DNA from: Dyella ginsengisoli LA-4
Lineage (GTDB): Bacteria; Pseudomonadota; Gammaproteobacteria; Xanthomonadales; Rhodanobacteraceae
NCBI RefSeq assembly: GCF_000334915.1
Contig: NZ_AMSF01000098.1
Coordinates: 1-61,850 of the forward strand
Direction: 5' to 3'
DNA length: 61,850 bases
In this document: positions 1-61,850 of the stretch, piece after piece
Layout: each line of letters starts with the position of its first letter
How positions within the stretch are numbered: position 1 is the first letter of the stretch
Notes under the pieces: generated by a model
What the model was told of the DNA's origin: nothing
The model's database searches: none
The model's input: the letters and a program-made list of their open reading frames with translations, nothing else
Position numbers and translations under genes: made by a program

Positions 1-634
1 GGCGGGTGGCCATGTCGCCGGCGATCGCGCCGCCGACCAGTCCCGCCACACCACCGACGATGCCGCCCACGATCATGCCGACCGGCCCGAGCAGGGAGCC
101 GACCGCCATGCCGATTCCGGCGCCCGCGCCGCCGCCGAGCAGCCCGCCGACGATCGAGCCGAGCAGGGAGCGGTGGAGGGTGGGTGTGCTGTCCCGGGTG
201 GCCGCCGTTGCGTCGCGGGGGGCTGCGCCAGGCGTCGCGGAGGCGCGTTCGGCCGCGTGCTCCCCGGCGCTGTCCGGTGACGACACCCGCCAGGGACCGG
301 CCGCTGACGGATGGCCGTCCTGCTGCACGTGGAAGGCCTCGTGGGCGATCAGGCGTCGTCCCGCCACGCTGTCCGGCCGGTACGCGCCGGGGGCGAAGAC
401 AATGTCGCGACCGGCCGTGTAGGCCTCTGCGCCCAGGGCCAGCGCACTGCGCCCGGCCTCTTCGTCGACGTGGACACGGACATCGCCGAAGTCGCGGCCG
501 TAGCGACCGGCAAGCTCCGCGTTGACTGCATCCGGCAGGCGCGAGCCCGACCCGGCCACGACCCGGCGCACGTCGGGGGCGCGGTCGGCGCGCTGCGCCT
601 CGTTCTGCGACGGGAGCAGGTCGTGGTCCCTCAT
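1..634 (-). CDS. DUF4157 (eCIS core domain) protein with glycine-zipper segment, partial
   Basis: The reading frame is open to the left edge, so about 211 N-terminal codons are visible. Residues about 25-105 form a DUF4157 domain ending in a zincin-like HEAFH motif (residues 98-102), followed by a Ser/Ala/Pro linker and then, from about residue 153, a long run of Gly-x-x-x-Gly repeats (LLGSIVGGLLGGG and onward) typical of membrane-inserting glycine zippers. DUF4157 marks proteins loaded into or associated with contractile injection systems (family knowledge). Its ATG overlaps the stop of the preceding DUF4157 gene by 4 nt (ATGA), so the two are translationally coupled. A membrane-active payload is an inference; the C-terminus is unseen. 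Confidence 0.8.
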   Translation of the reverse strand, partial: MRDHDLLPSQNEAQRADRAPDVRRVVAGSGSRLPDAVNAELAGRYGRDFGDVRVHVDEEAGRSALALGAEAYTAGRDIVFAPGAYRPDSVAGRRLIAHEAFHVQQDGHPSAAGPWRVSSPDSAGEHAAERASATPGAAPRDATAATRDSTPTLHRSLLGSIVGGLLGGGAGAGIGMAVGSLLGPVGMIVGGIVGGVAGLVGGAIAGDMATR

Positions 635-2769
635 TCGTCGCACCTGTGCCTGGGCAGCCGTGCCGCATCGGGAATCGGGCGCTGGGCGTCGATATAGGCC
701 TTGTCCGCATCACTGCAGCCGGTGCCCTGTTCGGGGTGGTCCACGCGCTCGTGGTGGGTCGCGGCGTCGCGATGCAGCTCCACCTCGACCCGACGCAGGA
801 ACGGGAACACGCGCTCCCAGCGGGCCCGTCCGGCGATGCGCCGGCCGTGGGCATCGCGCCCTTGCACGAAGGCCTCGATATCATCCAGCGCCTGCTGACG
901 CTGTATCGGATCGGTGCGCCGGGCACCCTCGACGCCGAGCAGGTCGAGCCGTTCGTCCGGCCCGAGCCCGGACAGCTGGGCGACGAGCTGGCGGGTGAGC
1001 TCGCTGTTGCGGGCTTCCTGGCCCGGCCGCGTGGAGGATTCGCCGAGCAGTTCGCCGATGCCTTCGGCCGCGGGCAGCGCCCCTGCCGTGGCCGGCAACT
1101 GGCTCGAGATGGCCGTCCGGGCCTGCTCGGCGCGACGCAGGCCCAGCGCCTGGTTGTACGGCACCGCACCTTCGGGCGAGGCATAGCCGCGGATCGAGTT
1201 GACCGTGTAGCCCTGGCCGGCCAGGTTGGCGATCGACGCCACCTGGCTGTTGAACTCGGTGGGGTTGGCGGGCTGGGCGTTGTCGTACTGGTAGAGCAGG
1301 GCGGGGCGCTGGGTATCGGCGGCGCGGTCGACCACCTCGCGCTGGCCGTACGGCGTGCATGCGTATTCCGGCAACGGCGGCGGGCAGGTGCACGTATAGC
1401 AGTCCACCCGCGGCGTCCGGTCCGGCCCGCCGAAGCGGCCATGGACGAACAGCCCTGGCGCCAGCTGGGGCTGACCGTTGCCCGGGTCGATGTCGATACC
1501 CGGACGCAGCTGCAGGTCGCTGAGTCCCGGCAGGTCGGGCAGCGGAATCTCCGCACCGATGTGCAGGGTCTGGCGGGTGTCGGTGGGTCCGCCGGTGGGC
1601 GTGCTCTCCTCGCGTTGGTAGCCCAGGTTGACCGCGAACCAGCGCGTGCCCACCCGCAGGTTCAACGAGTACTGGTTCGCGGAGAGCGTGGGCCGGTGCG
1701 AGGCGTCGACGAAGCCGGTGATGGTGAAGCTGACCCCCTGCGGGGTGATACGCAGCTGGCCGGTCACGCGGATGTCCTGCTCGGCGGTGCCGGCGGTGGC
1801 GTGGGCGGACACGCTGGCCTGCAGGATACCGTCCACGGTCAGGGTGACCGAGCCGCTGGCACTGAGCGAGGCCTGATCGATCGCGGTGCGGCCCAGCGTC
1901 GGCAGGGTGGCACCGGCCTCGGGATGGCTTTCCAGGGTGTGCAGCAGGCGCTGCCCGGCATCCACCACCCGCGAGTAGTCGATGTCGCCGTCGGTGGTCA
2001 GCCGAACGCTGCCGTGGCAGATCGTGTAGTGCAGGCGGAGGGCGTTGGCCTGCTGGTCCCACTCGAAGACGTGGCCGCTGGGCGTGGACTGGGTGCGGGC
2101 GACGCGCTGCGGATCGTCGCAGGGCCGGTCGCGCATGGTGCGATGGATGCGCACGCCGCCACCGCTGCCGTCGGGGTGGTCGATCTCGGCTTCGCCGGGA
2201 ATCGCGTCGCGCTGCAGCCGCCCCGTCGACCCCGGCGACGAGGCCACCGCAATCGGCTGGCCGGCGAGGATGGCGTCCGCGGCGGCGTCGGCTTCGCGCT
2301 CCATCGGTGCATCGGGTGCATCCACGTCGATCGCATCCGTTGCCGCGACCGGCGTGCTGCCGCGCTGCTGCACGGTATGGGTCAGCTCGTGGGCCAGCAG
2401 GTGCAGGCCATGACTGCTGTCCGGGCGATAGCGGCCGGCGCCGAAATGGACGTGCTGGCCCCAGGTGAAGGCGTTGGCGTGCAGGTCACGGGCGGCACGA
2501 TGGCTGGCGCTGTCGTCGTGGATGCGCACGTCGGCCAGGCTGGTGCCGAACAGCGGCTCCAGTTGCTGCCGCCAGCGGCGCGGCAGCGGTGCGCCCCCCT
2601 GGTCCAGTCCGGTCAGCCCGGACGATGCGGGGCGGGCGTTGTCTGCAGCCTGCCGTTGCAGCTTCTTCTTGCGGCAGCTGTCGCAGTGGCCGCCGCAGGC
2701 ACAGGCGCGCTGGATGCGCCGCGTTGGCGGCATATTGCGCACGGTCTGTGGCGGGGCCAGGCGGCTCAT
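631..2769 (-). CDS. DUF4157 eCIS-associated protein with C-terminal OmpA-like region
   Basis: 712 residues. The N-terminus has a Cys cluster (C23, C25, C29, C32) that could bind zinc, then the DUF4157 core (about 58-137) with the motif HELTH at 127-131. The middle is beta-rich with no family I recognise. A second Cys cluster (CYTCTCPPP) precedes a segment (GYASPEGAVPYNQALGLRRAEQ) that resembles the peptidoglycan-binding OmpA fold, and the C-terminus is acidic. It overlaps its upstream neighbour by 4 nt and sits in the eCIS operon, so it is probably a cargo or structural accessory of the particle. Function beyond that is unknown. Confidence 0.8.
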   Translation of the reverse strand: MSRLAPPQTVRNMPPTRRIQRACACGGHCDSCRKKKLQRQAADNARPASSGLTGLDQGGAPLPRRWRQQLEPLFGTSLADVRIHDDSASHRAARDLHANAFTWGQHVHFGAGRYRPDSSHGLHLLAHELTHTVQQRGSTPVAATDAIDVDAPDAPMEREADAAADAILAGQPIAVASSPGSTGRLQRDAIPGEAEIDHPDGSGGGVRIHRTMRDRPCDDPQRVARTQSTPSGHVFEWDQQANALRLHYTICHGSVRLTTDGDIDYSRVVDAGQRLLHTLESHPEAGATLPTLGRTAIDQASLSASGSVTLTVDGILQASVSAHATAGTAEQDIRVTGQLRITPQGVSFTITGFVDASHRPTLSANQYSLNLRVGTRWFAVNLGYQREESTPTGGPTDTRQTLHIGAEIPLPDLPGLSDLQLRPGIDIDPGNGQPQLAPGLFVHGRFGGPDRTPRVDCYTCTCPPPLPEYACTPYGQREVVDRAADTQRPALLYQYDNAQPANPTEFNSQVASIANLAGQGYTVNSIRGYASPEGAVPYNQALGLRRAEQARTAISSQLPATAGALPAAEGIGELLGESSTRPGQEARNSELTRQLVAQLSGLGPDERLDLLGVEGARRTDPIQRQQALDDIEAFVQGRDAHGRRIAGRARWERVFPFLRRVEVELHRDAATHHERVDHPEQGTGCSDADKAYIDAQRPIPDAARLPRHRCDE

Positions 2770-3008
2770 GACCGATCACCTCCCGGCAAGGCCTCACGGA
2801 CCCGCTCGACCACCTCGGTCGCTGCGGGCGCGGCCCAGGTGCCCGGGCATTGGGCGGGTGCCTGCTGCCCCTGCAGCGGCGCCAGCGCCGCGCGCAACTG
2901 CGCAGACAGATCGTCCGCGGCCGCCGGCGAGCCGGGCGCGCCGCCGTCGATCACCAGTCGCCGGATGTGCACGTGGATCGCCGACGCGGCGGGCACGGGC
3001 CGGCTCAT
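2766..3008 (-). CDS. small eCIS operon protein with HVxIxR motif
   Basis: 80 residues, begun at the ATG that overlaps the stop of the ATPase gene by 4 nt and ending in a 4-nt overlap with the DUF4157 gene. No family I can name. The N-terminal third contains IHVHIRRLVIDG, which resembles VHVSIDRIEVRA near the C-terminus of the 231-residue protein of the same operon. The rest is Ala/Pro-rich. Tight coupling on both sides argues that it is a real gene of the injection system. Confidence 0.7.
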   Translation of the reverse strand: MSRPVPAASAIHVHIRRLVIDGGAPGSPAAADDLSAQLRAALAPLQGQQAPAQCPGTWAAPAATEVVERVREALPGGDRS

Positions 3009-4936
3009 GACGTCGCTCCCGTGCGCACGCCGGTGCTGCGTTCCAGCTTGGCCAGCTCGGCGTGGGCCGCGCAGGTGAGATGCCGTTGCGATATCGCGGT
3101 GCCTTCGTGGGCGGCGATGAAGGCCGCATGCAACGTGGCGCTGCGGATGTTGCCGCCGGCCAGGTGCAGGCGTGCCAGCTCGCCCCAGCGGATGTCGCCG
3201 TCGCGCGGAGCGGCATCCGGCAGCTGCCGTTGCCAGAGCCCCTCGCGCGCCCGCTCGTCGGGAAACGGGAACTGCACCACGAAGCGGATGCGGCGCAGGA
3301 AGGCGCGGTCCAGGGCGCTCTTCATGTTGGTGGTGAGGATCACCAGTCCGCGGTAGGCCTCGATCCGCTGCAGCAGGTAGGCCACCTCGATATTGGCGTA
3401 GCGGTCGTGGCTGTCCTTGACTTCGGTGCGCTTGCCGAACAGCGCATCGGCCTCGTCGAACAGCAGCACGCAGCCGCCGCGCTCGGCCTGGTCGAAGATG
3501 CGCCGGAGGTTTTTTTCGGTCTCGCCGATGTACTTGCTGACCGTGCTGGCCAGGTCGATCCGGTAAAGATCCAGTGCCGCCGCGTTGGCGATCGCCTCGG
3601 CCGCCATGGTCTTGCCGGTCCCGCTCTCTCCGGCGAACAGCGCGGCCAGCCCCAGGCCGCGACCGGAGCGCGTGGCGAAACCCCAGTCGCGATAGACCTG
3701 GCGCTGGTGGCGGAGCTGGTGGCCGATGTCGCGCAGCAGGTTCAGCTGCGCGGGCGGAAGCACCAGGTCGTCGAGCGTGGTGGTCGAGTCGATGCGCTGG
3801 GCGAGGTCGTCCAGCCCGGCCCGGCTGTGCCGGCGCAACAGGGCCCAGCTCGCCTTGGCGATGCGCGCCGGGTCGTCCCCGGCCGTGGCGAGTCCGCCGG
3901 CCACATCGTCCAGCGACTGCGGCGTGGCGAGCATGAACTGTTCGCAGCTGTCGGCGATCGCCTCGTGCATGCGCGCTTCGTCGAGCGGGGTGCCGAGGGC
4001 CACGGCCCGATGGGCGAGCATCCCGGCCTGGCCGGACGCGGTCCAGGCGGGCAGCTCGATCCGCCGGGCCTGCAAGCGGGTGCCGGTGTCGGCACCGGCA
4101 CCGACGATCACCTGCATGGTGCGCAGTTGTTCGGAGACATGTCCGGCCCGCGCCGACGCACCGTCGCAATCCAGTATCAACAGGGCCGACGCGAAGGCGG
4201 CTTCGCGATCGATCAGGCGCAGGGTGCGCACCAGCGTGGCGGGGTCCTCCGGCAGATCGCGCAGCCGCACAAGCAGGCCGCTGCGACCGGCATCCGCGAG
4301 CAGGGGCAGCCAGTCTTCCTGGGCGATCGGCACCCCGGCGCGCTCCAGTCGCACTTTTCCCGCGCGGTGGAGGGTCGCCACGGCCTCGCCCAGCCAGGGC
4401 GCGGACGCCGCCTCGCCGGTGTCCGCGCGCAGCGGTTCGACCAGCCCGTCGAGGCGCTCGTCCACCGCACTCACGGCGGTGAGGTAATGCAGCACCCGTT
4501 CGTCGATGCGCAACGGACCCCGGACGAGCTGGTCACCGGAGGTAACGATCAACTGCCAGAAGCGCAGCGGCGCCTGCGGCGAGAGCGCATCCCAGTGCGG
4601 GTCGTCGAGCGTCGCCGTGGCCATGGAGAAGCTCGGCGCGCCGTCGAGGTGGCCGGTGACATCCGCCACCTGGGCGGCCAGTCCGGAGTCCAGCGCGACG
4701 CCGGCGCAGAGCAGCAGCAATTCGCTCTCGAAGCGGCTCAGGCCGAACAGCTGCGCGCAGCGGTCCAGCGCCGGGACGAAGTCGGTTGCCGGGCCGGCGC
4801 GTGGCGGTACCGGTGCTGCGCCGGCCTGCATCTGCTCGATACGTGCGCGCAGGTCGGCGATGCGGGCGACCAGCCACTGCTGGTTGCGTTCTGCCCACGA
4901 AGCCTCGCCAATGGCCGCATGCAACTGGGCATTCAT
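3005..4936 (-). CDS. eCIS AAA+ ATPase
   Basis: 643 residues. The C-terminal third is a classical AAA+ module: Walker A GESGTGKT at 436-443, Walker B LLFDEAD at 491-497, then a sensor-type segment ILTTNMKSALDRAFLRR with arginine finger candidates. The N-terminal 400 residues are helical and variable, as in the ATPases of Afp/PVC-type injection systems (Afp15-like), which help assemble or terminate the particle. It overlaps the DUF4255 gene upstream and the small gene downstream by 4 nt each. The family assignment is firm; the exact assembly role is inferred. Confidence 0.9.
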   Translation of the reverse strand: MNAQLHAAIGEASWAERNQQWLVARIADLRARIEQMQAGAAPVPPRAGPATDFVPALDRCAQLFGLSRFESELLLLCAGVALDSGLAAQVADVTGHLDGAPSFSMATATLDDPHWDALSPQAPLRFWQLIVTSGDQLVRGPLRIDERVLHYLTAVSAVDERLDGLVEPLRADTGEAASAPWLGEAVATLHRAGKVRLERAGVPIAQEDWLPLLADAGRSGLLVRLRDLPEDPATLVRTLRLIDREAAFASALLILDCDGASARAGHVSEQLRTMQVIVGAGADTGTRLQARRIELPAWTASGQAGMLAHRAVALGTPLDEARMHEAIADSCEQFMLATPQSLDDVAGGLATAGDDPARIAKASWALLRRHSRAGLDDLAQRIDSTTTLDDLVLPPAQLNLLRDIGHQLRHQRQVYRDWGFATRSGRGLGLAALFAGESGTGKTMAAEAIANAAALDLYRIDLASTVSKYIGETEKNLRRIFDQAERGGCVLLFDEADALFGKRTEVKDSHDRYANIEVAYLLQRIEAYRGLVILTTNMKSALDRAFLRRIRFVVQFPFPDERAREGLWQRQLPDAAPRDGDIRWGELARLHLAGGNIRSATLHAAFIAAHEGTAISQRHLTCAAHAELAKLERSTGVRTGATS

Positions 4937-6282
4937 GCCGGCACCCCCAGTTGCTGGGCCGGATCGAAGACCGGCGCCTGGCCGGGCACGATCAGCACCA
5001 GTTCGCTGTCGACACCGTCGACGCGCAGGCGCACCGGGTAGGTTCCAGCTGCCAGCGCATCGGGGAAGTCGAACACCAGCGGATCGGCGGTCGCGGCACG
5101 CGGATTCGCCGTGCTCTGCGCGGTGCCCAGGGTGAGCAGCGCGATCTGCTCCCGGTGCACGAGGGGACGGGAGGCGAGGGTGACCCGCACCCGTGCCGGT
5201 GAACTGCTTCGGATCACGCTCGCCGCCGGCAGATTCAGCGGCGCACCGGTCGCGGCGATCACCGGGGCGGCACTGAGCAGCAGCGGTATCGCATTGGTCT
5301 CGCGCGGGTGCAGTTCGCTGTCGGGAGTCAGCCGCACGCTCAGTTGCCAGGCGCCGGCCGGCAGCGCGGCTTGCGCGGGGCCGTCATTGGGCAGCGACAG
5401 GCTGAAGCCGGTGCCGGTCGCGTTGGGAGCGATCGCGATCTCCAGTGGGTCTTCCAGCAGGCGATGCATCAGCCGCGCGGTCGCACCGGTGCCGTTGAGG
5501 CGAATGCCAGTGACCTCCACCGTCTCGCCGAGCCGCGCGGTCTTCTGGCTGTGCGGCGGCGTGGCGGCAAACAGGGTCGGGGTCGCAGGCAGCAGGTCCG
5601 GATGGACCTGGACGCCGGCGTCGCGCTGGGTGGCGGGGTCGACCGTGCCGCGCGAGAGCACCGGCAGCGGCAGTCGTGCCGGATGCGTGCCCTCGATCAG
5701 CAGCACCGACACCATGTACGCCGCCGACGGCCGATAGTGGCTCTGGATCGCCGACCACAGCTTGCTCATTTCGTCGATACCGAGTGCGGCCTGGGTGATC
5801 TTGATCGACTCGACCTGGTCGGCCAGGTCCGATGCCGCCAGCGCCTGGAATGCCGGCGGCAGCATGCTCACATCCAGCGGGCTGGGGTCCAGCGCGCGAC
5901 GGATCGAGGCACGGTCCAGCCACGGGCGCTCGTGCAGCAGGTGCATGGCGTAGCCGAGCAGGATCTCGGCGTGGAAGTCGGTGCGACCGTAGGCGGTGAG
6001 CACGTAGTGCAGGTCGACCGCCAGCGGGGCGTTGCTCTGGCGCTCGCCGGCGGCGTTGCGCGAGGGCATCGCGGCGTTGCGCCAGGCGGCGTTCGGGGTG
6101 ACCTGGTGCAGGAACAGGTTGAGCCGCGGCGGCGCCTCGGCGTCCTCCAGGTCGATGGTGTCCGGAGCGACGGCGCTGACGTTGACCGTGGTGCCGACCG
6201 CGCTGCCGGCCTCGATCATGCCGTTGTCCAGCAGGTTGCGCAGCACCGCGCTGACCGCGCCGATGGCAAGCGGCGAACTCAT
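4933..6282 (-). CDS. DUF4255 (Pvc16 N-terminal) tail terminator-like protein
   Basis: 449 residues. The N-terminal 180 residues match the DUF4255/Pvc16_N type: start MSSPLAIGAVSAVLRNLLD, then PPRLNLFLHQVTPNAAWRN and a YVLTAYG segment. Proteins of this family cap the distal end of the tube and sheath in eCIS particles. The C-terminal half is a series of beta-rich, immunoglobulin-like segments (about 190-440), longer than the minimal terminator. The gene overlaps both neighbours (4 nt) within the operon. Confidence 0.88.
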   Translation of the reverse strand: MSSPLAIGAVSAVLRNLLDNGMIEAGSAVGTTVNVSAVAPDTIDLEDAEAPPRLNLFLHQVTPNAAWRNAAMPSRNAAGERQSNAPLAVDLHYVLTAYGRTDFHAEILLGYAMHLLHERPWLDRASIRRALDPSPLDVSMLPPAFQALAASDLADQVESIKITQAALGIDEMSKLWSAIQSHYRPSAAYMVSVLLIEGTHPARLPLPVLSRGTVDPATQRDAGVQVHPDLLPATPTLFAATPPHSQKTARLGETVEVTGIRLNGTGATARLMHRLLEDPLEIAIAPNATGTGFSLSLPNDGPAQAALPAGAWQLSVRLTPDSELHPRETNAIPLLLSAAPVIAATGAPLNLPAASVIRSSSPARVRVTLASRPLVHREQIALLTLGTAQSTANPRAATADPLVFDFPDALAAGTYPVRLRVDGVDSELVLIVPGQAPVFDPAQQLGVPA

Positions 6283-6974
6283 GGCCGATCCCTCTCGCGA
6301 CCGTGCAGGTAGTCGCCCAGGCTCTGCGCCGGCGGTGTCCGCCGCCGTGTCGTGGTGGCAGGCTTCGGACCATGCGGAGCCCGCACCTCGATACGGTCGA
6401 TGCTGACGTGGACGACGGGGGCCGTGCTGCGTTGGTCATCCGCCCCGGCATACAGCGCCACGGTGGCGGACGACAGCGGCGCCCCCGCCGGAACCTGCCG
6501 GGCGTGCCCGGTGTAGGTGGACGGCAGCGGGGGCGACACCTGCCGTGGATCGAGCGGCGACTGGACCTCGCCGACCGCCTGTGCGGCGCGGGCATCCGGC
6601 CGGGCCAGTGGCAATGGGGGCAGGACATCCGCGTCGAGCTGCAATGCGACGACGGACTCCCGCGCCGTCGGTGCCGGCGAGTCGACGACGCGGTCGCTCA
6701 GCGGCGCGTCGGGAGCCGCCGTGATCGGGCGCTTCGCCGCAGCCGGCATCGGTTCGCTCGCGTGCGCGGCCCGCGCGACCGGGGCAGTGGTGGGTGGGGT
6801 CCGGTGGTGCTGCTCCGATCGCCACGCCGCCGATGCGGCCGGCCTCTCTCCGGACGGCGCCAGCGGGTCCGGATCCGCATCGATCAGGGAGGGCGTGGCC
6901 AGCCGGCGCAGCGGCGCAGCCGGGCGCAGCGCATCGTGGTGGCGTGGGGTCAGCAGGCGCAGGAAGTCGGGCAC
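6279..6974 (-). CDS. proline/alanine-rich eCIS operon protein
   Basis: 231 residues, about a quarter Ala and Pro, apparently largely disordered. Near the C-terminus (about 185-200) is VHVSIDRIEVRA, related to the motif in the 80-residue protein of the same operon, followed by a basic Thr/Arg stretch and the ending SLGDYLHGRERDRP. I do not recognise a named family. It overlaps the DUF4255 gene by 4 nt and lies 4 nt after the zinc-ribbon gene, so it is co-expressed with the particle. Confidence 0.65.
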   Translation of the reverse strand: MPDFLRLLTPRHHDALRPAAPLRRLATPSLIDADPDPLAPSGERPAASAAWRSEQHHRTPPTTAPVARAAHASEPMPAAAKRPITAAPDAPLSDRVVDSPAPTARESVVALQLDADVLPPLPLARPDARAAQAVGEVQSPLDPRQVSPPLPSTYTGHARQVPAGAPLSSATVALYAGADDQRSTAPVVHVSIDRIEVRAPHGPKPATTTRRRTPPAQSLGDYLHGRERDRP

Positions 6975-6978
6975 CGCT

Positions 6979-7659
6979 TCAGGCTCCGGCCAGCTGCAGG
7001 TAGGCGGCGCGCCGGATCGGGCTCAGCCGCAGGATGTCGCTCTCGCTCCAGCCCCAGCGACTGGCCAGAACGCCGATCTGCGCGAGCAGTTGTTCGGCGA
7101 CGTCGCGCAGTTCGCGCCACAGCAGCTCCACCGGATCGAGCGGGGCGTTCCATCCGTGTCCGCATGCCGGACAGGTCAGCGCGAAATGGAGCCCGGCACC
7201 GGGCGCCAGTTCTTCGATGCGGCGACTGATCGCCTCGCATGCCGGCAGCGAGGCGGGCGTGCCGCCCTCGACGCAGCGGCCGAGCAGGGCCCGGGCAAAC
7301 GCCAGGTCGTCGTCGATCGACTCGAGCGCGTAAAGGTCGGACGGCACCGGCAATCGAAAGCGCCAGGACGCGCCGTCCGCCTCGACTTGTTGCCAGGTGT
7401 CCTCGCCGCGCTCGTGCATCAGGCCGTGTCTGCAGGCCTGGACGTCGATGGCGAACTCCACCGTGAGGTCACATTCCGGGCAGCGCCCCAGCAGCTCCGC
7501 TGACGCGCCGACCAGCGCCGCATAGCGCTGCAGCGCCAGCGCGTTCCGCTCGGTCAGCGAGCGGGGCATGGCACCCAGCAGCGCCATGTCGCGCTGCGCG
7601 GGAGGGCGATGGACGACGCACTCCCACAGCTCCAGGGCCGATTCGGGAGCGATCCGCAT
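6979..7659 (-). CDS. zinc-ribbon phage baseplate-type protein (gp26-like)
   Basis: 226 residues. Two Cys pairs (CPEC near residue 61 and CPAC near 170) look like a zinc ribbon, as in the T4-type baseplate proteins found between tube and terminator genes in eCIS and Mu/T4-like loci. The C-terminal RWGWSESDILRLSPIRRAAYL resembles the short DUF6760-type helix seen in these clusters. I chose the ATG that overlaps the tube gene stop by 1 nt (TAATG), the start that fits operon spacing. Confidence 0.7.
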   Translation of the reverse strand: MRIAPESALELWECVVHRPPAQRDMALLGAMPRSLTERNALALQRYAALVGASAELLGRCPECDLTVEFAIDVQACRHGLMHERGEDTWQQVEADGASWRFRLPVPSDLYALESIDDDLAFARALLGRCVEGGTPASLPACEAISRRIEELAPGAGLHFALTCPACGHGWNAPLDPVELLWRELRDVAEQLLAQIGVLASRWGWSESDILRLSPIRRAAYLQLAGA

Positions 7660-8183
7660 TAGGCCGGCTCGGTGAAGGACGGTTCGGCCGGTTCGACCAC
7701 GTCGTAGTCGCGCTCCCAGCCTTCGTTTTCGAGTTTCAGCGTCTGGATCGCCACTGCGTTCGCATTGGCGTCCAGGTCGGGCAGCGCCTGGTACTCGGAC
7801 ACCCAGCAGCGGAAGATCCGGTACGCCAGCACCAGCTGGCCCGCCTCGTTGTAGACCTCCAGCAGCACGTCCTTGCGGAAGTTCGACAGCGAACTCTCCA
7901 GCCCCAGACCGGAGCCGAAGTTCCAGACGCGGTTGGCCCACTTCTCGAACTCGGTGTCGTGGGTGACGCCGCGCTCCAGCGTGACGGCCTCGTACTTGGT
8001 GCGCCCGGGCGACTTGCGCGACGTGCTGGGGTCGCCGCCTTCGCGGTGCTCCACCACTTCGGTGCTGCGCTTGAGCGCCGAGCACTTGCTCACGCCGGCG
8101 ACGTAGCGACCGTCCCACTTGAGCCTGAACTTGAAGTTCTTGTATGGATCGAAGCGCTGCGGGTTGACGGAAAACTGGGCCAT
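7659..8183 (-). CDS. eCIS inner tube protein (T4 gp19-like)
   Basis: 174 residues. Features of contractile tail tube proteins: NPQRFDPYKNFKFRLKWDGRYVAGVSKCSAL at the N-terminus, an EHREGGDPS loop, KYEAVTLERGVTHD and a C-terminal LEYE/LENEGWERD strand. Tube subunits stack as hexamers inside the sheath and carry the payload. It follows the sheath gene by 12 nt and is the second gene of the operon. Only one tube paralogue is visible; many eCIS have two or three, and others may lie left of the window. Confidence 0.92.
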   Translation of the reverse strand: MAQFSVNPQRFDPYKNFKFRLKWDGRYVAGVSKCSALKRSTEVVEHREGGDPSTSRKSPGRTKYEAVTLERGVTHDTEFEKWANRVWNFGSGLGLESSLSNFRKDVLLEVYNEAGQLVLAYRIFRCWVSEYQALPDLDANANAVAIQTLKLENEGWERDYDVVEPAEPSFTEPA

Positions 8184-8195
8184 GTCTCTCGCTCC

Positions 8196-9683
8196 TCAGA
8201 CGGCAATGTCGCCGGCGATCTGCTGCAGACGGATCACCACGAACTCGGCCGGCTTCAGCGGAGCGAAGCCGACGTGGATGTTGACGATCCCCAGGTTGAT
8301 GTCGTTCTGCGTGGTGGTCTCGCGGTCGCACTTGACGAAGTAGGCCTCGCGCGCCGAACGCCCCTGGAACGCGCCCTGGCGGAACAGGTTCTGCATGAAG
8401 GCACCGACGTTGAGCCGGATCTGTGCCCACAGCGGTTCGTCGTTCGGCTCGAACACCACCCACTGCGTGCCCCGGTACAGGCTCTCCTCCAGGAACAGCG
8501 CCATCCGGCGCACCGGGATGTATTTCCACTCCGAGGCGCGCGCATCGTTGCCCTGCAGGGTGCGTGCGCCCCAGACCACCGAGCCGTACACCGGTAGATT
8601 GCGCAGGCAGTTGATGCCGAGCGGATTGAGTTGGCCGTTCTCCGCATCGCTCATGGAGAGCTCCAGCGATGCGGCACCGTTGACGCTGGCATCCGCGCCG
8701 GCCGGGGCCTTCCACACGCCGCGGGCGCCGTCGGTGCGGGCGTAGACCCCGGCCACGTAGCCGCACGGCGGAAAACTGGCCAAGGCGCCCTGGCGCAACG
8801 GGTCGGGGGCACGCACCCACGGATAGTAGATGGCGGCATAGCTGGCGTCCGAGCCGGTCATGCCGGTGAGCGCCGCAGGCATGTTGCCGACGGTCGTGCC
8901 CTCCGGGGCATCCACCAGCAGAAAGGCGCGACGTGCCTTGCACTTGCCCTGCAGCGTGGAGATCGTGCCGGCGTCGGTCAGCCCCGGCACGCAAACCAGA
9001 TTGAACAGGTCGATGCGGTCGATCACGCCGCCGGTGGCGAAGCTGGCGGTCACCGCGGTGCGGAACGCCGCGTCGGCCGCGGACCACTGTGCGCCGTCGG
9101 TGCCGGCCTGCACGCTCTTCAGCGGTGTGGTGCCGGCGGCGGGCGTGGTCGATCCGCTGGTATCCGCGCTGATGTAAAGCGAACGGCCGTTGATCACGTT
9201 CTTGACGAAGCGTGGGTCGGTAGCGGTCATCGACAGGTTCTCGAACGTCTCCACCACCGACGTGGCGTCGGCGCTATCGCTGAGCACCTGAAGACGGAAC
9301 CGCGTGACGTCGTCGGCGCGCAGGGTAATGGCGATGCCGTAGCCGTTCGCCCACTGGCCCGGCGAGCTGGCGCTGAAACTCAGGTTGCCGGTGCTGCCCT
9401 TGGTGGTTTTCGCTCCGGCGTCGGCCACCCGCAGCACGTAGGCATCGGAGCCACCGTTGTCGAAGAACTGCTGGACGGCGTATCCGAGATAGGTTCGCGT
9501 ATCCAGGCCGCCGTAGTAGCGCTCGTAGTCCGCGAAGCTGGCGATGCGCACCGCGCGGTCGACCGGCCCTCGTGCCGCCCAGCCGATGAACAAGGCGATC
9601 GACGTCGCCACCCCGGTGATGGTGCGTACACCGCTGGACGCCTCCTGGACATAGACCCCGGGGTAGGTGAGGGAAGCTGGCAT
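8196..9683 (-). CDS. eCIS contractile sheath protein
   Basis: 495 residues starting MPASLTYPGVYVQE, the typical opening of phage-tail sheath proteins (TPGVYV). Other hallmarks: ALFIGWAARGP, the NGGSDAYVLRV segment, YYPWVRAPDP and the C-terminal WVVFEPNDEPLWAQIRLNVGAFMQNLFRQGAF. The sheath contracts to drive the tube outward. An AGGAG ribosome site lies 7 nt before the chosen ATG; a longer upstream extension of the frame is unlike any sheath and was dropped. It is the first gene of the leftward operon. Confidence 0.95.
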   Translation of the reverse strand: MPASLTYPGVYVQEASSGVRTITGVATSIALFIGWAARGPVDRAVRIASFADYERYYGGLDTRTYLGYAVQQFFDNGGSDAYVLRVADAGAKTTKGSTGNLSFSASSPGQWANGYGIAITLRADDVTRFRLQVLSDSADATSVVETFENLSMTATDPRFVKNVINGRSLYISADTSGSTTPAAGTTPLKSVQAGTDGAQWSAADAAFRTAVTASFATGGVIDRIDLFNLVCVPGLTDAGTISTLQGKCKARRAFLLVDAPEGTTVGNMPAALTGMTGSDASYAAIYYPWVRAPDPLRQGALASFPPCGYVAGVYARTDGARGVWKAPAGADASVNGAASLELSMSDAENGQLNPLGINCLRNLPVYGSVVWGARTLQGNDARASEWKYIPVRRMALFLEESLYRGTQWVVFEPNDEPLWAQIRLNVGAFMQNLFRQGAFQGRSAREAYFVKCDRETTTQNDINLGIVNIHVGFAPLKPAEFVVIRLQQIAGDIAV

Positions 9684-10461
9684 GAGATCGCTCCTTGGCA
9701 GAGGAAATTCGGATCCGCTGCCGCCGCGTCCCTGCCGCGATGACCGATCGCGCCATCCAGGATGCAGCGGCATCCGCCACTGGCAGGGCCATGCGGCCGG
9801 ATCGCATGGTTGCCGTCGGGCAGGTGGGGCAGTGCAACGAGCCCTGCTGTCGCAATAGCCGTGCCACGCGTACGGCGCGTGCCGGGCATCGCCTGGACGA
9901 TCCCCCCGTTCGGCGCGAAGGCGCATGCTCTTGCGGTGTGCGGCCCGTGCCGGAGCGCGCGACGCGTCCTCGCCGCCCATGACAGCAAGTAACGTGGCCG
10001 GGTATTCGCGGACCCGGAAGCAGGGCGCAGGCGGGTACGCCTGGACCCACCCGCGTGGGTGCAGCGTTCCCGCGCGGGTGCGGGTGATACCCGCAGGCCT
10101 GGCGCGACGTGGAGTGTCCCGTTCTTGCAGTGAGTCGAGGCCGGGCTGATGCGGCCGGCCGTTCGGTGGCCGCTGCGGTCCCTGAGTCCGATGCGGCGAG
10201 TGGGGTCGCGCGGCTTCATCGCCGTCGGGCAGCCCGATTGTTGGCCGCCTGCCGGCGGTGGTCGGGCGCGACGGATGCGTCGCCCAGACCGCGGTTGCGT
10301 GACCTGCCACGCACGGTCGATCGGGCACCGCGGACGGCCAGGCCGCCCGGCGCGACCGGCGGCGCGCCACGCCTGGCGGCGGCGCCGTTCGGCACAGGGC
10401 CCGAAACGGGTGACAGGCAACTCCCCCGACCAGGAGGGAGTCATCGCCCTGAGCGCCGCAG
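9684..10461. other. intergenic region upstream of the eCIS operon
   Basis: 778 bp between the sheath start and the end of the molybdenum subunit gene. Open frames here lack family features or a good ribosome site. It should hold the eCIS promoter. Small hairpins are visible, for example TGCGGGT-GAT-ACCCGCA at 10079-10095 and ACTCCC/GGGAGT at 10419-10440, the latter possibly a weak terminator for paoC. I see no convincing sigma-70 hexamers. Confidence 0.5.
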
Positions 10462-12684
10462 CTAGACCACGTGCGAGGCCAGCAGGTCCTCGATCTTCAC
10501 CGGCAGCTCGCGCACGCGCACGCCGGTGGCGTGGTGCACCGCGTTGGCGATCGCCGGGGCCACGCCGGCCAGGCCGATCTCGCCGATGCCGCGTGCGCCG
10601 AGCGCGTTGAGCTTCGTATCGGGGTAGTCGAGGAACAGCACGTCCACGTCCGGCATGTCGGCGTGGGTGGTCATGATGTAGTCGGCCAGGTTGCTGTTGA
10701 TCGCCTTGCCGTGCAGCGGCTCGTAGCGGGTGTCCTCGAACAGCGCCATGCCCACGCCCATCGCGATCGCACCCTCGATCTGGTTGCGCCCGGTGAGCGG
10801 GTTGAGGATGCGCCCGGCGTCGATCGCGGTGACCACGCGGCTGACCCGCAGCCGGGCGATGGCCGGATCCCAGGTCACTTCGACGAAGTGCGCGCCGTAG
10901 GAGTGCATGGAGAACTTCTTCGCCTCCTTGTCGCCGAAGGTGTTGCGCGACTTGCCCTTGCCCTCGACGTGCGCCAGCCGCGCCTGCTTCAGGATGTCGG
11001 CGAACGGCACGCCGTCGGCCGGCGTGCCGCTGCGCAGGTGCACGCGGCCCTCGGTGAAGGCGAGTTGTTCGGCTTTCGCCCCGACGAACGGTCCGTGGCC
11101 GGCGGCAGTGTCCAGCAGCTGCTGCACCGCGTCGGCCGCGGCCTGCGCCACCGCCGGCACCAGCGAGCCGGTGACCATCGAGCCGCCGGAGAGCGGCCCC
11201 GGCGGCAGCGCGCTGTCGCCGATCACCACCTGGATGCGCTCGATCGGCACGCCCAGGTCGTACGCCACCATCTGCGCCAGCATGGTGTAGGTGCCGGTGC
11301 CGATGTCCTGCGTGCCGCTGGCCACGCGCACGCTGCCGTCGGCATTGAGCAGCAGCGACACCTCCGCGTCGAGCCGCTGCGCCATCCACGCGCAGGCCGC
11401 CATGCCCCAGCCGAGCACCACACCGTCTTGCCGCATCGACCCGGTCGCCGGGTTGCGCCGCGACCAGCCGAAGTGCTCGGCGCCGCGGGTCAGGCACTCC
11501 TTCATGTGGCGCGAGGAGAACGGGATGCCGAGGCTCTCGTCGATGGCCGGCTCGTTGCGCAGGCGCAGTTCCACCGGGTCGATCTTCAGCGCCAGCGCCA
11601 GCTCGTCCATCGCCGACTCGATCGCGAACAGGCCCGGCACCGCGCCGGGGCCGCGCATGGCGGTGTTCGGTGCGATGTCGCGGCGGGCGCGGGCGCTGGT
11701 GACCTTGAGGTTGGGCGTGGAATAGAGAAAACCGGTGACCTCGCCGCAGTCTTCCTTGGAGTCGTCGATGCGCGAGGTGCGGTAGATGAAATCCTGGCGC
11801 AGCGCGACCAGCTTGCCGTCGTGGTTCGCGCCCAACCGCACGCGCTGCTGGGTGTTGGTGCGGTGGCCGACGTTGTGGAACATCATCTGGCGCGTCACCA
11901 CCAGTTTCACCGGCTTGCCGAGGTCGCGCGCCGCGGCGGCGGCGAGCAGGGCATGCGGCCAGGGCCACAGCTTGCCGCCGAAGCCGGAGCCGAGGAACTC
12001 GGTGACGATCCGCACGTTCTCCTTCGGCACGCCGAGCATCTGCGCCATCACCGCGCGGTGGTTCATGATCGACTGGGTGGTCTCGTACAGCGTGAACGCC
12101 TTGCCGTCCCACACCGCCACGCTGGCGTGCAGCTCGATCGGATTGTGGGTTTCCGGCGGCGTGGTGTAGGTCTGGTCGACCGTCACCGGGGCGCTGGCCA
12201 GGGCCGCGTCGACGTGGCCGCGTTCCGAATCGGTGGTCTGGTTTTCCTCCGGACTCAACGCCAGGCGCACGTCCGGCGGGGCGACGTTGCGGTAATCCAC
12301 CTTCACCGCGCGGGCCGCGGCGGTGGCCTGCTCGAAGGTGTCGGCCACCACCAGCGCCACGTACTGGCCGTAGTAGTGGACGGTGTCGTCCTCGAACGGT
12401 GGCCGGCTCTCGTCGATCATCCCGGACTTGCCGGGCTTGTAGAACGTGCCGATGTTGGCGCGGGTGTAGACCTTGCGCACGCCGGGCATGGCCGCGGCGG
12501 CAGAGTCGTCGATGGCGGCGATCTCGCCACGGGCGATGGTCGCGCCCACCGGCACCGCGTAGAGCAGGCCGGGGAAGTGGTGGTCGGAACTGTAGGTGGC
12601 GCGACCGCTGACTTTCAGCGGGCCGTCCACGCGCGGGATGGAGGCGCCGATGGCGGGCCGGGTGGAGGTGGCGTCGGGGGACAT
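10462..12684 (-). CDS. paoC: xanthine dehydrogenase family molybdopterin-binding subunit (PaoC-like)
   Basis: 740 residues, the size of PaoC/YagR, the catalytic subunit of the periplasmic aldehyde oxidoreductase PaoABC. Visible: N-terminal IPRVDGPLKVSGRATYSSD, the molybdopterin loops LGSGFGGKLWPWPH and AMRGPGAV, GTQDIGTGTYTMLAQ, and the C-terminal GEIGLAG with the catalytic glutamate. These enzymes oxidise aromatic aldehydes to acids using Mo-MCD cofactor. It lacks a signal peptide and would be exported by hitchhiking on the TAT-tagged iron-sulfur subunit. 23 bp separate it from the FAD subunit gene. Confidence 0.88.
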   Translation of the reverse strand: MSPDATSTRPAIGASIPRVDGPLKVSGRATYSSDHHFPGLLYAVPVGATIARGEIAAIDDSAAAAMPGVRKVYTRANIGTFYKPGKSGMIDESRPPFEDDTVHYYGQYVALVVADTFEQATAAARAVKVDYRNVAPPDVRLALSPEENQTTDSERGHVDAALASAPVTVDQTYTTPPETHNPIELHASVAVWDGKAFTLYETTQSIMNHRAVMAQMLGVPKENVRIVTEFLGSGFGGKLWPWPHALLAAAAARDLGKPVKLVVTRQMMFHNVGHRTNTQQRVRLGANHDGKLVALRQDFIYRTSRIDDSKEDCGEVTGFLYSTPNLKVTSARARRDIAPNTAMRGPGAVPGLFAIESAMDELALALKIDPVELRLRNEPAIDESLGIPFSSRHMKECLTRGAEHFGWSRRNPATGSMRQDGVVLGWGMAACAWMAQRLDAEVSLLLNADGSVRVASGTQDIGTGTYTMLAQMVAYDLGVPIERIQVVIGDSALPPGPLSGGSMVTGSLVPAVAQAAADAVQQLLDTAAGHGPFVGAKAEQLAFTEGRVHLRSGTPADGVPFADILKQARLAHVEGKGKSRNTFGDKEAKKFSMHSYGAHFVEVTWDPAIARLRVSRVVTAIDAGRILNPLTGRNQIEGAIAMGVGMALFEDTRYEPLHGKAINSNLADYIMTTHADMPDVDVLFLDYPDTKLNALGARGIGEIGLAGVAPAIANAVHHATGVRVRELPVKIEDLLASHVV

Positions 12685-12707
12685 GGTCGGTTCTCCTCGC
12701 GGGGCGC

Positions 12708-13709
12708 TCAGGCGGTGGCCACGGTGGTGAGGGCGTGCACCAGGCAGCGGCGGGCCAGCTCCACCTTGAAGCCGTTCTCGCTCTGCGGGCGGGCGTCGCG
12801 CAGCGCCGCGGTCGCGGCCGCGGCGAAGCTGGCCGGCGTGGCGGGCTGGCCGAGCAGGGACTGCTCGGCTTCGGGCGCGCGCCAGGGGCGCGTGCCGACC
12901 CCGCCAAGCGCGACGCGGGCGTGATGGATGCGCCCGCCGTCCACGCCCAGCACCACCGCGGCCGAGGCCAGCGCGAACTCGTACGAGGCGCGGTCGCGCA
13001 GCTTGAGATAGTGCGAGCGCGTGCCGGCCTTCGGCGGCGGCAGCAGCACGTGGGTGATCAGGTCGCCCGGCTGCATCACCGTCTCGCGGTCGGGCGTGTC
13101 GCCCGGCAGCAGGAAGAAATCCGCGATCGGCACGACGCGCTCGCCGTGCGCGCCGTGGATCGCGATGCGTGCCTCCAGCGCGGCCAGCGCCACGTTCTGG
13201 TCGCTGGGGTTGGTGGCGATGCAGTGTTCGCTGGCGCCCAGGATCGCCAGCGTGCGGTTGGCGCCGCCGATCGCCGGGCAGCCGCTGCCGGGCTGGCGCT
13301 TGTTGCAGGGCATGTGCTCGTCGCGGAAGTACATGCAGCGCGTGCGCTGCAGCAGGTTGCCGCCGGTGGTGGCCATGTTGCGCAGCTGCGCCGAGGCGCC
13401 GGCCAGCAGCGCCTGCGACAGCACCGCGTAGTCGCGCTGCACCTCGGCGTGGTTGGCCACGTCGCTGTTGCGCGCCAGCGCGCCGATCTTCAGGCCACCG
13501 TCGGGCGTGCGCTCGATGCGGTCCAGCGGCAGGTGGTTGATGTCCACCACCTGCTGCGGCGTTTCCACGTGCAGCTTCATCAGGTCGAGCAGGGTGGTGC
13601 CGCCGGCGACGAAGCGTACGCTGGCGCCCTGCTGGGCGGTGGGGGAACGGGCGCCGGCGTCGATCGCCTGGCGGGCGTCGGTGGCGCGGAGGAAGGTGAA
13701 GGCCTGCAT
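12708..13709 (-). CDS. paoB: FAD-binding subunit of aldehyde oxidoreductase (PaoB-like)
   Basis: 333 residues. FAD-binding motif FVAGGTTLLDLMK at 33-45 and TTGGNLLQRT at 115-124. Four cysteines (C125, C135, C144, C163), including the CMYFRDEHMPCNKRQPGSGC region, match the extra 4Fe-4S cluster that sets PaoB apart from other xanthine-oxidase-family flavoproteins. Passes electrons from the 2Fe-2S subunit to FAD. Sits between the other two subunit genes, 10 bp after paoA. Confidence 0.88.
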   Translation of the reverse strand: MQAFTFLRATDARQAIDAGARSPTAQQGASVRFVAGGTTLLDLMKLHVETPQQVVDINHLPLDRIERTPDGGLKIGALARNSDVANHAEVQRDYAVLSQALLAGASAQLRNMATTGGNLLQRTRCMYFRDEHMPCNKRQPGSGCPAIGGANRTLAILGASEHCIATNPSDQNVALAALEARIAIHGAHGERVVPIADFFLLPGDTPDRETVMQPGDLITHVLLPPPKAGTRSHYLKLRDRASYEFALASAAVVLGVDGGRIHHARVALGGVGTRPWRAPEAEQSLLGQPATPASFAAAATAALRDARPQSENGFKVELARRCLVHALTTVATA

Positions 13710-13719
13710 GGTGTCCCCC

Positions 13720-14373
13720 TCAGCCCTTGCGGACCTGCCGGATCGCGGCGTGGATGTTCGGATAGGCGCCGCAGCGGCAGATGTTGCCGGCCATCGCCTC
13801 CTTCATGGCCGCGTCGTCCGGGCCCCAGGGTTCGTCCAGCATCGCCACCGCCGACATGATCTGGCCGGAGGTGCAGTAGCCGCACTGGTAGCCGTCGTGC
13901 TCGAGGAAGGCCTGCTGCATCGGGTGCAGCCGCCCGGGCGCGCCGAGGCCCTCGATGGTGGTGACCTGGTCACCCTCGTGCATCGCCAGCAGGCTGAGGC
14001 AGGCGTTCACCCGGCGGCCGTTGACGTGCACCGTGCAGGCGCCGCACTGGCCGTGGTCGCAGCCCTTCTTGGTGCCGGTGAGCGCGAAGTGCTCGCGCAG
14101 GGCGTCGAGCAGGGTGGTGCGCGGATCGACGGTGAGCGTGCGCGGCTGGCCGTTGACGGTGAGCTTCACCGTGACCGTGCCGTCGCCCTCCTTGCCCGGC
14201 GCGTCCGGCGGCAGGTGCGCCATCGCGGTCGCTGCCAGGGCGTGGCCGCCGAGGCCGAGGGTGGAGGCGGCGCCGGTGACGCCGACCATCTGCAGGAAGC
14301 CGCGGCGGCTGATCGATACGGCGGGAGCGGGAGCATCGCCCGCGGGCGGCTGGGGCGGATTGCGCTGGGACAT
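13720..14373 (-). CDS. paoA: 2Fe-2S subunit of aldehyde oxidoreductase, TAT-exported (PaoA-like)
   Basis: 217 residues. A twin-arginine signal (SRRGFLQMVG at 22-31) precedes the ferredoxin-like domain with Cys at 105, 110, 113 and 125 (GCDHGQCGACT) and the C-terminal 2Fe-2S domain (QCGYCTSGQ, NICRCGAYP). First gene of the operon paoA-paoB-paoC, which fits export of the folded heterotrimer to the periplasm. A perfect FNR box lies 145 bp upstream but is nearer the divergent hsp20 gene. Confidence 0.9.
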   Translation of the reverse strand: MSQRNPPQPPAGDAPAPAVSISRRGFLQMVGVTGAASTLGLGGHALAATAMAHLPPDAPGKEGDGTVTVKLTVNGQPRTLTVDPRTTLLDALREHFALTGTKKGCDHGQCGACTVHVNGRRVNACLSLLAMHEGDQVTTIEGLGAPGRLHPMQQAFLEHDGYQCGYCTSGQIMSAVAMLDEPWGPDDAAMKEAMAGNICRCGAYPNIHAAIRQVRKG

Positions 14374-14517
14374 GCGGTCTTACCTCCGGAAAGCGGCAGA
14401 CGCCGGCAGGATGGCAGCGGCGCCAGGCGACAACGGGCGACGAAGCAACCCGTGAACGGTACACCCGGCGCGGCTCTCCGGCAGCACGAATTTGCGTCGC
14501 GTGTCCGACACGCAAGC

Positions 14518-14531
14518 TTGATCGGCATCAA
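14518..14531. promoter_or_regulatory. FNR/ANR box, perfect (hsp20 upstream)
   Basis: TTGAT-CGGC-ATCAA, matching all ten consensus positions. Its centre is 90 bp before the Hsp20 ATG. The intergenic gap has no gene. Confidence 0.75.
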
Positions 14532-14614
14532 GCCCGGGGCATCGCGGCGGACGCAGAGTGTCCTGTGGCGCGGTCGCGCCACCGTTCTGCTGCGCTTACC
14601 CGGAGGTACACACC

Positions 14615-15076
14615 ATGAGCACCCTCACACACTGGAACCCCTTCAAGAGCTCGCCGCGCATCGATCCGCTGGCCGGTTTCCCGCTTGGCGGCATCGACGA
14701 CGTGTTCCGCTCGATGGCCAATCGCCCGTTCTGGCGCGACGTGGACATGGTCCCCGACATGCGCCTGGACGTGATCGAAAAGGACGACGCCTACGTGGTC
14801 AAGGCCGACATCCCGGGCGTCGACAAGAATGACATCGAGATCTCGGTGGATGGTGGCCAGGTCACCATCAGCGCGGAGTCCCGGCACAGCAGCGAGAAAA
14901 AGGAAAACGAACACACCCTCGTCAACGAGCGCTACGTCGGGCGGGTCTATCGCTCCTTCGGCCTGCCGGCCGAGGTGGACAGCGACAAGGCGGATGCGCG
15001 TTACCAGGGAGGCGTTCTCACGCTCACCCTGCCGAAGAAGAGCAACAGCAGCAGCCACCGCGTCATGGTGAGCTGA
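14615..15076 (+). CDS. Hsp20/alpha-crystallin small heat-shock protein
   Basis: 153 residues. The alpha-crystallin domain is clear: DMRLDVIEKDDAYVVKADIPGVDKNDIEIS, ERYVGRVYRSFGLP, and GGVLTLTLPKK at the end. ATP-independent holdase in the cytoplasm. The ATG was chosen for its GGAGGT ribosome site at 14602-14607; the longer frame adds unlike residues. Preceded by a perfect FNR-type box, so low-oxygen induction is likely. Confidence 0.93.
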   Translation: MSTLTHWNPFKSSPRIDPLAGFPLGGIDDVFRSMANRPFWRDVDMVPDMRLDVIEKDDAYVVKADIPGVDKNDIEISVDGGQVTISAESRHSSEKKENEHTLVNERYVGRVYRSFGLPAEVDSDKADARYQGGVLTLTLPKKSNSSSHRVMVS

Positions 15077-15085
15077 GGCTCGGGA

Positions 15086-15114
15086 CGGACGCATCGCCTT
15101 CTGCGATGCGTCCG
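15086..15114. terminator. bidirectional hairpin between convergent genes
   Basis: A 12-bp perfect stem (15086-15097 with 15103-15114) and a 5-nt loop CTTCT lies between the hsp20 stop and the host-attachment gene stop. No long T run on either side. Confidence 0.6.
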
Positions 15115-15127
15115 CCGTCGACGCTGG

Positions 15128-15571
15128 TCAGACGCTCAGTTCCCGCAGTACGCGTTCGCGGACATCGAGCTCCTCCAGCGCGGTGAAGTCGTTGTGCAAC
15201 TCGCCGCTGACGCGCTCGCGCAGCGCCTTGTCCAGCACGCCGTGCAGGGTGCCGAGGAAGCGCGGCGGGGCAACCAGCACCAGTTGTTCGCAGCGGCGTT
15301 CCGTGCAGCCGCGTTCCAGTTCGTCGCGCAGCATGCGCGCGAAGCGCTCGCTGCTCTTGTCGCGCAGGCTGGTGTGCGGTTCGATCGCATGCCGCGCCGA
15401 GCCGACGCTCTCCATGGTGCGTGGCGCACGCTCGGTGGTGGCATCGCGGCCCGGAGCCCTTCCATCCGGATTGGCAAGGCACGACACCACCGTCCACGGG
15501 CCGCCACGCCGGTCGGACTCGAACACCCTCGCGCGGGCGGCATCCGCCACCAGAATCCAGGTCGATGCCAT
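15128..15571 (-). CDS. host attachment family protein
   Basis: 147 residues. Matches the Host_attach family: start TWILVADAARARVFE, middle RDKSSERFARMLRDELERG, and LVLVAPPRFLGTLHGVLDKALRERV at 90-120. The fold resembles eRF1 domain 2; despite the name, the cellular role is not settled. The ATG at the start of MASTW follows a GGAGG ribosome site. An FNR-like box lies about 76 bp upstream with a TAGCAT -10 candidate. Confidence 0.85.
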   Translation of the reverse strand: MASTWILVADAARARVFESDRRGGPWTVVSCLANPDGRAPGRDATTERAPRTMESVGSARHAIEPHTSLRDKSSERFARMLRDELERGCTERRCEQLVLVAPPRFLGTLHGVLDKALRERVSGELHNDFTALEELDVRERVLRELSV

Positions 15572-15612
15572 GTTGCCTCCCGCCCTTCGGGCCAATGAGA
15601 TGGGGTGTCCCG

Positions 15613-15654
15613 ATGCTAGGTGCGGGGTCGGCCGCGCCACTTGACCTGCATCAA
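15613..15654 (-). promoter_or_regulatory. FNR-like box and -10 for the host-attachment gene
   Basis: On the minus strand TTGAT-GCAG-GTCAA at 15654-15641 (9 of 10), then TAGCAT at 15618-15613, which begins 29.5 bp from the box centre. That is the spacing of an FNR class II promoter, where the box sits at -41.5. Confidence 0.65.
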
Positions 15655-15675
15655 TGGCCAGGCGCGCGCCGGCCT

Positions 15676-16032
15676 TCATCGTGCATCGGGTCGCTCGTGG
15701 TGCTTCACCTCGCCGCGGCGCACGCGCAGGAAGTCCTGCAGTTGGCGCCGCAGCGCGGCAAAGGTGTCGCGCACCGCCACGTGGACGTCGGCATGGGTGT
15801 CGTTGCCGGTCTCGCGTCTGGCCTCGAACTGGGCGCCGGGCAGGCTCACCTGGGCCTGCACGCGATAGTGGTGTCCGCTGCGGTGGCGCGCCTCGGCGTG
15901 GCGCACCGTGATCCGGCAGTCGGTCAGCGTGGGAGCGAAGTGTTCCAGTTGCAGCGCGTGGCGCGATATGTCTTCGTACAGCGCCTTGGACGGCCGCATG
16001 TCGAGGAAGCTCACTTCGATCAGGAAACTCAT
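15676..16032 (-). CDS. HPF/RaiA-like ribosome-associated protein
   Basis: 118 residues. Short member of the sigma-54 modulation/S30EA family: an N-terminal strand MSFLIEVSFLDM, the HYRVQAQVSLPG strand and the HADVHVAVRDTFAALRRQLQDFLR helix. Such proteins bind the ribosome and hibernate it during stress. ATG picked as the residue where family similarity begins; the ribosome site is weak. A near-perfect FNR-type box lies about 67 bp upstream. Identity is moderately sure since the N-terminal strand is divergent. Confidence 0.7.
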   Translation of the reverse strand: MSFLIEVSFLDMRPSKALYEDISRHALQLEHFAPTLTDCRITVRHAEARHRSGHHYRVQAQVSLPGAQFEARRETGNDTHADVHVAVRDTFAALRRQLQDFLRVRRGEVKHHERPDAR

Positions 16033-16065
16033 GACGGGGACTCCACGTCGTCGGGTCGCCCCACC

Positions 16066-16106
16066 ATGCTGGGGCCGCGCGCGGCGCGCGGTTTGATCCA
16101 GATCAG
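16066..16106 (-). promoter_or_regulatory. FNR-like box and -10 for the HPF-like gene
   Basis: The plus-strand sequence TTGAT-CCAG-ATCAG at 16093-16106 matches 9 of 10 positions. On the minus strand CAGCAT at 16071-16066 begins 28.5 bp from the box centre, as expected for class II FNR activation. Confidence 0.6.
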
Positions 16107-16214
16107 CCTCTTGCCACGAGCGGCGGGTGGCGATGCCGGTGGCCCGGGTTCCCCCGCGCGGGCCTTTGATGCCGGTCGACGCCGGGCCATCCGGGCCACG
16201 TCGGTGACGCCGCG

Positions 16215-17021
16215 CTAGTGCCGGAGATAGAGCGGCAGATGGCTGCGCGACAGCACCACCCGTGTGGTGGCACCGAAACTGCAGCCGCCAGGACGCCGGC
16301 ATCCGCTGGCGCCGAGCACCAGCAGGTCGGCCCGTTCGTCGGCGGCGATGGCCAGCAGTTGTTCGCCGGTATCCTCATCGGCTTCGGTCACGGTCTGGAG
16401 GCGGGTGACGTTCACGCCGTGCGCCCGCAGGTGCGCGGCCGGGTCGAACAGCGGGGGGGCGGACCGCCGCTCCGGCGGCGGCTGCAGCAGGGCGACCGTG
16501 GTCGCGGCGACCAGCAACGGCAGGGCGCCATGCAGGGCGCGATTCGACGCGGGGCTGCCGTCCCAGGCCACCACGGCGCGAGCCACGCGACCGGGCGAGA
16601 AGCCGGCAGAGGGAACCAGGATGCAGGCCACACCGGACAGCAGGGTCTCCAGCACCGGGCGCTCTTCGATGGAACAGGGCGGCACGTTGCCCTGCAGGAT
16701 CACCACGTCGCTCCATTGGCCCGCCAGCACCAGCGCATCCGCCGCCGGCCCCTGAGCGACCTGCCAGCGCGCTTCGCGCACGCCGAGCGTCGCCGCCCAG
16801 GTGGCGAAGGCCGGTCCGGCGAGCATCGCCTGCTGGAGTTCGTCCTGAGCGTAGGCAAGCACCTCCTGCATCAGTTGCGGCGGGCCGGACAGGGACGGGC
16901 TCGGCGCGGCGACGTACAGGCCGGTCAGCCCGGCGTGGGTGTCCGCGGCGAGTTGGGCGGCGTAACGCACGGCGGCTGGCCAATGCCGGAAGTCCGGGCT
17001 GTGGACGACGATGTCGCGCAC
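16215..17021 (-). CDS. universal stress protein, tandem UspA domains
   Basis: 268 residues in two Usp-like halves. The second half ends with LLVLGASGCRRPGGCSFGATTRVVLSRSHLPLYL, the Usp nucleotide-binding signature (GxS-x9-G[ST]) followed by the last strand. The first half is divergent. Divergently transcribed from a second tandem Usp gene with two FNR-like sites between them. Typical of low-oxygen survival genes in proteobacteria. Confidence 0.85.
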   Translation of the reverse strand: MRDIVVHSPDFRHWPAAVRYAAQLAADTHAGLTGLYVAAPSPSLSGPPQLMQEVLAYAQDELQQAMLAGPAFATWAATLGVREARWQVAQGPAADALVLAGQWSDVVILQGNVPPCSIEERPVLETLLSGVACILVPSAGFSPGRVARAVVAWDGSPASNRALHGALPLLVAATTVALLQPPPERRSAPPLFDPAAHLRAHGVNVTRLQTVTEADEDTGEQLLAIAADERADLLVLGASGCRRPGGCSFGATTRVVLSRSHLPLYLRH

Positions 17022-17095
17022 CTGATGCCCCTCGCAAAGCCGGCTGCGCAGAGCGCCGGATGACCGCCAGCATGCATCTGCCGCTGCCGCCGGGC

Positions 17096-17109
17096 TTGAT
17101 CCAGATCAT
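17096..17109. promoter_or_regulatory. FNR-like box facing the leftward usp gene
   Basis: TTGAT-CCAG-ATCAT, 9 of 10 consensus positions, centred 81 bp before the leftward usp start. Same core and spacer as the box ahead of the HPF-like gene. Confidence 0.6.
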
Positions 17110-17142
17110 GCCCCGGGATGGGGAGGCCAACCGATCGCAACC

Positions 17143-17156
17143 TTGATCTGGGTCAC
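17143..17156. promoter_or_regulatory. degenerate FNR-like box facing the rightward usp gene
   Basis: TTGAT-CTGG-GTCAC: left half perfect, right half 3 of 5. Centred 84 bp before the rightward usp start. No clear -10 at class II spacing, so this is the weakest site of the set. Confidence 0.4.
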
Positions 17157-17233
17157 CAAGACCACTGCCGACATGCTCCAGCGTGCTCCCCTGGTGCCAT
17201 CGACGAACGGCACGGGCAAATGGAGGGCTCGCG

Positions 17234-18061
17234 ATGTACGACATCCTCGTCAACACCATCAACTTCGAGACGTGGTCCCGCGACGCGCAGTACGGCACCC
17301 GGCTGGCCGCCCTGGTGAACGGCTCGGTCACCGGGCTGTACGCCTATCCGCCGCCGCTCTACGCCGCGCCCGAGTTCGGCACGCCCGAGGTGATCGAGAC
17401 CGTGGTCGGGATGTCGCGGATACTGGAAGCGAGCGCGCTCGGCGCCGGAGCCGCATTCGTCGACTGGGCGAAAAGCCTCGGCGTGGAGCAGGCTACCTGG
17501 GTGGTGGCGCAGGGCGATCTGCGCGACGTGCTCTCGCGGATCGCCTGCTGGCATGACCTGCTCGTCGTGGAGCGGGACGAGGACCGGACCTGGTCCACCC
17601 CCGAAGACCTGGCCGGCCTGATCCTCTCGGTCGGGGTGCCGTGCATCGTGGTGCCACCGCGGCCGGTCGGCGAGGTATCGCTGGCCCGCATCGCGATTGC
17701 CTGGAACGGCGCCCCCGAGGCGATCCGCGCGGTGCACTCGGCGCTGCCGCTGCTGAAGCGGGCGGAAGACGTGCTGCTGTTGCGCGGCGCTCCCAGGGAG
17801 CCCCTTCGCGACATCGCCTGGAAGCCGCCCTTCGACATCGATGCCTATCTCAACCGACACGGGGTCCAGCCACGCTCGCTGGAGCTGAAGACCACCGGCC
17901 GGGAGGTCGGCGAGGCGCTGCTGGAGCATGCGGGCCGGTTCGATGCGGACCTGCTGGTGATGGGCGCGTTCGGGCGAAGCCGTTTCAGCGAGCGGGTGCT
18001 CGGCGGCGCTACCCGGCACGTGCTGTGGAAGGCGTCGTTGCCCGTGCTGTTCCATCACTGA
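17234..18061 (+). CDS. universal stress protein, tandem UspA domains
   Basis: 275 residues. Opening YDILVNTINFETWSRDAQYGTRLAALVNGSVTGLY is the first Usp strand and helix; the C-terminal LLVMGAFGRSRFSERVLGGATRHVL carries the Usp ATP-binding signature. ATG set by a TGGAGGG ribosome site just upstream. The stop is 9 bp before the alcohol dehydrogenase start, so the two form an operon. Confidence 0.9.
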   Translation: MYDILVNTINFETWSRDAQYGTRLAALVNGSVTGLYAYPPPLYAAPEFGTPEVIETVVGMSRILEASALGAGAAFVDWAKSLGVEQATWVVAQGDLRDVLSRIACWHDLLVVERDEDRTWSTPEDLAGLILSVGVPCIVVPPRPVGEVSLARIAIAWNGAPEAIRAVHSALPLLKRAEDVLLLRGAPREPLRDIAWKPPFDIDAYLNRHGVQPRSLELKTTGREVGEALLEHAGRFDADLLVMGAFGRSRFSERVLGGATRHVLWKASLPVLFHH

Positions 18062-18070
18062 GGACACGCC

Positions 18071-19051
18071 ATGCGCGCCATGACGCTTGAAGCGGCGGGA
18101 CGGCCGCTGGTGCTTCGCCATCACGAGGATCCCGTGCCGGGTCCCGGCGAGGTACGCATCCACGTGGAGGCCTGCGGCGTTTGCCGCACCGACCTGCACC
18201 TGATCGACGGCGAGTTGCCGGGGCTGGCCCCGCCGGTGGTGCCGGGGCACGAGGTGGTCGGGTGGGTCGAGTGCGTGGGAGCGGGCGTCGAGGCGCTGGT
18301 TCCGGGCCAGCGCGTGGGCGTGCCCTGGCTGGGGGCGACCTGCGGCACATGCGACTACTGCCGCGGTGGGCGCGAGAATCTCTGCGACGCGCCGGAGTTC
18401 ACCGGCTATACCCGGCCCGGGGGCTTCGCCAGTCACCTGGTCGCCCGTGCCGACTTCTGCATCCCACTGGGCGAGGTCGACCCGGTCGCCTGCGCGCCGC
18501 TGCTGTGTGCGGGCCTGATCGGCTGGCGCGCGCTGGACCGGACCAACGAGGCCGGCACGATCGGCATCTACGGTTTTGGCGCGGCGGCGCACCTGATGAC
18601 CCAGATCGCGCGCCACCAGGGGCGTCGCGTGCTGGCGTTCACCCGGCCGGGAGACCAAGCGGCACAGGATTTCGCCCGTGCGCACGGCGTTGCCTGGGCC
18701 GGAGATTCCAACGCGGCGACGCCCGAGCTGCTCGACGCGGCGATCATCTTCGCGCCCAGCGGCGAGCTTGTGCCCCAGGCCCTGCGCGCGGTGCGCAAGG
18801 GCGGACGCGTGGTCTGCGGCGGGATCCACATGTCCGACATTCCGTCGATGCCCTATCAGTGGCTGTGGGGAGAGCGGGAACTGGTGTCAGTGGCCAACCT
18901 GGCCCGGTCGGACGCGCGGGCGTTCTTCGACCAGGCAAGACGCGCCTGCGTGCGCGCCACCACCCGGCGCTATCGACTGGAGCGGGCGAACGAGGCGCTG
19001 GACGACCTGCGCCACGGCCGCTTCCAGGGCTCTGCCGTGCTGGTGCCATGA
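18071..19051 (+). CDS. zinc-dependent alcohol dehydrogenase (AdhA-type)
   Basis: 326 residues of the MDR superfamily. Catalytic zinc site CGVCRTDLHLIDGE and GHEVVG at 36-62; structural zinc cysteines CGTCDYCRGGRENLC near 93-107; a Rossmann segment IGIYGFGAAAHLM near 165. It resembles the AdhA group used in fermentative ethanol/aldehyde metabolism. Second gene after a universal stress protein, consistent with anaerobic redox balancing. Confidence 0.9.
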   Translation: MRAMTLEAAGRPLVLRHHEDPVPGPGEVRIHVEACGVCRTDLHLIDGELPGLAPPVVPGHEVVGWVECVGAGVEALVPGQRVGVPWLGATCGTCDYCRGGRENLCDAPEFTGYTRPGGFASHLVARADFCIPLGEVDPVACAPLLCAGLIGWRALDRTNEAGTIGIYGFGAAAHLMTQIARHQGRRVLAFTRPGDQAAQDFARAHGVAWAGDSNAATPELLDAAIIFAPSGELVPQALRAVRKGGRVVCGGIHMSDIPSMPYQWLWGERELVSVANLARSDARAFFDQARRACVRATTRRYRLERANEALDDLRHGRFQGSAVLVP

Positions 19052-19076
19052 ACCGGTCCCGGGGCGTCGCCGGCAG

Positions 19077-21119
19077 CTAGTGCACCTTGCCTTCGAGCGC
19101 CTTGGCCACGGCCTCGGCGAGCTGGCCCTGCCGGTACGGCTTGCGCAGGAGCTGGATGCCGTCGCGCTGCGCCGCCGCGGCACCCGCGGAAGCCTGCTCG
19201 TACCCGGACGTCAGCAATACGGCCAGGCCCGGTCGCATCATCCGTGCCTCGCGCACCAGCTCGAATCCGGTGTGTCCGTCGCCGAGGGCCACGTCCGAGA
19301 ACATCAGCCGGATCGCCGGGTCGTCATGCAGCCGCGCCAGCGCCTGCGAGGCGCTGATGGCTTCGACCGGTTCATAGCCGAGCGCACGGAGCAGCCCCAT
19401 GGCCACCCGGCGCACGTCCGGCTCGTCCTCCACCACCAGCACCTTCGGTGGATCCCGGCGCACTCCGGCGTCAGGGGCCGTGTCTGGCTCGTCCTCTTCC
19501 TGCGGCGGCATCGGTGACGTCGGCAGCAGCAGTTCGACCCGGGTTCCCTGGCCGGGCATGCTCTCGATCCTCACCCTGCCACCCGATTGCCTGACGAAGC
19601 CGTAGACCATGCTCAGGCCGAGGCCGGTGCCCTTGCCGGCGGTCTTGGTGGTGAAGAAGGGATCCATCGCGCGCTTGAGCACGTCCCGCGACATGCCGGT
19701 GCCGGTATCCGCCACGGTAAACGCGACATAGCTGCCCGGCGGCAGCCCGTCCGGCCCCTCGGGGGGAGTCGGGCGGGCTCGCGCGGTGATCCTCAGCGCG
19801 CCTCCGTCCGGCATCGCATCGCGGGCGTTGAGCGCAAGGTTCACCAGCGCGGTCTCCAGCTCGCTGGCGTCGGCGAGCACCGCCGGTACGTCGGCCGCGC
19901 AGTCCATGCTCAGCCGGACGCGCTCGCCCAGGGTGTGGACGAGCATCTCGCCCAGTTCGGCGAGCACGCGTTGCGGGCGCAGCGCACGCGGGGACAGCGC
20001 CCGCTGGCGCGAGAACCCCAGCAGCTTGCGGGTAAGCGCGGCGCCGTGATCGACCGCGCGCAACGCACTTTCGATCAACGGATGCGCGCCCGGGTCGCCG
20101 GCCCGCTCCGCATCCAGCATCTGCAGATTCCCCGAGATGATGGTGAGCATGTTGTTGAAGTCGTGCGCGATGCCGCCGCTGAGCTGGCCAAGGGCATCGA
20201 GCTGATGGGCGTGGGCCAGTTGCTGGTCGCTCCGGCTGCGCTGGATGGCCGACGCCAGCAGGTGCGCGGACAAGCGCAGGAAGTTCGACTTGTCGTTGTC
20301 GCAGTCATCGGATGCGAGGGACATGGCGAGCAGGGCACCGGTGGGCTTGAACCGGTCGAGCAGCGGAACGATCGCCATGTCGGCGAAACCATGGGCATCC
20401 AGGGTCGAGCGCAACGCCGGCAGGTCGTGCGCCGGGCTGCGCGAGAGCGTCCAGATGCCGCTCGACCGGAAGTCGGCGAGACGCTCGGCCAACCGGTCGC
20501 TGGCGAAGGCCTCGGGCAGTGCATCCGCCAGTCGCGGAGGCACCCCGTGGGAGGCACGTATCGGCAAGGCCTCGCCGTCCGGCAGGCCGACGGCGACCGC
20601 CACTGCCTCCACGCCCAGTGCTTCGGCGATCAGTGCGGGCACGGCGGTACGCGCCGACTCGTCCTGGCTCGATTCCAGCAGCAGCCGGCCCAGCTGGGCC
20701 AGGTAGCTGTCGTAGCGGGCGTGCTGCAGGGCCTGTCGCACCCGCTGGGTTTCGGAGATGTCGCGGATCGAGGCGGCGAACAGCTCGCGGCCGATCGGGC
20801 TCAGCGCGACCTCCACCGGAAAGGTTTCCCCGTTGCGGCGCAACCCGGTCAGCTCGTAGCCCGCGCCCATCGGGCGGACACGGGGATGGCTCATGTAGCG
20901 CTCGCGATGCCGGGCATGCGCGGCGCGCACGCCCTCCGGCAGCAGCGCCTCGATGGCCAGGCCGGGCAGGCCGTCGGGCACATAGCCGAACAGGCGGTGG
21001 GCCTGCGGGTTGGCCAGCACGATGTCGCCGCTGCGGTCGACCACCACCATGGCGTCCGGCACCGTGTCGAAAAGCGTCCGCAACAGGTATTCGTTTCCGG
21101 CGATGCTGACGCTGGCCAT
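19077..21119 (-). CDS. hybrid sensor histidine kinase (PAS-GAF-HisKA-HATPase-REC)
   Basis: 680 residues with no membrane segment: PAS (about 8-125), GAF-like (about 140-305), HisKA with GQLSGGIAHDFNNMLT holding the phospho-acceptor His near 330, HATPase with NLALNARDAMP, DTGTGMS and GKGTGLGLSMVYGF, and a C-terminal receiver (about 560-675) with the acceptor Asp in FSDVALGDG. A cytosolic sensor. The second ATG of the frame was chosen for its GGGAG site and because it follows the regulator gene by 4 bp. It is convergent with adh, 25 bp apart. Confidence 0.88.
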   Translation of the reverse strand: MASVSIAGNEYLLRTLFDTVPDAMVVVDRSGDIVLANPQAHRLFGYVPDGLPGLAIEALLPEGVRAAHARHRERYMSHPRVRPMGAGYELTGLRRNGETFPVEVALSPIGRELFAASIRDISETQRVRQALQHARYDSYLAQLGRLLLESSQDESARTAVPALIAEALGVEAVAVAVGLPDGEALPIRASHGVPPRLADALPEAFASDRLAERLADFRSSGIWTLSRSPAHDLPALRSTLDAHGFADMAIVPLLDRFKPTGALLAMSLASDDCDNDKSNFLRLSAHLLASAIQRSRSDQQLAHAHQLDALGQLSGGIAHDFNNMLTIISGNLQMLDAERAGDPGAHPLIESALRAVDHGAALTRKLLGFSRQRALSPRALRPQRVLAELGEMLVHTLGERVRLSMDCAADVPAVLADASELETALVNLALNARDAMPDGGALRITARARPTPPEGPDGLPPGSYVAFTVADTGTGMSRDVLKRAMDPFFTTKTAGKGTGLGLSMVYGFVRQSGGRVRIESMPGQGTRVELLLPTSPMPPQEEDEPDTAPDAGVRRDPPKVLVVEDEPDVRRVAMGLLRALGYEPVEAISASQALARLHDDPAIRLMFSDVALGDGHTGFELVREARMMRPGLAVLLTSGYEQASAGAAAAQRDGIQLLRKPYRQGQLAEAVAKALEGKVH

Positions 21120-21123
21120 GGCG

Positions 21124-21909
21124 TTACTCCCGTTGCACGGTGTCGCTGAACATGTAACCGGCGCCACGCACCGACTTGATCAGCGTGGGCACGGCCGGGT
21201 CGGGCTCGATCTTGCGCCGCAGGCGGCCGACCTGCACATCCACCGCACGGTCGAAGGGACCGGAGTCCCGGCCGTAGAGCTGGTTCATCAGCTCGTCCCG
21301 GGACAGCACCCGGTTCGGATGGGTGACGAACACCTGCAGCAGCTCGTATTCGCCGTTGGTGAGTGCGACCGGCTGGCCGGCATCGGTCGTCAGCGTCCGG
21401 CTGTGGGATTCCAGGCGGTAGCCGGCGAAGCGATAGGTGGGCGGGTGCGCTTCGTTCTCCCGCCGGCGCTCGCCGACGCGGCGCAGCACGCTGCGGATGC
21501 GCGCCAGCAGCTCGCGCAGCTCGAACGGTTTGGTGACGTAATCGTCGGCGCCGAGTTCGAGCCCGACGATGCGGTCGACCGAATCCCCGCGCCCGGTGAC
21601 GATGATCACCGGTCCGTGCCAGTGCTCATGCAGATGCCGGGTGAGGTCGAGACCGTCCTCGCCGGGCAGGCCGAGGTCGAGCAGGATCAGGTCCACCACG
21701 CTCTCGGCGAGCAAGGCGAGCATCTCCCGGCCGGAGCCGACGACACTCACCGCGAAGCCCTGGGCGGCGAGATAACGCTTGAGCAGCAGAGCGATCTCGC
21801 TGTCGTCATCGACCACCAGCACATGCGTCTGCTGGCCGGGCGTCCCGCACTTGTCGGCTTCCGTCGACGTCACGATGGCCTCCGTATGCTGCCTTGCGGC
21901 CAGATTCAC
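21124..21909 (-). CDS. OmpR-family response regulator
   Basis: 261 residues. Receiver with VVDDD, acceptor Asp in LILLDLGLPGEDG, conserved Thr in IIVTGRGDS and Lys in DDYVTKPFE. C-terminal winged helix ends SRDELMNQLYGRDSGPFDRAVDVQVGRLRRKIEPD and VRGAGYMF. Transcribed ahead of the hybrid kinase, so the pair is a two-component system. A GTG at 21873 is an alternative start. Three tandem 10-bp repeats upstream could be its own binding site. Confidence 0.9.
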   Translation of the reverse strand: MNLAARQHTEAIVTSTEADKCGTPGQQTHVLVVDDDSEIALLLKRYLAAQGFAVSVVGSGREMLALLAESVVDLILLDLGLPGEDGLDLTRHLHEHWHGPVIIVTGRGDSVDRIVGLELGADDYVTKPFELRELLARIRSVLRRVGERRRENEAHPPTYRFAGYRLESHSRTLTTDAGQPVALTNGEYELLQVFVTHPNRVLSRDELMNQLYGRDSGPFDRAVDVQVGRLRRKIEPDPAVPTLIKSVRGAGYMFSDTVQRE

Positions 21910-22006
21910 CCCCGAGCGGCGAGGCTTGCGCCCGGGTATCCCGGTTGCGGCAGGTTACTCGCATGACCGCTCCGGTGCGCTGCAAAGCCAGGGCGGCACC
22001 TGCCCG

Positions 22007-22036
22007 GCTGTTACACGCTGTTACACAAGGTTACCT
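22007..22036. repeat. three tandem 10-bp repeats (GCTGTTACAC type), candidate regulator site
   Basis: GCTGTTACAC, GCTGTTACAC and AAGGTTACCT in direct succession, each sharing the GTTAC core at exact 10-bp spacing. They lie between the divergent response regulator and FNR-like regulator genes. OmpR-type winged helices bind direct repeats about 10-11 bp apart, so autoregulation is plausible. Confidence 0.55.
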
Positions 22037-22102
22037 CTTTGTAGCCGTCGCACGTGCCGAGCAGTGCAGGATCAAGGCTACCGCCCTGACTGGAGCCATC
22101 CG

Positions 22103-22861
22103 ATGTCCGCGACGATCGCCTCCTTGTCCACTGCACGCAAGCTGGCCGACGACACCCTGCATCGCAGCGCCTTCGGGCGGGAGCTTCTCAAAGTGGCCGC
22201 CCGCTTCACATTGCACGTGCACCGGCTGCAGAAGGGCGGCTATCTCGCCTGTGCCGGCGCGCCCTTCCGTTCGTTGTTCCTGCTCACCAGCGGTTCGGCC
22301 AAGGCGACCTGCCCGGGCGCCGACGGGCGCGAGCAGATCACCCGCTTCTACATGGCCGAAGACCTGCTGGGGCTGGATGCGCTCGATGCCGGGGTTCACC
22401 CCACCTCGATCCGCATGCTCGAGTACAGCGTGGCGCTGGAAATCCCGCTGCCGCAGCTGGAGCAGGCCGGCATCGATATCCGCGGCATCTATGGTGCGCT
22501 GATCCGCAAGCTGTCGCACGAGGTGGAGTACGAACAGCAGACCCTGTTGCTGCTGGGCTCGGCAAAAGCGGAGGAGCGCCTGGCGACGTTCCTGCTGGAG
22601 CTCGGTCGGCGCCATGCCGAGCGCGGCTGCTCGGCCAGCGAGTATGTGCTGCGCATGACCCGCGAGGACATCGCGAGCTACCTGGGGCTGAAGCTGGAGA
22701 CGGTCAGCCGCGGGCTGAGCCGCCTCAACCGGATCGGAGCGGTCGATGTGCAGGGGCGCAGCATCCGCATCCGCGACCCGCGACAGCTCGAGCAGTCGGC
22801 GGTCTGGGGCAGGGAGGCGACGCGCTCCGTCCGAAACGACCTGCCGCAGGCGGCGGCCTGA
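22103..22861 (+). CDS. Crp/Fnr-family regulator with FNR-type recognition helix, no Fe-S cysteines
   Basis: 252 residues. Cyclic-nucleotide-binding-like beta roll, long dimer helix, and HTH MTREDIASYLGLKLETVSRGLSRL. The recognition helix has E199, S202 and R203, the ExxSR pattern that in FNR reads TTGAT half-sites. The N-terminal Cys cluster of FNR/ANR is absent: the only cysteines are C50, C70 and C176, so it cannot hold the usual 4Fe-4S cluster, recalling DNR-type sensors. Likely the local activator or partner for the FNR boxes around it. Confidence 0.88.
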   Translation: MSATIASLSTARKLADDTLHRSAFGRELLKVAARFTLHVHRLQKGGYLACAGAPFRSLFLLTSGSAKATCPGADGREQITRFYMAEDLLGLDALDAGVHPTSIRMLEYSVALEIPLPQLEQAGIDIRGIYGALIRKLSHEVEYEQQTLLLLGSAKAEERLATFLLELGRRHAERGCSASEYVLRMTREDIASYLGLKLETVSRGLSRLNRIGAVDVQGRSIRIRDPRQLEQSAVWGREATRSVRNDLPQAAA

Positions 22862-22954
22862 GCCTCGGGCTGCCCCGCGGGCCGGGGCCTTTGCGGGCTG
22901 TTGCCCCGACCTTGCAGCACCACAACCCCGCTTGATGAAAACCGGAGACCAGCC

Positions 22955-23251
22955 ATGGCACATGTGCACGCCGAATACCTGAAGGGCGACCTGAACGCGA
23001 TCGCCAGCGATGTCGAGCAGCTGATGAAGGACGTGGCGGCCGCGACCGGGGAGAGTGCCGAGGACGTCCACACCCGCCTGCGCGGGATCCGCGAGCGGGT
23101 TTCCCGACTCGAACGCGATGCCGGCGACCGTGTGCGCCGGACCGTCGACCGCGGCAACCGGTACGTGCACGAGCAGCCCTGGATCGTTCTCGGCGGCGTG
23201 GCGGCTGCGGCCTTCCTGATCGGCCTGCTCGGCAGCCGCGCGCGCGACTGA
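22955..23251 (+). CDS. DUF883 (ElaB/YqjD-like) membrane-anchored protein
   Basis: 98 residues: an N-terminal amphipathic coiled-coil (LKGDLNAIASDVEQLMKDV, RLRGIRERVSRLE), then HEQPWIVLGGVAAAAFLIGLLGSR, the characteristic DUF883 C-terminal membrane helix. E. coli relatives tether ribosomes to the membrane in stationary phase. The ATG follows a GGAGA site. It lies 93 bp downstream of the FNR-like regulator. Confidence 0.88.
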   Translation: MAHVHAEYLKGDLNAIASDVEQLMKDVAAATGESAEDVHTRLRGIRERVSRLERDAGDRVRRTVDRGNRYVHEQPWIVLGGVAAAAFLIGLLGSRARD

Positions 23252-23266
23252 GCCCGTCCGCGCGAC

Positions 23267-23896
23267 TCAACGCAAAGCCGCCACGACATCCTCGTCCTCG
23301 ACCTGGTCGAAGCGCAGGTAGAACGCCCCCACACCGTCGAAGTGCTGCGGGACGTGCAGGCAGACCACGTCGTCGGCGAAGCTGCGGACCCGCGCAAGCG
23401 CATCGGCGGAAGCTACCGGCACCGCGCAGACCAGCCTCGCCGGTGCCTGCCGCCGCACGGCAGCGAGCGCGGCGACCATGGTTTCCCCGGTGGCCAGGCC
23501 GTCGTCAACGACGATCACCACGCGCCCGGCCGGATCGATGGGAGCGCGTTCCCGGCTGTACCGGCGGCGCTGTTCCCTGATGCGTTGCAGCTGTCGTCCG
23601 CGCTCGCACTCGAGATAGTTGCCGTCGGCACCGGCGAGCGAGGCGTATTCGGCCACGTGCATGGTCCCCGACTCGTCGACCGCGCCGATGGCGAGCTCCG
23701 GATTGCCCGGTGCACCGAGCTTGCGCACCAGCACCACGTCCAGATCCGCGTGCAGGGCGTCGGCAATGACGCGGCCCATCGGCGCGGCGCCGCGCGGTAT
23801 CGCGAGCACCAGCGCATCGGCATCGCGGTAGACGGCGAGCCGCTCGGCCAGCCGTCGGGCGGCCTCGATCCGGTCGAAGAATGGCAGGCCCCGCAT
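23267..23896 (-). CDS. phosphoribosyltransferase-domain protein
   Basis: 209 residues. The PRPP-binding loop VVIVVDDGLATGETMVAAL (about 125-143) is the type I phosphoribosyltransferase signature; PRGAAPMGRVIADAL and VRKLGAPGNPELAIGAVDE are typical of the standalone family common in anaerobic stress loci. Substrate unknown. The start was placed at MRGLPFFDR, 4 bp after the flavodoxin stop; the longer frame overlaps flavodoxin. Third gene of the operon CBS-flavodoxin-this gene. Confidence 0.82.
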   Translation of the reverse strand: MRGLPFFDRIEAARRLAERLAVYRDADALVLAIPRGAAPMGRVIADALHADLDVVLVRKLGAPGNPELAIGAVDESGTMHVAEYASLAGADGNYLECERGRQLQRIREQRRRYSRERAPIDPAGRVVIVVDDGLATGETMVAALAAVRRQAPARLVCAVPVASADALARVRSFADDVVCLHVPQHFDGVGAFYLRFDQVEDEDVVAALR

Positions 23897-23900
23897 GCCT

Positions 23901-24398
23901 TCAGTGGCCCGGAGCGGGCAGGTCTGCCCCGAGCTTGGCGACGAACCGCTGCAGGGTATCCCGGTGCCGTACCGGCGGAAGGTGTTGCGCATCCACCACC
24001 AGGGTGGCTTCCGGGATCTTGCCGCAGAGCCTGCCGAGATCGTCGAATGCCTGCTCGGCGCCGCGTCCGCCTTCGGTGCAGAAGAAAGCAACCCGTGGGG
24101 CGCGGTCGGCCAGCTGCCTGGCATAGCTGCGCAGCGGCGAGGCCATGCGACCGGCCCACACCGGGCCGCCCATCGCGAGCAGGTCATAGACGGCCGGATC
24201 GTGGCGCGGCGTTCCGATCGGCGGTTCGCGGCGAAGGACCGCATCGAACAGGGCGCGCAGCACACCGCGCAGGCCGCGGCGCGGATGCGGCTCGCGGATT
24301 TCCTCCACGTCGGCCTGCAGCGCCGAGCGCAGTTCCTCGGCGATGTCGCGGGTGTGACCGGTCATCGAGTAGTAGGCGAGCAGGATGCGTGGCTTCAT
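23901..24398 (-). CDS. flavodoxin-like protein
   Basis: 165 residues. FMN phosphate loop YYSMTGHTRDIAEEL at 9-24, central AMGGPVWAGRMASPLRSYA and FFCTEGGRG match flavodoxin-family proteins. It may carry electrons under low iron or low oxygen. Lies 9 bp after the CBS gene stop and 4 bp before the phosphoribosyltransferase. Confidence 0.85.
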   Translation of the reverse strand: MKPRILLAYYSMTGHTRDIAEELRSALQADVEEIREPHPRRGLRGVLRALFDAVLRREPPIGTPRHDPAVYDLLAMGGPVWAGRMASPLRSYARQLADRAPRVAFFCTEGGRGAEQAFDDLGRLCGKIPEATLVVDAQHLPPVRHRDTLQRFVAKLGADLPAPGH

Positions 24399-24407
24399 GG
24401 CGGCGGC

Positions 24408-24857
24408 TCAGACCCGGACTTCCATCTCGCGCACCTGCTCGCGGGCCAGCGCCTGGCTGAGCATGCGCAGATGCGTGGACAGCGCGCCGTAGAGATCGTC
24501 GGCCGAGACCATGCCGACCAGCCCGCCCTTGTCGTTGACGACCGGCAGCCGTCGCACGCTGCGCGCGAGCATGGTGGTGATGATGTCGAACAGGTCCTCG
24601 CTCTCGGTGCAGGTGGCGACGTTGCGGTTCATCACATCCTCGACCATGAGGTTTTCGGGCTGGATGCCCGCCGCCACGACCGCGATGGCGATGTCGCGGT
24701 CGGTGATGATGCCGGCCGGCACGCGTTCGCCATTCGGCTGGTCGGTGATCACCAGGGCGCCGACGTGGTGGCTGCGCATGCTCTGCGCCGCCTCGCGGAT
24801 GGATGCCTTCCGTTCGATGTAGACGACGTGGCGGGTGCAGATTTCAGCGGCATGCAT
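24408..24857 (-). CDS. tandem CBS-domain protein
   Basis: 149 residues made of two CBS motifs: about 1-62 (IREAAQSMRSHHVGALVITD, GIITDRDIAI) and about 72-130 (VEDVMNRNVATCTESEDLFDIITTMLARSVRRLPVVNDKGGLVGMVSADDLY). These bind adenosyl ligands and act as energy sensors. First gene of a three-gene operon preceded by an FNR-like box about 69 bp upstream. Confidence 0.92.
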   Translation of the reverse strand: MHAAEICTRHVVYIERKASIREAAQSMRSHHVGALVITDQPNGERVPAGIITDRDIAIAVVAAGIQPENLMVEDVMNRNVATCTESEDLFDIITTMLARSVRRLPVVNDKGGLVGMVSADDLYGALSTHLRMLSQALAREQVREMEVRV

Positions 24858-24919
24858 GGCACGACCCCATGGTGAGGAGTGACTCGCGATACAGCCTGCG
24901 CGCCGGCGCGGTCGTCACC

Positions 24920-24933
24920 TTGACGGCAATCAA
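24920..24933. promoter_or_regulatory. FNR-like box for the CBS-flavodoxin operon
   Basis: TTGAC-GGCA-ATCAA, 9 of 10 positions, centred 69 bp before the CBS gene start. A possible -10 (CTGTAT, minus strand, 24894-24889) is about 3 bp further than ideal for class II spacing. Confidence 0.6.
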
Positions 24934-25021
24934 GGAATGGCGCCGCAAGGCATGCGGCAGCGGCCGGGTGCCTGCGCCATGCGGGCAGCCGAGGGGCGCC
25001 GCCTCGTGCCGGCCGGCATGT

Positions 25022-25062
25022 TTGATCGTGATCAAGGTCCCTCTGCGCCCGTCACCTACGGT
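25022..25062 (+). promoter_or_regulatory. perfect FNR box and -10 for the dodecin gene
   Basis: TTGAT-CGTG-ATCAA at 25022-25035, ten of ten, followed by TACGGT at 25057-25062, whose start is 28.5 bp from the box centre. This fits an FNR class II promoter with about 25 nt of leader before the dodecin ATG. Confidence 0.75.
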
Positions 25063-25094
25063 GGGCCGACATCCCTGTGCCGGAGGAGCCACCC

Positions 25095-25334
25095 ATGGCC
25101 ACGAAGAAGTCCAGGTCCGCAAGGACGCAGCTCGCCAAGGTGATCGAAGTCAACGCCGCTTCCGACAAGGGCATCGAGGAGGCCGTACGCTTCGGCCTGG
25201 GCCGCGTGGCCAAGACCATCGGGGACATCCGCGGTGCATGGATCAGCGACATCAAGGTCTGCACCACGCCCGACGGCAAGATCACCGAATGGCGCGTGGA
25301 CATGCGCGTGAGCTTCATCGTCGACCAGGGCTGA
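25095..25334 (+). CDS. dodecin family flavin-binding protein
   Basis: 79 residues, slightly longer than the usual 65-70 because of a basic N-terminal tail (MATKKSRSARTQ). Core: KVIEVNAASDKGIEEAVRFGLGRVAKTIGDIRGAWISDIKV...GKITEWRVDMRVSF, typical of dodecins, which form dodecamers that store or buffer flavins. ATG after a CGGAGGAG site. Preceded by a perfect FNR box. Confidence 0.92.
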   Translation: MATKKSRSARTQLAKVIEVNAASDKGIEEAVRFGLGRVAKTIGDIRGAWISDIKVCTTPDGKITEWRVDMRVSFIVDQG

Positions 25335-25401
25335 CGCCCCCCGGCGTCATGGTGGTGACGCGCATCGAGGGTCGAGCCGCCGCCGGGGCCTTGCCGGCGG
25401 C
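25332..25401. terminator. two hairpins between convergent dodecin and permease genes
   Basis: TGACGCC-CCCC-GGCGTCA (25332-25349) begins at the dodecin stop codon itself; a second 8-bp stem GCCGCCGG/CCGGCGGC lies at 25379-25401. Neither has a T run. The rest of the 206-bp gap shows nothing else. Confidence 0.45.
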
Positions 25402-25540
25402 GCGAAAGTTACGCGCGCCCCGGTGAGGCGTGCGCTTCGACGTCCGCACAGGCAACGCCTGCGCGCCGGTGCGTGTCGTCGATACCCATCGCCATGGCCG
25501 CGTCCGCGAACCGCCCCTCGCACCCGGACACCGAACCTGG

Positions 25541-26947
25541 CTAATCCATGCTTTCGGCGTCGACCAGCACCGCCGGCACCGCATGGCGGGGGGCGCTGAA
25601 GTAATACACGGCCGCGGTGACCACCAGGCCGGCGAGCCAGGAAAGGTCGATGCCGCCGAGCACGCGCGCTGCCGGCCCGACGTAGAAATCGGCGGCGATG
25701 AAGGGCACCTGCACGACAATGCCGAGCGCGTAGGAGCCGAGCGCGGCCACGTTGTAGCGGCCGTAGATGCCACCGTCGGCGGCGAAGAACGACGGCACGT
25801 GGTATTCGCCGAATCGCACCCAGTAGTAGTCGACCAGGTTCACTGCCGTCCACGGCACCATCAGATAGAGCAGCAGCTCGGTGAAACGGCTGTAGAGCGG
25901 CAGGAAGCTCGCGGCGCCGACGGTGCCGAGCGCGACGGCGGCGAGGAAGATGGCGGTCGCGATCGGTGCCCGCGTGCGCCAGTTCGCGTGCCAGGCGGGG
26001 GCGAAGGTCTGGGCCAGGGTGATCACCGCGAGCGTGCCGCCGTAGATGCAGATCGCACCGGCAACGGCCACGCCCGGCGTGAACAGCATGACGATCGGCG
26101 TGCTGGCCTTTCCGGTCAGCGCCGAGATCGCGGCGACGACGTCGCCGCCCACGACCGCCGGCCCGATCAGGGCGCCGAAGATCATCGGCAGCACCGCGCC
26201 CAGGGTGGTGCCCCAGTACGAGGCCCAGAACGCCTGCCGCGGGCCGGTGTCGGGAGGCAGGTAGCGCGAATAATCGGAGACGTACGGGGCGTAGCCCAGC
26301 TGCCAGAACACGCCGATCGACATCATGCCGAGGAAGCCGACGACGGAGAACGAGCCGTGCGTGAGGTATTCGTGCGGCATCCGCCCCACGACCGCGAGGG
26401 CGACGTAGCAAAGCACGACCGCCATGCCGGAGATCCAGGCGATCGCGCGCGTGGCGGCATGGATCAGGTCGTGCCCGTAGATCGCCATCGCCAGGCTCAC
26501 CAGGCCGACCACGACGATGCCTTCGCGCACGCCGATCGTGGGCACGATCGCGTGCAGCGACTGGCCGCCGGTGACCAGCGCGGTCGCGCCGTAACCGACG
26601 TACATGAAGATCACCAGCGCCACTACGGCCGCCGCCCCGCGTGCGCCGAACTGGCCGCGGCTCTGCACCATCTGCGGCACGCCCAGACGCGGCCCCTGCG
26701 CGGCATGCAGCGCCATGAACAAGGTGCCGATCAGGTTGCCGAGCACGATCGCCAGGGTGCCGGCGAGGAACGATTGCCCGAATACGGTCGTCGCCAGCGC
26801 ACCGGTGACGATCGTCAGCACATTCAGGTTCGCGCCGAACCACAACGAGAACAATTGCCGCGCCTTGCCATGTCGCTCATCGAGCGGAATCGGAAAGATC
26901 GTGTGTTGTTCGATGCGACGTCGAGGCGTGCTTGTGCGGGTTTGCAT
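25541..26947 (-). CDS. NCS1 family nucleobase/cation permease
   Basis: 468 residues, about 12 membrane helices. The N-terminal motif IEQHTIFPIPLDERHGKARQLFSLWFGANLNVLTI is characteristic of the NCS1 (cytosine/purine/allantoin) permeases, as are the GxYAPYVSDYSRYLP and W-VNLVDYYWVRFGEYHVP segments. Start placed at MQTRTSTP rather than further upstream in the operator region. Divergent from an amidohydrolase-like gene, so it probably imports that enzyme's N-containing substrate. Substrate not determinable from sequence. Confidence 0.85.
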   Translation of the reverse strand: MQTRTSTPRRRIEQHTIFPIPLDERHGKARQLFSLWFGANLNVLTIVTGALATTVFGQSFLAGTLAIVLGNLIGTLFMALHAAQGPRLGVPQMVQSRGQFGARGAAAVVALVIFMYVGYGATALVTGGQSLHAIVPTIGVREGIVVVGLVSLAMAIYGHDLIHAATRAIAWISGMAVVLCYVALAVVGRMPHEYLTHGSFSVVGFLGMMSIGVFWQLGYAPYVSDYSRYLPPDTGPRQAFWASYWGTTLGAVLPMIFGALIGPAVVGGDVVAAISALTGKASTPIVMLFTPGVAVAGAICIYGGTLAVITLAQTFAPAWHANWRTRAPIATAIFLAAVALGTVGAASFLPLYSRFTELLLYLMVPWTAVNLVDYYWVRFGEYHVPSFFAADGGIYGRYNVAALGSYALGIVVQVPFIAADFYVGPAARVLGGIDLSWLAGLVVTAAVYYFSAPRHAVPAVLVDAESMD

Positions 26948-27025
26948 GGGCGTGCAAGTATTTTTCGGTTTGCGGTGTCGTGCGAAGAGAACACAAACAC
27001 ACACCAGCCACAACTAATTGTTTTT

Positions 27026-27040
27026 GTTCGCAATGCGAAC
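27026..27040. promoter_or_regulatory. palindromic operator between divergent permease and hydrolase genes
   Basis: GTTCGC-AAT-GCGAAC, a perfect 6-bp dyad with a 3-bp centre in the 111-bp gap, 19 bp before the hydrolase start. The A/T-rich tract next to it (CTAATTGTTTTT) is unusual in this GC-rich window. No regulator gene is adjacent. Confidence 0.55.
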
Positions 27041-27058
27041 GCACAGCAGGCCCCGGTG

Positions 27059-28693
27059 ATGAGCACGGATTACCCTGATTTTGGACTGGATGCGGCGCAG
27101 CGCCGCGACGCCGTGTTTACCCATCGATACGAGTATCCGGGGATGGATGGCGCCCGCGGCGAGCTGTGGTGCTACAGCGATGCATTGGCCTATGCGCCGG
27201 GCTCGCTCGTGCGGTTGATGATCAGCTCGAGCGTGGAGCGCGCGGAGCTCGAGATCGCCCGTGACGGTGCGGAACTGCGTGTCGTCCTGCAGCAATCGCT
27301 GGCGGGTCTGCGCTGGCAGCCGACGCCGGAGGACTGCTCGGTCGTGGGCTGCGGCTGGGAAAGCGCGTTCGAGTTCCGCATCGGCGAGGACTGGCCGTCC
27401 GGCGCCTACCGCGTCAGCCTGGTCGCCGCGGGCAACGATGGCGCGCCAATCCGCTCGCATCACCTGTTCATCGTCAAACCGCGTCCCGGCCCCAAGCCGC
27501 GCCGGGTCCTGCAGGTCGCCGCCACCGGCACCTGGACGGCGTACAACACCTGGGGCGGCTCGAACCACTACCGGGGCCTGACCGGACCGAATCGCGACCA
27601 GTACTCGCCGACCGTCAGCATCGAGCGACCGTGGTGCCGCGGCTTCGTCGTGCTGCCTGCGGACGCACCGCGGGTGCCGCTCGAATGCTCGCCACCGCCC
27701 GGCGCGCCCTTGCGCTATCCGCACATGGAGTGGGCCTACGCGACCGGCCATTCGACCAAATACGCGTCGGCCGGCTGGGCGAGCTACGACTCGCACTTCA
27801 TGCGCTGGGCCGAACGCGCCGGCTACGCCGTGGATCTGGTCAGCCAGCACGAACTTCACTACGAGCCCGGGTTGCTGCACGACTACGACTGCGTCGTGAT
27901 GGTCGGCCACGACGAGTACTGGAGCTGGGAAATGCGCGACGCGATCGACGCCTACGTGGATCGCGGCGGACATGTGGCGCGGTTCGCCGGCAACTTCATG
28001 TGGCAGACGCGGCTGGAGGAGGGCGGCAGGCGCCAGGTCTGCTACAAGTACCGCGCACGCGCCGAGGACCCGGTCTATCGCGAGCGCGACAACTCGCGCA
28101 CGACCGGCTCCTGGGAGGCGCCGGAGACCGGCCGGCCGGGCGCGGCCACGTTCGGTCTCAACGCCATCGACGGCCTGTATGCCGGCTGGGGTGGGTGCGC
28201 CGCACGCGGCGTGCGCGGTTTTCCCGTCTACCGGCCCGGGCACTGGGCCTTCCGTGGCACGGACCTCTCCTATGGCGACCTGCTTGGAGCCGAGGGTCAC
28301 GCATTCGGCTACGAAGTGGACGGTCTGCCCTACGTGATCCGCGATGGCCTGCCTGAGGCCCTGCCCACGGGCGGTGCGCCGGAGGGTCTCTCGATCCTGG
28401 CGCTCGGGATGTCCTCGCTGATCGAGGAACCCCGCTCGCAAGCCGACATCGACGACCGCTTCATCGGCGACGAGGAGGCGACCTACGTCGCCGGGTTGCG
28501 CTTCGGTGATGCGAGCGCGGCATCGGTCGATCGCGTCAAGCGCGGTTGCGGCATGATCGTGCACTTCACGCGCGGCGCCGGAGAAGTGTTCCACGCCGGG
28601 AGCTGCGAGTGGGTTGCGGCGCTGCTGCGCAACGATGCGATGGTCGCCCGGGTGACCTCGAACGTGCTCGACCGCTACCTCGCAGGCAGCTAG
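27059..28693 (+). CDS. N,N-dimethylformamidase large-subunit-like protein
   Basis: 544 residues. The segment TGTWTAYNTWGGSNHYRG, then YDCVVMVGHDEYWSWEMRDAIDAYVDRGGHVARFAGNFMWQTR (about 275-325), is typical of the C-terminal domain of DmfA2, the iron-dependent large subunit of N,N-dimethylformamidase. It is shorter than DmfA2 (about 760) and no small-subunit gene is next to it, so the substrate may differ. Divergent from an NCS1 permease, which suggests uptake plus hydrolysis of a nitrogen compound. Confidence 0.75.
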   Translation: MSTDYPDFGLDAAQRRDAVFTHRYEYPGMDGARGELWCYSDALAYAPGSLVRLMISSSVERAELEIARDGAELRVVLQQSLAGLRWQPTPEDCSVVGCGWESAFEFRIGEDWPSGAYRVSLVAAGNDGAPIRSHHLFIVKPRPGPKPRRVLQVAATGTWTAYNTWGGSNHYRGLTGPNRDQYSPTVSIERPWCRGFVVLPADAPRVPLECSPPPGAPLRYPHMEWAYATGHSTKYASAGWASYDSHFMRWAERAGYAVDLVSQHELHYEPGLLHDYDCVVMVGHDEYWSWEMRDAIDAYVDRGGHVARFAGNFMWQTRLEEGGRRQVCYKYRARAEDPVYRERDNSRTTGSWEAPETGRPGAATFGLNAIDGLYAGWGGCAARGVRGFPVYRPGHWAFRGTDLSYGDLLGAEGHAFGYEVDGLPYVIRDGLPEALPTGGAPEGLSILALGMSSLIEEPRSQADIDDRFIGDEEATYVAGLRFGDASAASVDRVKRGCGMIVHFTRGAGEVFHAGSCEWVAALLRNDAMVARVTSNVLDRYLAGS

Positions 28694-28741
28694 ATTCCGC
28701 GCGGAGGTCGCGAAGGACACCTAGACGCGGCAGGACTTCGG

Positions 28742-28771
28742 AAAAAAAAGCCCCGCAGCGAGCTGCGGGGC
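28742..28771 (-). terminator. Rho-independent terminator of the H-NS-like gene
   Basis: 9-bp GC stem GCCCCGCAG/CTGCGGGGC with loop CGAG, followed on the minus strand by eight Ts. Classic intrinsic terminator, 23 bp after the H-NS-like stop. Confidence 0.9.
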
Positions 28772-28794
28772 CTGGCTTCCAGCGGAGGCGGCGC

Positions 28795-29205
28795 TTACTT
28801 CTTCTTCGCCGCCTTCTTCGCCGGAGCCTTCCTGACGGCCTTCTTGGCCGCTTTCCTGGCCGGCGCGGCCTTCGGCGCGGCACCGGCAATGAGCAGGCTT
28901 TCCGCCGTGACGCCCTTCTTCTTCAGGGCCTCGGAGAACCACACCGGACGCTTGCCGCGGCCCGACCAGGTCTGCGCGGCGTTGTCCGGGTTGCGATATT
29001 TCGGTGCGACGACGGCCTTGGCGCCCTTGCCGCCGCGCCGGGGGTAGACCTCGTCGATGCTCAGGCCGGCGCTCTTGAGAAGCGCGTCAATCTTGGTGCG
29101 GACCTCCTGGGCCTTGTTCTTGCGGGCAGATTCCATCTGCGCCTCGGCGTTCTTGATGAGCGCCTGGAGTTCAGCGGGGGAGAGCGAGTCGAGATTGATA
29201 GCCAT
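28795..29205 (-). CDS. H-NS family DNA-binding protein with histone H1-like tail
   Basis: 136 residues: N-terminal coiled-coil (LSPAELQALIKNAEAQMESARK), then the H-NS DNA-binding motif KYRNPDNAAQTWSGRGKRPVWFSEALKKKG, then a tail of Ala/Lys repeats (KAAKKAVRKAPAKKAAKKK). H-NS silences AT-rich foreign DNA; the tail resembles eukaryotic linker histone tails and is longer than in E. coli. Own terminator downstream. Confidence 0.9.
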   Translation of the reverse strand: MAINLDSLSPAELQALIKNAEAQMESARKNKAQEVRTKIDALLKSAGLSIDEVYPRRGGKGAKAVVAPKYRNPDNAAQTWSGRGKRPVWFSEALKKKGVTAESLLIAGAAPKAAPARKAAKKAVRKAPAKKAAKKK

Positions 29206-29288
29206 GTTTTTCCTCGGGAGTCGAGCCAGCAAATCATTCTTCCGCGATCAGGCGATGCCTCGTCCGCCCGCGATCGCCTGTTACGGGA

Positions 29289-29318
29289 TTGCCTGCGCGG
29301 ACTGCGCCGCGCAGGCAA
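29289..29318. terminator. hairpin downstream of the HU-like gene
   Basis: 11-bp perfect stem TTGCCTGCGCG/CGCGCAGGCAA with loop GACTGCGC, 9 bp beyond the HU-like stop on the minus strand. It lacks a T run, so efficiency is uncertain. Confidence 0.5.
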
Positions 29319-29327
29319 CCGGACGGC

Positions 29328-29711
29328 TTAGAGTGCCGCGTCCTTGAGCTTCTTGAGCGGCCGCACCTTCACCTTCACGGAGGCCGGCTTGGCGGCGAAC
29401 ACCTGTTCCTCGCCGGTGAAGGGGTTCTTGCCCTTGCGCTTCGGCTTGGCCGGAACCTTCACCGCGTTGATCTTGAACAGGCCGGGGAGGGTGAAGTTGC
29501 CTGCACCCTTCTTGTGCACCGCGCCGAGCACCGTGTGCTCGAGGGCGGCGAGCACGGCCTTGACGTGCTTCGCCTCGACGCTGGCCTGCTCGGCCAGGTG
29601 CGCGATCAGCGCCGACTTGCTCATCGCGTCCTTGATCGGCTTGATGGTGGGAGCCGCCTTCGGGGCGGCCTTGGCTTTGGTGGTCTTCTTGGCAGTGGTC
29701 TTGGTGGCCAT
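29328..29711 (-). CDS. HU/IHF family DNA-binding protein with basic N-terminal tail
   Basis: 127 residues. A Lys/Ala/Thr-rich N-terminal extension of about 30 residues precedes a complete HU fold: MSKSALIAHLAEQASVEAKHVKAVLAALE, GAGNFTLPGLFKINAVKVPAKPKRKGKNPFTGEEQVFAAKPASVKVKVRPLKKLKDA. Tailed HU proteins are known in Xanthomonadales and related groups. Transcribed in the same direction as the H-NS-like gene, 122 bp before it. Confidence 0.92.
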   Translation of the reverse strand: MATKTTAKKTTKAKAAPKAAPTIKPIKDAMSKSALIAHLAEQASVEAKHVKAVLAALEHTVLGAVHKKGAGNFTLPGLFKINAVKVPAKPKRKGKNPFTGEEQVFAAKPASVKVKVRPLKKLKDAAL

Positions 29712-30313
29712 GATCTTCGGTCTCATGCAATGCACCGCCCCTCATGGAGCGATGGCCGTTTGGCCCGCCAAATCTACGTGGTTACGGCGTTTCAGGCCAC
29801 TTTCGGTGACAACGAGCCGTCGAGGCGACCGGAAATGGCGGCGATGTCATCGAAGACGAACCGCCCTTCAACCCGCACGTTGACCGCCCGGGCGCTCTTG
29901 CCCCACACCAGGGAATACGCGATCAGCGGCACCCGCAAAAAGGCGGCCTGCCACGTATCGGCGCCGCGGCAGCACGCCACGCTGCAAGGACGCCGACATC
30001 GCTCTGGATCCCGCCCTGGCCGCGCGTCGCGACACTTTCAACCCCGCCGCGTCGCCGCTGGCCGCGCCGTCGGCCGGCATGCCCAGGGGCACGCACGGGT
30101 CGCGCCGGTGCACCGCATGCTGGCGGAAAGCATCGATCCGGCGCATGAGCAGCGGCGCTGCCCGAAAGCCTGCCGCGCCGATGCTGGCATTCTTCCGGTA
30201 TGCGCAAGAGTGTCTGCCGGGCGTCGGCTATTCGTTTGGCAACGCATGAAGCGTAGCGTTACCGGCGAATCGGTCCGGGCGCACCGCCCGGTCATCACGC
30301 AGGAGTACGTTAC
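29712..30313. other. intergenic region, no supported gene
   Basis: 602 bp between the HU-like start and the VOC gene. A 62-codon minus-strand frame at 29792-29980 has no ribosome site or recognisable family. The HU promoter should be near 29712-29800. Nothing else seen apart from an AGGAG site at 30301-30305 belonging to the VOC gene. Confidence 0.4.
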
Positions 30314-30724
30314 GTGGCAGAGGCGAATCCCTACACCCTGGGTGTCGACCACGTCGGCCTCACCGTGAGCGACATCGAGCGCTCCCGCCGCTTTTTCGTC
30401 GAGTGCCTGGGTTGGACGGTGGTGGGCGGAAATCCCGCGTACCCGGCCGTCTTCGTATCGGACGGCACCACGCGGTTGACGTTGTGGCAGGCCGACCCCG
30501 GCCACGCCGCGTTCGACCGGCGCCGCAACGTCGGCCTGCATCACCTGGCCCTGAAGATCGCGGACCTCGACATCCTTTCGGATCTCCACGCGCGGGTGTC
30601 GGCCTGGCCGGATGTCGTGGTCGAGTTTGCCCCCGAGCCGGTAGGCAAGGGGCCAAGGGTGCACTGCATGATCCGCGAGCCCGGTGGCGCGCGCATCGAG
30701 CTGGTCTGCACGCCGTCGGGATGA
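30314..30724 (+). CDS. VOC family (glyoxalase/dioxygenase fold) protein
   Basis: 136 residues, GTG start 8 nt after AGGAG. Vicinal-oxygen-chelate fold: LGVDHVGLTVSDIERSRRFFVECLGW at the N-terminus, RNVGLHHLALKIADLDIL in the middle and REPGGARIELV at the end. Metal ligands probably His12, His70 and Glu near the C-terminus. Substrate unknown. 73 bp before the acetolactate-synthase-like gene and in the same direction. Confidence 0.88.
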   Translation: MAEANPYTLGVDHVGLTVSDIERSRRFFVECLGWTVVGGNPAYPAVFVSDGTTRLTLWQADPGHAAFDRRRNVGLHHLALKIADLDILSDLHARVSAWPDVVVEFAPEPVGKGPRVHCMIREPGGARIELVCTPSG

Positions 30725-30797
30725 AAGCCCATGCCGGGATCCCGGCGGCGGCTTGCAGGAGGCGCACCGGATCGCCCGGCTACCCTGGAGATAGGTC

Positions 30798-32444
30798 ATG
30801 TTGAAAGCTTCGGATCTGTTCGTCGCCGCGCTCGAGAACGAGGGCGTGGAGCGCATCTTCGGCATCCCCGGAGAGGAAAACCTCGACCTGGTCGAGTCCA
30901 TTCGCAAGTCGTCGATCCAGCTGGTGCTGACCCGGCACGAACAGGCGGCGGCCTTCATGGCGGCGACCTACGGCCGGCTCACCGGCAAGCCCGGGGTGTG
31001 CATCACCACGCTCGGGCCCGGTGCGCTGAACCTGGCGACGGGGGCCGGATACGCGCTCCTCGGCGCGATGCCGATGATCATGATCACCGGCCAGAAGGCG
31101 ATCCGCTCATCACGGCAGGCGCGGTTCCAGATCGTCGACGTGATCGCCACGATGCGGCCGCTGACCAAGCTGTCGCGCCAGATCGTCTCGCCCACCATGA
31201 TTCCGGCGATGGTGCGCGAGGCGTTCCGCGTCGCCGCGGAGGAACGGCCCGGGCCGGTGCTGCTGGAACTGCCCGAGGACATCGCCGCGGAGTCCTGCGA
31301 AGAGACCGCGCTGATCCCGGCGCATCCGATCGAGCTGCCCGTGGCGAGCGCCGAATCCATCGAGCGCGCCGCGCAGCTGATCATGCAGGCGCAGGCCCCG
31401 CTGCTGATGCTGGGCGCGGCGGCGTCGCGTCCGCGCTCCTCGTCCGATCTGGCAACGTTCGTCCTGCGCACCGGCATCCCGTACTTCACCACGCAGATGG
31501 GCAAGGGCACGGTGCCGGGCGGCACCGCGCTGTACATGGGCACCGCGGCGCTTTCCGAACGCGACTACGTGCACGAGGCGATCGAGCGGGCGGACCTGAT
31601 CGTCACCATCGGTCACGACACGGTCGAGAAGCCGCCGTTCCTGATGGGCGCCAAGGGGCCGCAGGTGGTGCACATCGGCTACGAGCCCGCGCATGTCGAG
31701 CAGGTCTACTTCCCCCAGGCCGAGGTGGTCGGCGACCTGGGACCGTCGCTGCGGCAACTTGCCGATCGCGTCGAAGGACACATCCCGCACGCCCGGGCAC
31801 TGCTGCCGCTGCGCGAGGGGATCCTGAGCCGGGTCGCCGCGCGCGCCACCGAGGACCGCTTCACGCCGCAGCGGCTGGTGCACGACGTGCGCGAGGTGAT
31901 GCCGGCCGATGGCATCCTCGCCCTCGACAACGGCATGTACAAGATCTGGTTCGCGCGCAACTACCGCACGCAGGTCGCCAACACGCTCCTGCTCGACAAC
32001 GCACTGGCCACCATGGGCGCGGGCCTGCCCTCAGCCATCATGGCCGCGATGCTGTATCCCGGGCGCCGGGTGATGGCCGTGTGCGGCGACGGCGGCTTCA
32101 TGATGAACAGCCAGGAGCTGGAGACCGCCGTCCGGCTCAAGCTCAACCTGGTGGTGCTGGTCATCGAGGACCGTGCCTTCGGCATGATCCGCTGGAAGCA
32201 GGCGGTCGATGCGTTCCCCGATTACGGCATGACCTTCGACAACCCGGACTTCGTGACCTATGCGAAGGCTTACGGTGCGACCGGCACCCGGGTGGAGACG
32301 GTCGGCGCATTGCGCTCCACGCTGGAAAAGGCGTTCACCGATGGCGGCGTGCAGCTCGTGGTGGTGCCCATCGACTACTCGGAAAACAAGCGCGTGCTGG
32401 TCGACGAGCTGCAGCAGCGCCTGCCCATCCAGAAGGAGGACTGA
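30798..32444 (+). CDS. acetolactate synthase-like ThDP enzyme
   Basis: 548 residues. N-terminal pyrimidine-binding domain with FGIPGEENLDLVESI and the catalytic Glu in LTRHEQAAAFMAATYGRLTGKPGVCITTLGPGA; C-terminal ThDP motif GDGGFMMNSQELETAVRLKLNLVVLVIED. Closest in type to catabolic acetolactate synthase large subunits; no regulatory small subunit gene is adjacent. GGAGA ribosome site upstream. It is 2 bp before an aldehyde dehydrogenase, which hints at a 2-oxoacid-to-acid route rather than amino-acid synthesis (inference). Confidence 0.85.
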   Translation: MLKASDLFVAALENEGVERIFGIPGEENLDLVESIRKSSIQLVLTRHEQAAAFMAATYGRLTGKPGVCITTLGPGALNLATGAGYALLGAMPMIMITGQKAIRSSRQARFQIVDVIATMRPLTKLSRQIVSPTMIPAMVREAFRVAAEERPGPVLLELPEDIAAESCEETALIPAHPIELPVASAESIERAAQLIMQAQAPLLMLGAAASRPRSSSDLATFVLRTGIPYFTTQMGKGTVPGGTALYMGTAALSERDYVHEAIERADLIVTIGHDTVEKPPFLMGAKGPQVVHIGYEPAHVEQVYFPQAEVVGDLGPSLRQLADRVEGHIPHARALLPLREGILSRVAARATEDRFTPQRLVHDVREVMPADGILALDNGMYKIWFARNYRTQVANTLLLDNALATMGAGLPSAIMAAMLYPGRRVMAVCGDGGFMMNSQELETAVRLKLNLVVLVIEDRAFGMIRWKQAVDAFPDYGMTFDNPDFVTYAKAYGATGTRVETVGALRSTLEKAFTDGGVQLVVVPIDYSENKRVLVDELQQRLPIQKED

Positions 32445-32446
32445 TC

Positions 32447-33838
32447 ATGACCCGTCCACTGCAGGTCGTGCAGGCATTCGACCGTACCCTCATTGCCGAG
32501 CTGCCCGTCGACGATGCCGCCGCCCTCGAGGCCAAGCTCGCCTCGGCCAGCCGCATGCTGGCCGACCGCGACGCGTGGCTGAAGCCCCATCAACGCAGCG
32601 CCGTCCTCCTGCGTGCGGCGACCCTGCTGGAAACGCGGCAGGACCACTTCACCCGGCTGATCGCCCGCGAAGGCGGCAAGCCGTGGCCGGATGCGGCGGT
32701 GGAAGTGATCCGGGCCGTCGACGGATTGCGCAACGCGGCCGAGGCGATCCGGACCTTCGCCGGTCGCGAGATCCCGATGGGCCTGACGCCGGCCAGCGAA
32801 GGGCGCTGGGCCTTCACCACCAAGGAACCGATCGGGGTGGTCGCGGCCATCTCCGCGTTCAATCACCCACTGAACCTCATCGTCCACCAGGTGGCACCGG
32901 CGATCGCCGTCGGCTCGCCGGTCATCGTCAAGCCGGCGGCCGTCACTCCCCTGTCGTGTCTCGGCCTGGTCGACCTGCTGCGCGAGGCCGGGCTGGACGA
33001 GGCGTGGTGCCAGACCTTCATCACCGACGACAACGCGCTGGCCGAGCGTCTGGCCACCGATCCGCGGGTGGCCTTCCTCAGCTTCATCGGTTCGGCCAAG
33101 GTCGGCTGGTACCTGCGCAGCAAGCTGCCTGCCGGGACGCGCTGCGCGCTCGAGCATGGCGGCGCCGCGCCGGTCATCGTCGATCGCAGCGCGCCGCTCG
33201 ATACGATCATCGAGCCGATCGTGAAGGGCGGTTACTACCACGCCGGCCAAGTCTGCGTGTCCACCCAGCGCATCTTCGTGCATGCGGATATCGCGGACGG
33301 CTTCATCGAGCGGCTGGCCGCCCGTGTCCAGGCGCTGCGGGTGGGCGACCCGTTGCTCGAGCACACCGAGATGGGTCCGCTGATCGCCCCGCGCGAAGCG
33401 GATCGCGTGCTGTCGTGGACGGAGGAAGCGGTGGCCGCCGGCGCGACGATCGTCGGTGGCGGGCGCCTCTCCGAAACCACGCTCGCTCCCGCCGTGCTGC
33501 TCGACCCACCGACCGAGGCGAAGGTGTCGCAGCTGGAGATATTCGGCCCGGTCACCTGCGTCTACCGCTACCGCGATCTCGATCAGGCGATCGATGCCGC
33601 CAACGCGCTGCCGTTCGCCTTCCAGGCCAGCGTGTTCTCCTCCGACATCGCTCCGGCGCTGCGCGCCGCCCGGCGCCTGGATGCGTCCACGGTGCTGGTC
33701 AACGACCACACGGCGTTCCGCACCGACTGGATGCCGTTCGCCGGTCGCCGGCAATCGGGCTACGGCGTGGGCGGCATCCCGTATTCGATGGAAGACATGT
33801 CCCAGGACAAGATGGTCGTCCTGCGCCACGGAGATTGA
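32447..33838 (+). CDS. NAD(P)-dependent aldehyde dehydrogenase
   Basis: 463 residues. Motifs: SAFNHPLNLIVHQVAPAIAVGSPVIVKPA (cofactor binding), SFIGSAKVGW, catalytic Glu in LEHGGAAPVIV and catalytic Cys in AGQVCVSTQRIFVH; C-terminal EIFGPVTCVYRY. Subfamily resembles succinate-semialdehyde/glyceraldehyde-type dehydrogenases. AAGGAGGA ribosome site overlaps the end of the upstream gene; clearly co-transcribed with it. Confidence 0.92.
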   Translation: MTRPLQVVQAFDRTLIAELPVDDAAALEAKLASASRMLADRDAWLKPHQRSAVLLRAATLLETRQDHFTRLIAREGGKPWPDAAVEVIRAVDGLRNAAEAIRTFAGREIPMGLTPASEGRWAFTTKEPIGVVAAISAFNHPLNLIVHQVAPAIAVGSPVIVKPAAVTPLSCLGLVDLLREAGLDEAWCQTFITDDNALAERLATDPRVAFLSFIGSAKVGWYLRSKLPAGTRCALEHGGAAPVIVDRSAPLDTIIEPIVKGGYYHAGQVCVSTQRIFVHADIADGFIERLAARVQALRVGDPLLEHTEMGPLIAPREADRVLSWTEEAVAAGATIVGGGRLSETTLAPAVLLDPPTEAKVSQLEIFGPVTCVYRYRDLDQAIDAANALPFAFQASVFSSDIAPALRAARRLDASTVLVNDHTAFRTDWMPFAGRRQSGYGVGGIPYSMEDMSQDKMVVLRHGD

Positions 33839-33995
33839 TGGCCGACCCTGTGGGCCGGAGGAGTCGACGCAGGGCGCCGCTTCCCGGGCGTCCCTCGTCG
33901 CGCGCCGGCGCTGCATGCGCACTCCGGAGCCGCCTTGAATTCCGCCCGGAGCCTGGTGACCGATGCGACCAACCACGGCCGCATCGGTCACCGGA

Positions 33996-34937
33996 TCAAC
34001 CGGCCTTGGGAACGAATCCCGGTACGCCGGTATCCACCACGGCATTGAGCCGCACGCTCGTCGCGATGGCGCGGCGCATCTCCTGCATCGCGTCTTCCGG
34101 CAGGGGCGAGATCGCGAAGTTTTCCCGGATGTGTTCGGGGTTGGTCGAGGTGGTGAGGAAGGCACCGCCGCGCTGCACGGCCCAGGCCAGGGCCACCTGC
34201 GCCGGCGTGATGCCGACGCGCTGCGCGATGGCCGTGATCACCGGGTCCTCGGTGATCCGCGGTTCCATGCCATGCCCCAGCGGGGCGAACGCCAGCAGCA
34301 CGATGCCGTGGGCCTGGCAGAACTCCAGCAGTTCCCACTCGGGCAGGTAGGGATGGCACTCCACCTGCACCACGGCAGGCATGATCCGGGCCACCGCGAC
34401 GATCTCCTTCAGCCGCTCCAGGCGGATGTCGGAAAGACCGATGAAGCGACACTTGCCCTCGTCGACCAGCCGCTCCATCGCCCGCCAGGTCTCCACCAGT
34501 GTCACCTCCGGGTCGTACGCGGGCTGGCCGTTTTCGTCGGTCGGATACTGCTCGTCGCCGGGCTGGAAGGCGTAGGGCGTGTGGACGAGGTAGCCATCCA
34601 CGTAATCGAGCTGCAGGCGCTTCAGGCTCGCCTCAAGCGCGGGGCCCACCCGCTCCGGACGATGGTTGTTGTTCCACAGCTTGGTGGTGACCACCAGATC
34701 CTCGCGCTTCAGCGTGCCGGCCTCGAAGGCCTCGCGCATCGCCTGGCCGACGACGTCCTCGTTGCGATAGAGCTCGGCGCAGTCGAGGTGGCGAAAGCCG
34801 GTCTCCAGCGCTACCCGGATCGCCTTTCGGGCCGCGACGGGGTCGCGGATCAGGGTGCCGAATCCGACCGCGGGCAGCGTTCCGGCGCCGTGGGCCAGCG
34901 GGAGGGTGGTTTCGTAAAGATGTTCTGCAGGTTGCAT
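33996..34937 (-). CDS. aldo/keto reductase
   Basis: 313 residues. Catalytic tetrad is visible: Asp in GFRHLDCAELYRNE (with Tyr), Lys in VTTKLWNNN and His in GYLVHTPYAFQ; LSDIRLERLKEI and VQVECHPYLPEWELLEFCQAHGI match AKR signatures. Second in-frame ATG chosen because GGAG precedes it by 7 nt; the first ATG at 34955 overlaps the stop of the outer membrane factor gene (ATGA) and is an alternative. Last gene of the efflux operon; may detoxify carbonyl compounds. Confidence 0.9.
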   Translation of the reverse strand: MQPAEHLYETTLPLAHGAGTLPAVGFGTLIRDPVAARKAIRVALETGFRHLDCAELYRNEDVVGQAMREAFEAGTLKREDLVVTTKLWNNNHRPERVGPALEASLKRLQLDYVDGYLVHTPYAFQPGDEQYPTDENGQPAYDPEVTLVETWRAMERLVDEGKCRFIGLSDIRLERLKEIVAVARIMPAVVQVECHPYLPEWELLEFCQAHGIVLLAFAPLGHGMEPRITEDPVITAIAQRVGITPAQVALAWAVQRGGAFLTTSTNPEHIRENFAISPLPEDAMQEMRRAIATSVRLNAVVDTGVPGFVPKAG

Positions 34938-34951
34938 GTCGGTTCTCCAGG

Positions 34952-36412
34952 TCATCGTGCGTTGTCGTTGGCTGTCTCGCGCGCAAGGAGCGCTCCGCGC
35001 GAGTGGCCGCCCAGGGCGACCGACAGCTGCGCCGTATCGAGATACTGCGCGGTCCGCGCACGGACCTGTCCGATCCGTGCGCGCTGGTAGGCCCGCTGGG
35101 CATCGAGCACCTGCAGCAGACCGGTCTCGCCCGCCCGGTAGCCCGCCTGGCTCATCCGCAGGCCGGTTCCGGCGGCGTCCAATGCGCGCTGCTGCGCCGA
35201 ATATTCCTCGTTGTCGTGATGGATCGCCTGCAGCAGGTCGGCCACCTGGCCCAGCGAGCGGATCACCGTCTGCCGGTAGATCGCGAAGCTGGCCTGGTAG
35301 GCGTCGACGGCGCCGCGACGATTCGCCCGGAGGGCGCCGCCGTGGACGAGCGGTGCGGTCAACGCCCCGGCGACACCCCAGAGCGTGGCTGCACCCGGTC
35401 CGGCCCGGCTCAGCGATGCGGAGAGCTGCAGGTGCGGATAGAGGTCCGCCGTGGCGACGCCGATTGCCGCGCTCGCCGCGTGGAGTTCGGCCTCGGCCTC
35501 GAGGATGTCCGGGCGTCGACGCGCGAGTTCGGAGGGCAGGGTGAGGGGAAGGTCGGCCGGCAGCACGAAATCGGACAGTGCGAAGTCCGGCGGCGTCCAG
35601 TCGTCGGGACCTTTCCCCGCAAGCACGGACAGCGCGTGCCGCGCCGTATCCCGTTGCTGCGCCAGTGGCGGCAGCAGGGTTTCATCCTGCGCGAGCTGGC
35701 TTCGGGCCAGCGCGACGTCCACTTGGGTCGCGCTGCCGTAGCGCTCGGCGGAGCGGACCAGCTCGAGGTTCCTGCGGTCGTCGGCCAGCAGCTCGTCGAG
35801 CGCATCCATCTGCGCCCGCGCCGAAGCAAGCAGGATCGCCTGGCGGGCGACATCGCCGGTCACGGTCAGGTAGGCGGCATCGAATCGATGGCGCTGCAGT
35901 TCGGCCAGCGCCGCCTGCGCCTCGATCCGCCGCCGGTTGCCGCCGAAGAGGTCGAAATCGAAGCTGACCTGCGGGCCGATCGCGTACCGGGTGGCGGTGC
36001 TTCCGCGTCCGGTGTGCTGGCGTCCGTCCTGGGCGGCCACATCCACCTGGGGCCACAACGCACCGCCGGCCGCGGCGACGGCTTCGTTCGCCTGGGCGAT
36101 GGTCGCATCGGCGGCGTCGAGGTCCAGGTTGCCGGCGACCGCCTGGCGCATGACCTGGTCCAGCTTCGGCGAGCCGAACACCGTCCACCAGTCGTCCGTG
36201 GGCGCGCGATCCGCGCCGATGCGCTGCGCGCTGCCCGGCACGCCCGGCGCGGTGAGCGCCCGCTCGGCCTGCCGGTCGTAGTGGCGCGAAGCGGGTGCGG
36301 CCGGCCGCGAGAAGTCGGGGCCGACCATGCAGGCCGACAGCAGCAGGGCCGGGGCGGCGAACAGCGCCGTCCGGGCGACGCGCCGGAGAAGGGTTGATCC
36401 AGACAGTTTCAT
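34952..36412 (-). CDS. NodT-type outer membrane efflux lipoprotein
   Basis: 486 residues. Signal with lipobox LLLSACMVGPDF (Cys about residue 27), then the two OEP repeats of TolC-like channels. Typical phrases: WWTVFGSPKLDQVMRQAVAGNLDLDAADATIAQANEAV, LARRRPDILEAEAELHAASAAIGVATADLYPHLQLSASLSR. Forms the exit duct for the neighbouring EmrAB-like pump. 16 bp after the permease gene. Confidence 0.92.
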   Translation of the reverse strand: MKLSGSTLLRRVARTALFAAPALLLSACMVGPDFSRPAAPASRHYDRQAERALTAPGVPGSAQRIGADRAPTDDWWTVFGSPKLDQVMRQAVAGNLDLDAADATIAQANEAVAAAGGALWPQVDVAAQDGRQHTGRGSTATRYAIGPQVSFDFDLFGGNRRRIEAQAALAELQRHRFDAAYLTVTGDVARQAILLASARAQMDALDELLADDRRNLELVRSAERYGSATQVDVALARSQLAQDETLLPPLAQQRDTARHALSVLAGKGPDDWTPPDFALSDFVLPADLPLTLPSELARRRPDILEAEAELHAASAAIGVATADLYPHLQLSASLSRAGPGAATLWGVAGALTAPLVHGGALRANRRGAVDAYQASFAIYRQTVIRSLGQVADLLQAIHHDNEEYSAQQRALDAAGTGLRMSQAGYRAGETGLLQVLDAQRAYQRARIGQVRARTAQYLDTAQLSVALGGHSRGALLARETANDNAR

Positions 36413-36428
36413 GTGCGGCTCCGGCCTG

Positions 36429-37925
36429 TCAGAGGCGTTGGCGGGGTTTGCGGAGGAACAGCACGAGCGGGCTGGCTGCGAGCATGACCAGCATCAGCAG
36501 CTTGAACTGGCCGATTACCGCGATCAGTGCCGCCTGGCCGGTGACCATCTCGTTGATCGCGCCGAGTGCCGGCCCCGCGAGCGTGCCGGTCGTCTGCGCG
36601 GCGACGCCGTAGGGGCGCAGATGCCGGGCCAGCGCCAGGTGCACGCTCTGCGTGTTGTTGTAGAAGTAGATCTGCACGATCGCGACGCCGATCGTGCTGC
36701 CGTACAGCCGCGACAGGTTGAACAGCACCGTGCCCTCGGCGCGGAACTTGGGGTCCAGCGTGCCGAAGGCTTCCCGGGTGAGCGCGGGCATCATCATGCC
36801 CAGGCCCGCGCCCTGGAGCGCACCGGCGACCATCACCGGCATGCCATCCATCAGCGGCGAGTAACCGAGCATGCGCCAGTTGGCGTAGATCACCAGCGCC
36901 ATGCCGAAGGCCAGCAGCAGCCGGTTGTCGATCACCCGCGGCGCACGCCAGGTCAGGATCAGCGCGCCGATCAGCGCGGCGCCGCGCGGAATCGTGAGGT
37001 AGCCCGCCGTGTCGGCCGGGTAGCCGAGCAGTTCCTCCAGCATCGGCGAGGTCAGCGCCAGCGTCGGCAGCAGCACGAAGCCGAAGGCGAAGAAGATGAT
37101 CGTGCTGAGCCCGAAATTGCGGTCCCGGAACAGCGCCTTGTGCAGGAAGTGCTCGTGCCGCGTCAGGGCGTGCACGATGTACAGCCAGAAGCCCAGCGCC
37201 GAGACGACGGCGTCCACCCGGATCTCGGTCGAGGCGAACCATTCCAGGCGCTCGCCGCGATCGAGCAGCATCTGCAGCCCCGCCACGCCCATGGTGAAGG
37301 TCGCCAGGCCGAAGAAATCGAAGGGCGGCCCCTTGGCGAATTTCTTCTCCGGCAGGCACAGCGCCATCGCCGGCCCGATGAACGCGACCATCGGCAGGCT
37401 GAACCAGAACAGCGCATGCCAGCCGTAGTACTCGCTGAGCCAGCCGCCGATGCCCGGCCCGCTGAGGATGCCGAGCAGCGAGGTCACGCTCCACACCATG
37501 CCGATCCGCCCGTGCCGCAACGGCGGCAGCTCGTCGAACAGGATCGCCATCGACAGCGGCGCGAGCGTGCCGCCCGCGGCGCCCTGGAAGATGCGCGCGG
37601 CGACGAACTGCAGCGGTGTTGTCGCCAGGGTGTCGAGCAGCAGCCCCACGCCGAACAGGGCGATGGAGGTCTGGAAAACCGTCTTGCGCCCGAAGCGCGC
37701 GGCCAGCCAGTGCATCAGCGGCATGACGATGGCGCTGGCCGCGATGTAGGACGTGAACACCCAGCCGATCTCGTCGTCGGTCATCGACAGGCTGCCCTGG
37801 ATATGCAGCACCGCGGCATTCGGCAGCGAGATGTTGACCGCCTGCATGTAGGTGGCGAGCAGGGCGGCCGCCACGATGGCGCGATGGCTACCCGGGGCGC
37901 TGGCCGGGGCAGGGAACGCGTTCAC
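36429..37925 (-). CDS. emrB: DHA2 family MFS drug exporter (EmrB-like)
   Basis: 498 residues, 14 predicted membrane helices. Start at GTG (VNAFPAP) overlapping the stop of the HlyD gene by 4 nt (GTGA). MFS motif A-like LAARFGRKTVFQTS after helix 2 and ARIFQGAAGGTLAPLSM of DHA2 pumps; IVQIYFYNNTQSVHLALARHLRP near the end. Exports hydrophobic drugs or toxins with the HlyD adaptor and outer membrane channel encoded beside it. Substrate unknown. Confidence 0.9.
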   Translation of the reverse strand: MNAFPAPASAPGSHRAIVAAALLATYMQAVNISLPNAAVLHIQGSLSMTDDEIGWVFTSYIAASAIVMPLMHWLAARFGRKTVFQTSIALFGVGLLLDTLATTPLQFVAARIFQGAAGGTLAPLSMAILFDELPPLRHGRIGMVWSVTSLLGILSGPGIGGWLSEYYGWHALFWFSLPMVAFIGPAMALCLPEKKFAKGPPFDFFGLATFTMGVAGLQMLLDRGERLEWFASTEIRVDAVVSALGFWLYIVHALTRHEHFLHKALFRDRNFGLSTIIFFAFGFVLLPTLALTSPMLEELLGYPADTAGYLTIPRGAALIGALILTWRAPRVIDNRLLLAFGMALVIYANWRMLGYSPLMDGMPVMVAGALQGAGLGMMMPALTREAFGTLDPKFRAEGTVLFNLSRLYGSTIGVAIVQIYFYNNTQSVHLALARHLRPYGVAAQTTGTLAGPALGAINEMVTGQAALIAVIGQFKLLMLVMLAASPLVLFLRKPRQRL

Positions 37926-39010
37926 CGGCGTGCGTCCCCGGCGGTATCCACCCGCGCGGTCACGCTGATGCCGGAGTAGAGCGGCCATTGCGCATCGGGG
38001 GCGTCGAGCTCGAGGCGCACCGGCAGGCGCTGCACCACCTTCACCCAGTTGCCGGTGGCGTTCTCCGGCGGAAGCACCGAGAGGTCCGACCCGGTACCCG
38101 GACTCATGCTGACCACGTGCGCATGGAAGGGATGCCCCGGATAGGCGTCCACCTCCACGGTCGCCGGCTGGCCGGGGCGCATCCGGGTCAGTCCGGTCTC
38201 GCGGAAATTCGCCTCGATCCAGACGTCGCGGCTGGACATCATCGAAAAGACCGGTGCCCCGCCGTGGACGAAGTCGCCCACCTGGAGGTCATCGACATGG
38301 GTCACGATGCCGTCATCGGGCGCGACGACGTTCGTGTAGGAGAGCTCCAGCCGTGCGCGGTCCAGCGCGGCCCGGGCTTCGCGCACCGCCGGGTGGCTGT
38401 CGGTATCGATGTCCGGATCGCCATCGAGGCTGGCGACGGTTCGCGCCACTTCCTGCTGCACCGACGCGAGGTGCTGCCGGGCGACCTTGAAGTCCGTCTC
38501 GGCCCGCTCATAGGCGGCGCGCGAGGCGAAGTTGGATGCGAGCAGGCCTTTCTTGCGCGCGAATTCCCGCCGGTCGAAATCGGCCGCATCGCGTGCGGAG
38601 AGGGAATCGGCAAGCTGCTGCCGATAGGTCGCCTTCAGCGCCCGGATCTGCAGCCGCGCACTGGCCAGCCGCGCCTGCGCCTGGGCCACGGCGATCCGGT
38701 ACGGCTGCGGATCGACGCGGAACAGAAGCTGGCCTTTCCTGACCCGCTGGTTGTCCTTCACCCGGATCTCCACCACCTGGCCGGATACCCGGGCATTGAT
38801 CGAATCCCGCGCCGCGCGGACGAACGCATCGTCCGTGGAGACGTAGCGCCTGCCGGCGATGAGCCAGACCGCGCCGCCCAGGATCAACGCCAGCGGCAGC
38901 GCGAGCATCAACGGCCAGCGCAGTCGTTCCCCTGTCGTTCGGGGCGTCGCTGCGTGCCCATGCCCCGGGTCCGGGGTATCGGTGTTGAGGGTAGGCAGGG
39001 ATTCACCCAA
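37922..39010 (-). CDS. emrA: HlyD/EmrA-family membrane fusion protein, 5' end abutting a Tn3-type terminal repeat
   Basis: 362 residues in the frame given, with a TTG start. One membrane helix (LMLALPLALILGGAVWLIAG, about 34-53), then the biotinyl-lipoyl/hairpin domain (RVSGQVVEIRVKDNQRVRKGQLLFRVDP), a coiled-coil and YTNVVAPDDGIVTHVDDLQVGDFV. The frame upstream of TTG has no ATG and reaches TAG within the putative transposon repeat. The native first codons or promoter may therefore have been cut off by insertion. Operon with EmrB-like, OMF and aldo/keto reductase genes. Confidence 0.82.
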   Translation of the reverse strand: MGESLPTLNTDTPDPGHGHAATPRTTGERLRWPLMLALPLALILGGAVWLIAGRRYVSTDDAFVRAARDSINARVSGQVVEIRVKDNQRVRKGQLLFRVDPQPYRIAVAQAQARLASARLQIRALKATYRQQLADSLSARDAADFDRREFARKKGLLASNFASRAAYERAETDFKVARQHLASVQQEVARTVASLDGDPDIDTDSHPAVREARAALDRARLELSYTNVVAPDDGIVTHVDDLQVGDFVHGGAPVFSMMSSRDVWIEANFRETGLTRMRPGQPATVEVDAYPGHPFHAHVVSMSPGTGSDLSVLPPENATGNWVKVVQRLPVRLELDAPDAQWPLYSGISVTARVDTAGDARR

Positions 39011-39033
39011 AAACCGGCAATTCGTCGCCTAAG
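38996..39033. repeat. candidate Tn3-family terminal inverted repeat (left end)
   Basis: A 36-38-bp stretch that starts near GGG at 38998 and ends in TAAG at 39030-39033, the GGG...TAAG pattern and length of Tn3-family ends. It lies 29 bp beyond the tnpA stop, the usual place. The partner repeat was not found in the window, so this is a candidate only. Confidence 0.4.
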
Positions 39034-39062
39034 TTCGCGCTGCGCTTAGGATTTGCCGTAGG

Positions 39063-42000
39063 TTACATCTGGTGCGCCAGCGCCGCTTCTTTGTCACGAC
39101 CGGCGGCTGCGGCCTCCTCGGCTGCACGAAGAATTCGACGTGCAAAATCGATAGGTGTGACTTCCCTGCTCGTGTCCACGGTGTAATCCCCGAAGCGGTT
39201 GATATGCGCGGTTCGGTATGGCGATAGGCCGGCCAGCACTTCCGGGCTGATCTCGACACCCTCATCTCGGAGCTCGGCAAGAACCCGCGACATCTGCTCG
39301 ACGTTGTGCAGGATCACGAGGTTGGCCACCAAGTGGTTGTAGCCGACGATCTTCTGCTGCTCGTGCAGCACGTTCTCGGCAATGATCCCCTGCCCGCCGA
39401 AAAACGCCCACTTGGTGAAGTTATTGAACTCCTCACTTTTGTTGGTCGCCGCCTGGATGGTCTTGCGCACCTCGACATCGTCGATGTAACGCAACAGGAA
39501 CAGCGTGCGGATGACACGGCCCAGTTCCTTGAAGGCGAAATAGAGCTTGTTCTTGCGGCTGTAATTACCCAGCCGACGCAGAATCGTAGAGGCAGAAATC
39601 TTGCCGGTTTTGATCGAAACAGCCACACGCAGCATGTCGTGCAGGTGGGTTTCGATCAAGTTCCAGTCGATGCTTCCGTCCCCGAAGAGTGCCTGGATGT
39701 GCGGATACGACACTTGCGGGTCCGGCCTGGACAGCGCGAGGTCCTTGATGTTGCGGATGCGAGGCATGAGTTCGATGCCCAATAAGTGAGCCAAGCCAAA
39801 CACGGGGAAATTCTGGGCTTGGGTATCGCCGTGCACAGTGTCAGGCCGGATCTCAGATCGATTCTCGATCAGGCCATCGAGGATGTAGATGGCCTCGTAG
39901 GCGCCGCAGGGAATGAAACGGCTGAAAAGCGCAATGTACTTGTCCGACACATGGTAGTAGCCGATGCCACCGTAGCCGCCGTAGCGTATGTGGTATTCGG
40001 AGAGCAGGTTCTGCTCGTAGACGCTCCACTTCGTGCCGTCGGCCGAGGCGGACTTGCCGCTACCCCAGTAGCCAGGGAGCTCGAACTTGTTATAAAGGTT
40101 AATAGTGTCCACCGTGGCACGCTGGAGGGTATCTTCCGTGACGTACTTGAGGTTCAGCCAAGCGGTCTGCCGCCGACTGAACCCACGGACTGACCGCGCC
40201 GTCTGGGTGGGCCCCAGGTTGCACCCATAGCAGAACAGCGTCGTCACCACGCGGTGGTGCAAGTCACGTACGCGTGCCTCGGTTCCGGCGAGCGGCCTGA
40301 AGTGTCGGGTCAGCTCCACCCAGCTGGTTGCATCCACCAGCACGTCAACAATGCTCGTCTCGGGCAGGCGCTCGGTGATGAGGCTGTCGACCAAGGCGAT
40401 CACTTTGGACAACTCCGTTCGCGGTAGCTTGCGAAGAATCAACCTGCCATCAACGATATCAGCGTGTGCGTTCTCGGGGAAACGAGCGTCGACCTCACGG
40501 CACTTCGTTCGCAGCTGCTCGCGCAGCGTTTGGATAAAGATCGCAGGCTCGGTCGCGATCCCGGACACCTCGCCGTAACTGGCCAGCTCCTCCTGAAAAG
40601 TGCCCTCGTCGACCAGCTCTTCGCGATAGTCGTCGTAGCGCTCGCCTCCGGGAATAAACAGGTCACCGGACTTCAGCTCGTCCTTGATCTGAAAGAGCAC
40701 CGACAACTCGAAGTACCGCCGTTGCATCCAACCTTCCCGATCCACGCCCCAATCCTTCGGGAACACATGCCGGCGCCAGTTGGCAGTCATCCAGCCAAAG
40801 TCTTGGTCCAAGCTAAGTCCCAGCGGTGCCACCTCCACCACGTCTCTTCTTTGGGATCGCAACGTCGCTAGCGCCTTGATCAGGCGCTCCATGGCAGGAT
40901 CTTGGGACGAGGTGCGCAGGTCGATCACGTCCAGGCAGTTGAGCAGCAAAGCGCGCTGTTGAGCGTAGGGTTTGGCCAGGAACGGCAGGTAGTTCTTGCC
41001 GGCGTAGGCCATGTGCTCATCGCATTCGGCAAGTGTTCGGGTCAAGTCCGGCCCGATCACGTCTCCGATGGCGGAGATTCGCTGACTGTCGGTTCCGTCG
41101 ACTTGATAAGCCCGAAGGATCTCCTTCAATTGCGCCACCAGGTGATCGGTCCGCTTCAAATGTTCGACCTGGTAGACCATGAGGTTCTTCTGGGCCGTGT
41201 TCTCCAGGTTCTGCATCAATCGGATGAATAGGTCCGCTGCATCGTCCAGCGCCTTGCCGTGCCGGGAGCGAATGAACACGGCCGCCAGCGCATAGCGCTT
41301 GGCGGGCTTGAGCTCGGCCAACTCGCCGGCATCCAGTGCCCGCGCCATGGCGCGAAAGTTTTTCAGCTTGGGGACCGGTACATCGAGCGCTGGGATCATC
41401 GCCGCTAGCTTCTGCAGTCGGTCAATGTGCTGCAGATAAAAGCGCACCTCCTTGTTTCCTGGGCGCTTGGGTTCGCGCTTCAGGGCCTGCCAGCCGCTAT
41501 GGGTGTCCCCCGGCGTGACGGATAACAACTCGTCGATCTTCTTGCGCGCCGCCGGCGCCAACAGAGCGCTGATGCGTTCGAAATGGCTTTCGTGAACGCT
41601 TTCGCGGGCGGCGGCGGCCATGTCGTCGAGCGTGCGGAAGGCCGGCAGTTCGTACCGGTGGTGGTAAAGCTCCTCGACCATCACGTTAATGATGTCCGGC
41701 AGCATGTGCTTGGTCTGGGCAGCCTGCTCAGCCACCGTCCGCAGCCACTGCCGTCCAAGCTCTCCCAGCGGGCGCACGTTCAAGTAGTGCCGGATCTTGG
41801 CCACGTGCTCGCGCTTCATGCGCGAGGCGTCGTAAGCCTTCAGATCGCTGACGGTGAAAGCTCGACGATAACCCAACGCTTCCGCCACATGGCGCACAAC
41901 GCGCTCGGGAATGTCGCGCAGCGCGCCAAAGCCGCCGCGGTGCGGAAGGGTTTTCAAGTGAAGCATCACCGCCAAGCGGATGGCCGGCTGCTTGCTCAAC

Positions 42001-42110
42001 GCCTGCACGAAGGCCAGGTCGTCCGCGGAGGGCGTGAAGTGCAGATTCAGCTCGCGGGCTGTTGGGTCTTGCTTCAGTCGCGGATAGGCAGTCTCGTGAG
42101 GTGCGGTCAT
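39063..42110 (-). CDS. tnpA: Tn3 family transposase
   Basis: 1015 residues, normal for Tn3-family TnpA. N-terminal DUF4158-like DNA-binding part (TARELNLHFTPSADDLAFVQAL, GFGALRDIPERVVRHVAEALGY), C-terminal DDE catalytic region with LVDATSWVELTRHFRPLAG, the GCNLGPTQTARSV and DGTKWSVYEQNLLSEYHIRYGGYGGIGYYHVSD segments and LPHIQALFGDG-like end. Start at MTAPHETAYP, where similarity to the family begins. The tyrosine recombinase gene is 31 bp upstream in the same direction. Confidence 0.93.
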   Translation of the reverse strand: MTAPHETAYPRLKQDPTARELNLHFTPSADDLAFVQALSKQPAIRLAVMLHLKTLPHRGGFGALRDIPERVVRHVAEALGYRRAFTVSDLKAYDASRMKREHVAKIRHYLNVRPLGELGRQWLRTVAEQAAQTKHMLPDIINVMVEELYHHRYELPAFRTLDDMAAAARESVHESHFERISALLAPAARKKIDELLSVTPGDTHSGWQALKREPKRPGNKEVRFYLQHIDRLQKLAAMIPALDVPVPKLKNFRAMARALDAGELAELKPAKRYALAAVFIRSRHGKALDDAADLFIRLMQNLENTAQKNLMVYQVEHLKRTDHLVAQLKEILRAYQVDGTDSQRISAIGDVIGPDLTRTLAECDEHMAYAGKNYLPFLAKPYAQQRALLLNCLDVIDLRTSSQDPAMERLIKALATLRSQRRDVVEVAPLGLSLDQDFGWMTANWRRHVFPKDWGVDREGWMQRRYFELSVLFQIKDELKSGDLFIPGGERYDDYREELVDEGTFQEELASYGEVSGIATEPAIFIQTLREQLRTKCREVDARFPENAHADIVDGRLILRKLPRTELSKVIALVDSLITERLPETSIVDVLVDATSWVELTRHFRPLAGTEARVRDLHHRVVTTLFCYGCNLGPTQTARSVRGFSRRQTAWLNLKYVTEDTLQRATVDTINLYNKFELPGYWGSGKSASADGTKWSVYEQNLLSEYHIRYGGYGGIGYYHVSDKYIALFSRFIPCGAYEAIYILDGLIENRSEIRPDTVHGDTQAQNFPVFGLAHLLGIELMPRIRNIKDLALSRPDPQVSYPHIQALFGDGSIDWNLIETHLHDMLRVAVSIKTGKISASTILRRLGNYSRKNKLYFAFKELGRVIRTLFLLRYIDDVEVRKTIQAATNKSEEFNNFTKWAFFGGQGIIAENVLHEQQKIVGYNHLVANLVILHNVEQMSRVLAELRDEGVEISPEVLAGLSPYRTAHINRFGDYTVDTSREVTPIDFARRILRAAEEAAAAGRDKEAALAHQM

Positions 42111-42141
42111 GCGCGGTGCATCTCCAATATCGAACGAGAGG

Positions 42142-43434
42142 TCAGTTCCAGTGGCGCTCTCCCGCTTCATCGTGAAGCGAGGCGTCCGCCTGCAGGTCGT
42201 GGTTATCGGCGATCCGGTAGAGGTCTTCGATCAGCGCCGATGCCACCTCGTCCAGATCGACGTCATCGGATACATCGACCTTGAGCCGGTACCGGGTGCA
42301 CTCAGAATTCACCGCAACGCCTTGGTGTGGCGACAGGCAAAGGGTCTCGATTGTCCGCCGTGCCTTGGCGACGCTGCGGCCCTTCCGGCGGGGTGTTAGG
42401 CGCAGCGTTAGCATCAAGGTGACGGTAACTGACGATGAGCCGGAGGGTGGCGGCAAGGGCGTCGGCGGAGCACCCGTTACCGGAGCCGGCATGCTGGCGA
42501 GTGCTGTTTCGATGCGTTGCTGGCCGAACGCATCCGGCGCATCGATATAGCGCATGGCCGAGTGCATGTCTTTCCAGCCCACATATTCCATGAGGGCGCG
42601 CACGTCCCAACCGTTGGCGCTGGCCCAGCCAGCAAACCCACGTCGTAGCGAGTGGCCGCTGTAGGTCTCCGGCGACGCCATGCCCGCGCGCGTGAAAAGC
42701 CGCCGCAGCAGGGGCACGACGCTGTTGGAGTGCAGCGAGCCCTCCCTGATCCCGCCCGCACGGGTGATGCCGCGAAAAAGCGGCCCCTCGGTGAGGTCGG
42801 CTGCAGCAATCCAGTCGAGCGTGGACGCCACCGGGCACCACCGACTAAGCGCGGGCACCCGATAGGTGGTGCCAACGAGTTGCCGGTCTGTTTTGCTGCG
42901 GGCCAGGAAGCAGGTCATGCCCTGTCCCGGTACCGCGGCCACATCTGCGGTCTGCAGGCCGACCAGCTCGTCCACGCGAAAGCCTCGCCAGAACCCAAGT
43001 AGAAGCATGGCGCGGTCGCGACGGCAGCGCAGTCCTTCGGCTCGGTCATGTCGCTGGTCCGCTGCAATGACAGCGGCATCAAGCCAATCGGAAACCCTAG
43101 CCACCGCGGACAGCTGCAGGGGAGCGGCACGCTTCTCGCGGGCTGGGTGGAGCGCCTGGATGCCCTTGAGGGTCTGTTTGACCCGCGCCGCCGTGGTGGG
43201 GTCGGCAAAGCCGTGGGTTTGGTGCCACTGCGACAGCGCCGCCAGCCGTTGCCGAAGCGTGTTTATCGAAAGCGTGGTCGCATGGGCCACCAAGTACTGC
43301 GCCACCGTGTCGGCTGTGGCCGGCAGCAACCCGCCCCAGCTCACCTCGAAGTGACGAACCGCGGAGGCGTAGCTGCGTTGGGTGTTCTCCCGCTGCGCCG
43401 CCTCCAGATAGGTTTCAAGGGTATGAGGGGGCAT
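42142..43434 (-). CDS. tyrosine recombinase of the Tn3-type element
   Basis: 430 residues. SAM-like N-terminal domain (YLEAAQRENTQRSYASAVRHFE), then the catalytic domain with Arg in GFWRGFRVDELVGL, Lys in ARSKTDRQ, HSLRRGFA and the nucleophile Tyr in HSAMRYIDAP (about residue 300). About 120 further residues follow, rich in charged residues (KVDVSDDVDLDEVASALIEDLYRIADNHDL), not part of a normal integrase. Likely resolves cointegrates in place of a serine resolvase. Confidence 0.88.
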   Translation of the reverse strand: MPPHTLETYLEAAQRENTQRSYASAVRHFEVSWGGLLPATADTVAQYLVAHATTLSINTLRQRLAALSQWHQTHGFADPTTAARVKQTLKGIQALHPAREKRAAPLQLSAVARVSDWLDAAVIAADQRHDRAEGLRCRRDRAMLLLGFWRGFRVDELVGLQTADVAAVPGQGMTCFLARSKTDRQLVGTTYRVPALSRWCPVASTLDWIAAADLTEGPLFRGITRAGGIREGSLHSNSVVPLLRRLFTRAGMASPETYSGHSLRRGFAGWASANGWDVRALMEYVGWKDMHSAMRYIDAPDAFGQQRIETALASMPAPVTGAPPTPLPPPSGSSSVTVTLMLTLRLTPRRKGRSVAKARRTIETLCLSPHQGVAVNSECTRYRLKVDVSDDVDLDEVASALIEDLYRIADNHDLQADASLHDEAGERHWN

Positions 43435-43734
43435 GGTCAGGCTAGGGCTAGGACGTTTCCCGTGTCCGCGGTTTTAAGGGAAGTGGCCGCCATGGGGCAC
43501 GTCGTGAGCATCACAGGCGGGAGTGGAGCATGTTACCTCCCTCTGTTCCAACTGGAGCGTGACATGCTCGATATGAAAACGCTCGTCGAGCATGACAGTG
43601 TGCCGTTCCCGAATGATCGTCTCATCGGCCAGGGTTTCTATGACGACACGTACAGCCAAGGCCGGCTCGCCGGGCAGTTGACCTCATTCACGACGCCACC
43701 AATCCGCGGCACGGACATCGTTTTATGATGGGCC
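43435..43734. other. intergenic region between recombinase and permease
   Basis: 300 bp. It probably holds the recombinase promoter and resolution site. Two small overlapping frames (minus 43474-43659, 61 codons, with CSTPACDAHDVPHGGHF; plus 43564-43728) resemble no family I know, and neither is supported well enough to call. No second transposon end is seen here. Confidence 0.35.
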
Positions 43735-44802
43735 ATGAATAACGCCACACGTGATCAAACCCGCAGCGTTCTGCAGGCGCTGGCCGCGGCCGCCCTGTTC
43801 GGACTGAGCACGCCGCTGGCCAAGCTGCTCGTCGGCACGATCCCTCCGCTGCTGCTAGCCGGATTGCTGTATGCCGGTTCAGGCATTGGGCTCGCCTTGT
43901 TGATAGCTTTGCGTGCCCTGCGCAGCCAGCCAATCACCGAAGCCCCGCTGGTGCGTCGCGATGTGCCGTGGCTGGCTGGCGCGGTGTTGGCTGGTGGCGT
44001 GTTCGGTCCGATCCTGCTGATGCTTGGTCTGACCCACACATCGGCGTCGACCGCTTCGCTGATGCTCAATCTGGAGGGTGTGCTGACCGCCGTCATCGCG
44101 TGGGTGGTGTTTCGCGAGAACGTCGACCGGCGGGTGTTCCTCGGCATGGTGGCGATCATTGCCGGCAGCGTGCTGCTTTCCTGGCAGCGACAAACGCCTA
44201 CCGAAGTTCCATGGGGCGCCCTGGCGATCGCCGGTGCTTGCCTGTGCTGGGCGATCGACAACAATCTGACCCGCCAGGTGGCCGGCGGCGATCCGATGCA
44301 GATCGCCGCGATCAAGGGCGGTGTGGCCGGCACCATCAACGTGCTGCTGGCGCTGCTCATGGGCTACCGCTTTCCCAGCGCACTGCCACTGTTGGCCACC
44401 GGAGTACTCGGCTTCATGGGGTACGGGTTGAGCTTGGTACTGTTCGTCCTGGCTTTGCGCGGGCTCGGTACCGCGCGCACCGGCGCGTATTTTTCCACCG
44501 CCCCGTTCTTGGGCGCTGCGTTATCGCTGCTGCTCTTCACCGAACAACCGAATACGGCGTTTTGGCTGGCTGGCGGCTTGATGGCTATCGGCGTGTGGCT
44601 GCACGTGAGCGAAAACCACGATCATCTGCATGAACACCACACACTGGAGCATTACCATCAGCATCGGCATGACGCGCATCACCAGCACGCCCATGATTTC
44701 CTTTGGAACGGTGAAGAGCCGCACACGCATCCGCACGTGCACGAACCGATGACTCACAGTCATCCGCACTATCCGGATATGCATCATCGTCATGACCACT
44801 GA
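43735..44802 (+). CDS. EamA/DMT permease with histidine-rich C-terminal tail
   Basis: 355 residues: ten membrane helices in two EamA repeats (about 10-140 and 155-290; AAAALFGLSTPLAKLLVG, LGLTHTSASTASLMLNLEGVLTAVIAWVVFRE), followed by a cytosolic tail of about 60 residues containing more than 20 His (HDHLHEHHTLEHYHQHRHD onward). Such tails bind Ni, Co, Zn or Cu. Cargo of the metal island; probably a metal or metal-complex exporter (inference). Confidence 0.85.
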   Translation: MNNATRDQTRSVLQALAAAALFGLSTPLAKLLVGTIPPLLLAGLLYAGSGIGLALLIALRALRSQPITEAPLVRRDVPWLAGAVLAGGVFGPILLMLGLTHTSASTASLMLNLEGVLTAVIAWVVFRENVDRRVFLGMVAIIAGSVLLSWQRQTPTEVPWGALAIAGACLCWAIDNNLTRQVAGGDPMQIAAIKGGVAGTINVLLALLMGYRFPSALPLLATGVLGFMGYGLSLVLFVLALRGLGTARTGAYFSTAPFLGAALSLLLFTEQPNTAFWLAGGLMAIGVWLHVSENHDHLHEHHTLEHYHQHRHDAHHQHAHDFLWNGEEPHTHPHVHEPMTHSHPHYPDMHHRHDH

Positions 44803-44814
44803 AGCCGCCACGAC

Positions 44815-44985
44815 ATGAATTGCCAGCAGCACTGGGACGGTGTGTATAGCACCTCGGCCGCCGACGCGGTCAGCTGGTATCGGCTGCACCTGGACAGCTC
44901 GCTCATGCTGATCGAGCGTGCCGCGCCCGACCGTGCTGCTGCATTGCTTAAAGAACGACACAGAATGCCGTGCCGGCATAGGTAA
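44815..44985 (+). pseudogene. truncated class I SAM-dependent methyltransferase remnant
   Basis: 56 codons: MNCQQHWDGVYSTSAADAVSWYRLHLDSSL is the N-terminus of a methyltransferase family whose members normally run on to a GGG(A/T)S SAM-binding loop after the next 20 residues. Here similarity ends near AAPDRAAALL and a stop follows after unlike residues. 12 bp after the DMT permease. Marks a rearrangement point near 44940-44960. Confidence 0.6.
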
Positions 44986-44990
44986 CCAGC

Positions 44991-45206
44991 TCAGCGACAG
45001 CAGGATTTCTCTTGCTGGATCGGCGGACATGGTGCGCTACCGTAAGAGCAGAACACGCAGCAGTCTCCGGGTCGAGGACGCAGCAACTCGCCGCAACCCT
45101 TGCAGTCATAAAAAAACTGACACGCATCGGTCGGCATGGTCTCGCTGACTCGATGGCCGCAATGCGGACAGGTGAGCGTGCTCTGCAGGACCGGCTCAGC
45201 CGCCAT
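44991..45206 (-). CDS. GDCCVxC-domain small metal-associated protein
   Basis: 71 residues. Cys-rich: CPHCGHRVSETMPTDACQFFYDCKGCGELLRPRPGDCCVFCSYGSAPCPP, the GDCCVxC family often found beside mercury or metal transport genes. Soluble, no signal peptide. Its start overlaps the end of the merP-like gene, so it is the third gene of the mer-type operon. Possibly a metal-chelating chaperone. Confidence 0.82.
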   Translation of the reverse strand: MAAEPVLQSTLTCPHCGHRVSETMPTDACQFFYDCKGCGELLRPRPGDCCVFCSYGSAPCPPIQQEKSCCR

Positions 45207-45483
45207 GAGTTTGCGCCGTAGCCGGAAAACCAGCATCGGTGACGGTATGCATAAGCACCGGCACCGTGGTGCGATCGGCATCGTAAGTCACAGTGATTGT
45301 CTCGGCTTTCAGGTCGACCTTCGTGCTTGTCACCCCGGGTACGCGACTCAAAGCTTTCTTGATCGTCACGTTGCAGGCCGGACAGGTCATATTTGCTGCA
45401 TGCAGCACCGCCGTCGTTGGCGTTGCCGCCTGCGCCAGGCCAAGCCACAGCGTTGCCACCATTCCAGCTATCACGTTACGCAT
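45196..45483 (-). CDS. merP: periplasmic mercury-binding protein MerP-like
   Basis: 95 residues. Signal peptide (about 1-19, LGLAQAA), then one heavy-metal-associated domain with ANMTCPACNVTIKKALSRVPG (C34, C37), the MerP consensus. Carries Hg(II) to MerT in the inner membrane. 10 bp after merT. Confidence 0.88.
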   Translation of the reverse strand: MRNVIAGMVATLWLGLAQAATPTTAVLHAANMTCPACNVTIKKALSRVPGVTSTKVDLKAETITVTYDADRTTVPVLMHTVTDAGFPATAQTHGG

Positions 45484-45493
45484 CGTTCATCTC

Positions 45494-45850
45494 CTACAGA
45501 AACCAGCCCACCGCATAGGGAAATAGCAATAGAAGCACGATCAGCGCCGTGGCCAGCCATAGCCAGCGCCGACGTCGGCGCAAGGCCAGCGGATCAACGC
45601 AAGCGCCATCCGTACGGCAACGAGACCCGCGCCCATACAACGTCCAGAACGCGAGCGCGAGGCAAAGCAAGGTAGCCGCGACGAACCACGGCCGCCAGGC
45701 ATCGAGCGCCGTGAGATGGGCAATCCATGCGCCACTGATGCCCAGCAAGACCAGCACCAGCGGTACCACGCAACACACGGAGGCGCCGATCGCCGCGAGC
45801 AACGCGACGATCATGGCGGGCAGCGACGATTTGGCCGGCAGCGTAGTCAT
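45494..45850 (-). CDS. merT: mercuric transport protein MerT-like
   Basis: 118 residues, three membrane helices. Vicinal cysteines in the first helix (SVCCVVP, C26-C27) and a second pair in the cytosolic loop (C78, C84) match MerT. Imports Hg(II) normally for reduction by MerA, but no merA is visible here. Transcribed from a mer-type promoter overlapping the MerR binding site. Confidence 0.85.
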   Translation of the reverse strand: MTTLPAKSSLPAMIVALLAAIGASVCCVVPLVLVLLGISGAWIAHLTALDAWRPWFVAATLLCLALAFWTLYGRGSRCRTDGACVDPLALRRRRRWLWLATALIVLLLLFPYAVGWFL

Positions 45851-45857
45851 GGCCGCA

Positions 45858-45888
45858 TACTAACCTCCGTACCTGACTACGGAGTCAA
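45858..45888 (-). promoter_or_regulatory. mer-type promoter/operator (19-bp spacer)
   Basis: On the minus strand: -35 TTGACT (45888-45883), 19-bp spacer carrying the dyad CTCCGTA-N6-TACGGAG, then -10 TTAGTA (45863-45858). The overlong 19-bp spacer with the dyad between the hexamers is the hallmark of MerR-activated promoters, very like the classical merT promoter. Confidence 0.88.
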
Positions 45889-45890
45889 GC

Positions 45891-46289
45891 ATGGCTTCTG
45901 CCCTCACCATTGGCGGGTTGGCCCTGGCCGCCTACGTGCACGTTGAGACCGTGCGCTATTACCAGCGTGTCGGACTGATGCGTGAGCCCGAGCGCCCTCT
46001 GGGCGGGGTGCGTCGTTATGAGCGTCAGGATCTGGCGCGCCTCCAGTTCATCCGACGCGCCAAGACCATGGGCTTTACGCTGGAGGAGATTGCCGGGCTG
46101 TTGCAACTGAGGGGTAAGCGGGCCTGCGCGCAGACACGTCGGCTGACCGAGCTCAAGCTCCTCGACGTACGCCGCAAGCTGGAGGAACTGCAGCGGTTGG
46201 AGGCGGAGCTCGTTCAGCTTGCCGACGACTGTGTGCACGCACCACGTGGTGGACACTGTCCCACCTTGGAATTGCTGCGACAGCAGTAG
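45891..46289 (+). CDS. merR: MerR mercury-responsive regulator
   Basis: 132 residues. N-terminal winged HTH (VHVETVRYYQRVGLMREPERPLGGVRRY) and a dimer helix. Cysteines at 79, 114 and 123 have exactly the spacing (35 and 9) of the Hg(II)-binding triad of MerR, so mercury is the likely signal rather than copper or zinc. Divergent from merT; its ATG is 2 bp past the -35 element of the merT promoter, so it should repress itself. Confidence 0.9.
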   Translation: MASALTIGGLALAAYVHVETVRYYQRVGLMREPERPLGGVRRYERQDLARLQFIRRAKTMGFTLEEIAGLLQLRGKRACAQTRRLTELKLLDVRRKLEELQRLEAELVQLADDCVHAPRGGHCPTLELLRQQ

Positions 46290-46324
46290 CTTCCGCCAGT
46301 CCGTGCAGGTGTGCGTGTATCGGT

Positions 46325-46684
46325 TTATGGCTGCACCGTGATGGATGTGACCGTGCTCGTCATGCCGCTCGGGTGCAGAGTGAAATTCACCGTGTCGCCA
46401 ATCTTGGCGACTTGGAGCAGATGCGGTGAGGCCACCTTGAAGGCCATTGTCATAGCCGGCCAGCCGATCGAGGAGATTTCCTGATGCTGCAGGGTGATCG
46501 TGCCGTTGGGGATGTCGATGGCCTTGACGATGCCGATACCCTGAGCTTCTTGAGGATGTTGCATCCTCTGCATGTCCTGCATGCCTGCCATGCCTTTCAT
46601 GGGCTTGGCCTGAGTCGCTGCCATTGAGGTGCTGGCCAGGGTGAGAGCAACGAGGGCCGATGCGATGTGGAAACCATGTTTCAT
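46325..46684 (-). CDS. cusF: CusF-like periplasmic copper-binding protein
   Basis: 119 residues. Signal peptide (about 1-22), Met-rich stretch [16 protein letters not shown], then the CusF fold: [36 protein letters not shown], with the Cu(I)/Ag(I) site His66, Trp74, Met78 and Met80 pattern (H...WPAMTM). Overlaps the cusA stop by 4 nt; last gene of the cus operon. Confidence 0.92.
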
Positions 46685-49600
46685 GGTGCTTCTCCGGGTG
46701 GGTTGGAAACTGAGAGGTTGGAAACGGTGGCTATGGGGGAGCTGGCTCGGCGCAACCGGCGCAGCACCAGCAGCCGGTAGGCGGCCGGCAGCACGAGCAT
46801 GGACAGCAGCGGCGCGGTGACCATGCCGCCGATCATCGGCGCGGCGATGCGCTGCATCACCTCCGACCCCGCGCCGTGGCCGAGCAGGATCGGAAGCAGG
46901 CCGGCGAGGATCACCGCCACGGTCATCGCCTTGGGCCGCACGCGCTGCACGGCGCCCTCGCGAATCGCCGCATCGAGCGCGGCCGCATCCGCATGGGGAT
47001 CGAGCGCCAGCCGTCTGTCCCAGGCCTGGCGCAGGTAGAGAAGCATAACCACGCCGAACTCGGCGGCTACGCCGGCCAGCGCGATGAAGCCGATCAGCGT
47101 CGCCACCGACACGGCATGTCCGAGCGCCCAGATCAGCCACAGCCCGCCAACCAGCGCCAGCGGCACGCTGGCCATGATCAGCGCGGCCTCGCTGGCGCGG
47201 CGGAACACCGCGTAGATCAGCCCGAAGATGATCGCCAGCGCGACCGGCACCACCAGCTTCAGTCGCTGCATCGCGCTGACGAGGTACTCGAACTGGCCCG
47301 ACCACGCCAGCGTGACGCCGGGCGGCAGAGGCACACGGTCGGCCATGGCCCGCTTCAGCCGCGCCACCACGCCGCCGAGGTCGCTGCCGGCGGCGGTATC
47401 GACGTAGACGTAGGTGGCCAACTGGCCGTCCTCGCTTCGAAGCATCGACGGACCGCTGGTTACCGTCACGCCGGCCACCTGCGCAAGAACCAGCTGGGCG
47501 CCGCCGGGAGCCACGATCGGCAGCTGCCTGATCGCCGCCACCGAGTCGCGCGCCGCGCGCGGATAACGCAGCACGATCGGGAAGCGCTCGCGGCCCTGCA
47601 CCGTCTGTCCGATCGGCTCGCCGCCGACCACGGTAGCGATCAGCCGCTGCACGTCGCGCTGGGTGAGACCGTAGCGCGCGGCGGCGTTGGGCCTGACGTG
47701 GATATCCAGATAGCGGCCGCTGGCGGGGCGTTCGGCGATCGCCGAGGCGACCTCGGGGAGCGTGCTCGCCACCGCCTCGACGTGATCGGCGACGGCCTGC
47801 AGCGTGTCCAGGTCGTTGCCGAGCACCTTGATGCCGATCGGACTCTTGATGCCGGTGGAGAGCATGTCGATTCGGTTGCGGATCGGCGGCACGAACAGGT
47901 TGGTCAGTCCCGGCACCTTCACCGCGCGGTCCAGCTCGGCCTTGAGCTTGTCCATGGTCATGCCCGGCCGCCACTGCGCCTTCGGCTTGAAGGTGATGGT
48001 GGTCTCGAACATCTCCAGCGGTGCGGGATCGGTGGCGCTGTCGGCACGCCCGGCCTTGCCGAACACGTGTGCCACCTCGGGCACGGTCTTGATCATGCGG
48101 TCGGTCAGCTGCAGCAGTTGCGCGGCCTTGCCGGCGGACAGGCCGGGCAGCGCGGTGGGCATGTACAGCAGCGTACCTTCATCCATCGCCGGCATGAATT
48201 CGCTGCCGAGCCGGTGCAGCGGCACCAGTGCGCTGAGCATCACCAGCGCGGCGATCAAGAGCGTGGAGCGGGGAAAGCGCAACACCGCGTCCAGGATCGG
48301 ACGGTAAGCGCGCATCAGCATGCGGTTGAGCGGATTGTCGTGCTCGGCGCGGATGCGCCCGCGCACCAGGTATCCCATCAGCACCGGCACCAGGGTTACC
48401 GCCAGACCCGCCGCCGCGGCCATCGCGTAGGTCTTGGTGAACGCCAGCGGCTTGAACAGCTTGCCTTCCTGGCCCTGCAGCGCGAACACCGGCATGAACG
48501 ACAGCGCGATGATCAGCAGGCTCACGAACAGCGCCGGCCCGACCTCGGCCGCCGCGTCACCGATGAGCCCCCAGCGCACGGCACCGCGGGGATCCTCGCC
48601 GTCATGCTCGGCGCGCCAGTGCTCTAGGTGCTTGTGTGCGTTCTCGATCATCACGATCGCCGCATCGACCATGGCACCGATCGCGATGGCGATGCCGCCC
48701 AGTGACATCAGGTTGGCCGACACGCCCTGCAGATCCATCACGATGAAGGCCGCCAGCACACCCAGCGGCAGCGTCACTACCGCCACCAGCGCCGAGCGCA
48801 GGTGGCCAAGAAACAACGCGCAGACCAGTGCCACCACCACGAACTCCTCCAGCAACTTGCCGCGGACGTTGTCCACCGCCGCGTCGATCAGCTGCGAGCG
48901 ATCGTAGGTCGGCACGATCTCCACCCCCGGCGGCAGGCTGCGCTTGAGCTCGAGCAGCCGATGCTTGACTGCGGCGATCGCCGCCCGGGCGTTCTTGCCA
49001 CTGCGCAGCAGCACCACGCCACCGGCCACCTCGCCCTGGCCGTCGAGTTCGGTGATGCCGCGGCGGAACGTCGGCCCGCGGCGCACCGTGGCCACGTCGC
49101 GCAGCAGCACCGGCACGCCGTCGACGCCGGTGCCGAGCGGAATCCGTTCGAACTCGGCGGGGGTGGTGAGGTAGCCCTGGCTGCGCACCATCAGCTCGGC
49201 CTCGCCCTGCTCGATCACCGAGCCACCGTCGGCCCCGTTGGCCGCCTGCACCGCTGCCGTCAGCTGCGCCACGGTGATGCCGCGCGCGGCCAGCGCGGCC
49301 GGATCGGGCAAGATCTGCCACGCCCGCACCATCCCGCCGAGGCTGGCCACTTCGGCGACATCCGGCACCGTCTTGAGCTGGTAGCGCACGAACCAGTCCT
49401 GCAGCGCGCGCAGCTGGCCGAGGTCGTGCCGGCCGCTGCGGTCGACCAGGGCGTACTCGTAGATCCAGCCGAGCCCGGTGGCATCCGGTCCCAGCGTGGG
49501 ATCGACGCCAGTGGGCAGCTGGCTGCGCGCCTGGCTGAGGTACTCCAGCACCCGCGAGCGCGCCCAGTACAGGTCGGTAGCGTCGTCGAACAGGATGTAG

Positions 49601-49878
49601 ACGTAGGAGTCGCCGAAGAAGGAGTAACCGCGCACCACCTTCGCCCCCGGCACGGACAGCATGGTGGTGACCAGCGGATAGGTGACCTGGTCCTCGACCA
49701 CCTGCGGCGACTGCCCCGGCCAAGAGGTGCGGATGATCACCTGGGTGTCGGACAGGTCGGGCAGGGCGTCCAGCGGCGTGCTGCGCACCGCCAGCACGCC
49801 GGCGATGGCCAGCACCAGCGCTCCCAGCAGCACCATGATGCGGTGGGCGATGGACCAGTGGATCAGCCGCGCGATCAT
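46681..49878 (-). CDS. cusA: copper/silver RND efflux pump CusA
   Basis: 1065 residues. Heavy-metal RND (CzcA/CusA) family: start [59 protein letters not shown], internal [22 protein letters not shown] and [13 protein letters not shown], and 12 membrane helices. Methionine ligands fit monovalent Cu/Ag export. Begins in a 4-nt overlap with cusB and ends in one with cusF. Confidence 0.95.
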
Positions 49879-51377
49879 CGCGCATGCTCCGGCGCACTGG
49901 CGGCCGCGGCCGGCATGGCCATGTCCGACATGGCGCCCTGCCGGGCGGACGCGCTCTTCGTGGGCGTCTGCTGTATCGGCAGGCCATCCATCGGTTTCAT
50001 TGGCCCGGAGGGGTCGTCCGCGAGCATGGACCGGGCCGGTTCGGCGGTCCCGTCGGGATGCACCTCCATCGCCTTGCCTGGGGCGGCCGATGACGAGTTC
50101 GCCGGCGCGGGCATGGCCATCCCGGACATCGGGCCTGCGGCTGCGTCCGCAGCGCCAGCGTCCAGCCGCTGCAGAGCTCCGGACAGGCTGGCCTCCGAGT
50201 CGATCAGGAACTGGCCGGAGACCACGACCTGTTCGCCGCCCTGCAGGCCGGCGAGGATCTCGGTCATGCCGTTGGCCGAGCGTCCGGGTCGCACGGCGAT
50301 CGGGCGGAAGCGCCCCTTGCCGTCGGCGACGATGACCCGCGTATCGGTGCCCGTGCTGATCAATGCTTCGTCCGGCACCAGAGGGTGGGTGGCGCTGTCG
50401 TCCGGTCCGCGGAAGCTCACCTGCGCGAACATGCCCGGCGCCAGCTGGTGACCGGGATTGTCGAGAACGATGCGGGCGCGTTGCGTGCGCGTGGTCCGAT
50501 CCACGTCCGGCAGCAGCGATTCGACCCGGCCCCGAATGATGGTGCCGGGAAGCGCGCTGACCCGCGCCTGCACCGGCGTGCCGGCAGCCACATTCGCACC
50601 CTGCGACTGCGGCAGGGCCGCCTCCAGCCACACTGTGTCGAGGCCGTTGATGGTCATCAACGGCATGCCACTGGCGACCTGCTGCCCCTCGCGCACATCG
50701 AGCGCGCTCACTACGCCGTCATTCGGTGCGCGGATCAGCACCCGGACGGTGTTGCCGTGCAGGGACCGGATCTGCTGCTCGTCCATGCCCAGTGCGCGCA
50801 GCCGCGCACGGGCCGCACCGCGTAGTGCGCGGGCATCGGCGGATGGCGCGCCGGCCAGCGCCAGGTACTCCTGCGCGGCCGCGTTCCATTGCGGCGAGAT
50901 CAGCGCAGCAAGGGGCTGGCCGGCCTTTACCGACTCGTACGGTGCCCGGACGAACAGCTGGTTGATCACGCCGCTGGCCCGCGCGCTGACAGTCTGCGCT
51001 TGCCGCAGGTCCCAGCCCACCGTGCCGGGGACGCTGACATCGCGCTGCAGCCGTCCGGACTCGACCTTCATCGTGCGCAGGCCGAGGTTCTGCTGGACGG
51101 CCGGATCGATGCGCACAGACGCGTCGTTGGCGCCCGCACCGTCGGCGTACTTGGGCACCATCTGCATGCCCATCGGTGACAGGCCCGGCTTGTCGAAATG
51201 TTGCGCGGGGACCATCGGGTCGTACCAGTAGAGAATCTTTTTGCCACCGCTGCCTGCGTCTGCGGCCGCGGCCGGGGCGGTGGGCGCAGGAGCGCTGTGC
51301 CGGCCGACCAGGATGCCGATGGCGAGCAGGGTGATGGCCACCACGATCGCGGCGAGAACAAGGGTCCAGCGCTTCAT
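49875..51377 (-). CDS. cusB: efflux RND periplasmic adaptor CusB
   Basis: 500 residues. N-terminal anchor, then the heavy-metal-binding motif [28 protein letters not shown] (about 48-75), HlyD barrel and lipoyl segments ([32 protein letters not shown]), and a Met-rich tail of about 90 residues ([19 protein letters not shown]) absent from E. coli CusB. Links CusA to CusC and hands over copper. Overlaps both neighbours by 4 nt. Confidence 0.93.
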
Positions 51378-52657
51378 GGGGCGGTCTCCGCGGCGGGCAG
51401 CAGGTAAGCGAGCGCGGCCCAGTTCCGGGCCTGTGCGGCGAGTGCGTCGGTGTAGTCCAGGAGCAACTGGATGTCGTCACGGCGGGCATCGAGCCAAGGC
51501 TGCAGCGCTCCGCCTCCCCGGTACGCCGCCAGCGCCACCCGCGCACGGTCACGCGCCAGCGGCAACAGCACCTCGCGGTCGCGAGCCACCTGGCGATTCC
51601 AGCCCTGCCAATCGGCGGCCGTCCGCGCCACCGCTTCGTGCTGGGCGCGGCGCGCGTCCTCGCGGGCGAACTGCACCGCGTCACGGGCCTCCTGGCGGGC
51701 ACTGACGGCACGGTCCTGCCGGTTGCGAGTGAACAGCGGCAGGCTCACGCCCACCTGCAGCGTGACCATGTTCGACAGGCGCGGGGCGCGCTGACCGTAC
51801 ATCAGGTTGACGCTCCAGTCGGGATGCAAGCTGGCCTTGGCTTGATCAAGCGCCGCCTGTGCCTGTTGCTCACGCGCCTGCCACGGCTGCATTGGCGCCT
51901 GTCGGTCCACCTCACGCTGCAGGGTCGGCAACGGCACCGGCAGCCGTGTGAAATCGGGTGGATCGGCCAGCGGGGCGTCTGCCTGCGGTGGCGCAAGCCA
52001 GCGCGCCAGACTCGCCCGCGCGCGATCCAGCCCGGCCCTCGCCGCATCAATGCGGTTGGCCAGCGCTACCTGTTCGGCGCGGGCGGCCAGCGCATCGGTC
52101 GCGCCGCCTTCGCCGCCGCGCAGCCTCGCCCGTGCCATGCGCACGGCGAGGTCGCTTTCTTCCTGCAATGCGTGCAGAAGGTCGAGCCGTTTCCGGGCCA
52201 CCCAGGTTTCTATCCAGGCCTCGGCGACCTGCTGGCGCACGTCCTTCGCCAGCGCCAGGCGATCGGCCTGCGCCGCTTCCACCCCCGCGGCGGCGGCGTT
52301 CTTCTCGGCCTGGCGGGCGGCACGCGAGGGAATGGCCTGCATCACGCCGACGGTGCGCATGGTCATGCCGTCCGAGCGCAGACTGAAGGCCCCGGGCGAG
52401 CTCACCGGGTAATTGGCCACGCCGAAGCTGAGCACCGGATCGGGCAGCCGGCCGGCGCGCACCGCATCGTCACGGCTGGCGGCGATCTCGGCGTCGCGGC
52501 TGTCGAGCAGAGGCGCGCGCTGCGTGCCGAGGCGTACCGCCTGGTCGAGGGTCAGCGGCTGCGCATCGTCGGCATGGGCACGCGGTGTCAACGCCGCAGC
52601 GAAAACGCATAGAAACAGGCCCGGCATCAGGCGCCGGACAAGCAATCGAGAAAACAT
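51374..52657 (-). CDS. cusC: TolC-family outer membrane factor CusC/CzcC
   Basis: 427 residues. Start at MFSRLLVRRLMPGLFLCVFAAAL, a signal peptide ending AHA; two OEP repeats with LTLDQAVRLGTQRAPLLDSRDAEIAASRDDAVRAGRLPDPVLSFGVANYPV. No lipobox. Exit duct of the CusCBA pump. Upstream Met of the frame adds cysteine-rich residues unlike the family. Confidence 0.9.
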   Translation of the reverse strand: MFSRLLVRRLMPGLFLCVFAAALTPRAHADDAQPLTLDQAVRLGTQRAPLLDSRDAEIAASRDDAVRAGRLPDPVLSFGVANYPVSSPGAFSLRSDGMTMRTVGVMQAIPSRAARQAEKNAAAAGVEAAQADRLALAKDVRQQVAEAWIETWVARKRLDLLHALQEESDLAVRMARARLRGGEGGATDALAARAEQVALANRIDAARAGLDRARASLARWLAPPQADAPLADPPDFTRLPVPLPTLQREVDRQAPMQPWQAREQQAQAALDQAKASLHPDWSVNLMYGQRAPRLSNMVTLQVGVSLPLFTRNRQDRAVSARQEARDAVQFAREDARRAQHEAVARTAADWQGWNRQVARDREVLLPLARDRARVALAAYRGGGALQPWLDARRDDIQLLLDYTDALAAQARNWAALAYLLPAAETAP

Positions 52658-52732
52658 GGTCAGACACTCCAGGGATCCACAAACGCAGGGACGCAATGGC
52701 CCAGCGAACGCAAGGCAGCCAGCAGCGGCCGG

Positions 52733-53227
52733 CTAGATCTGGAGCGAGCAGTACAGGAGCGTGTGGGGTGGCGCGGGGGGACACCATCGCTCGGCGCGCA
52801 GCCGCACATGGCCGCTGGATGTCTGCACGATCGCCGGCATCACCGGCAGCGGGGTGAGGATGCCGACCATCGCCAGAGGCACCGACGGCGTGCGCGCGTC
52901 CGGCTGGACGGTTTGATCGGGATGGCAGTGGCCTTCGCACAAAGCATGCGCCGGCGCCCCGGTGCGCATGTCGGCGCAGTCCGGGCCCATTTCGGCGCCG
53001 GTCACCCCGGTGTCGGCCATGTCCATGCCGGCCATGCGCATGCCGGCGGCCTCGCGGTGGGCCGTCGTCGGCATCGCGGTGCCGGTCGCCGCGGCCAGCG
53101 GCTCAGTGACGGGCAGACCAGCACACGCGTACGCCGCCAGCGCCAGTTGCTGGCACACCAGCCACAGCACCATCGCCCAAGTCAGGCGGCGACGGGTGAT
53201 CGGTCGGAGGCGGCGATGATGCAGCAT
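52733..53227 (-). CDS. small secreted Cys/His/Met-rich protein heading the cus operon
   Basis: 164 residues. N-terminal hydrophobic segment (WAMVLWLVCQQLALAAYACAG), then a Met-rich stretch (GMRMAGMDMADTGVTGAEMGPDCADM) and CEGHCHPDQ; the end (CPPAPPHTLLYCSLQI) resembles short proteins often found just before czcC/cusC genes in gammaproteobacteria. 75 bp before cusC. Probably a copper-binding periplasmic protein; function not established. Confidence 0.65.
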   Translation of the reverse strand: MLHHRRLRPITRRRLTWAMVLWLVCQQLALAAYACAGLPVTEPLAAATGTAMPTTAHREAAGMRMAGMDMADTGVTGAEMGPDCADMRTGAPAHALCEGHCHPDQTVQPDARTPSVPLAMVGILTPLPVMPAIVQTSSGHVRLRAERWCPPAPPHTLLYCSLQI

Positions 53228-53397
53228 GAGGTCAGTAGTGTATCCCTTGGCGATAGGCGCGCGCTGACGCAGGTCAAGTTCATGCAACCAGTGTTACTGG
53301 TGCTTCGGTTCATCAGATAGGCGGCCTGAGCAGCGAAGGCCATTGGCGTCCATCATCAGCCCGCCGACGCTTTGTTGTTCCCGCAAACCGATCATGC

Positions 53398-53425
53398 GCA
53401 AGGGCGGCCGAATGGCCGCCCTTGC
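53398..53425. terminator. strong hairpin ending the cop operon
   Basis: 12-bp perfect stem GCAAGGGCGGCC/GGCCGCCCTTGC with a GAAT loop, 8 bp past the DUF411 stop and ahead of the cus operon. No T run. Separates the cop and cus transcription units. Confidence 0.6.
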
Positions 53426-53433
53426 CTTGAGCC

Positions 53434-53889
53434 TCAGCCGGGCGATCCGTGGTGGGCGAATACGCGTGAGCTTCCGTCGCCATCGACCAGCCGTACGTCG
53501 TAAGACTGGGCTGGCCCCATCTCCATCCCGGGCGAGCCCATGGGCATACCCGGTGCGGCAAGCCCCCATGCGTCGGGACGCTCGGCCAGCAGTCGCTGGA
53601 TGTCCTCCACAGGCACGTGGCCTTCGATCACATACCGGCCGATGCGCGCGGTATGGCACGACGCCAGCTGGACCGGCACGCCCAACCGCGCCTTGACGGC
53701 GGACATGGGCTCGTTCTCGTGCACGCTGACATCGAAGCCGTGATCGCGTAGGTAGCTGATCCACGCGTGGCAACACCCGCACGAGGGATCGCGATAAACG
53801 ACGGCCGTAGTCCCCGCGGCCATGGCCACCAGCGGCAGGCCCAGCGCGAGTGCCAGGCCAAGCGCACCGCGCACTCCCGCGCGGATCAT
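53434..53889 (-). CDS. DUF411 metal-binding protein
   Basis: 151 residues. Signal peptide, then the DUF411 pattern: VYRDPSCGCCHAWISYLRDHGFDVSVHE, ASCHTARIGRYVIEGHVPVEDIQRLLAERPDAWGLAAPGMPMGSPGME. Periplasmic CxCC proteins linked with copper and arsenic loci. ATG overlaps the cytochrome gene stop by 4 nt. Last gene of the cop operon. Confidence 0.9.
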   Translation of the reverse strand: MIRAGVRGALGLALALGLPLVAMAAGTTAVVYRDPSCGCCHAWISYLRDHGFDVSVHENEPMSAVKARLGVPVQLASCHTARIGRYVIEGHVPVEDIQRLLAERPDAWGLAAPGMPMGSPGMEMGPAQSYDVRLVDGDGSSRVFAHHGSPG

Positions 53890-54974
53890 CGGGAGTCTCC
53901 TTCGACCGGCGCGGACTGCCACTGAACCGCTGTGATCTGCCAGGCGCCGTCGTGCTGGCGCAGGGTGAGCATCTCGCGGCTGCGCACCGTTAACGGCTTG
54001 CCCTTGGCGGTGCCGGCGATGGTGGTTTCGCTGCCGACCATGGCGGTGTCGCCCATCGCCATGGAGCCGAACGCTCCTGAAGTCACTTTGGCCTGCTTGA
54101 GGAAGGCAATATCCGCATCGAGATGGCCGCCGGCATACGCATCGCGTGTTTGCGTCTCGCTGCCTTCGCGGATGCTGACGTCGGGCGCCAGCACCGCGAG
54201 CACCGCCTCGCGATCGCCGCGTTGAAGGGCCTCATGGAACCGGCGTGCAACCGCTTCGGCACCCGGCGCGGCGCCGGCACGCAGGCCTTCCAGCGAGATC
54301 GGGGCTTCGGCGGCAGGCCCCTTGGCGCCTTGGTCGTGGTCGTGCGCGTCGGCGTGGCTGTGCTCATCCGGCATCGCCATGGCCGGCATCGCCTGCGCCG
54401 CGTCCCCATGCGTGTGGCTGTGGCCACCATCGCCGCCATCCATGTCCATGTCGTCGTCCGGCGGTGCCTTGGCGACGATGTCCTTGTACTGCGCGGCGGT
54501 CATGTCCGGCAGCTTCTGCAGGAAGGCGACCATGCTCCAGATGGTCGGATCGTCATGGCTGGCGCCCCACGCCGGCATCGCGCTCATCTTGATGCCGTGC
54601 TTGATCACCCAGAATGCTTCTTTCGGATCGACCCGCACCTGGCTCAGGTTGGGCGGCTGTGGATACAGCCCCGGGCGCAGTTCGGAGTCTTTCATTGCCG
54701 GAGTGAGATGGCACTGCGTGCACATCGCCGCGTACTGGCCGGCACCCTTGAGGATGAGCTGCGGATCGTTCAGGTCGGGCACCTTGAGGTCGGCCGAACG
54801 CGCTTGGATGGAGCGCTCGCGCAGTGTCTGCAGCAGTGCAAACACCGGCTTGGTGTGGTGGTCGTCGGCGCCGATGTTGTAGACGCCTGAATAGACGAAC
54901 GCCCCGGCACCGATGGCCAGCACGCCCAGAACGACCGCCACCGTGATGCCGTGATGCTTGATGTGTTTTTTCAT
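53886..54974 (-). CDS. cytochrome c fused to a SnoaL-like domain, His/Met-rich linker
   Basis: 362 residues. N-terminal membrane anchor (about 9-30), a class I cytochrome c domain with heme motif CTQCH (85-89) and a likely axial Met in MSAMPAWG, then a linker of His, Asp and Met (DDDMDMDGGDGGHSHTHGD, DEHSHADAHDHDQ) at about 173-220, and a C-terminal SnoaL/DUF4440-like domain (about 235-355). Both halves are known separately; the fusion in a copper operon is uncommon as far as I know. Could couple copper oxidation to electron transfer (inference). Confidence 0.8.
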   Translation of the reverse strand: MKKHIKHHGITVAVVLGVLAIGAGAFVYSGVYNIGADDHHTKPVFALLQTLRERSIQARSADLKVPDLNDPQLILKGAGQYAAMCTQCHLTPAMKDSELRPGLYPQPPNLSQVRVDPKEAFWVIKHGIKMSAMPAWGASHDDPTIWSMVAFLQKLPDMTAAQYKDIVAKAPPDDDMDMDGGDGGHSHTHGDAAQAMPAMAMPDEHSHADAHDHDQGAKGPAAEAPISLEGLRAGAAPGAEAVARRFHEALQRGDREAVLAVLAPDVSIREGSETQTRDAYAGGHLDADIAFLKQAKVTSGAFGSMAMGDTAMVGSETTIAGTAKGKPLTVRSREMLTLRQHDGAWQITAVQWQSAPVEGDSR

Positions 54975-54987
54975 GATGGATTTCCCC

Positions 54988-56424
54988 TTAGAACCAGATG
55001 CGCACGCCCGCCACCAGCTGCGGGTCGAATACGGGTTGATGGTCGCGCCGCGCGTAACCGGCGGTGGCGCCGAAGCGGCGCACCCAGTTCACGCCGACAT
55101 ACGGCGCGAACTCCCGGCGGATCTCATAGCGCAGGCGCAGCCCCAGCGAGGCGTCGGAGACGCCTGCGCCAAGGCGACGCGCCGGGTCGGCCTTGCCGTA
55201 CGCGTTGAGCTCGAATTCCGGCGTAAGGATCAGCCGCTGGGTGAACAGCACGTCGTAGGTGGCCCGAAAGCGCGCTGCGGTTCGACCCGACTGACCGACG
55301 TAGGCCGTGGCTTCCACGTCGAAAAAGTACGGCGCCAGGCCCTCCACGCCGAAGGCGGCCCAGGTGCGCCCGGGGCCCACGCCGAGGTCCCGCCGAACAC
55401 CCAGCTGGGTCGACCAGTAGGTGGCGATCAGGTGGTTCCACAGCACTTCGGCACTGCCGTCTTCCACACGCCCAGCGCTGCGCTCGCCCTCGCTGCGCAG
55501 CCACAGCTTGTCGGTGTCGCCGCCGTACCAGCCCTGCAGCTCCCAGGCTTGGCCGTTGGCGTCCCGGCCGTGCACGGCTTCGAGGTTGTCCAGCAGCAAT
55601 CGCCCCACCTTGGGCGGCACCATGTCCATGCCCGGCATGCCGCCGTAGCCAACGCCGTCGGAATAATCGGGACTGCGCGCATCCGGCGGGGCCTTGCCGC
55701 CCTGCATGGCGCCCATCGTCATGCCCGACATGCCCTCGCCGGAAGCATCGCCGGACGTTCCCGACATCCCGGACATCCCGGACATCGACGACGATGCCGA
55801 CGGATGCTTGCCCTGGGCAGGGTCTGCATGATCCATCCCAGGCATCGCCCCGTGCTGCATGCCGCCCATGTCCATCGAGCCCATGTGCATCGTCCCTGTC
55901 GAGGGTGCCTCGGCGGCAGGAGCGGGATCGGGCATCTGGCCGTGCTTCATGCCGGCCATACCGCCATCTTTTGCGGCAGGGCCGACCTCGGCCGCTGCCG
56001 GGGTGCGGGACGCGCCAGCCGGCATCGGCATCTTGCCCATGTCCATGCCACCCATGTCCATCGAATCCATCGAAGACGAGGCGCTGCTGGACGAGGCGGC
56101 GGGCGGGGATGCGGGATGCTGCATGCCGGATATGGCCCCATGGTCCATCCCGGCCATGCCATCGCCTTTCATGGAACGAGTCGTCCCGGCGGCTGCCGGA
56201 GCCTCGGTACTGGACGCGCTGGCCGGCATCGGCATGCCACCCATGTCCATCGAGCCCATGTCCATCGAACTCATGTCCATAGAGTCCTTCGTCTGGGCGG
56301 TGCTGGCGGACGGTGCGGGCGCCGACTGCGCGGCCGCCGGCAGCGCCACGGCGCCACCGGCAGCGAGCGCGACGCCGAGCGCCAGGCGAAGCGGGTTGTG
56401 CAACGTACTGATGACCCGGCTCAT
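54988..56424 (-). CDS. copB: copper resistance outer membrane protein CopB
   Basis: 478 residues. Signal peptide, then about 200 residues of Met/Ser/Gly repeats (MDMSSMDMGSMDMGGM, MSGMSGMSG), then the CopB beta-barrel domain (about 250-478): GWYGGDTDKLWLRSEGE, EVLWNHLIATYWSTQLGVRRD, LGLRLRYEIRREFAPYVGVNW. Outer membrane copper sequestration. The Met-rich part is longer than in most homologues. Overlaps copA by 4 nt. Confidence 0.93.
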   Translation of the reverse strand: MSRVISTLHNPLRLALGVALAAGGAVALPAAAQSAPAPSASTAQTKDSMDMSSMDMGSMDMGGMPMPASASSTEAPAAAGTTRSMKGDGMAGMDHGAISGMQHPASPPAASSSSASSSMDSMDMGGMDMGKMPMPAGASRTPAAAEVGPAAKDGGMAGMKHGQMPDPAPAAEAPSTGTMHMGSMDMGGMQHGAMPGMDHADPAQGKHPSASSSMSGMSGMSGTSGDASGEGMSGMTMGAMQGGKAPPDARSPDYSDGVGYGGMPGMDMVPPKVGRLLLDNLEAVHGRDANGQAWELQGWYGGDTDKLWLRSEGERSAGRVEDGSAEVLWNHLIATYWSTQLGVRRDLGVGPGRTWAAFGVEGLAPYFFDVEATAYVGQSGRTAARFRATYDVLFTQRLILTPEFELNAYGKADPARRLGAGVSDASLGLRLRYEIRREFAPYVGVNWVRRFGATAGYARRDHQPVFDPQLVAGVRIWF

Positions 56425-58214
56425 GACACCACCACTTCGCGGAACATGCCCGCTTCCATGTGATAGAGCATGTGACAGTGGTAGGCCCATCGCCCCACGG
56501 CGTCGGCGCTGACGGCGTAGGTGACGCGCTGCGCCGGCTGCACGCTGATGGTGTGCTTGCGCACCTGGAACGCACCCTTGGGATTTTCCAGCTCGCTCCA
56601 CATCCCGTGCAGATGAATCGGGTGGGGCATCATGGTGTCGTTGACCAGCACCACGCGCAGCCGCTCGCCGGTGCGGAAGTGCACCGGCGTGGCGTCGGTG
56701 AACGGTACCCCGTCGAACGACCACATGTAACGCGCCATGTTGCCCGTAAGGTGCAGCTCGATCTCGCGGCCGGGCTCGCGCCGATCGATCGGGCCGCCGA
56801 TCGTGTGCAGGTCGGCGTAAGTCAGCACGCGCCGGCCGTTGTCGCGCAGGCCCACGCCCGGGTCGTCCAGGTTGGTGCGCGGCATGTCCACGTGCATGTC
56901 CACGCCCGGCCCGTACTCGGTGCGGGCATGGTGCACGGCTGGCGCCTTGCCACCGCCCATGTCCATGCCGGACATCCCGGACATGCCCGACATATCGCCC
57001 ATGTTCATGCCCTGCATGCCGCCGTCATGGTCGGAGTGACCGCTATTCCCCATCGCCATGGCGCCCATCATGTCGACCATCGCCAGGCGCGTACGCGGGT
57101 CCATCGCCGGTACCTCGGCCTGCATGCCCAGCCGCGGCGTCAGCGTGCCGCGGGCGTAGCCGGTGCGATCGATCGACTGGGCAAACACGGTATAAGCGCG
57201 GTCTTCCTGCGGCTCCACCAGCACGTCGTAGATCTCGGCCACGCCAATGCGGAACTCGTCCACTGGCACCGGCTCCACGTCCTGACCGTCGGCGGCGATC
57301 ACGGTCATCTTCAGTCCGGGAATGCGTACGTCGAAATAGGTCATCGACGAGCCGTTGATGAAGCGCAGTCGCACTTTTTCGCCGGGCCGGAACAGGCCGC
57401 TCCAGTTGCCGCTCGGCGTGGTGCCGTTCATCAGGTAGGTATAGGTGTAGCCCGACACGTCGCTCAAGTCGCTCGGACTCATGCGCATGGTGTTCCACAT
57501 CTTGCGTTTGGCCAGCGCCGCCTGCAGGCCCATGGTGCGCACGTCGCGGAAAAACTCCGGCGCGGTCGGCTCGGCAAAGTTGTAGTAATCGCTTTGCCGC
57601 TTGAGCGTGGCGAAGATGTGCTCCGGATCGTCATCGCTCCAGTCGCTGAGCATCACCACGTGGTCGCGATCGGCGCGATGGCGCTCGCCGCCGGCCGGGT
57701 CGATCACGATCGCACCATACAGGCCGGACTGCTCCTGGAAGCGCGAATGCGAGTGGTACCAGTAGGTGCCGCTCTGCTTGACCGGGAAGCGGTAAGTGAA
57801 GGTTTCGCCCGGCGCGATGCCGGGGAAGCTGATGCCTGGCACGCCGTCCATCTGGAACGGCAGCAGGATGCCGTGCCAGTGGATCGAGGTGGGCACCGCC
57901 AGCCGGTTGGTCACGCGCAGCGTCACGGTGTCACCTTCGCGCCAGTGCAAGACCGGGCCGGGAAGGCTGCCATTGATGGTGGTGGCGATACGCCGCGCAC
58001 CGGTGAAGTCGACGGGGGTTTCGCCGATGGTCAGGTCGAACGTGTCGCCGCGCAGCCGCGGCATCGCCGAGGCGGGCATCGTCGGGCCGACGGCGCTCCA
58101 CGCACGGCCGGGCGCCAGCAGGCCGAGGCCGGCCGCGGTACCACCGGCCGCCAGGCCGAGCACGAAGTGACGGCGTGAACGATCCACCCCATCGGGGGGA
58201 AGGAAAGGATTCAT
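56421..58214 (-). CDS. copA: multicopper oxidase CopA, TAT-exported
   Basis: 597 residues. Twin-arginine signal (DRSRRHFVLGLAAGG); three cupredoxin domains with copper motifs HWHGILLP, YWYHSHSRFQEQSGLYG, HPIHLHGMW and HCHMLYHMEAGMF. Met-rich insert MQGMNMGDMSGMSGMSGMDMGGG near 400. Oxidises Cu(I) in the periplasm. ATG chosen for the GGAG site 7 nt upstream; a GTG 21 nt earlier is the alternative. Confidence 0.95.
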   Translation of the reverse strand: MNPFLPPDGVDRSRRHFVLGLAAGGTAAGLGLLAPGRAWSAVGPTMPASAMPRLRGDTFDLTIGETPVDFTGARRIATTINGSLPGPVLHWREGDTVTLRVTNRLAVPTSIHWHGILLPFQMDGVPGISFPGIAPGETFTYRFPVKQSGTYWYHSHSRFQEQSGLYGAIVIDPAGGERHRADRDHVVMLSDWSDDDPEHIFATLKRQSDYYNFAEPTAPEFFRDVRTMGLQAALAKRKMWNTMRMSPSDLSDVSGYTYTYLMNGTTPSGNWSGLFRPGEKVRLRFINGSSMTYFDVRIPGLKMTVIAADGQDVEPVPVDEFRIGVAEIYDVLVEPQEDRAYTVFAQSIDRTGYARGTLTPRLGMQAEVPAMDPRTRLAMVDMMGAMAMGNSGHSDHDGGMQGMNMGDMSGMSGMSGMDMGGGKAPAVHHARTEYGPGVDMHVDMPRTNLDDPGVGLRDNGRRVLTYADLHTIGGPIDRREPGREIELHLTGNMARYMWSFDGVPFTDATPVHFRTGERLRVVLVNDTMMPHPIHLHGMWSELENPKGAFQVRKHTISVQPAQRVTYAVSADAVGRWAYHCHMLYHMEAGMFREVVVS

Positions 58215-58326
58215 AGGGTGACTCCATCTGCGCACTCACAGACATGGACCATGCCTGTGGTTCGTGAAAAAGACGCGGGTGTTGGGCTTTCGGCTCAACG
58301 TGCCGGCGAGATCGTGCAGCGCAGAG

Positions 58327-58713
58327 TCAGACGGACGGCGGTCGCAGGGGTGGCGTCATCGCCATGGCGGGGGCGTGCGGGACGCGAAGCCGTCCGAAAC
58401 GCAGGAGCATCAGCGGCGCGGCAGGCAGGCCGACGCGTGCAAGCGGCAGCACGCTTGCGCACATGGATGCGCATGTGCAGTGATGGGCGTCAGTGTGGTC
58501 AGCGCAGCATCCATCCTGCGGGGTCGGAGCCATCGCATGCGGGGCGTGCGCCGGGGAGCCGCTTGCCATGGACATCGCGGTCGCGGCCATCACCGGAGAA
58601 ACCGGCGGTTGGGCCAGCGCCGCGGCACCCTGGAGGACCAGTGCGACCCACGCCAGCAACCCGATCACCCGGAGGCGCCGAGAGCGTTGGAGCTGGTGCA
58701 GGAAGGTCATCAT
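58327..58713 (-). CDS. copL: CopL-family metal-binding regulatory protein
   Basis: 128 residues. Hydrophobic N-terminus (about 16-34), Cys/His-rich core DGCCADHTDAHHCTCASMCAS (C69, C70, C79, C81, C85) and the ending PHAPAMAMTPPLRPPSV typical of CopL. In Xanthomonas, CopL lies just before copAB and is needed for copper-induced expression. 112 bp before copA. Two adjacent ATGs; the first is taken. Confidence 0.82.
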   Translation of the reverse strand: MMTFLHQLQRSRRLRVIGLLAWVALVLQGAAALAQPPVSPVMAATAMSMASGSPAHAPHAMAPTPQDGCCADHTDAHHCTCASMCASVLPLARVGLPAAPLMLLRFGRLRVPHAPAMAMTPPLRPPSV

Positions 58714-58722
58714 GGCCCGGTT

Positions 58723-58751
58723 ACCATAAGCCCGCGACGCAGCCGACTCAA
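58723..58751 (-). promoter_or_regulatory. sigma-70-like promoter of copL
   Basis: TTGAGT (58751-58746), a 17-bp spacer and TATGGT (58728-58723). Transcription would begin only a few bases before the copL ATG, so the message would be nearly leaderless. Confidence 0.5.
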
Positions 58752-58830
58752 CCATGGAGTAGGGTTCATGCGCCTTGCCGGGTAGCCAGCGGCACGCTGG
58801 ACGCACGTTATGCCGCCTTGAGGAGAAGGA

Positions 58831-60117
58831 ATGTCCGCACTTTCATCTGACACCATTCAGGCGCTGCTGCACCGATGGCGCGCCGATCCTGGCGGCACGT
58901 ATCAGAGCTGGTTCCTGTGGGAAAGGCGTCTGAAGCATTTCCGCTCCATCCGACGCGGCCTGCAAGCGGTGGTAGAAGAAATCGATGCCGGGACCTTTGG
59001 CACGGCGTACCGCGGATCGTCGCTGGAGACCGTGGTGCACTCGATCGCCGAGCAGCGTCAGATTTTCAAGGGAGCCGATCACGCGTTCCTGTGGAAACCG
59101 AAGCTGCGGATTCCGGACATCTACGAAAATCCCGCGCATCAACGGGCGTTCGGTCGATTCCTGCAGACGTGTCTGTGCTGCGATGGCGAGCAGGCGCTGG
59201 TCGAGGCGATCCACACGTTGGATGGGCATGCCATCAAGGGCTTGGGGCCGGCGGCCGCCAACCTCCTGTATTTTCTGCACCCCACCCTGGCCATGCCGTT
59301 CAATACGGCCATCCTCAATGGCTACAACGCTCTGATGGGGGCGAAGGCTCGTCTCGGTCGCTGGGATAGCTATCTCACGATGCGTCGACAGGTGATGACA
59401 CTCAACGCGACACATCGCAACTTGTTGTCGAACGACCTGGGTGCCGTGGCGGGTTTTCTGTTCGACATAGGCAGCGGCCGCTATCCGCTGCCCGCCTCAT
59501 CCGAAAATTCACCGGCAGCGTGGTCCGCCTGGCAACGTGAACTGGCGCATGTTCGCGAAGAAAGCATCACCCTGCGCAAGATGGAAGCGCAGCGACGCGA
59601 ACAGGACCACTCACACACAACGGTGCAGGGCTGGTTGCGCGACCTGGGGCATGCGCTGGGCTATCGCGTATGGATCGCCAGCAATGACCGCGGTAGGTCG
59701 CACGCGGGCGGCAAGCTTGCAGACGGTTGTCTGACCGCGCTGCCTCCCACACTCAGCACCACCAGCGCCGCCGAGGTGATCCACCTGATCGACGTGCTAT
59801 GGCTGGAGGGTGACGAGCATCGCGTAACCGCCGCGTTCGAGGTCGAACACAGCACCACGATCTACTCCGGCATCGTGCGCATGCTCGATCTGGCGCTGGG
59901 CGTGCCGGACCACCAGCAAGCCGCCTATTTTCTGGTAGCTCCCGGCAGCCGGCACGGCGACGCCTGCGATCAATTTGCCCGTCCGGCTTTCAGCCGGGTG
60001 CGCGAACTGGACATGCGCTTTCTGGCTTACGAATCGCTGCAGGAGCATCGTGAATCCATGGCTCGTTTCGGCAGCGGCATGAAGGCGCTACAAGCCATCG
60101 CCATGCCGTTGCGGTGA
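58831..60117 (+). CDS. restriction-endonuclease-like protein (possible PD-D/ExK variant)
   Basis: 428 residues. N-terminal half helical, with a helix-hairpin-helix-like piece (HAIKGLGPAAANLLYFLHP, about 133-151). C-terminal half has EVIHLIDVLWLEGDEHRVTAAFEVEHSTTIYSGIVRMLDL (about 315-354), where D321 and E337-V-E339 sit as in a PD-(D/E)xK fold with a changed last residue. Looks like a stand-alone type II-like nuclease; no methylase is nearby. AAGGAG site. Divergent from copL. Confidence 0.5.
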   Translation: MSALSSDTIQALLHRWRADPGGTYQSWFLWERRLKHFRSIRRGLQAVVEEIDAGTFGTAYRGSSLETVVHSIAEQRQIFKGADHAFLWKPKLRIPDIYENPAHQRAFGRFLQTCLCCDGEQALVEAIHTLDGHAIKGLGPAAANLLYFLHPTLAMPFNTAILNGYNALMGAKARLGRWDSYLTMRRQVMTLNATHRNLLSNDLGAVAGFLFDIGSGRYPLPASSENSPAAWSAWQRELAHVREESITLRKMEAQRREQDHSHTTVQGWLRDLGHALGYRVWIASNDRGRSHAGGKLADGCLTALPPTLSTTSAAEVIHLIDVLWLEGDEHRVTAAFEVEHSTTIYSGIVRMLDLALGVPDHQQAAYFLVAPGSRHGDACDQFARPAFSRVRELDMRFLAYESLQEHRESMARFGSGMKALQAIAMPLR

Positions 60118-60128
60118 CCCTGATGAAG

Positions 60129-60151
60129 TCAGCGGAGCAAAAATCCGCTGA
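60129..60151. terminator. hairpin after the nuclease-like gene
   Basis: 8-bp perfect stem TCAGCGGA/TCCGCTGA with loop GCAAAAA, 12 bp past the stop and between convergent genes. No T run. Confidence 0.5.
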
Positions 60152-60194
60152 ACCAGTCATCGCGCTGGCACGCTGCGCAACTCCCGCGCTGCGA

Positions 60195-60524
60195 CTACGG
60201 CTTGCTGAAGCCCATGTGCACAGTGATCTTGTCGCCGGCCTTGAGGTCCTTTATGGCCGCCGGCGGAAAGTGCAGCTTAAGCGCCATGCCGCCGGCCTCG
60301 ACGTCGACGATGCCGGTGCTGGAATCGACGGAGGTGACGGTGGCAGGCATCTTGTGCATGCCCATCATGTTGTCCATGTGGTGCATACCGCCCATGTGGT
60401 CCATCTTGTCCATCTGTTGCATACCACCCATCGACGCAGTGGCCGGCGGGGTGGACGACTGAGCAGATACGGCGCCGGAAGACAAGGCAAATGCGATGAG
60501 AGATGCAGCAAGCGTTCGAGTCAT
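60195..60524 (-). CDS. second CusF-like copper-binding protein
   Basis: 109 residues. Signal peptide (about 1-21), a Met/His stretch (MGGMQQMDKMDHMGGMHHMDNMMGMHKM) and a CusF-like domain: PATVTSVDSSTGIVDVEAGGMALKLHFPPAAIKDLKAGDKITVHMGF. It lacks the W-x-A-M-T-M site of the cus operon copy, so metal binding must rest on the His/Met stretch. Alone in its operon. Confidence 0.8.
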   Translation of the reverse strand: MTRTLAASLIAFALSSGAVSAQSSTPPATASMGGMQQMDKMDHMGGMHHMDNMMGMHKMPATVTSVDSSTGIVDVEAGGMALKLHFPPAAIKDLKAGDKITVHMGFSKP

Positions 60525-60880
60525 GACGTTCTCCACAACAGGATGGTTAGGTTCGAGCTCTGACAAGGTAATCCGCACAACGTTCAGATTTCCTGAAAGA
60601 CCCCCGAGCGCCTGTGCTTTCAATATGCGCAGCTGCACCACCATCAACGAGCTCAAACGCTGATAGTCCGCACGTGCGAAGGCCGAAGCTATCCGTGGAT
60701 TGGGGCAGTCGAGGCAGAGAGCGGTACGTGACACACAACGACTGCTCAATCCAAGGCGGCCGAGCGCATGATTGACACACCAGAAGCAGCGAATCAGCAC
60801 GGTCGACAAGATGTCGGGCCGCATGCGCCGTAACCCCCAGCCGCCGCGGCCGCGTATACCCTTAGGCAGGCTTCCAGAAA
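60525..60880. other. intergenic region, no supported gene
   Basis: 356 bp between the second CusF-like gene and the PepSY gene. Small frames here have no family features. Likely contains the CusF-like promoter. Confidence 0.4.
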
Positions 60881-61165
60881 TTAATCCTTACCGTCGTCGA
60901 TGCTGTTTTCCAACACCTTGCCGTCAAAGGCATCCACGCCCACTTCATGGGTGATGCCCTTCGCGAGGATGTCGAACGAATAGCGCAGCCCGCTGCCGCC
61001 ATGCTCCTTCTCCAACTCCTCCTTGACTATCTTGCCGGGCACAACGTGTAAAGCAATCGTTCGCGCGCTGGCCATGTCGATCTTCGGCACGGCTCTCGGA
61101 GCAGAAGCAGCGAAGACGCCACCGGATAGGACCAAAGAAACGATGAGAACAGTAGCTTTGCGCAC
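60881..61165 (-). CDS. PepSY-domain secreted protein
   Basis: 94 residues, GTG start after an AGGAG site. Signal peptide (about 1-20), then PepSY-like ASARTIALHVVPGKIVKEELEKEHGGSGLRYSFDILAKGITHEVGVDAFDGKVLENSID. Such small proteins sit next to metal-responsive two-component systems and oxidases. Role unknown. Confidence 0.85.
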   Translation of the reverse strand: MRKATVLIVSLVLSGGVFAASAPRAVPKIDMASARTIALHVVPGKIVKEELEKEHGGSGLRYSFDILAKGITHEVGVDAFDGKVLENSIDDGKD

Positions 61166-61415
61166 AATGAACTCCTGATGTTACGGCTGTGAAGTCACGC
61201 TATCGCCAACGCGATCGGCATGTCCGCTGCAGTCTCAGGGCAAGCGCTTAGCGTGCGCTTACAGCGATCAGGGTGACAGTTGCGAGCACCGCTCCCTGGC
61301 GCCTTGTGACCTCCACCTCCTTTCCCTCGCCATAGCCTGCGCAAAGGCCTAAAGCCTTATTCCGCGGTCAGGAAACCGGGAGCGCCTTAGGCACCATCGA
61401 AGCACGGCAGGAGGG
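61166..61415. other. intergenic region, no supported gene
   Basis: 250 bp without convincing frames. Contains CTTAGCGTGC (about 61247), reminiscent of the inner end of Tn21-type repeats, but the match stops after ten bases. Confidence 0.3.
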
Positions 61416-61658
61416 TCAAGCAATCTTGCGCAGCGGCTGCTGCAACTCGGCCACATCGAAGGTGAAGTCCAGCGGCACTTGGATCGGTTCGACGAAATGG
61501 CGCTTTTCATTGTAGACGCCCACATCGGTCTTGAGCTCCACGCAGTCATCGACCACCGATCCCATACGGGGACGGTGAGCGCCCAATGAAGCCCGTTTCG
61601 TACTGATGCTGGGCCAAAACTGCAGGCACACCCCCGCTCGGGCGGGATAATCTAACAT
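61416..61658 (-). CDS. hypothetical protein next to kfrA
   Basis: 80 codons at most; the C-terminal 49 (VVDDCVELKTDVGVYNEK..., ending LRKIA) look like real protein and could start at an ATG at 61565. Family not recognised. Divergent from the KfrA-type gene. Confidence 0.4.
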   Translation of the reverse strand: MLDYPARAGVCLQFWPSISTKRASLGAHRPRMGSVVDDCVELKTDVGVYNEKRHFVEPIQVPLDFTFDVAELQQPLRKIA

Positions 61659-61711
61659 TACCCCATGTCACTATGGCGCCCAAGCTAGCTGAACTTTAGT
61701 TATTGTTTGTT

Positions 61712-61745
61712 ACGTAATTACGTGGTATGTAATACGGTACGTAAA
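61712..61745. promoter_or_regulatory. palindrome and repeats ahead of the KfrA-type gene
   Basis: ACGTAATTACGT is a perfect 12-bp palindrome (61712-61723); TATGTAAT (61726-61733) and TACGTAAA (61738-61745) are related copies. An AT-rich stretch in a GC-rich window, close before the start codon: likely the operator for the protein itself. Confidence 0.6.
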
Positions 61746-61760
61746 ACATGGAGAGCGGCT

Positions 61761-61850
61761 ATGGCGCGAGCGGGCTTGTACAAGACCGAGGTCCAGAAGG
61801 CGCGGGACAGTCTGTTGGCGCAGGGAAAGCATCCTTCGGTCGACGCCGTG
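61761..61850 (+). CDS. KfrA-type DNA-binding protein, N-terminus only
   Basis: 30 codons to the right edge: MARAGLYKTEVQKARDSLLA then QGKHPSVDAV. This is the start of the KfrA N-terminal DNA-binding domain (YKTEVQKARDSLLAQGKxPSVDAVR), found in plasmid partition or integrative elements. A GGAGA site precedes the ATG. Confidence 0.75.
   Translation, partial: MARAGLYKTEVQKARDSLLAQGKHPSVDAV

Follow-up and report, generated by a model that had tools for sequence, protein, structure and literature searches.

The window, that is, the whole stretch of 61,850 nucleotides that was analysed, contains a block of 10,961 bases in which small transcription units for stress proteins, a hybrid histidine kinase with its response regulator and a cysteine-free regulator of the FNR family lie together with a series of FNR boxes of the type TTGAT-N4-ATCAA. 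The positions of all genes and sites are presented in Table 1.

Table 1. Genes and DNA sites of the block, in window coordinates
Feature	Position	Strand	Remarks
FNR box TTGATCGGCATCAA, 5' of hsp20	14518..14531	+	perfect; same place in three genus relatives
Hsp20 small heat-shock protein	14615..15076	+	Pfam PF00011, 2.4e-21
Host_attach / baeRF-family protein	15128..15571	-	Pfam PF10116, 1.8e-37
FNR box, 1 mismatch	15641..15654	-	TAGCAT, -10-like hexamer, 21-22 bases 3'; kept in 4/4 genus genomes
HPF/S30AE-like ribosome protein	15676..16032	-	Pfam PF02482, 1.4e-5
FNR box, 1 mismatch	16093..16106	-	
Decayed FNR box, 2 mismatches	16166..16179	-	intact TTGATGCCGGTCAA in G064 and G065
Universal stress protein (usp) 1	16215..17021	-	Pfam PF00582
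FNR box, 1 mismatch	17096..17109	.	between two divergent usp genes
Degenerate FNR box, 2 mismatches	17143..17156	+	5' of usp2
Universal stress protein (usp) 2	17234..18061	+	Pfam PF00582
Zinc-type alcohol dehydrogenase	18071..19051	+	Pfam PF08240
Hybrid histidine kinase, PAS-(weak GAF)-HisKA-HATPase-receiver	19077..21119	-	hFixL-like
OmpR-type response regulator	21124..21909	-	FxkR-like; 46.9% identity to FxkR9 of pRL9; start codon uncertain
Triple direct repeat GTTAC-N5-GTTAC-N5-GTTAC	22010..22034	+	contains perfect K-box GTTACA-N4-GTTACA
Cysteine-free FNR-family regulator (putative FixK role)	22103..22861	+	
DUF883 protein	22955..23251	+	
Phosphoribosyltransferase (PRT)	23267..23914	-	Pfam PF00156, 9.5e-16
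Flavodoxin	23901..24398	-	Pfam PF12682, 3e-7
CBS-domain protein	24408..24857	-	Pfam PF00571, 1.1e-27
FNR box, 1 mismatch	24920..24933	-	5' of CBS gene
FNR box TTGATCGTGATCAA	25022..25035	+	perfect; TACGGT 21 bases 3'
Dodecin	25095..25334	+	Pfam PF07311, 6.3e-16; 100% identical in G066

The seven box sites listed by the first-pass annotation are all present, each at its reported position and with its reported number of matches. When up to two mismatches are allowed, the window contains 21 matches, compared with 5.5 expected (100 shuffles, the largest count being 11). A genome-wide scan, which had been suggested as a check, gives 78 boxes with at most one mismatch (13 for the reversed pattern), of which four are perfect. 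The boxes are concentrated in the block: six of the 78 are found within these 0.24% of the bases, whereas the rest of the genome would predict 0.17. Most of the block boxes are kept in relatives. The degenerate site at 16166 represents what is left of a box that G064 and G065 still have intact. In G065 this intact box precedes an FtsH gene; the window has no FtsH gene. The statement that the rest of the window is free of such sites did not hold, as a perfect box is found at 50647. This box was rejected as a target: it lies within the minus-strand gene at 49875-51377, which encodes a CusB-like efflux protein, and probably arose by chance. Looking at the whole genome, there are 19 TTGAY-N4-RTCAA sites: four in the block, the one at 50647 and 14 on other contigs, where a crude gene call places 11 outside any predicted gene and three inside. 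FNR boxes are not confined to this block. Concerning promoter spacing, three -10 elements at class II distance had been claimed; a strict TAnnnT is found at two of the six gene-facing sides, and the looser nAnnnT, 21-22 bases past the box, at four of six, compared with none at 26 other offsets.

The kinase and its partner had been described as a PAS-GAF hybrid kinase pair. The hybrid kinase and the response regulator were both confirmed, with PAS, HisKA, HATPase and receiver domains above the Pfam cut-offs; the GAF domain was not, as its match reaches 20.8 bits against a cut-off of 27. In a Variovorax relative the GAF match of the kinase is well above the cut-off. Comparison of the Pfam domains of the window kinase and hFixL9 gave a FixL-like PAS, HisKA, HATPase and receiver, and an alignment of the two proteins gives 41% identity (E 1e-81) for the half with the catalytic and receiver domains and 29% for the PAS part. 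The response regulator contains Response_reg and Trans_reg_C (Pfam) and aligns with FxkR9 at E 4e-68. A histidine at the FixL proximal ligand position is found in all 19 kinases compared, that of G228 included, versus one of 29 other PAS_9 domains of the genome (33 domains were found and 30 looked at, three having a gap at the His position). This histidine is the only part of the heme pocket that is kept: neither the propionate Arg nor the distal Arg of FixL (R220 in BjFixL) is conserved in the kinases. The closest solved PAS structure is 10jx (2e-19), ahead of FixL (3e-17); no paper on 10jx was found among the openly licensed literature matches listed. A heme in the kinase PAS is thus at most suggested by these sequences.

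The FNR-family regulator has the recognition helix residues E199, S202 and R203 (ExxSR) and three cysteines (50, 70 and 176), none of them within an Fe-S motif, as the first-pass annotation had described. The cysteine pattern of the Fe-S FNR/ANR proteins (N-terminal cluster and central Cys) is absent from it, and none of 28 aligned regulators has three cysteines within a span of 16 residues in its N-terminal region. There is also no Cys or His column conserved in at least 80% of these 28 rows, and their sole fully conserved Met is located in the DNA-binding domain. A heme in the regulator is considered unlikely, given that no ligand residue is conserved across the 28 proteins. In a PDB search the regulator matches FNR (5e-34), FixK2 (1e-18) and DNR (6.4e-6); it is 31% identical to both rhizobial FixK9a and FixK9b. 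The proposal that the regulator senses by another chemistry, in the manner of DNR, found no support, DNR being a distant match and a conserved Cys/His column being absent. The aligned sequences give no sign of a sensor within the regulator itself. That both cysteine-free clades go back to one origin was considered and found no support: the tree backs each clade (100/100 and 99/99) but not their sisterhood.

Upstream of the regulator gene, positions 22010-22025 match the K-box GTTACA-N4-GTTACA exactly; excerpts of two papers describe this box as bound by FxkR 5' of fixK (PMC7888657, PMC4999443). The triple repeat is the single site within two mismatches in 4.55 Mb, and a perfect one (the reversed control pattern also gives one). 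An exact GTTAC-N5-GTTAC tandem is located 5' of the regulator in all of the 41 fetched loci, which are related and not independent, and a third GTTAC half-site (at least four of five bases) in 35 of them. In an overlapping set of 30 loci the tandem is exact in 28, versus 7 of 2000 random 270-base pieces, taken from loci many of which contain such sites themselves. Of these 41 loci, 37 also contain the kinase and response regulator pair, which may lie to one side of the regulator gene or to the other; this indicates that the repeat travels with the regulator promoter. Three loci (G032, G121 and G479) keep the repeat and have no such pair in the fetched stretch. On pRL9 the repeat is found at two places, beside both fixK genes.

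This arrangement has the layout of the hFixL-FxkR-FixK relay of Rhizobium leguminosarum and R. etli. Both contain a hybrid PAS kinase with a C-terminal receiver, an OmpR-type regulator and a K-box, which lies 5' of the gene for a Crp/Fnr protein that lacks Fe-S cysteines at its N-terminus; both have TTGAT-N4-ATCAA targets, predicted ones in Dyella, and both coexist with an Fe-S protein for the same boxes, FnrN in the rhizobia (excerpts of PMC7888657 and PMC4999443). There are also differences: the Dyella kinase has a PAS-HisKA stretch with a weak GAF match and lacks the FixL distal Arg, the protein in the FixK position is nearer to FNR than to FixK2, the predicted targets around the module are genes of stress response and persistence instead of fixNOQP or nif, and the host group is Lysobacterales, not Rhizobiaceae. 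The FixLJ-FixK2 system of Bradyrhizobium and the FixLJ-fixK system of Burkholderia dolosa likewise use an oxygen-sensing kinase pair to induce a Crp/Fnr regulator, but the response regulator here is OmpR-type instead of FixJ, and the site is a K-box instead of a FixJ site. In an excerpt of PMC9104804, the FixK2-dependent genes with such boxes include those of Hsp20, a universal stress protein and a host attachment protein, and FixK2 carries a redox cysteine (C183), whereas no Cys is conserved in the Dyella-type regulators. The B. dolosa FixLJ pair induces fixK, a homolog of BCAM0049, at low oxygen (excerpt of PMC5234846), which makes the earlier comparison with the low-oxygen locus of B. cenocepacia an apt one. 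The Burkholderia low-oxygen-activated locus shares with the block a usp cluster, there induced at low oxygen, and a candidate Crp/Fnr regulator (excerpts of PMC9104464 and PMC6127331), a likeness drawn by gene names from the papers alone. Canonical FNR/ANR share the ExxSR helix, the box and the promoter spacing, but the regulator here has no Fe-S cysteines and would not sense oxygen directly by that route.

In our interpretation, the block is a regulon for stress survival that encodes a two-step relay like hFixL-FxkR-FixK for its own control; we give this reading a probability of about three in four. By analogy with the rhizobial relay, it is more likely that sensing sits in the neighbouring kinase and that the regulator is controlled by the amount made. 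We infer the heme of the kinase, the oxygen signal and each binding step of the following scheme. The hybrid PAS kinase would respond to decreasing oxygen, or to a redox signal related to it, by phosphorylating the OmpR-type response regulator. At the GTTACA-N4-GTTACA repeat, which is present, the phosphorylated protein would then turn on the gene at 22103. The FNR-like protein, acting mainly by its abundance, a step with comparative support, would activate the hsp20, host-attachment/baeRF, HPF-like, usp, CBS-flavodoxin-PRT and dodecin genes by binding TTGAT-N4-ATCAA boxes at class II positions of their promoters.

Two further FNRs of this genome, encoded on contigs C15 and C94, have the C-x2-C-x5-C cysteines together with a recognition helix of the FNR type, so the boxes are not private to the local regulator; of the proposed FNR-box regulon with a local cysteine-free regulator, the association is supported and the exclusive ownership is not. 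The same boxes could be targets of both Fe-S FNRs; mild oxygen loss would then trigger a first stage of the response and severe loss a second. The boxes could even be read by these two proteins only, the local one controlling something else. Consistent with this, in relatives that lack a match to the local regulator boxes occur at the usp loci with the same class II spacing (9 of 13 sides), and 14 of the 19 stringent boxes of the genome lie on other contigs. The ExxSR helix shared with FNR argues against it, as do genomes which have the regulator and no Fe-S FNR. Twelve genomes with the regulator and without canonical FNR were picked first, not exhaustively; G103, G108 and G122 were removed from the strict set owing to a divergent C-x3-C-x5-C protein missed by the first motif, the recognition helix of which lacks the Glu. 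The remaining nine genomes (99-100% complete) contain the cysteine-free regulator and the repeat, with the kinase pair seen in seven, and a search for an Fe-S FNR in them found none. Around their regulators there are 38 boxes in 171 kb (4.4 per 20 kb), versus three outward-facing and one reversed control site. At class II spacing, 13 of the 36 sides that face a gene have nAnnnT, compared with a mean of 2.4 and a maximum of 6 at 26 other offsets. This signal is weaker than where an Fe-S FNR is present (43 of 74), as it is for strict TAnnnT (2 of 36 against 17 of 74). In G208, where no Fe-S FNR was found, only one box lies around the regulator. Since the nine genomes keep class II boxes around the regulator, the cysteine-free protein probably reads FNR boxes, as far as can be judged from these sequences, and exclusive reading by the Fe-S proteins is unlikely. 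An Fe-S FNR alone may suffice where it is present, this genome included.

Genome-wide box counts (the 12 genomes, nine relatives that belong to the genus of three of them, and the own genome) were rejected as a test of the reader, as they overlap once genome size is allowed for. Within one genus there are 28-33 boxes in genomes with the regulator, versus 13-26 in nine relatives with none of three FNR types at the thresholds used; G228 has six forward and six control sites.

Concerning the promoter of the regulator gene, the repeat at 22010 could be bound by another OmpR-type regulator while the local pair acts elsewhere. The repeat resembles an OmpR site, GTTACAnnnnGTTACA (excerpt of PMC7315122), and the three loci which keep it without the pair in the fetched stretch fit this explanation; we nevertheless regard it as quite improbable, because the local response regulator is similar to FxkR, the pair accompanies the regulator in 37 of 41 loci, and this genome has a single triple repeat, whereas a global OmpR site would be expected at many places. 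In DNR and other cysteine-free relatives sensing takes place via heme, and the lack of Fe-S cysteines would suit a regulator that directly senses heme, NO or another small ligand beside an unrelated kinase pair, but the missing His/Cys column in the 28 proteins, the weak DNR match and the constancy of the pair (37 of 41 loci) and of the GTTAC tandem (41 of 41) make this the least probable explanation.

The relay of the hFixL-FxkR-FixK kind, if present here, widens the known system greatly, as it places an hFixL/FxkR-like pair and a K-box in gammaproteobacteria and ties them to stress persistence rather than nitrogen fixation. For the Lysobacterales we propose, tentatively and at slightly less than even odds, that such a pair and K-box drive cysteine-free FNRs derived from FNR independently of rhizobial FixK, and that in several species the relay replaced Fe-S FNR altogether as the box reader. 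If true, oxygen sensing would have moved from the transcription factor to the kinase. The question of who reads the boxes can be tested directly, given that an operator and a sensor have been predicted and that there are genomes in which no Fe-S FNR was found. The literature search covered in full the openly licensed papers naming FxkR, and the titles and opening lines of abstracts among the openly licensed matches listed contain no description of the module in this group. According to an excerpt of PMC8510549, a cysteine-free FNR homolog from a Xanthomonadales metagenome bin was dropped for lack of cysteines.

The regulator gene, which encodes a cysteine-free FNR-like protein, is preceded by GTTACACGCTGTTACACAAGGTTAC (coordinates of this and other features are in the table). 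With two mismatches allowed, a triple 10-base GTTAC repeat matches nowhere else in the genome, and the reversed form of the pattern, taken as a control, likewise has one match. All 41 fetched loci have the exact GTTAC tandem upstream of the regulator. Seven of them belong to the window clade and 34 to a second clade, clade II, one of the latter with the regulator in two pieces; the loci were chosen from hit lists irrespective of the repeat and are mutually related. In 35 of these loci the tandem is followed by a third GTTAC half-site with four or all five bases matching. In 30 short loci, a set overlapping the 41, the tandem is exact in 28, and the other two have one and two mismatches. The best upstream match at both Fe-S FNR genes of the Dyella genome has four mismatches. 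The response regulator (RR) and kinase pair lies within 37 of the 41 fetched stretches; it was not found in those of G032, G121 and G479, and the stretch of G068 stops at a contig end. Pair and regulator are divergently oriented in the window genus; in three other genomes of the window clade (G138, G139 and G142) the pair is on the opposite side, and the repeat remains with the regulator despite this change. In G032 the regulator matches as two pieces behind an intact repeat, and this module is possibly decaying. An FNR box (TTGAT-N4-ATCAA) lies near the repeat in several relatives, which suggests that the regulator gene may be under feedback; in the window no box within two mismatches is found near the repeat.

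Features of the module, the boxes and the compared loci
Feature	Sequence	Position	Strand
Hybrid PAS histidine kinase	window	19077..21119	-
OmpR-type RR	window	21124..21909	-
Triple GTTAC repeat	window	22010..22034	
Regulator	window	22103..22861	+
Perfect FNR box outside the block	window	50647-50660	
Boxed interval, longer in L005 and L006	window	16106-16215	
Boxed interval, longer in L005 and L006	window	24933-25022	
Decayed box	window	16166	
Interval with FtsH gene	L006	2052-3923	
Interval with PolX-like and ribose-phosphate pyrophosphokinase genes	L006	12867-17710	
RR, kinase, Crp/Fnr gene	L215	5199-8826	
Regulator in two pieces	L093 (G032)	10770-11400	
FNR box near repeat	L047	4075	
FNR box near repeat	L048	8776	
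FNR box near repeat	L198	9515	
FNR box near repeat	L085	8807	
Second stress cluster	contig C15	~148000-183000	
Fe-S FNR gene in this cluster	contig C15	175086-175841	

The module resembles the rhizobial hFixL-FxkR-FixK relay. PMC7888657 and PMC4999443 describe a hybrid kinase, hFixL, with FxkR, which binds a K-box (GTTACA-N4-GTTACA) and thereby induces fixK, and the anaerobox TTGAT-N4-ATCAA, read in common by FixK and the Fe-S protein FnrN. Compared with the pRL9 region named in these papers, the window RR is 46.9% identical to FxkR9, which has the same OmpR-type domains; the kinase shares 41% of residues with hFixL9 in the catalytic and receiver half and 29% in the PAS part. Identity between the FNR-like protein and each FixK protein is 31%. 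In pRL9 the GTTAC repeat occurs at two places, beside the fixK genes. Among the matches listed from a plasmid collection, several of the best-scoring kinase records are also the best for the RR, with adjacent matches, in Variovorax and Sinorhizobium. A Crp/Fnr gene adjoins the pair in both plasmid loci examined, of which the Sinorhizobium medicae locus has a GTTAC tandem; the exact tandem was not found in the Variovorax locus (L215). The latter, from a plasmid of the betaproteobacterium Variovorax paradoxus, carries an RR, a hybrid PAS-GAF kinase and a convergent Crp/Fnr gene, an order which also occurs beside clade II. From these likenesses the module would be a relay whose design is already known, here in another group of hosts. 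Its boxes, repeat, composition, homologies and conservation are seen in the sequence itself, while phosphorylation, binding and activation would follow with oxygen as the putative signal.

Against solved structures, the kinase PAS matches 10jx (named only as a multi-sensor kinase; 2e-19), FixL (3e-17) and DosP (1e-7). The heme-binding histidine of FixL is His200 in BjFixL (PMC10765370). At this position His is found in 19 of 19 module kinases and in one of 29 other PAS_9 domains looked at in the Dyella genome. At the position of the distal Arg, a residue of the FixL heme pocket, the window kinase has Tyr, and the propionate Arg is variable. Because the histidine is kept but these arginines are not, heme binding by the PAS is possible only. 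The parts of the module also differ in their affinities: the regulator clusters with those of G138, G139 and G142 (support 100/100), whereas the kinase and RR are nearer to clade II pairs (kinase 46-62%, RR 56-75% identity, apart from one distant kinase in G034, 38%) than to the pairs of those three genomes (36-38% and 47-54%). One part of the module was probably exchanged.

Concerning the regulator, its E199-S202-R203 residues and its lack of the Fe-S cysteine motif are confirmed. The best PDB match is the FNR-type regulator 8qto (E 5e-34), followed by FixK2 (1e-18); DNR reaches just 6e-6. The triple cysteine cluster is absent from 28 of 28 cysteine-free regulators checked, and in no column of their alignment does cysteine or histidine reach 80% of the rows. 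The first-pass annotation had proposed a new sensing chemistry in this protein; given the DNR score and the missing Cys/His column, the reading shifts to the relay, in which the protein in the FixK slot resembles an FNR that lost its cluster. Orthologues (at least 59% identity) occur in 7 of 233 genomes of the host family, and clade II, at about 34-42% identity to the window regulator, in many more; the 109 matches which this search of the 233 genomes gives at E 1e-30 include canonical FNRs and are not a count of the regulator. When 398 genomes from across the order were sampled with a clade II query at E 1e-45, 57 matched (42 in the host family, 15 in two other families).

All the boxes previously named in the block were found again. 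With up to one mismatch the box occurs at 78 places in the genome (4.55 Mb), against 13 for the reversed pattern. Six of the 78 are in the 11-kb block, where 0.17 would be expected (Poisson tail 3e-8). The observation stands with corrections, one being that the window, said to have no such site elsewhere, has a perfect box within a CusB-like gene, probably a chance occurrence. TTGAY-N4-RTCAA has 19 sites, four of them in the block and 14 beyond the window (by a crude gene call, 11 without an overlapping gene and three inside one). Genes near these 14, named by eye, include usp-like, P-type-ATPase-like and cytochrome-like ones, the grpE-dnaK gap and a gene downstream of an Fe-S FNR. From the outside boxes and the genome-wide counts, the block is therefore a dense spot within a regulon that extends over the genome, rather than a private regulon. 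The second stress cluster, on contig C15, also contains boxed usp-like and P-type-ATPase-like genes and several PAS proteins.

Canonical FNRs of the C15 and C94 types (one from each contig) match at E 1e-50 in 77 and 163 of the 233 family genomes. Twelve genomes were picked in which the regulator is present but neither of these types is. With permissive settings, a search of the twelve finds the cysteine-free regulator (G228 has two copies), in most of them a Crp-like protein, and in three (G103, G108, G122; loci L181, L179, L180) a divergent cysteine-bearing FNR-family protein. This divergent protein carries the motif C-x3-C-x5-C, and its recognition helix lacks the glutamate of FNR. In the remaining nine genomes, the 171 kb examined around the regulator contain 38 boxes (4.4 per 20 kb), with three outward-facing and one reversed control match; no Fe-S FNR was found in these nine, and the kinase pair was seen in seven of them. 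The stretches of all 12 contain 53 boxes, of which 25 are intergenic, although intergenic sequence makes up only 11% of the bases. The density is 4.9 per 20 kb in 15 loci from genomes that have the regulator together with a match to a canonical FNR, and 2.1 in seven usp loci of genomes without a regulator match. In the 15 loci TAnnnT peaks 21 bases past the box, the class II position. The looser nAnnnT at 21 or 22 is found on 13/36 gene-facing sides in the nine genomes (other offsets: mean 2.4, maximum 6), 43/74 in the 15 loci, 9/13 in the usp loci and 4/6 in the window; for strict TAnnnT the values are 2/36, 17/74, 5/13 and 2/6. The class II signal in the nine genomes is above background, yet weaker. 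Based on the densities and the spacing in all groups, Fe-S FNRs and the cysteine-free regulator therefore probably both read the same boxes.

The gene order of the block is shared with Dyella lutea (L005, G064), a Lysobacterales bin (L006, G065) and a third genus member (G066). Boxes upstream of the hsp20, host-attachment, HPF, usp, CBS and dodecin genes have the same positions in most of these relatives, and the box with TAGCAT upstream of the host-attachment gene is conserved in four of four genus genomes. Two boxed intervals are shorter in the window and G066 than in L005 and L006. In L006 an FtsH gene separates HPF from usp, and genes for a PolX-like polymerase and a ribose-phosphate pyrophosphokinase lie between CBS and dodecin; all three are missing from the window and G066. 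The decayed box in the window is the counterpart of the box preceding ftsH in L006.
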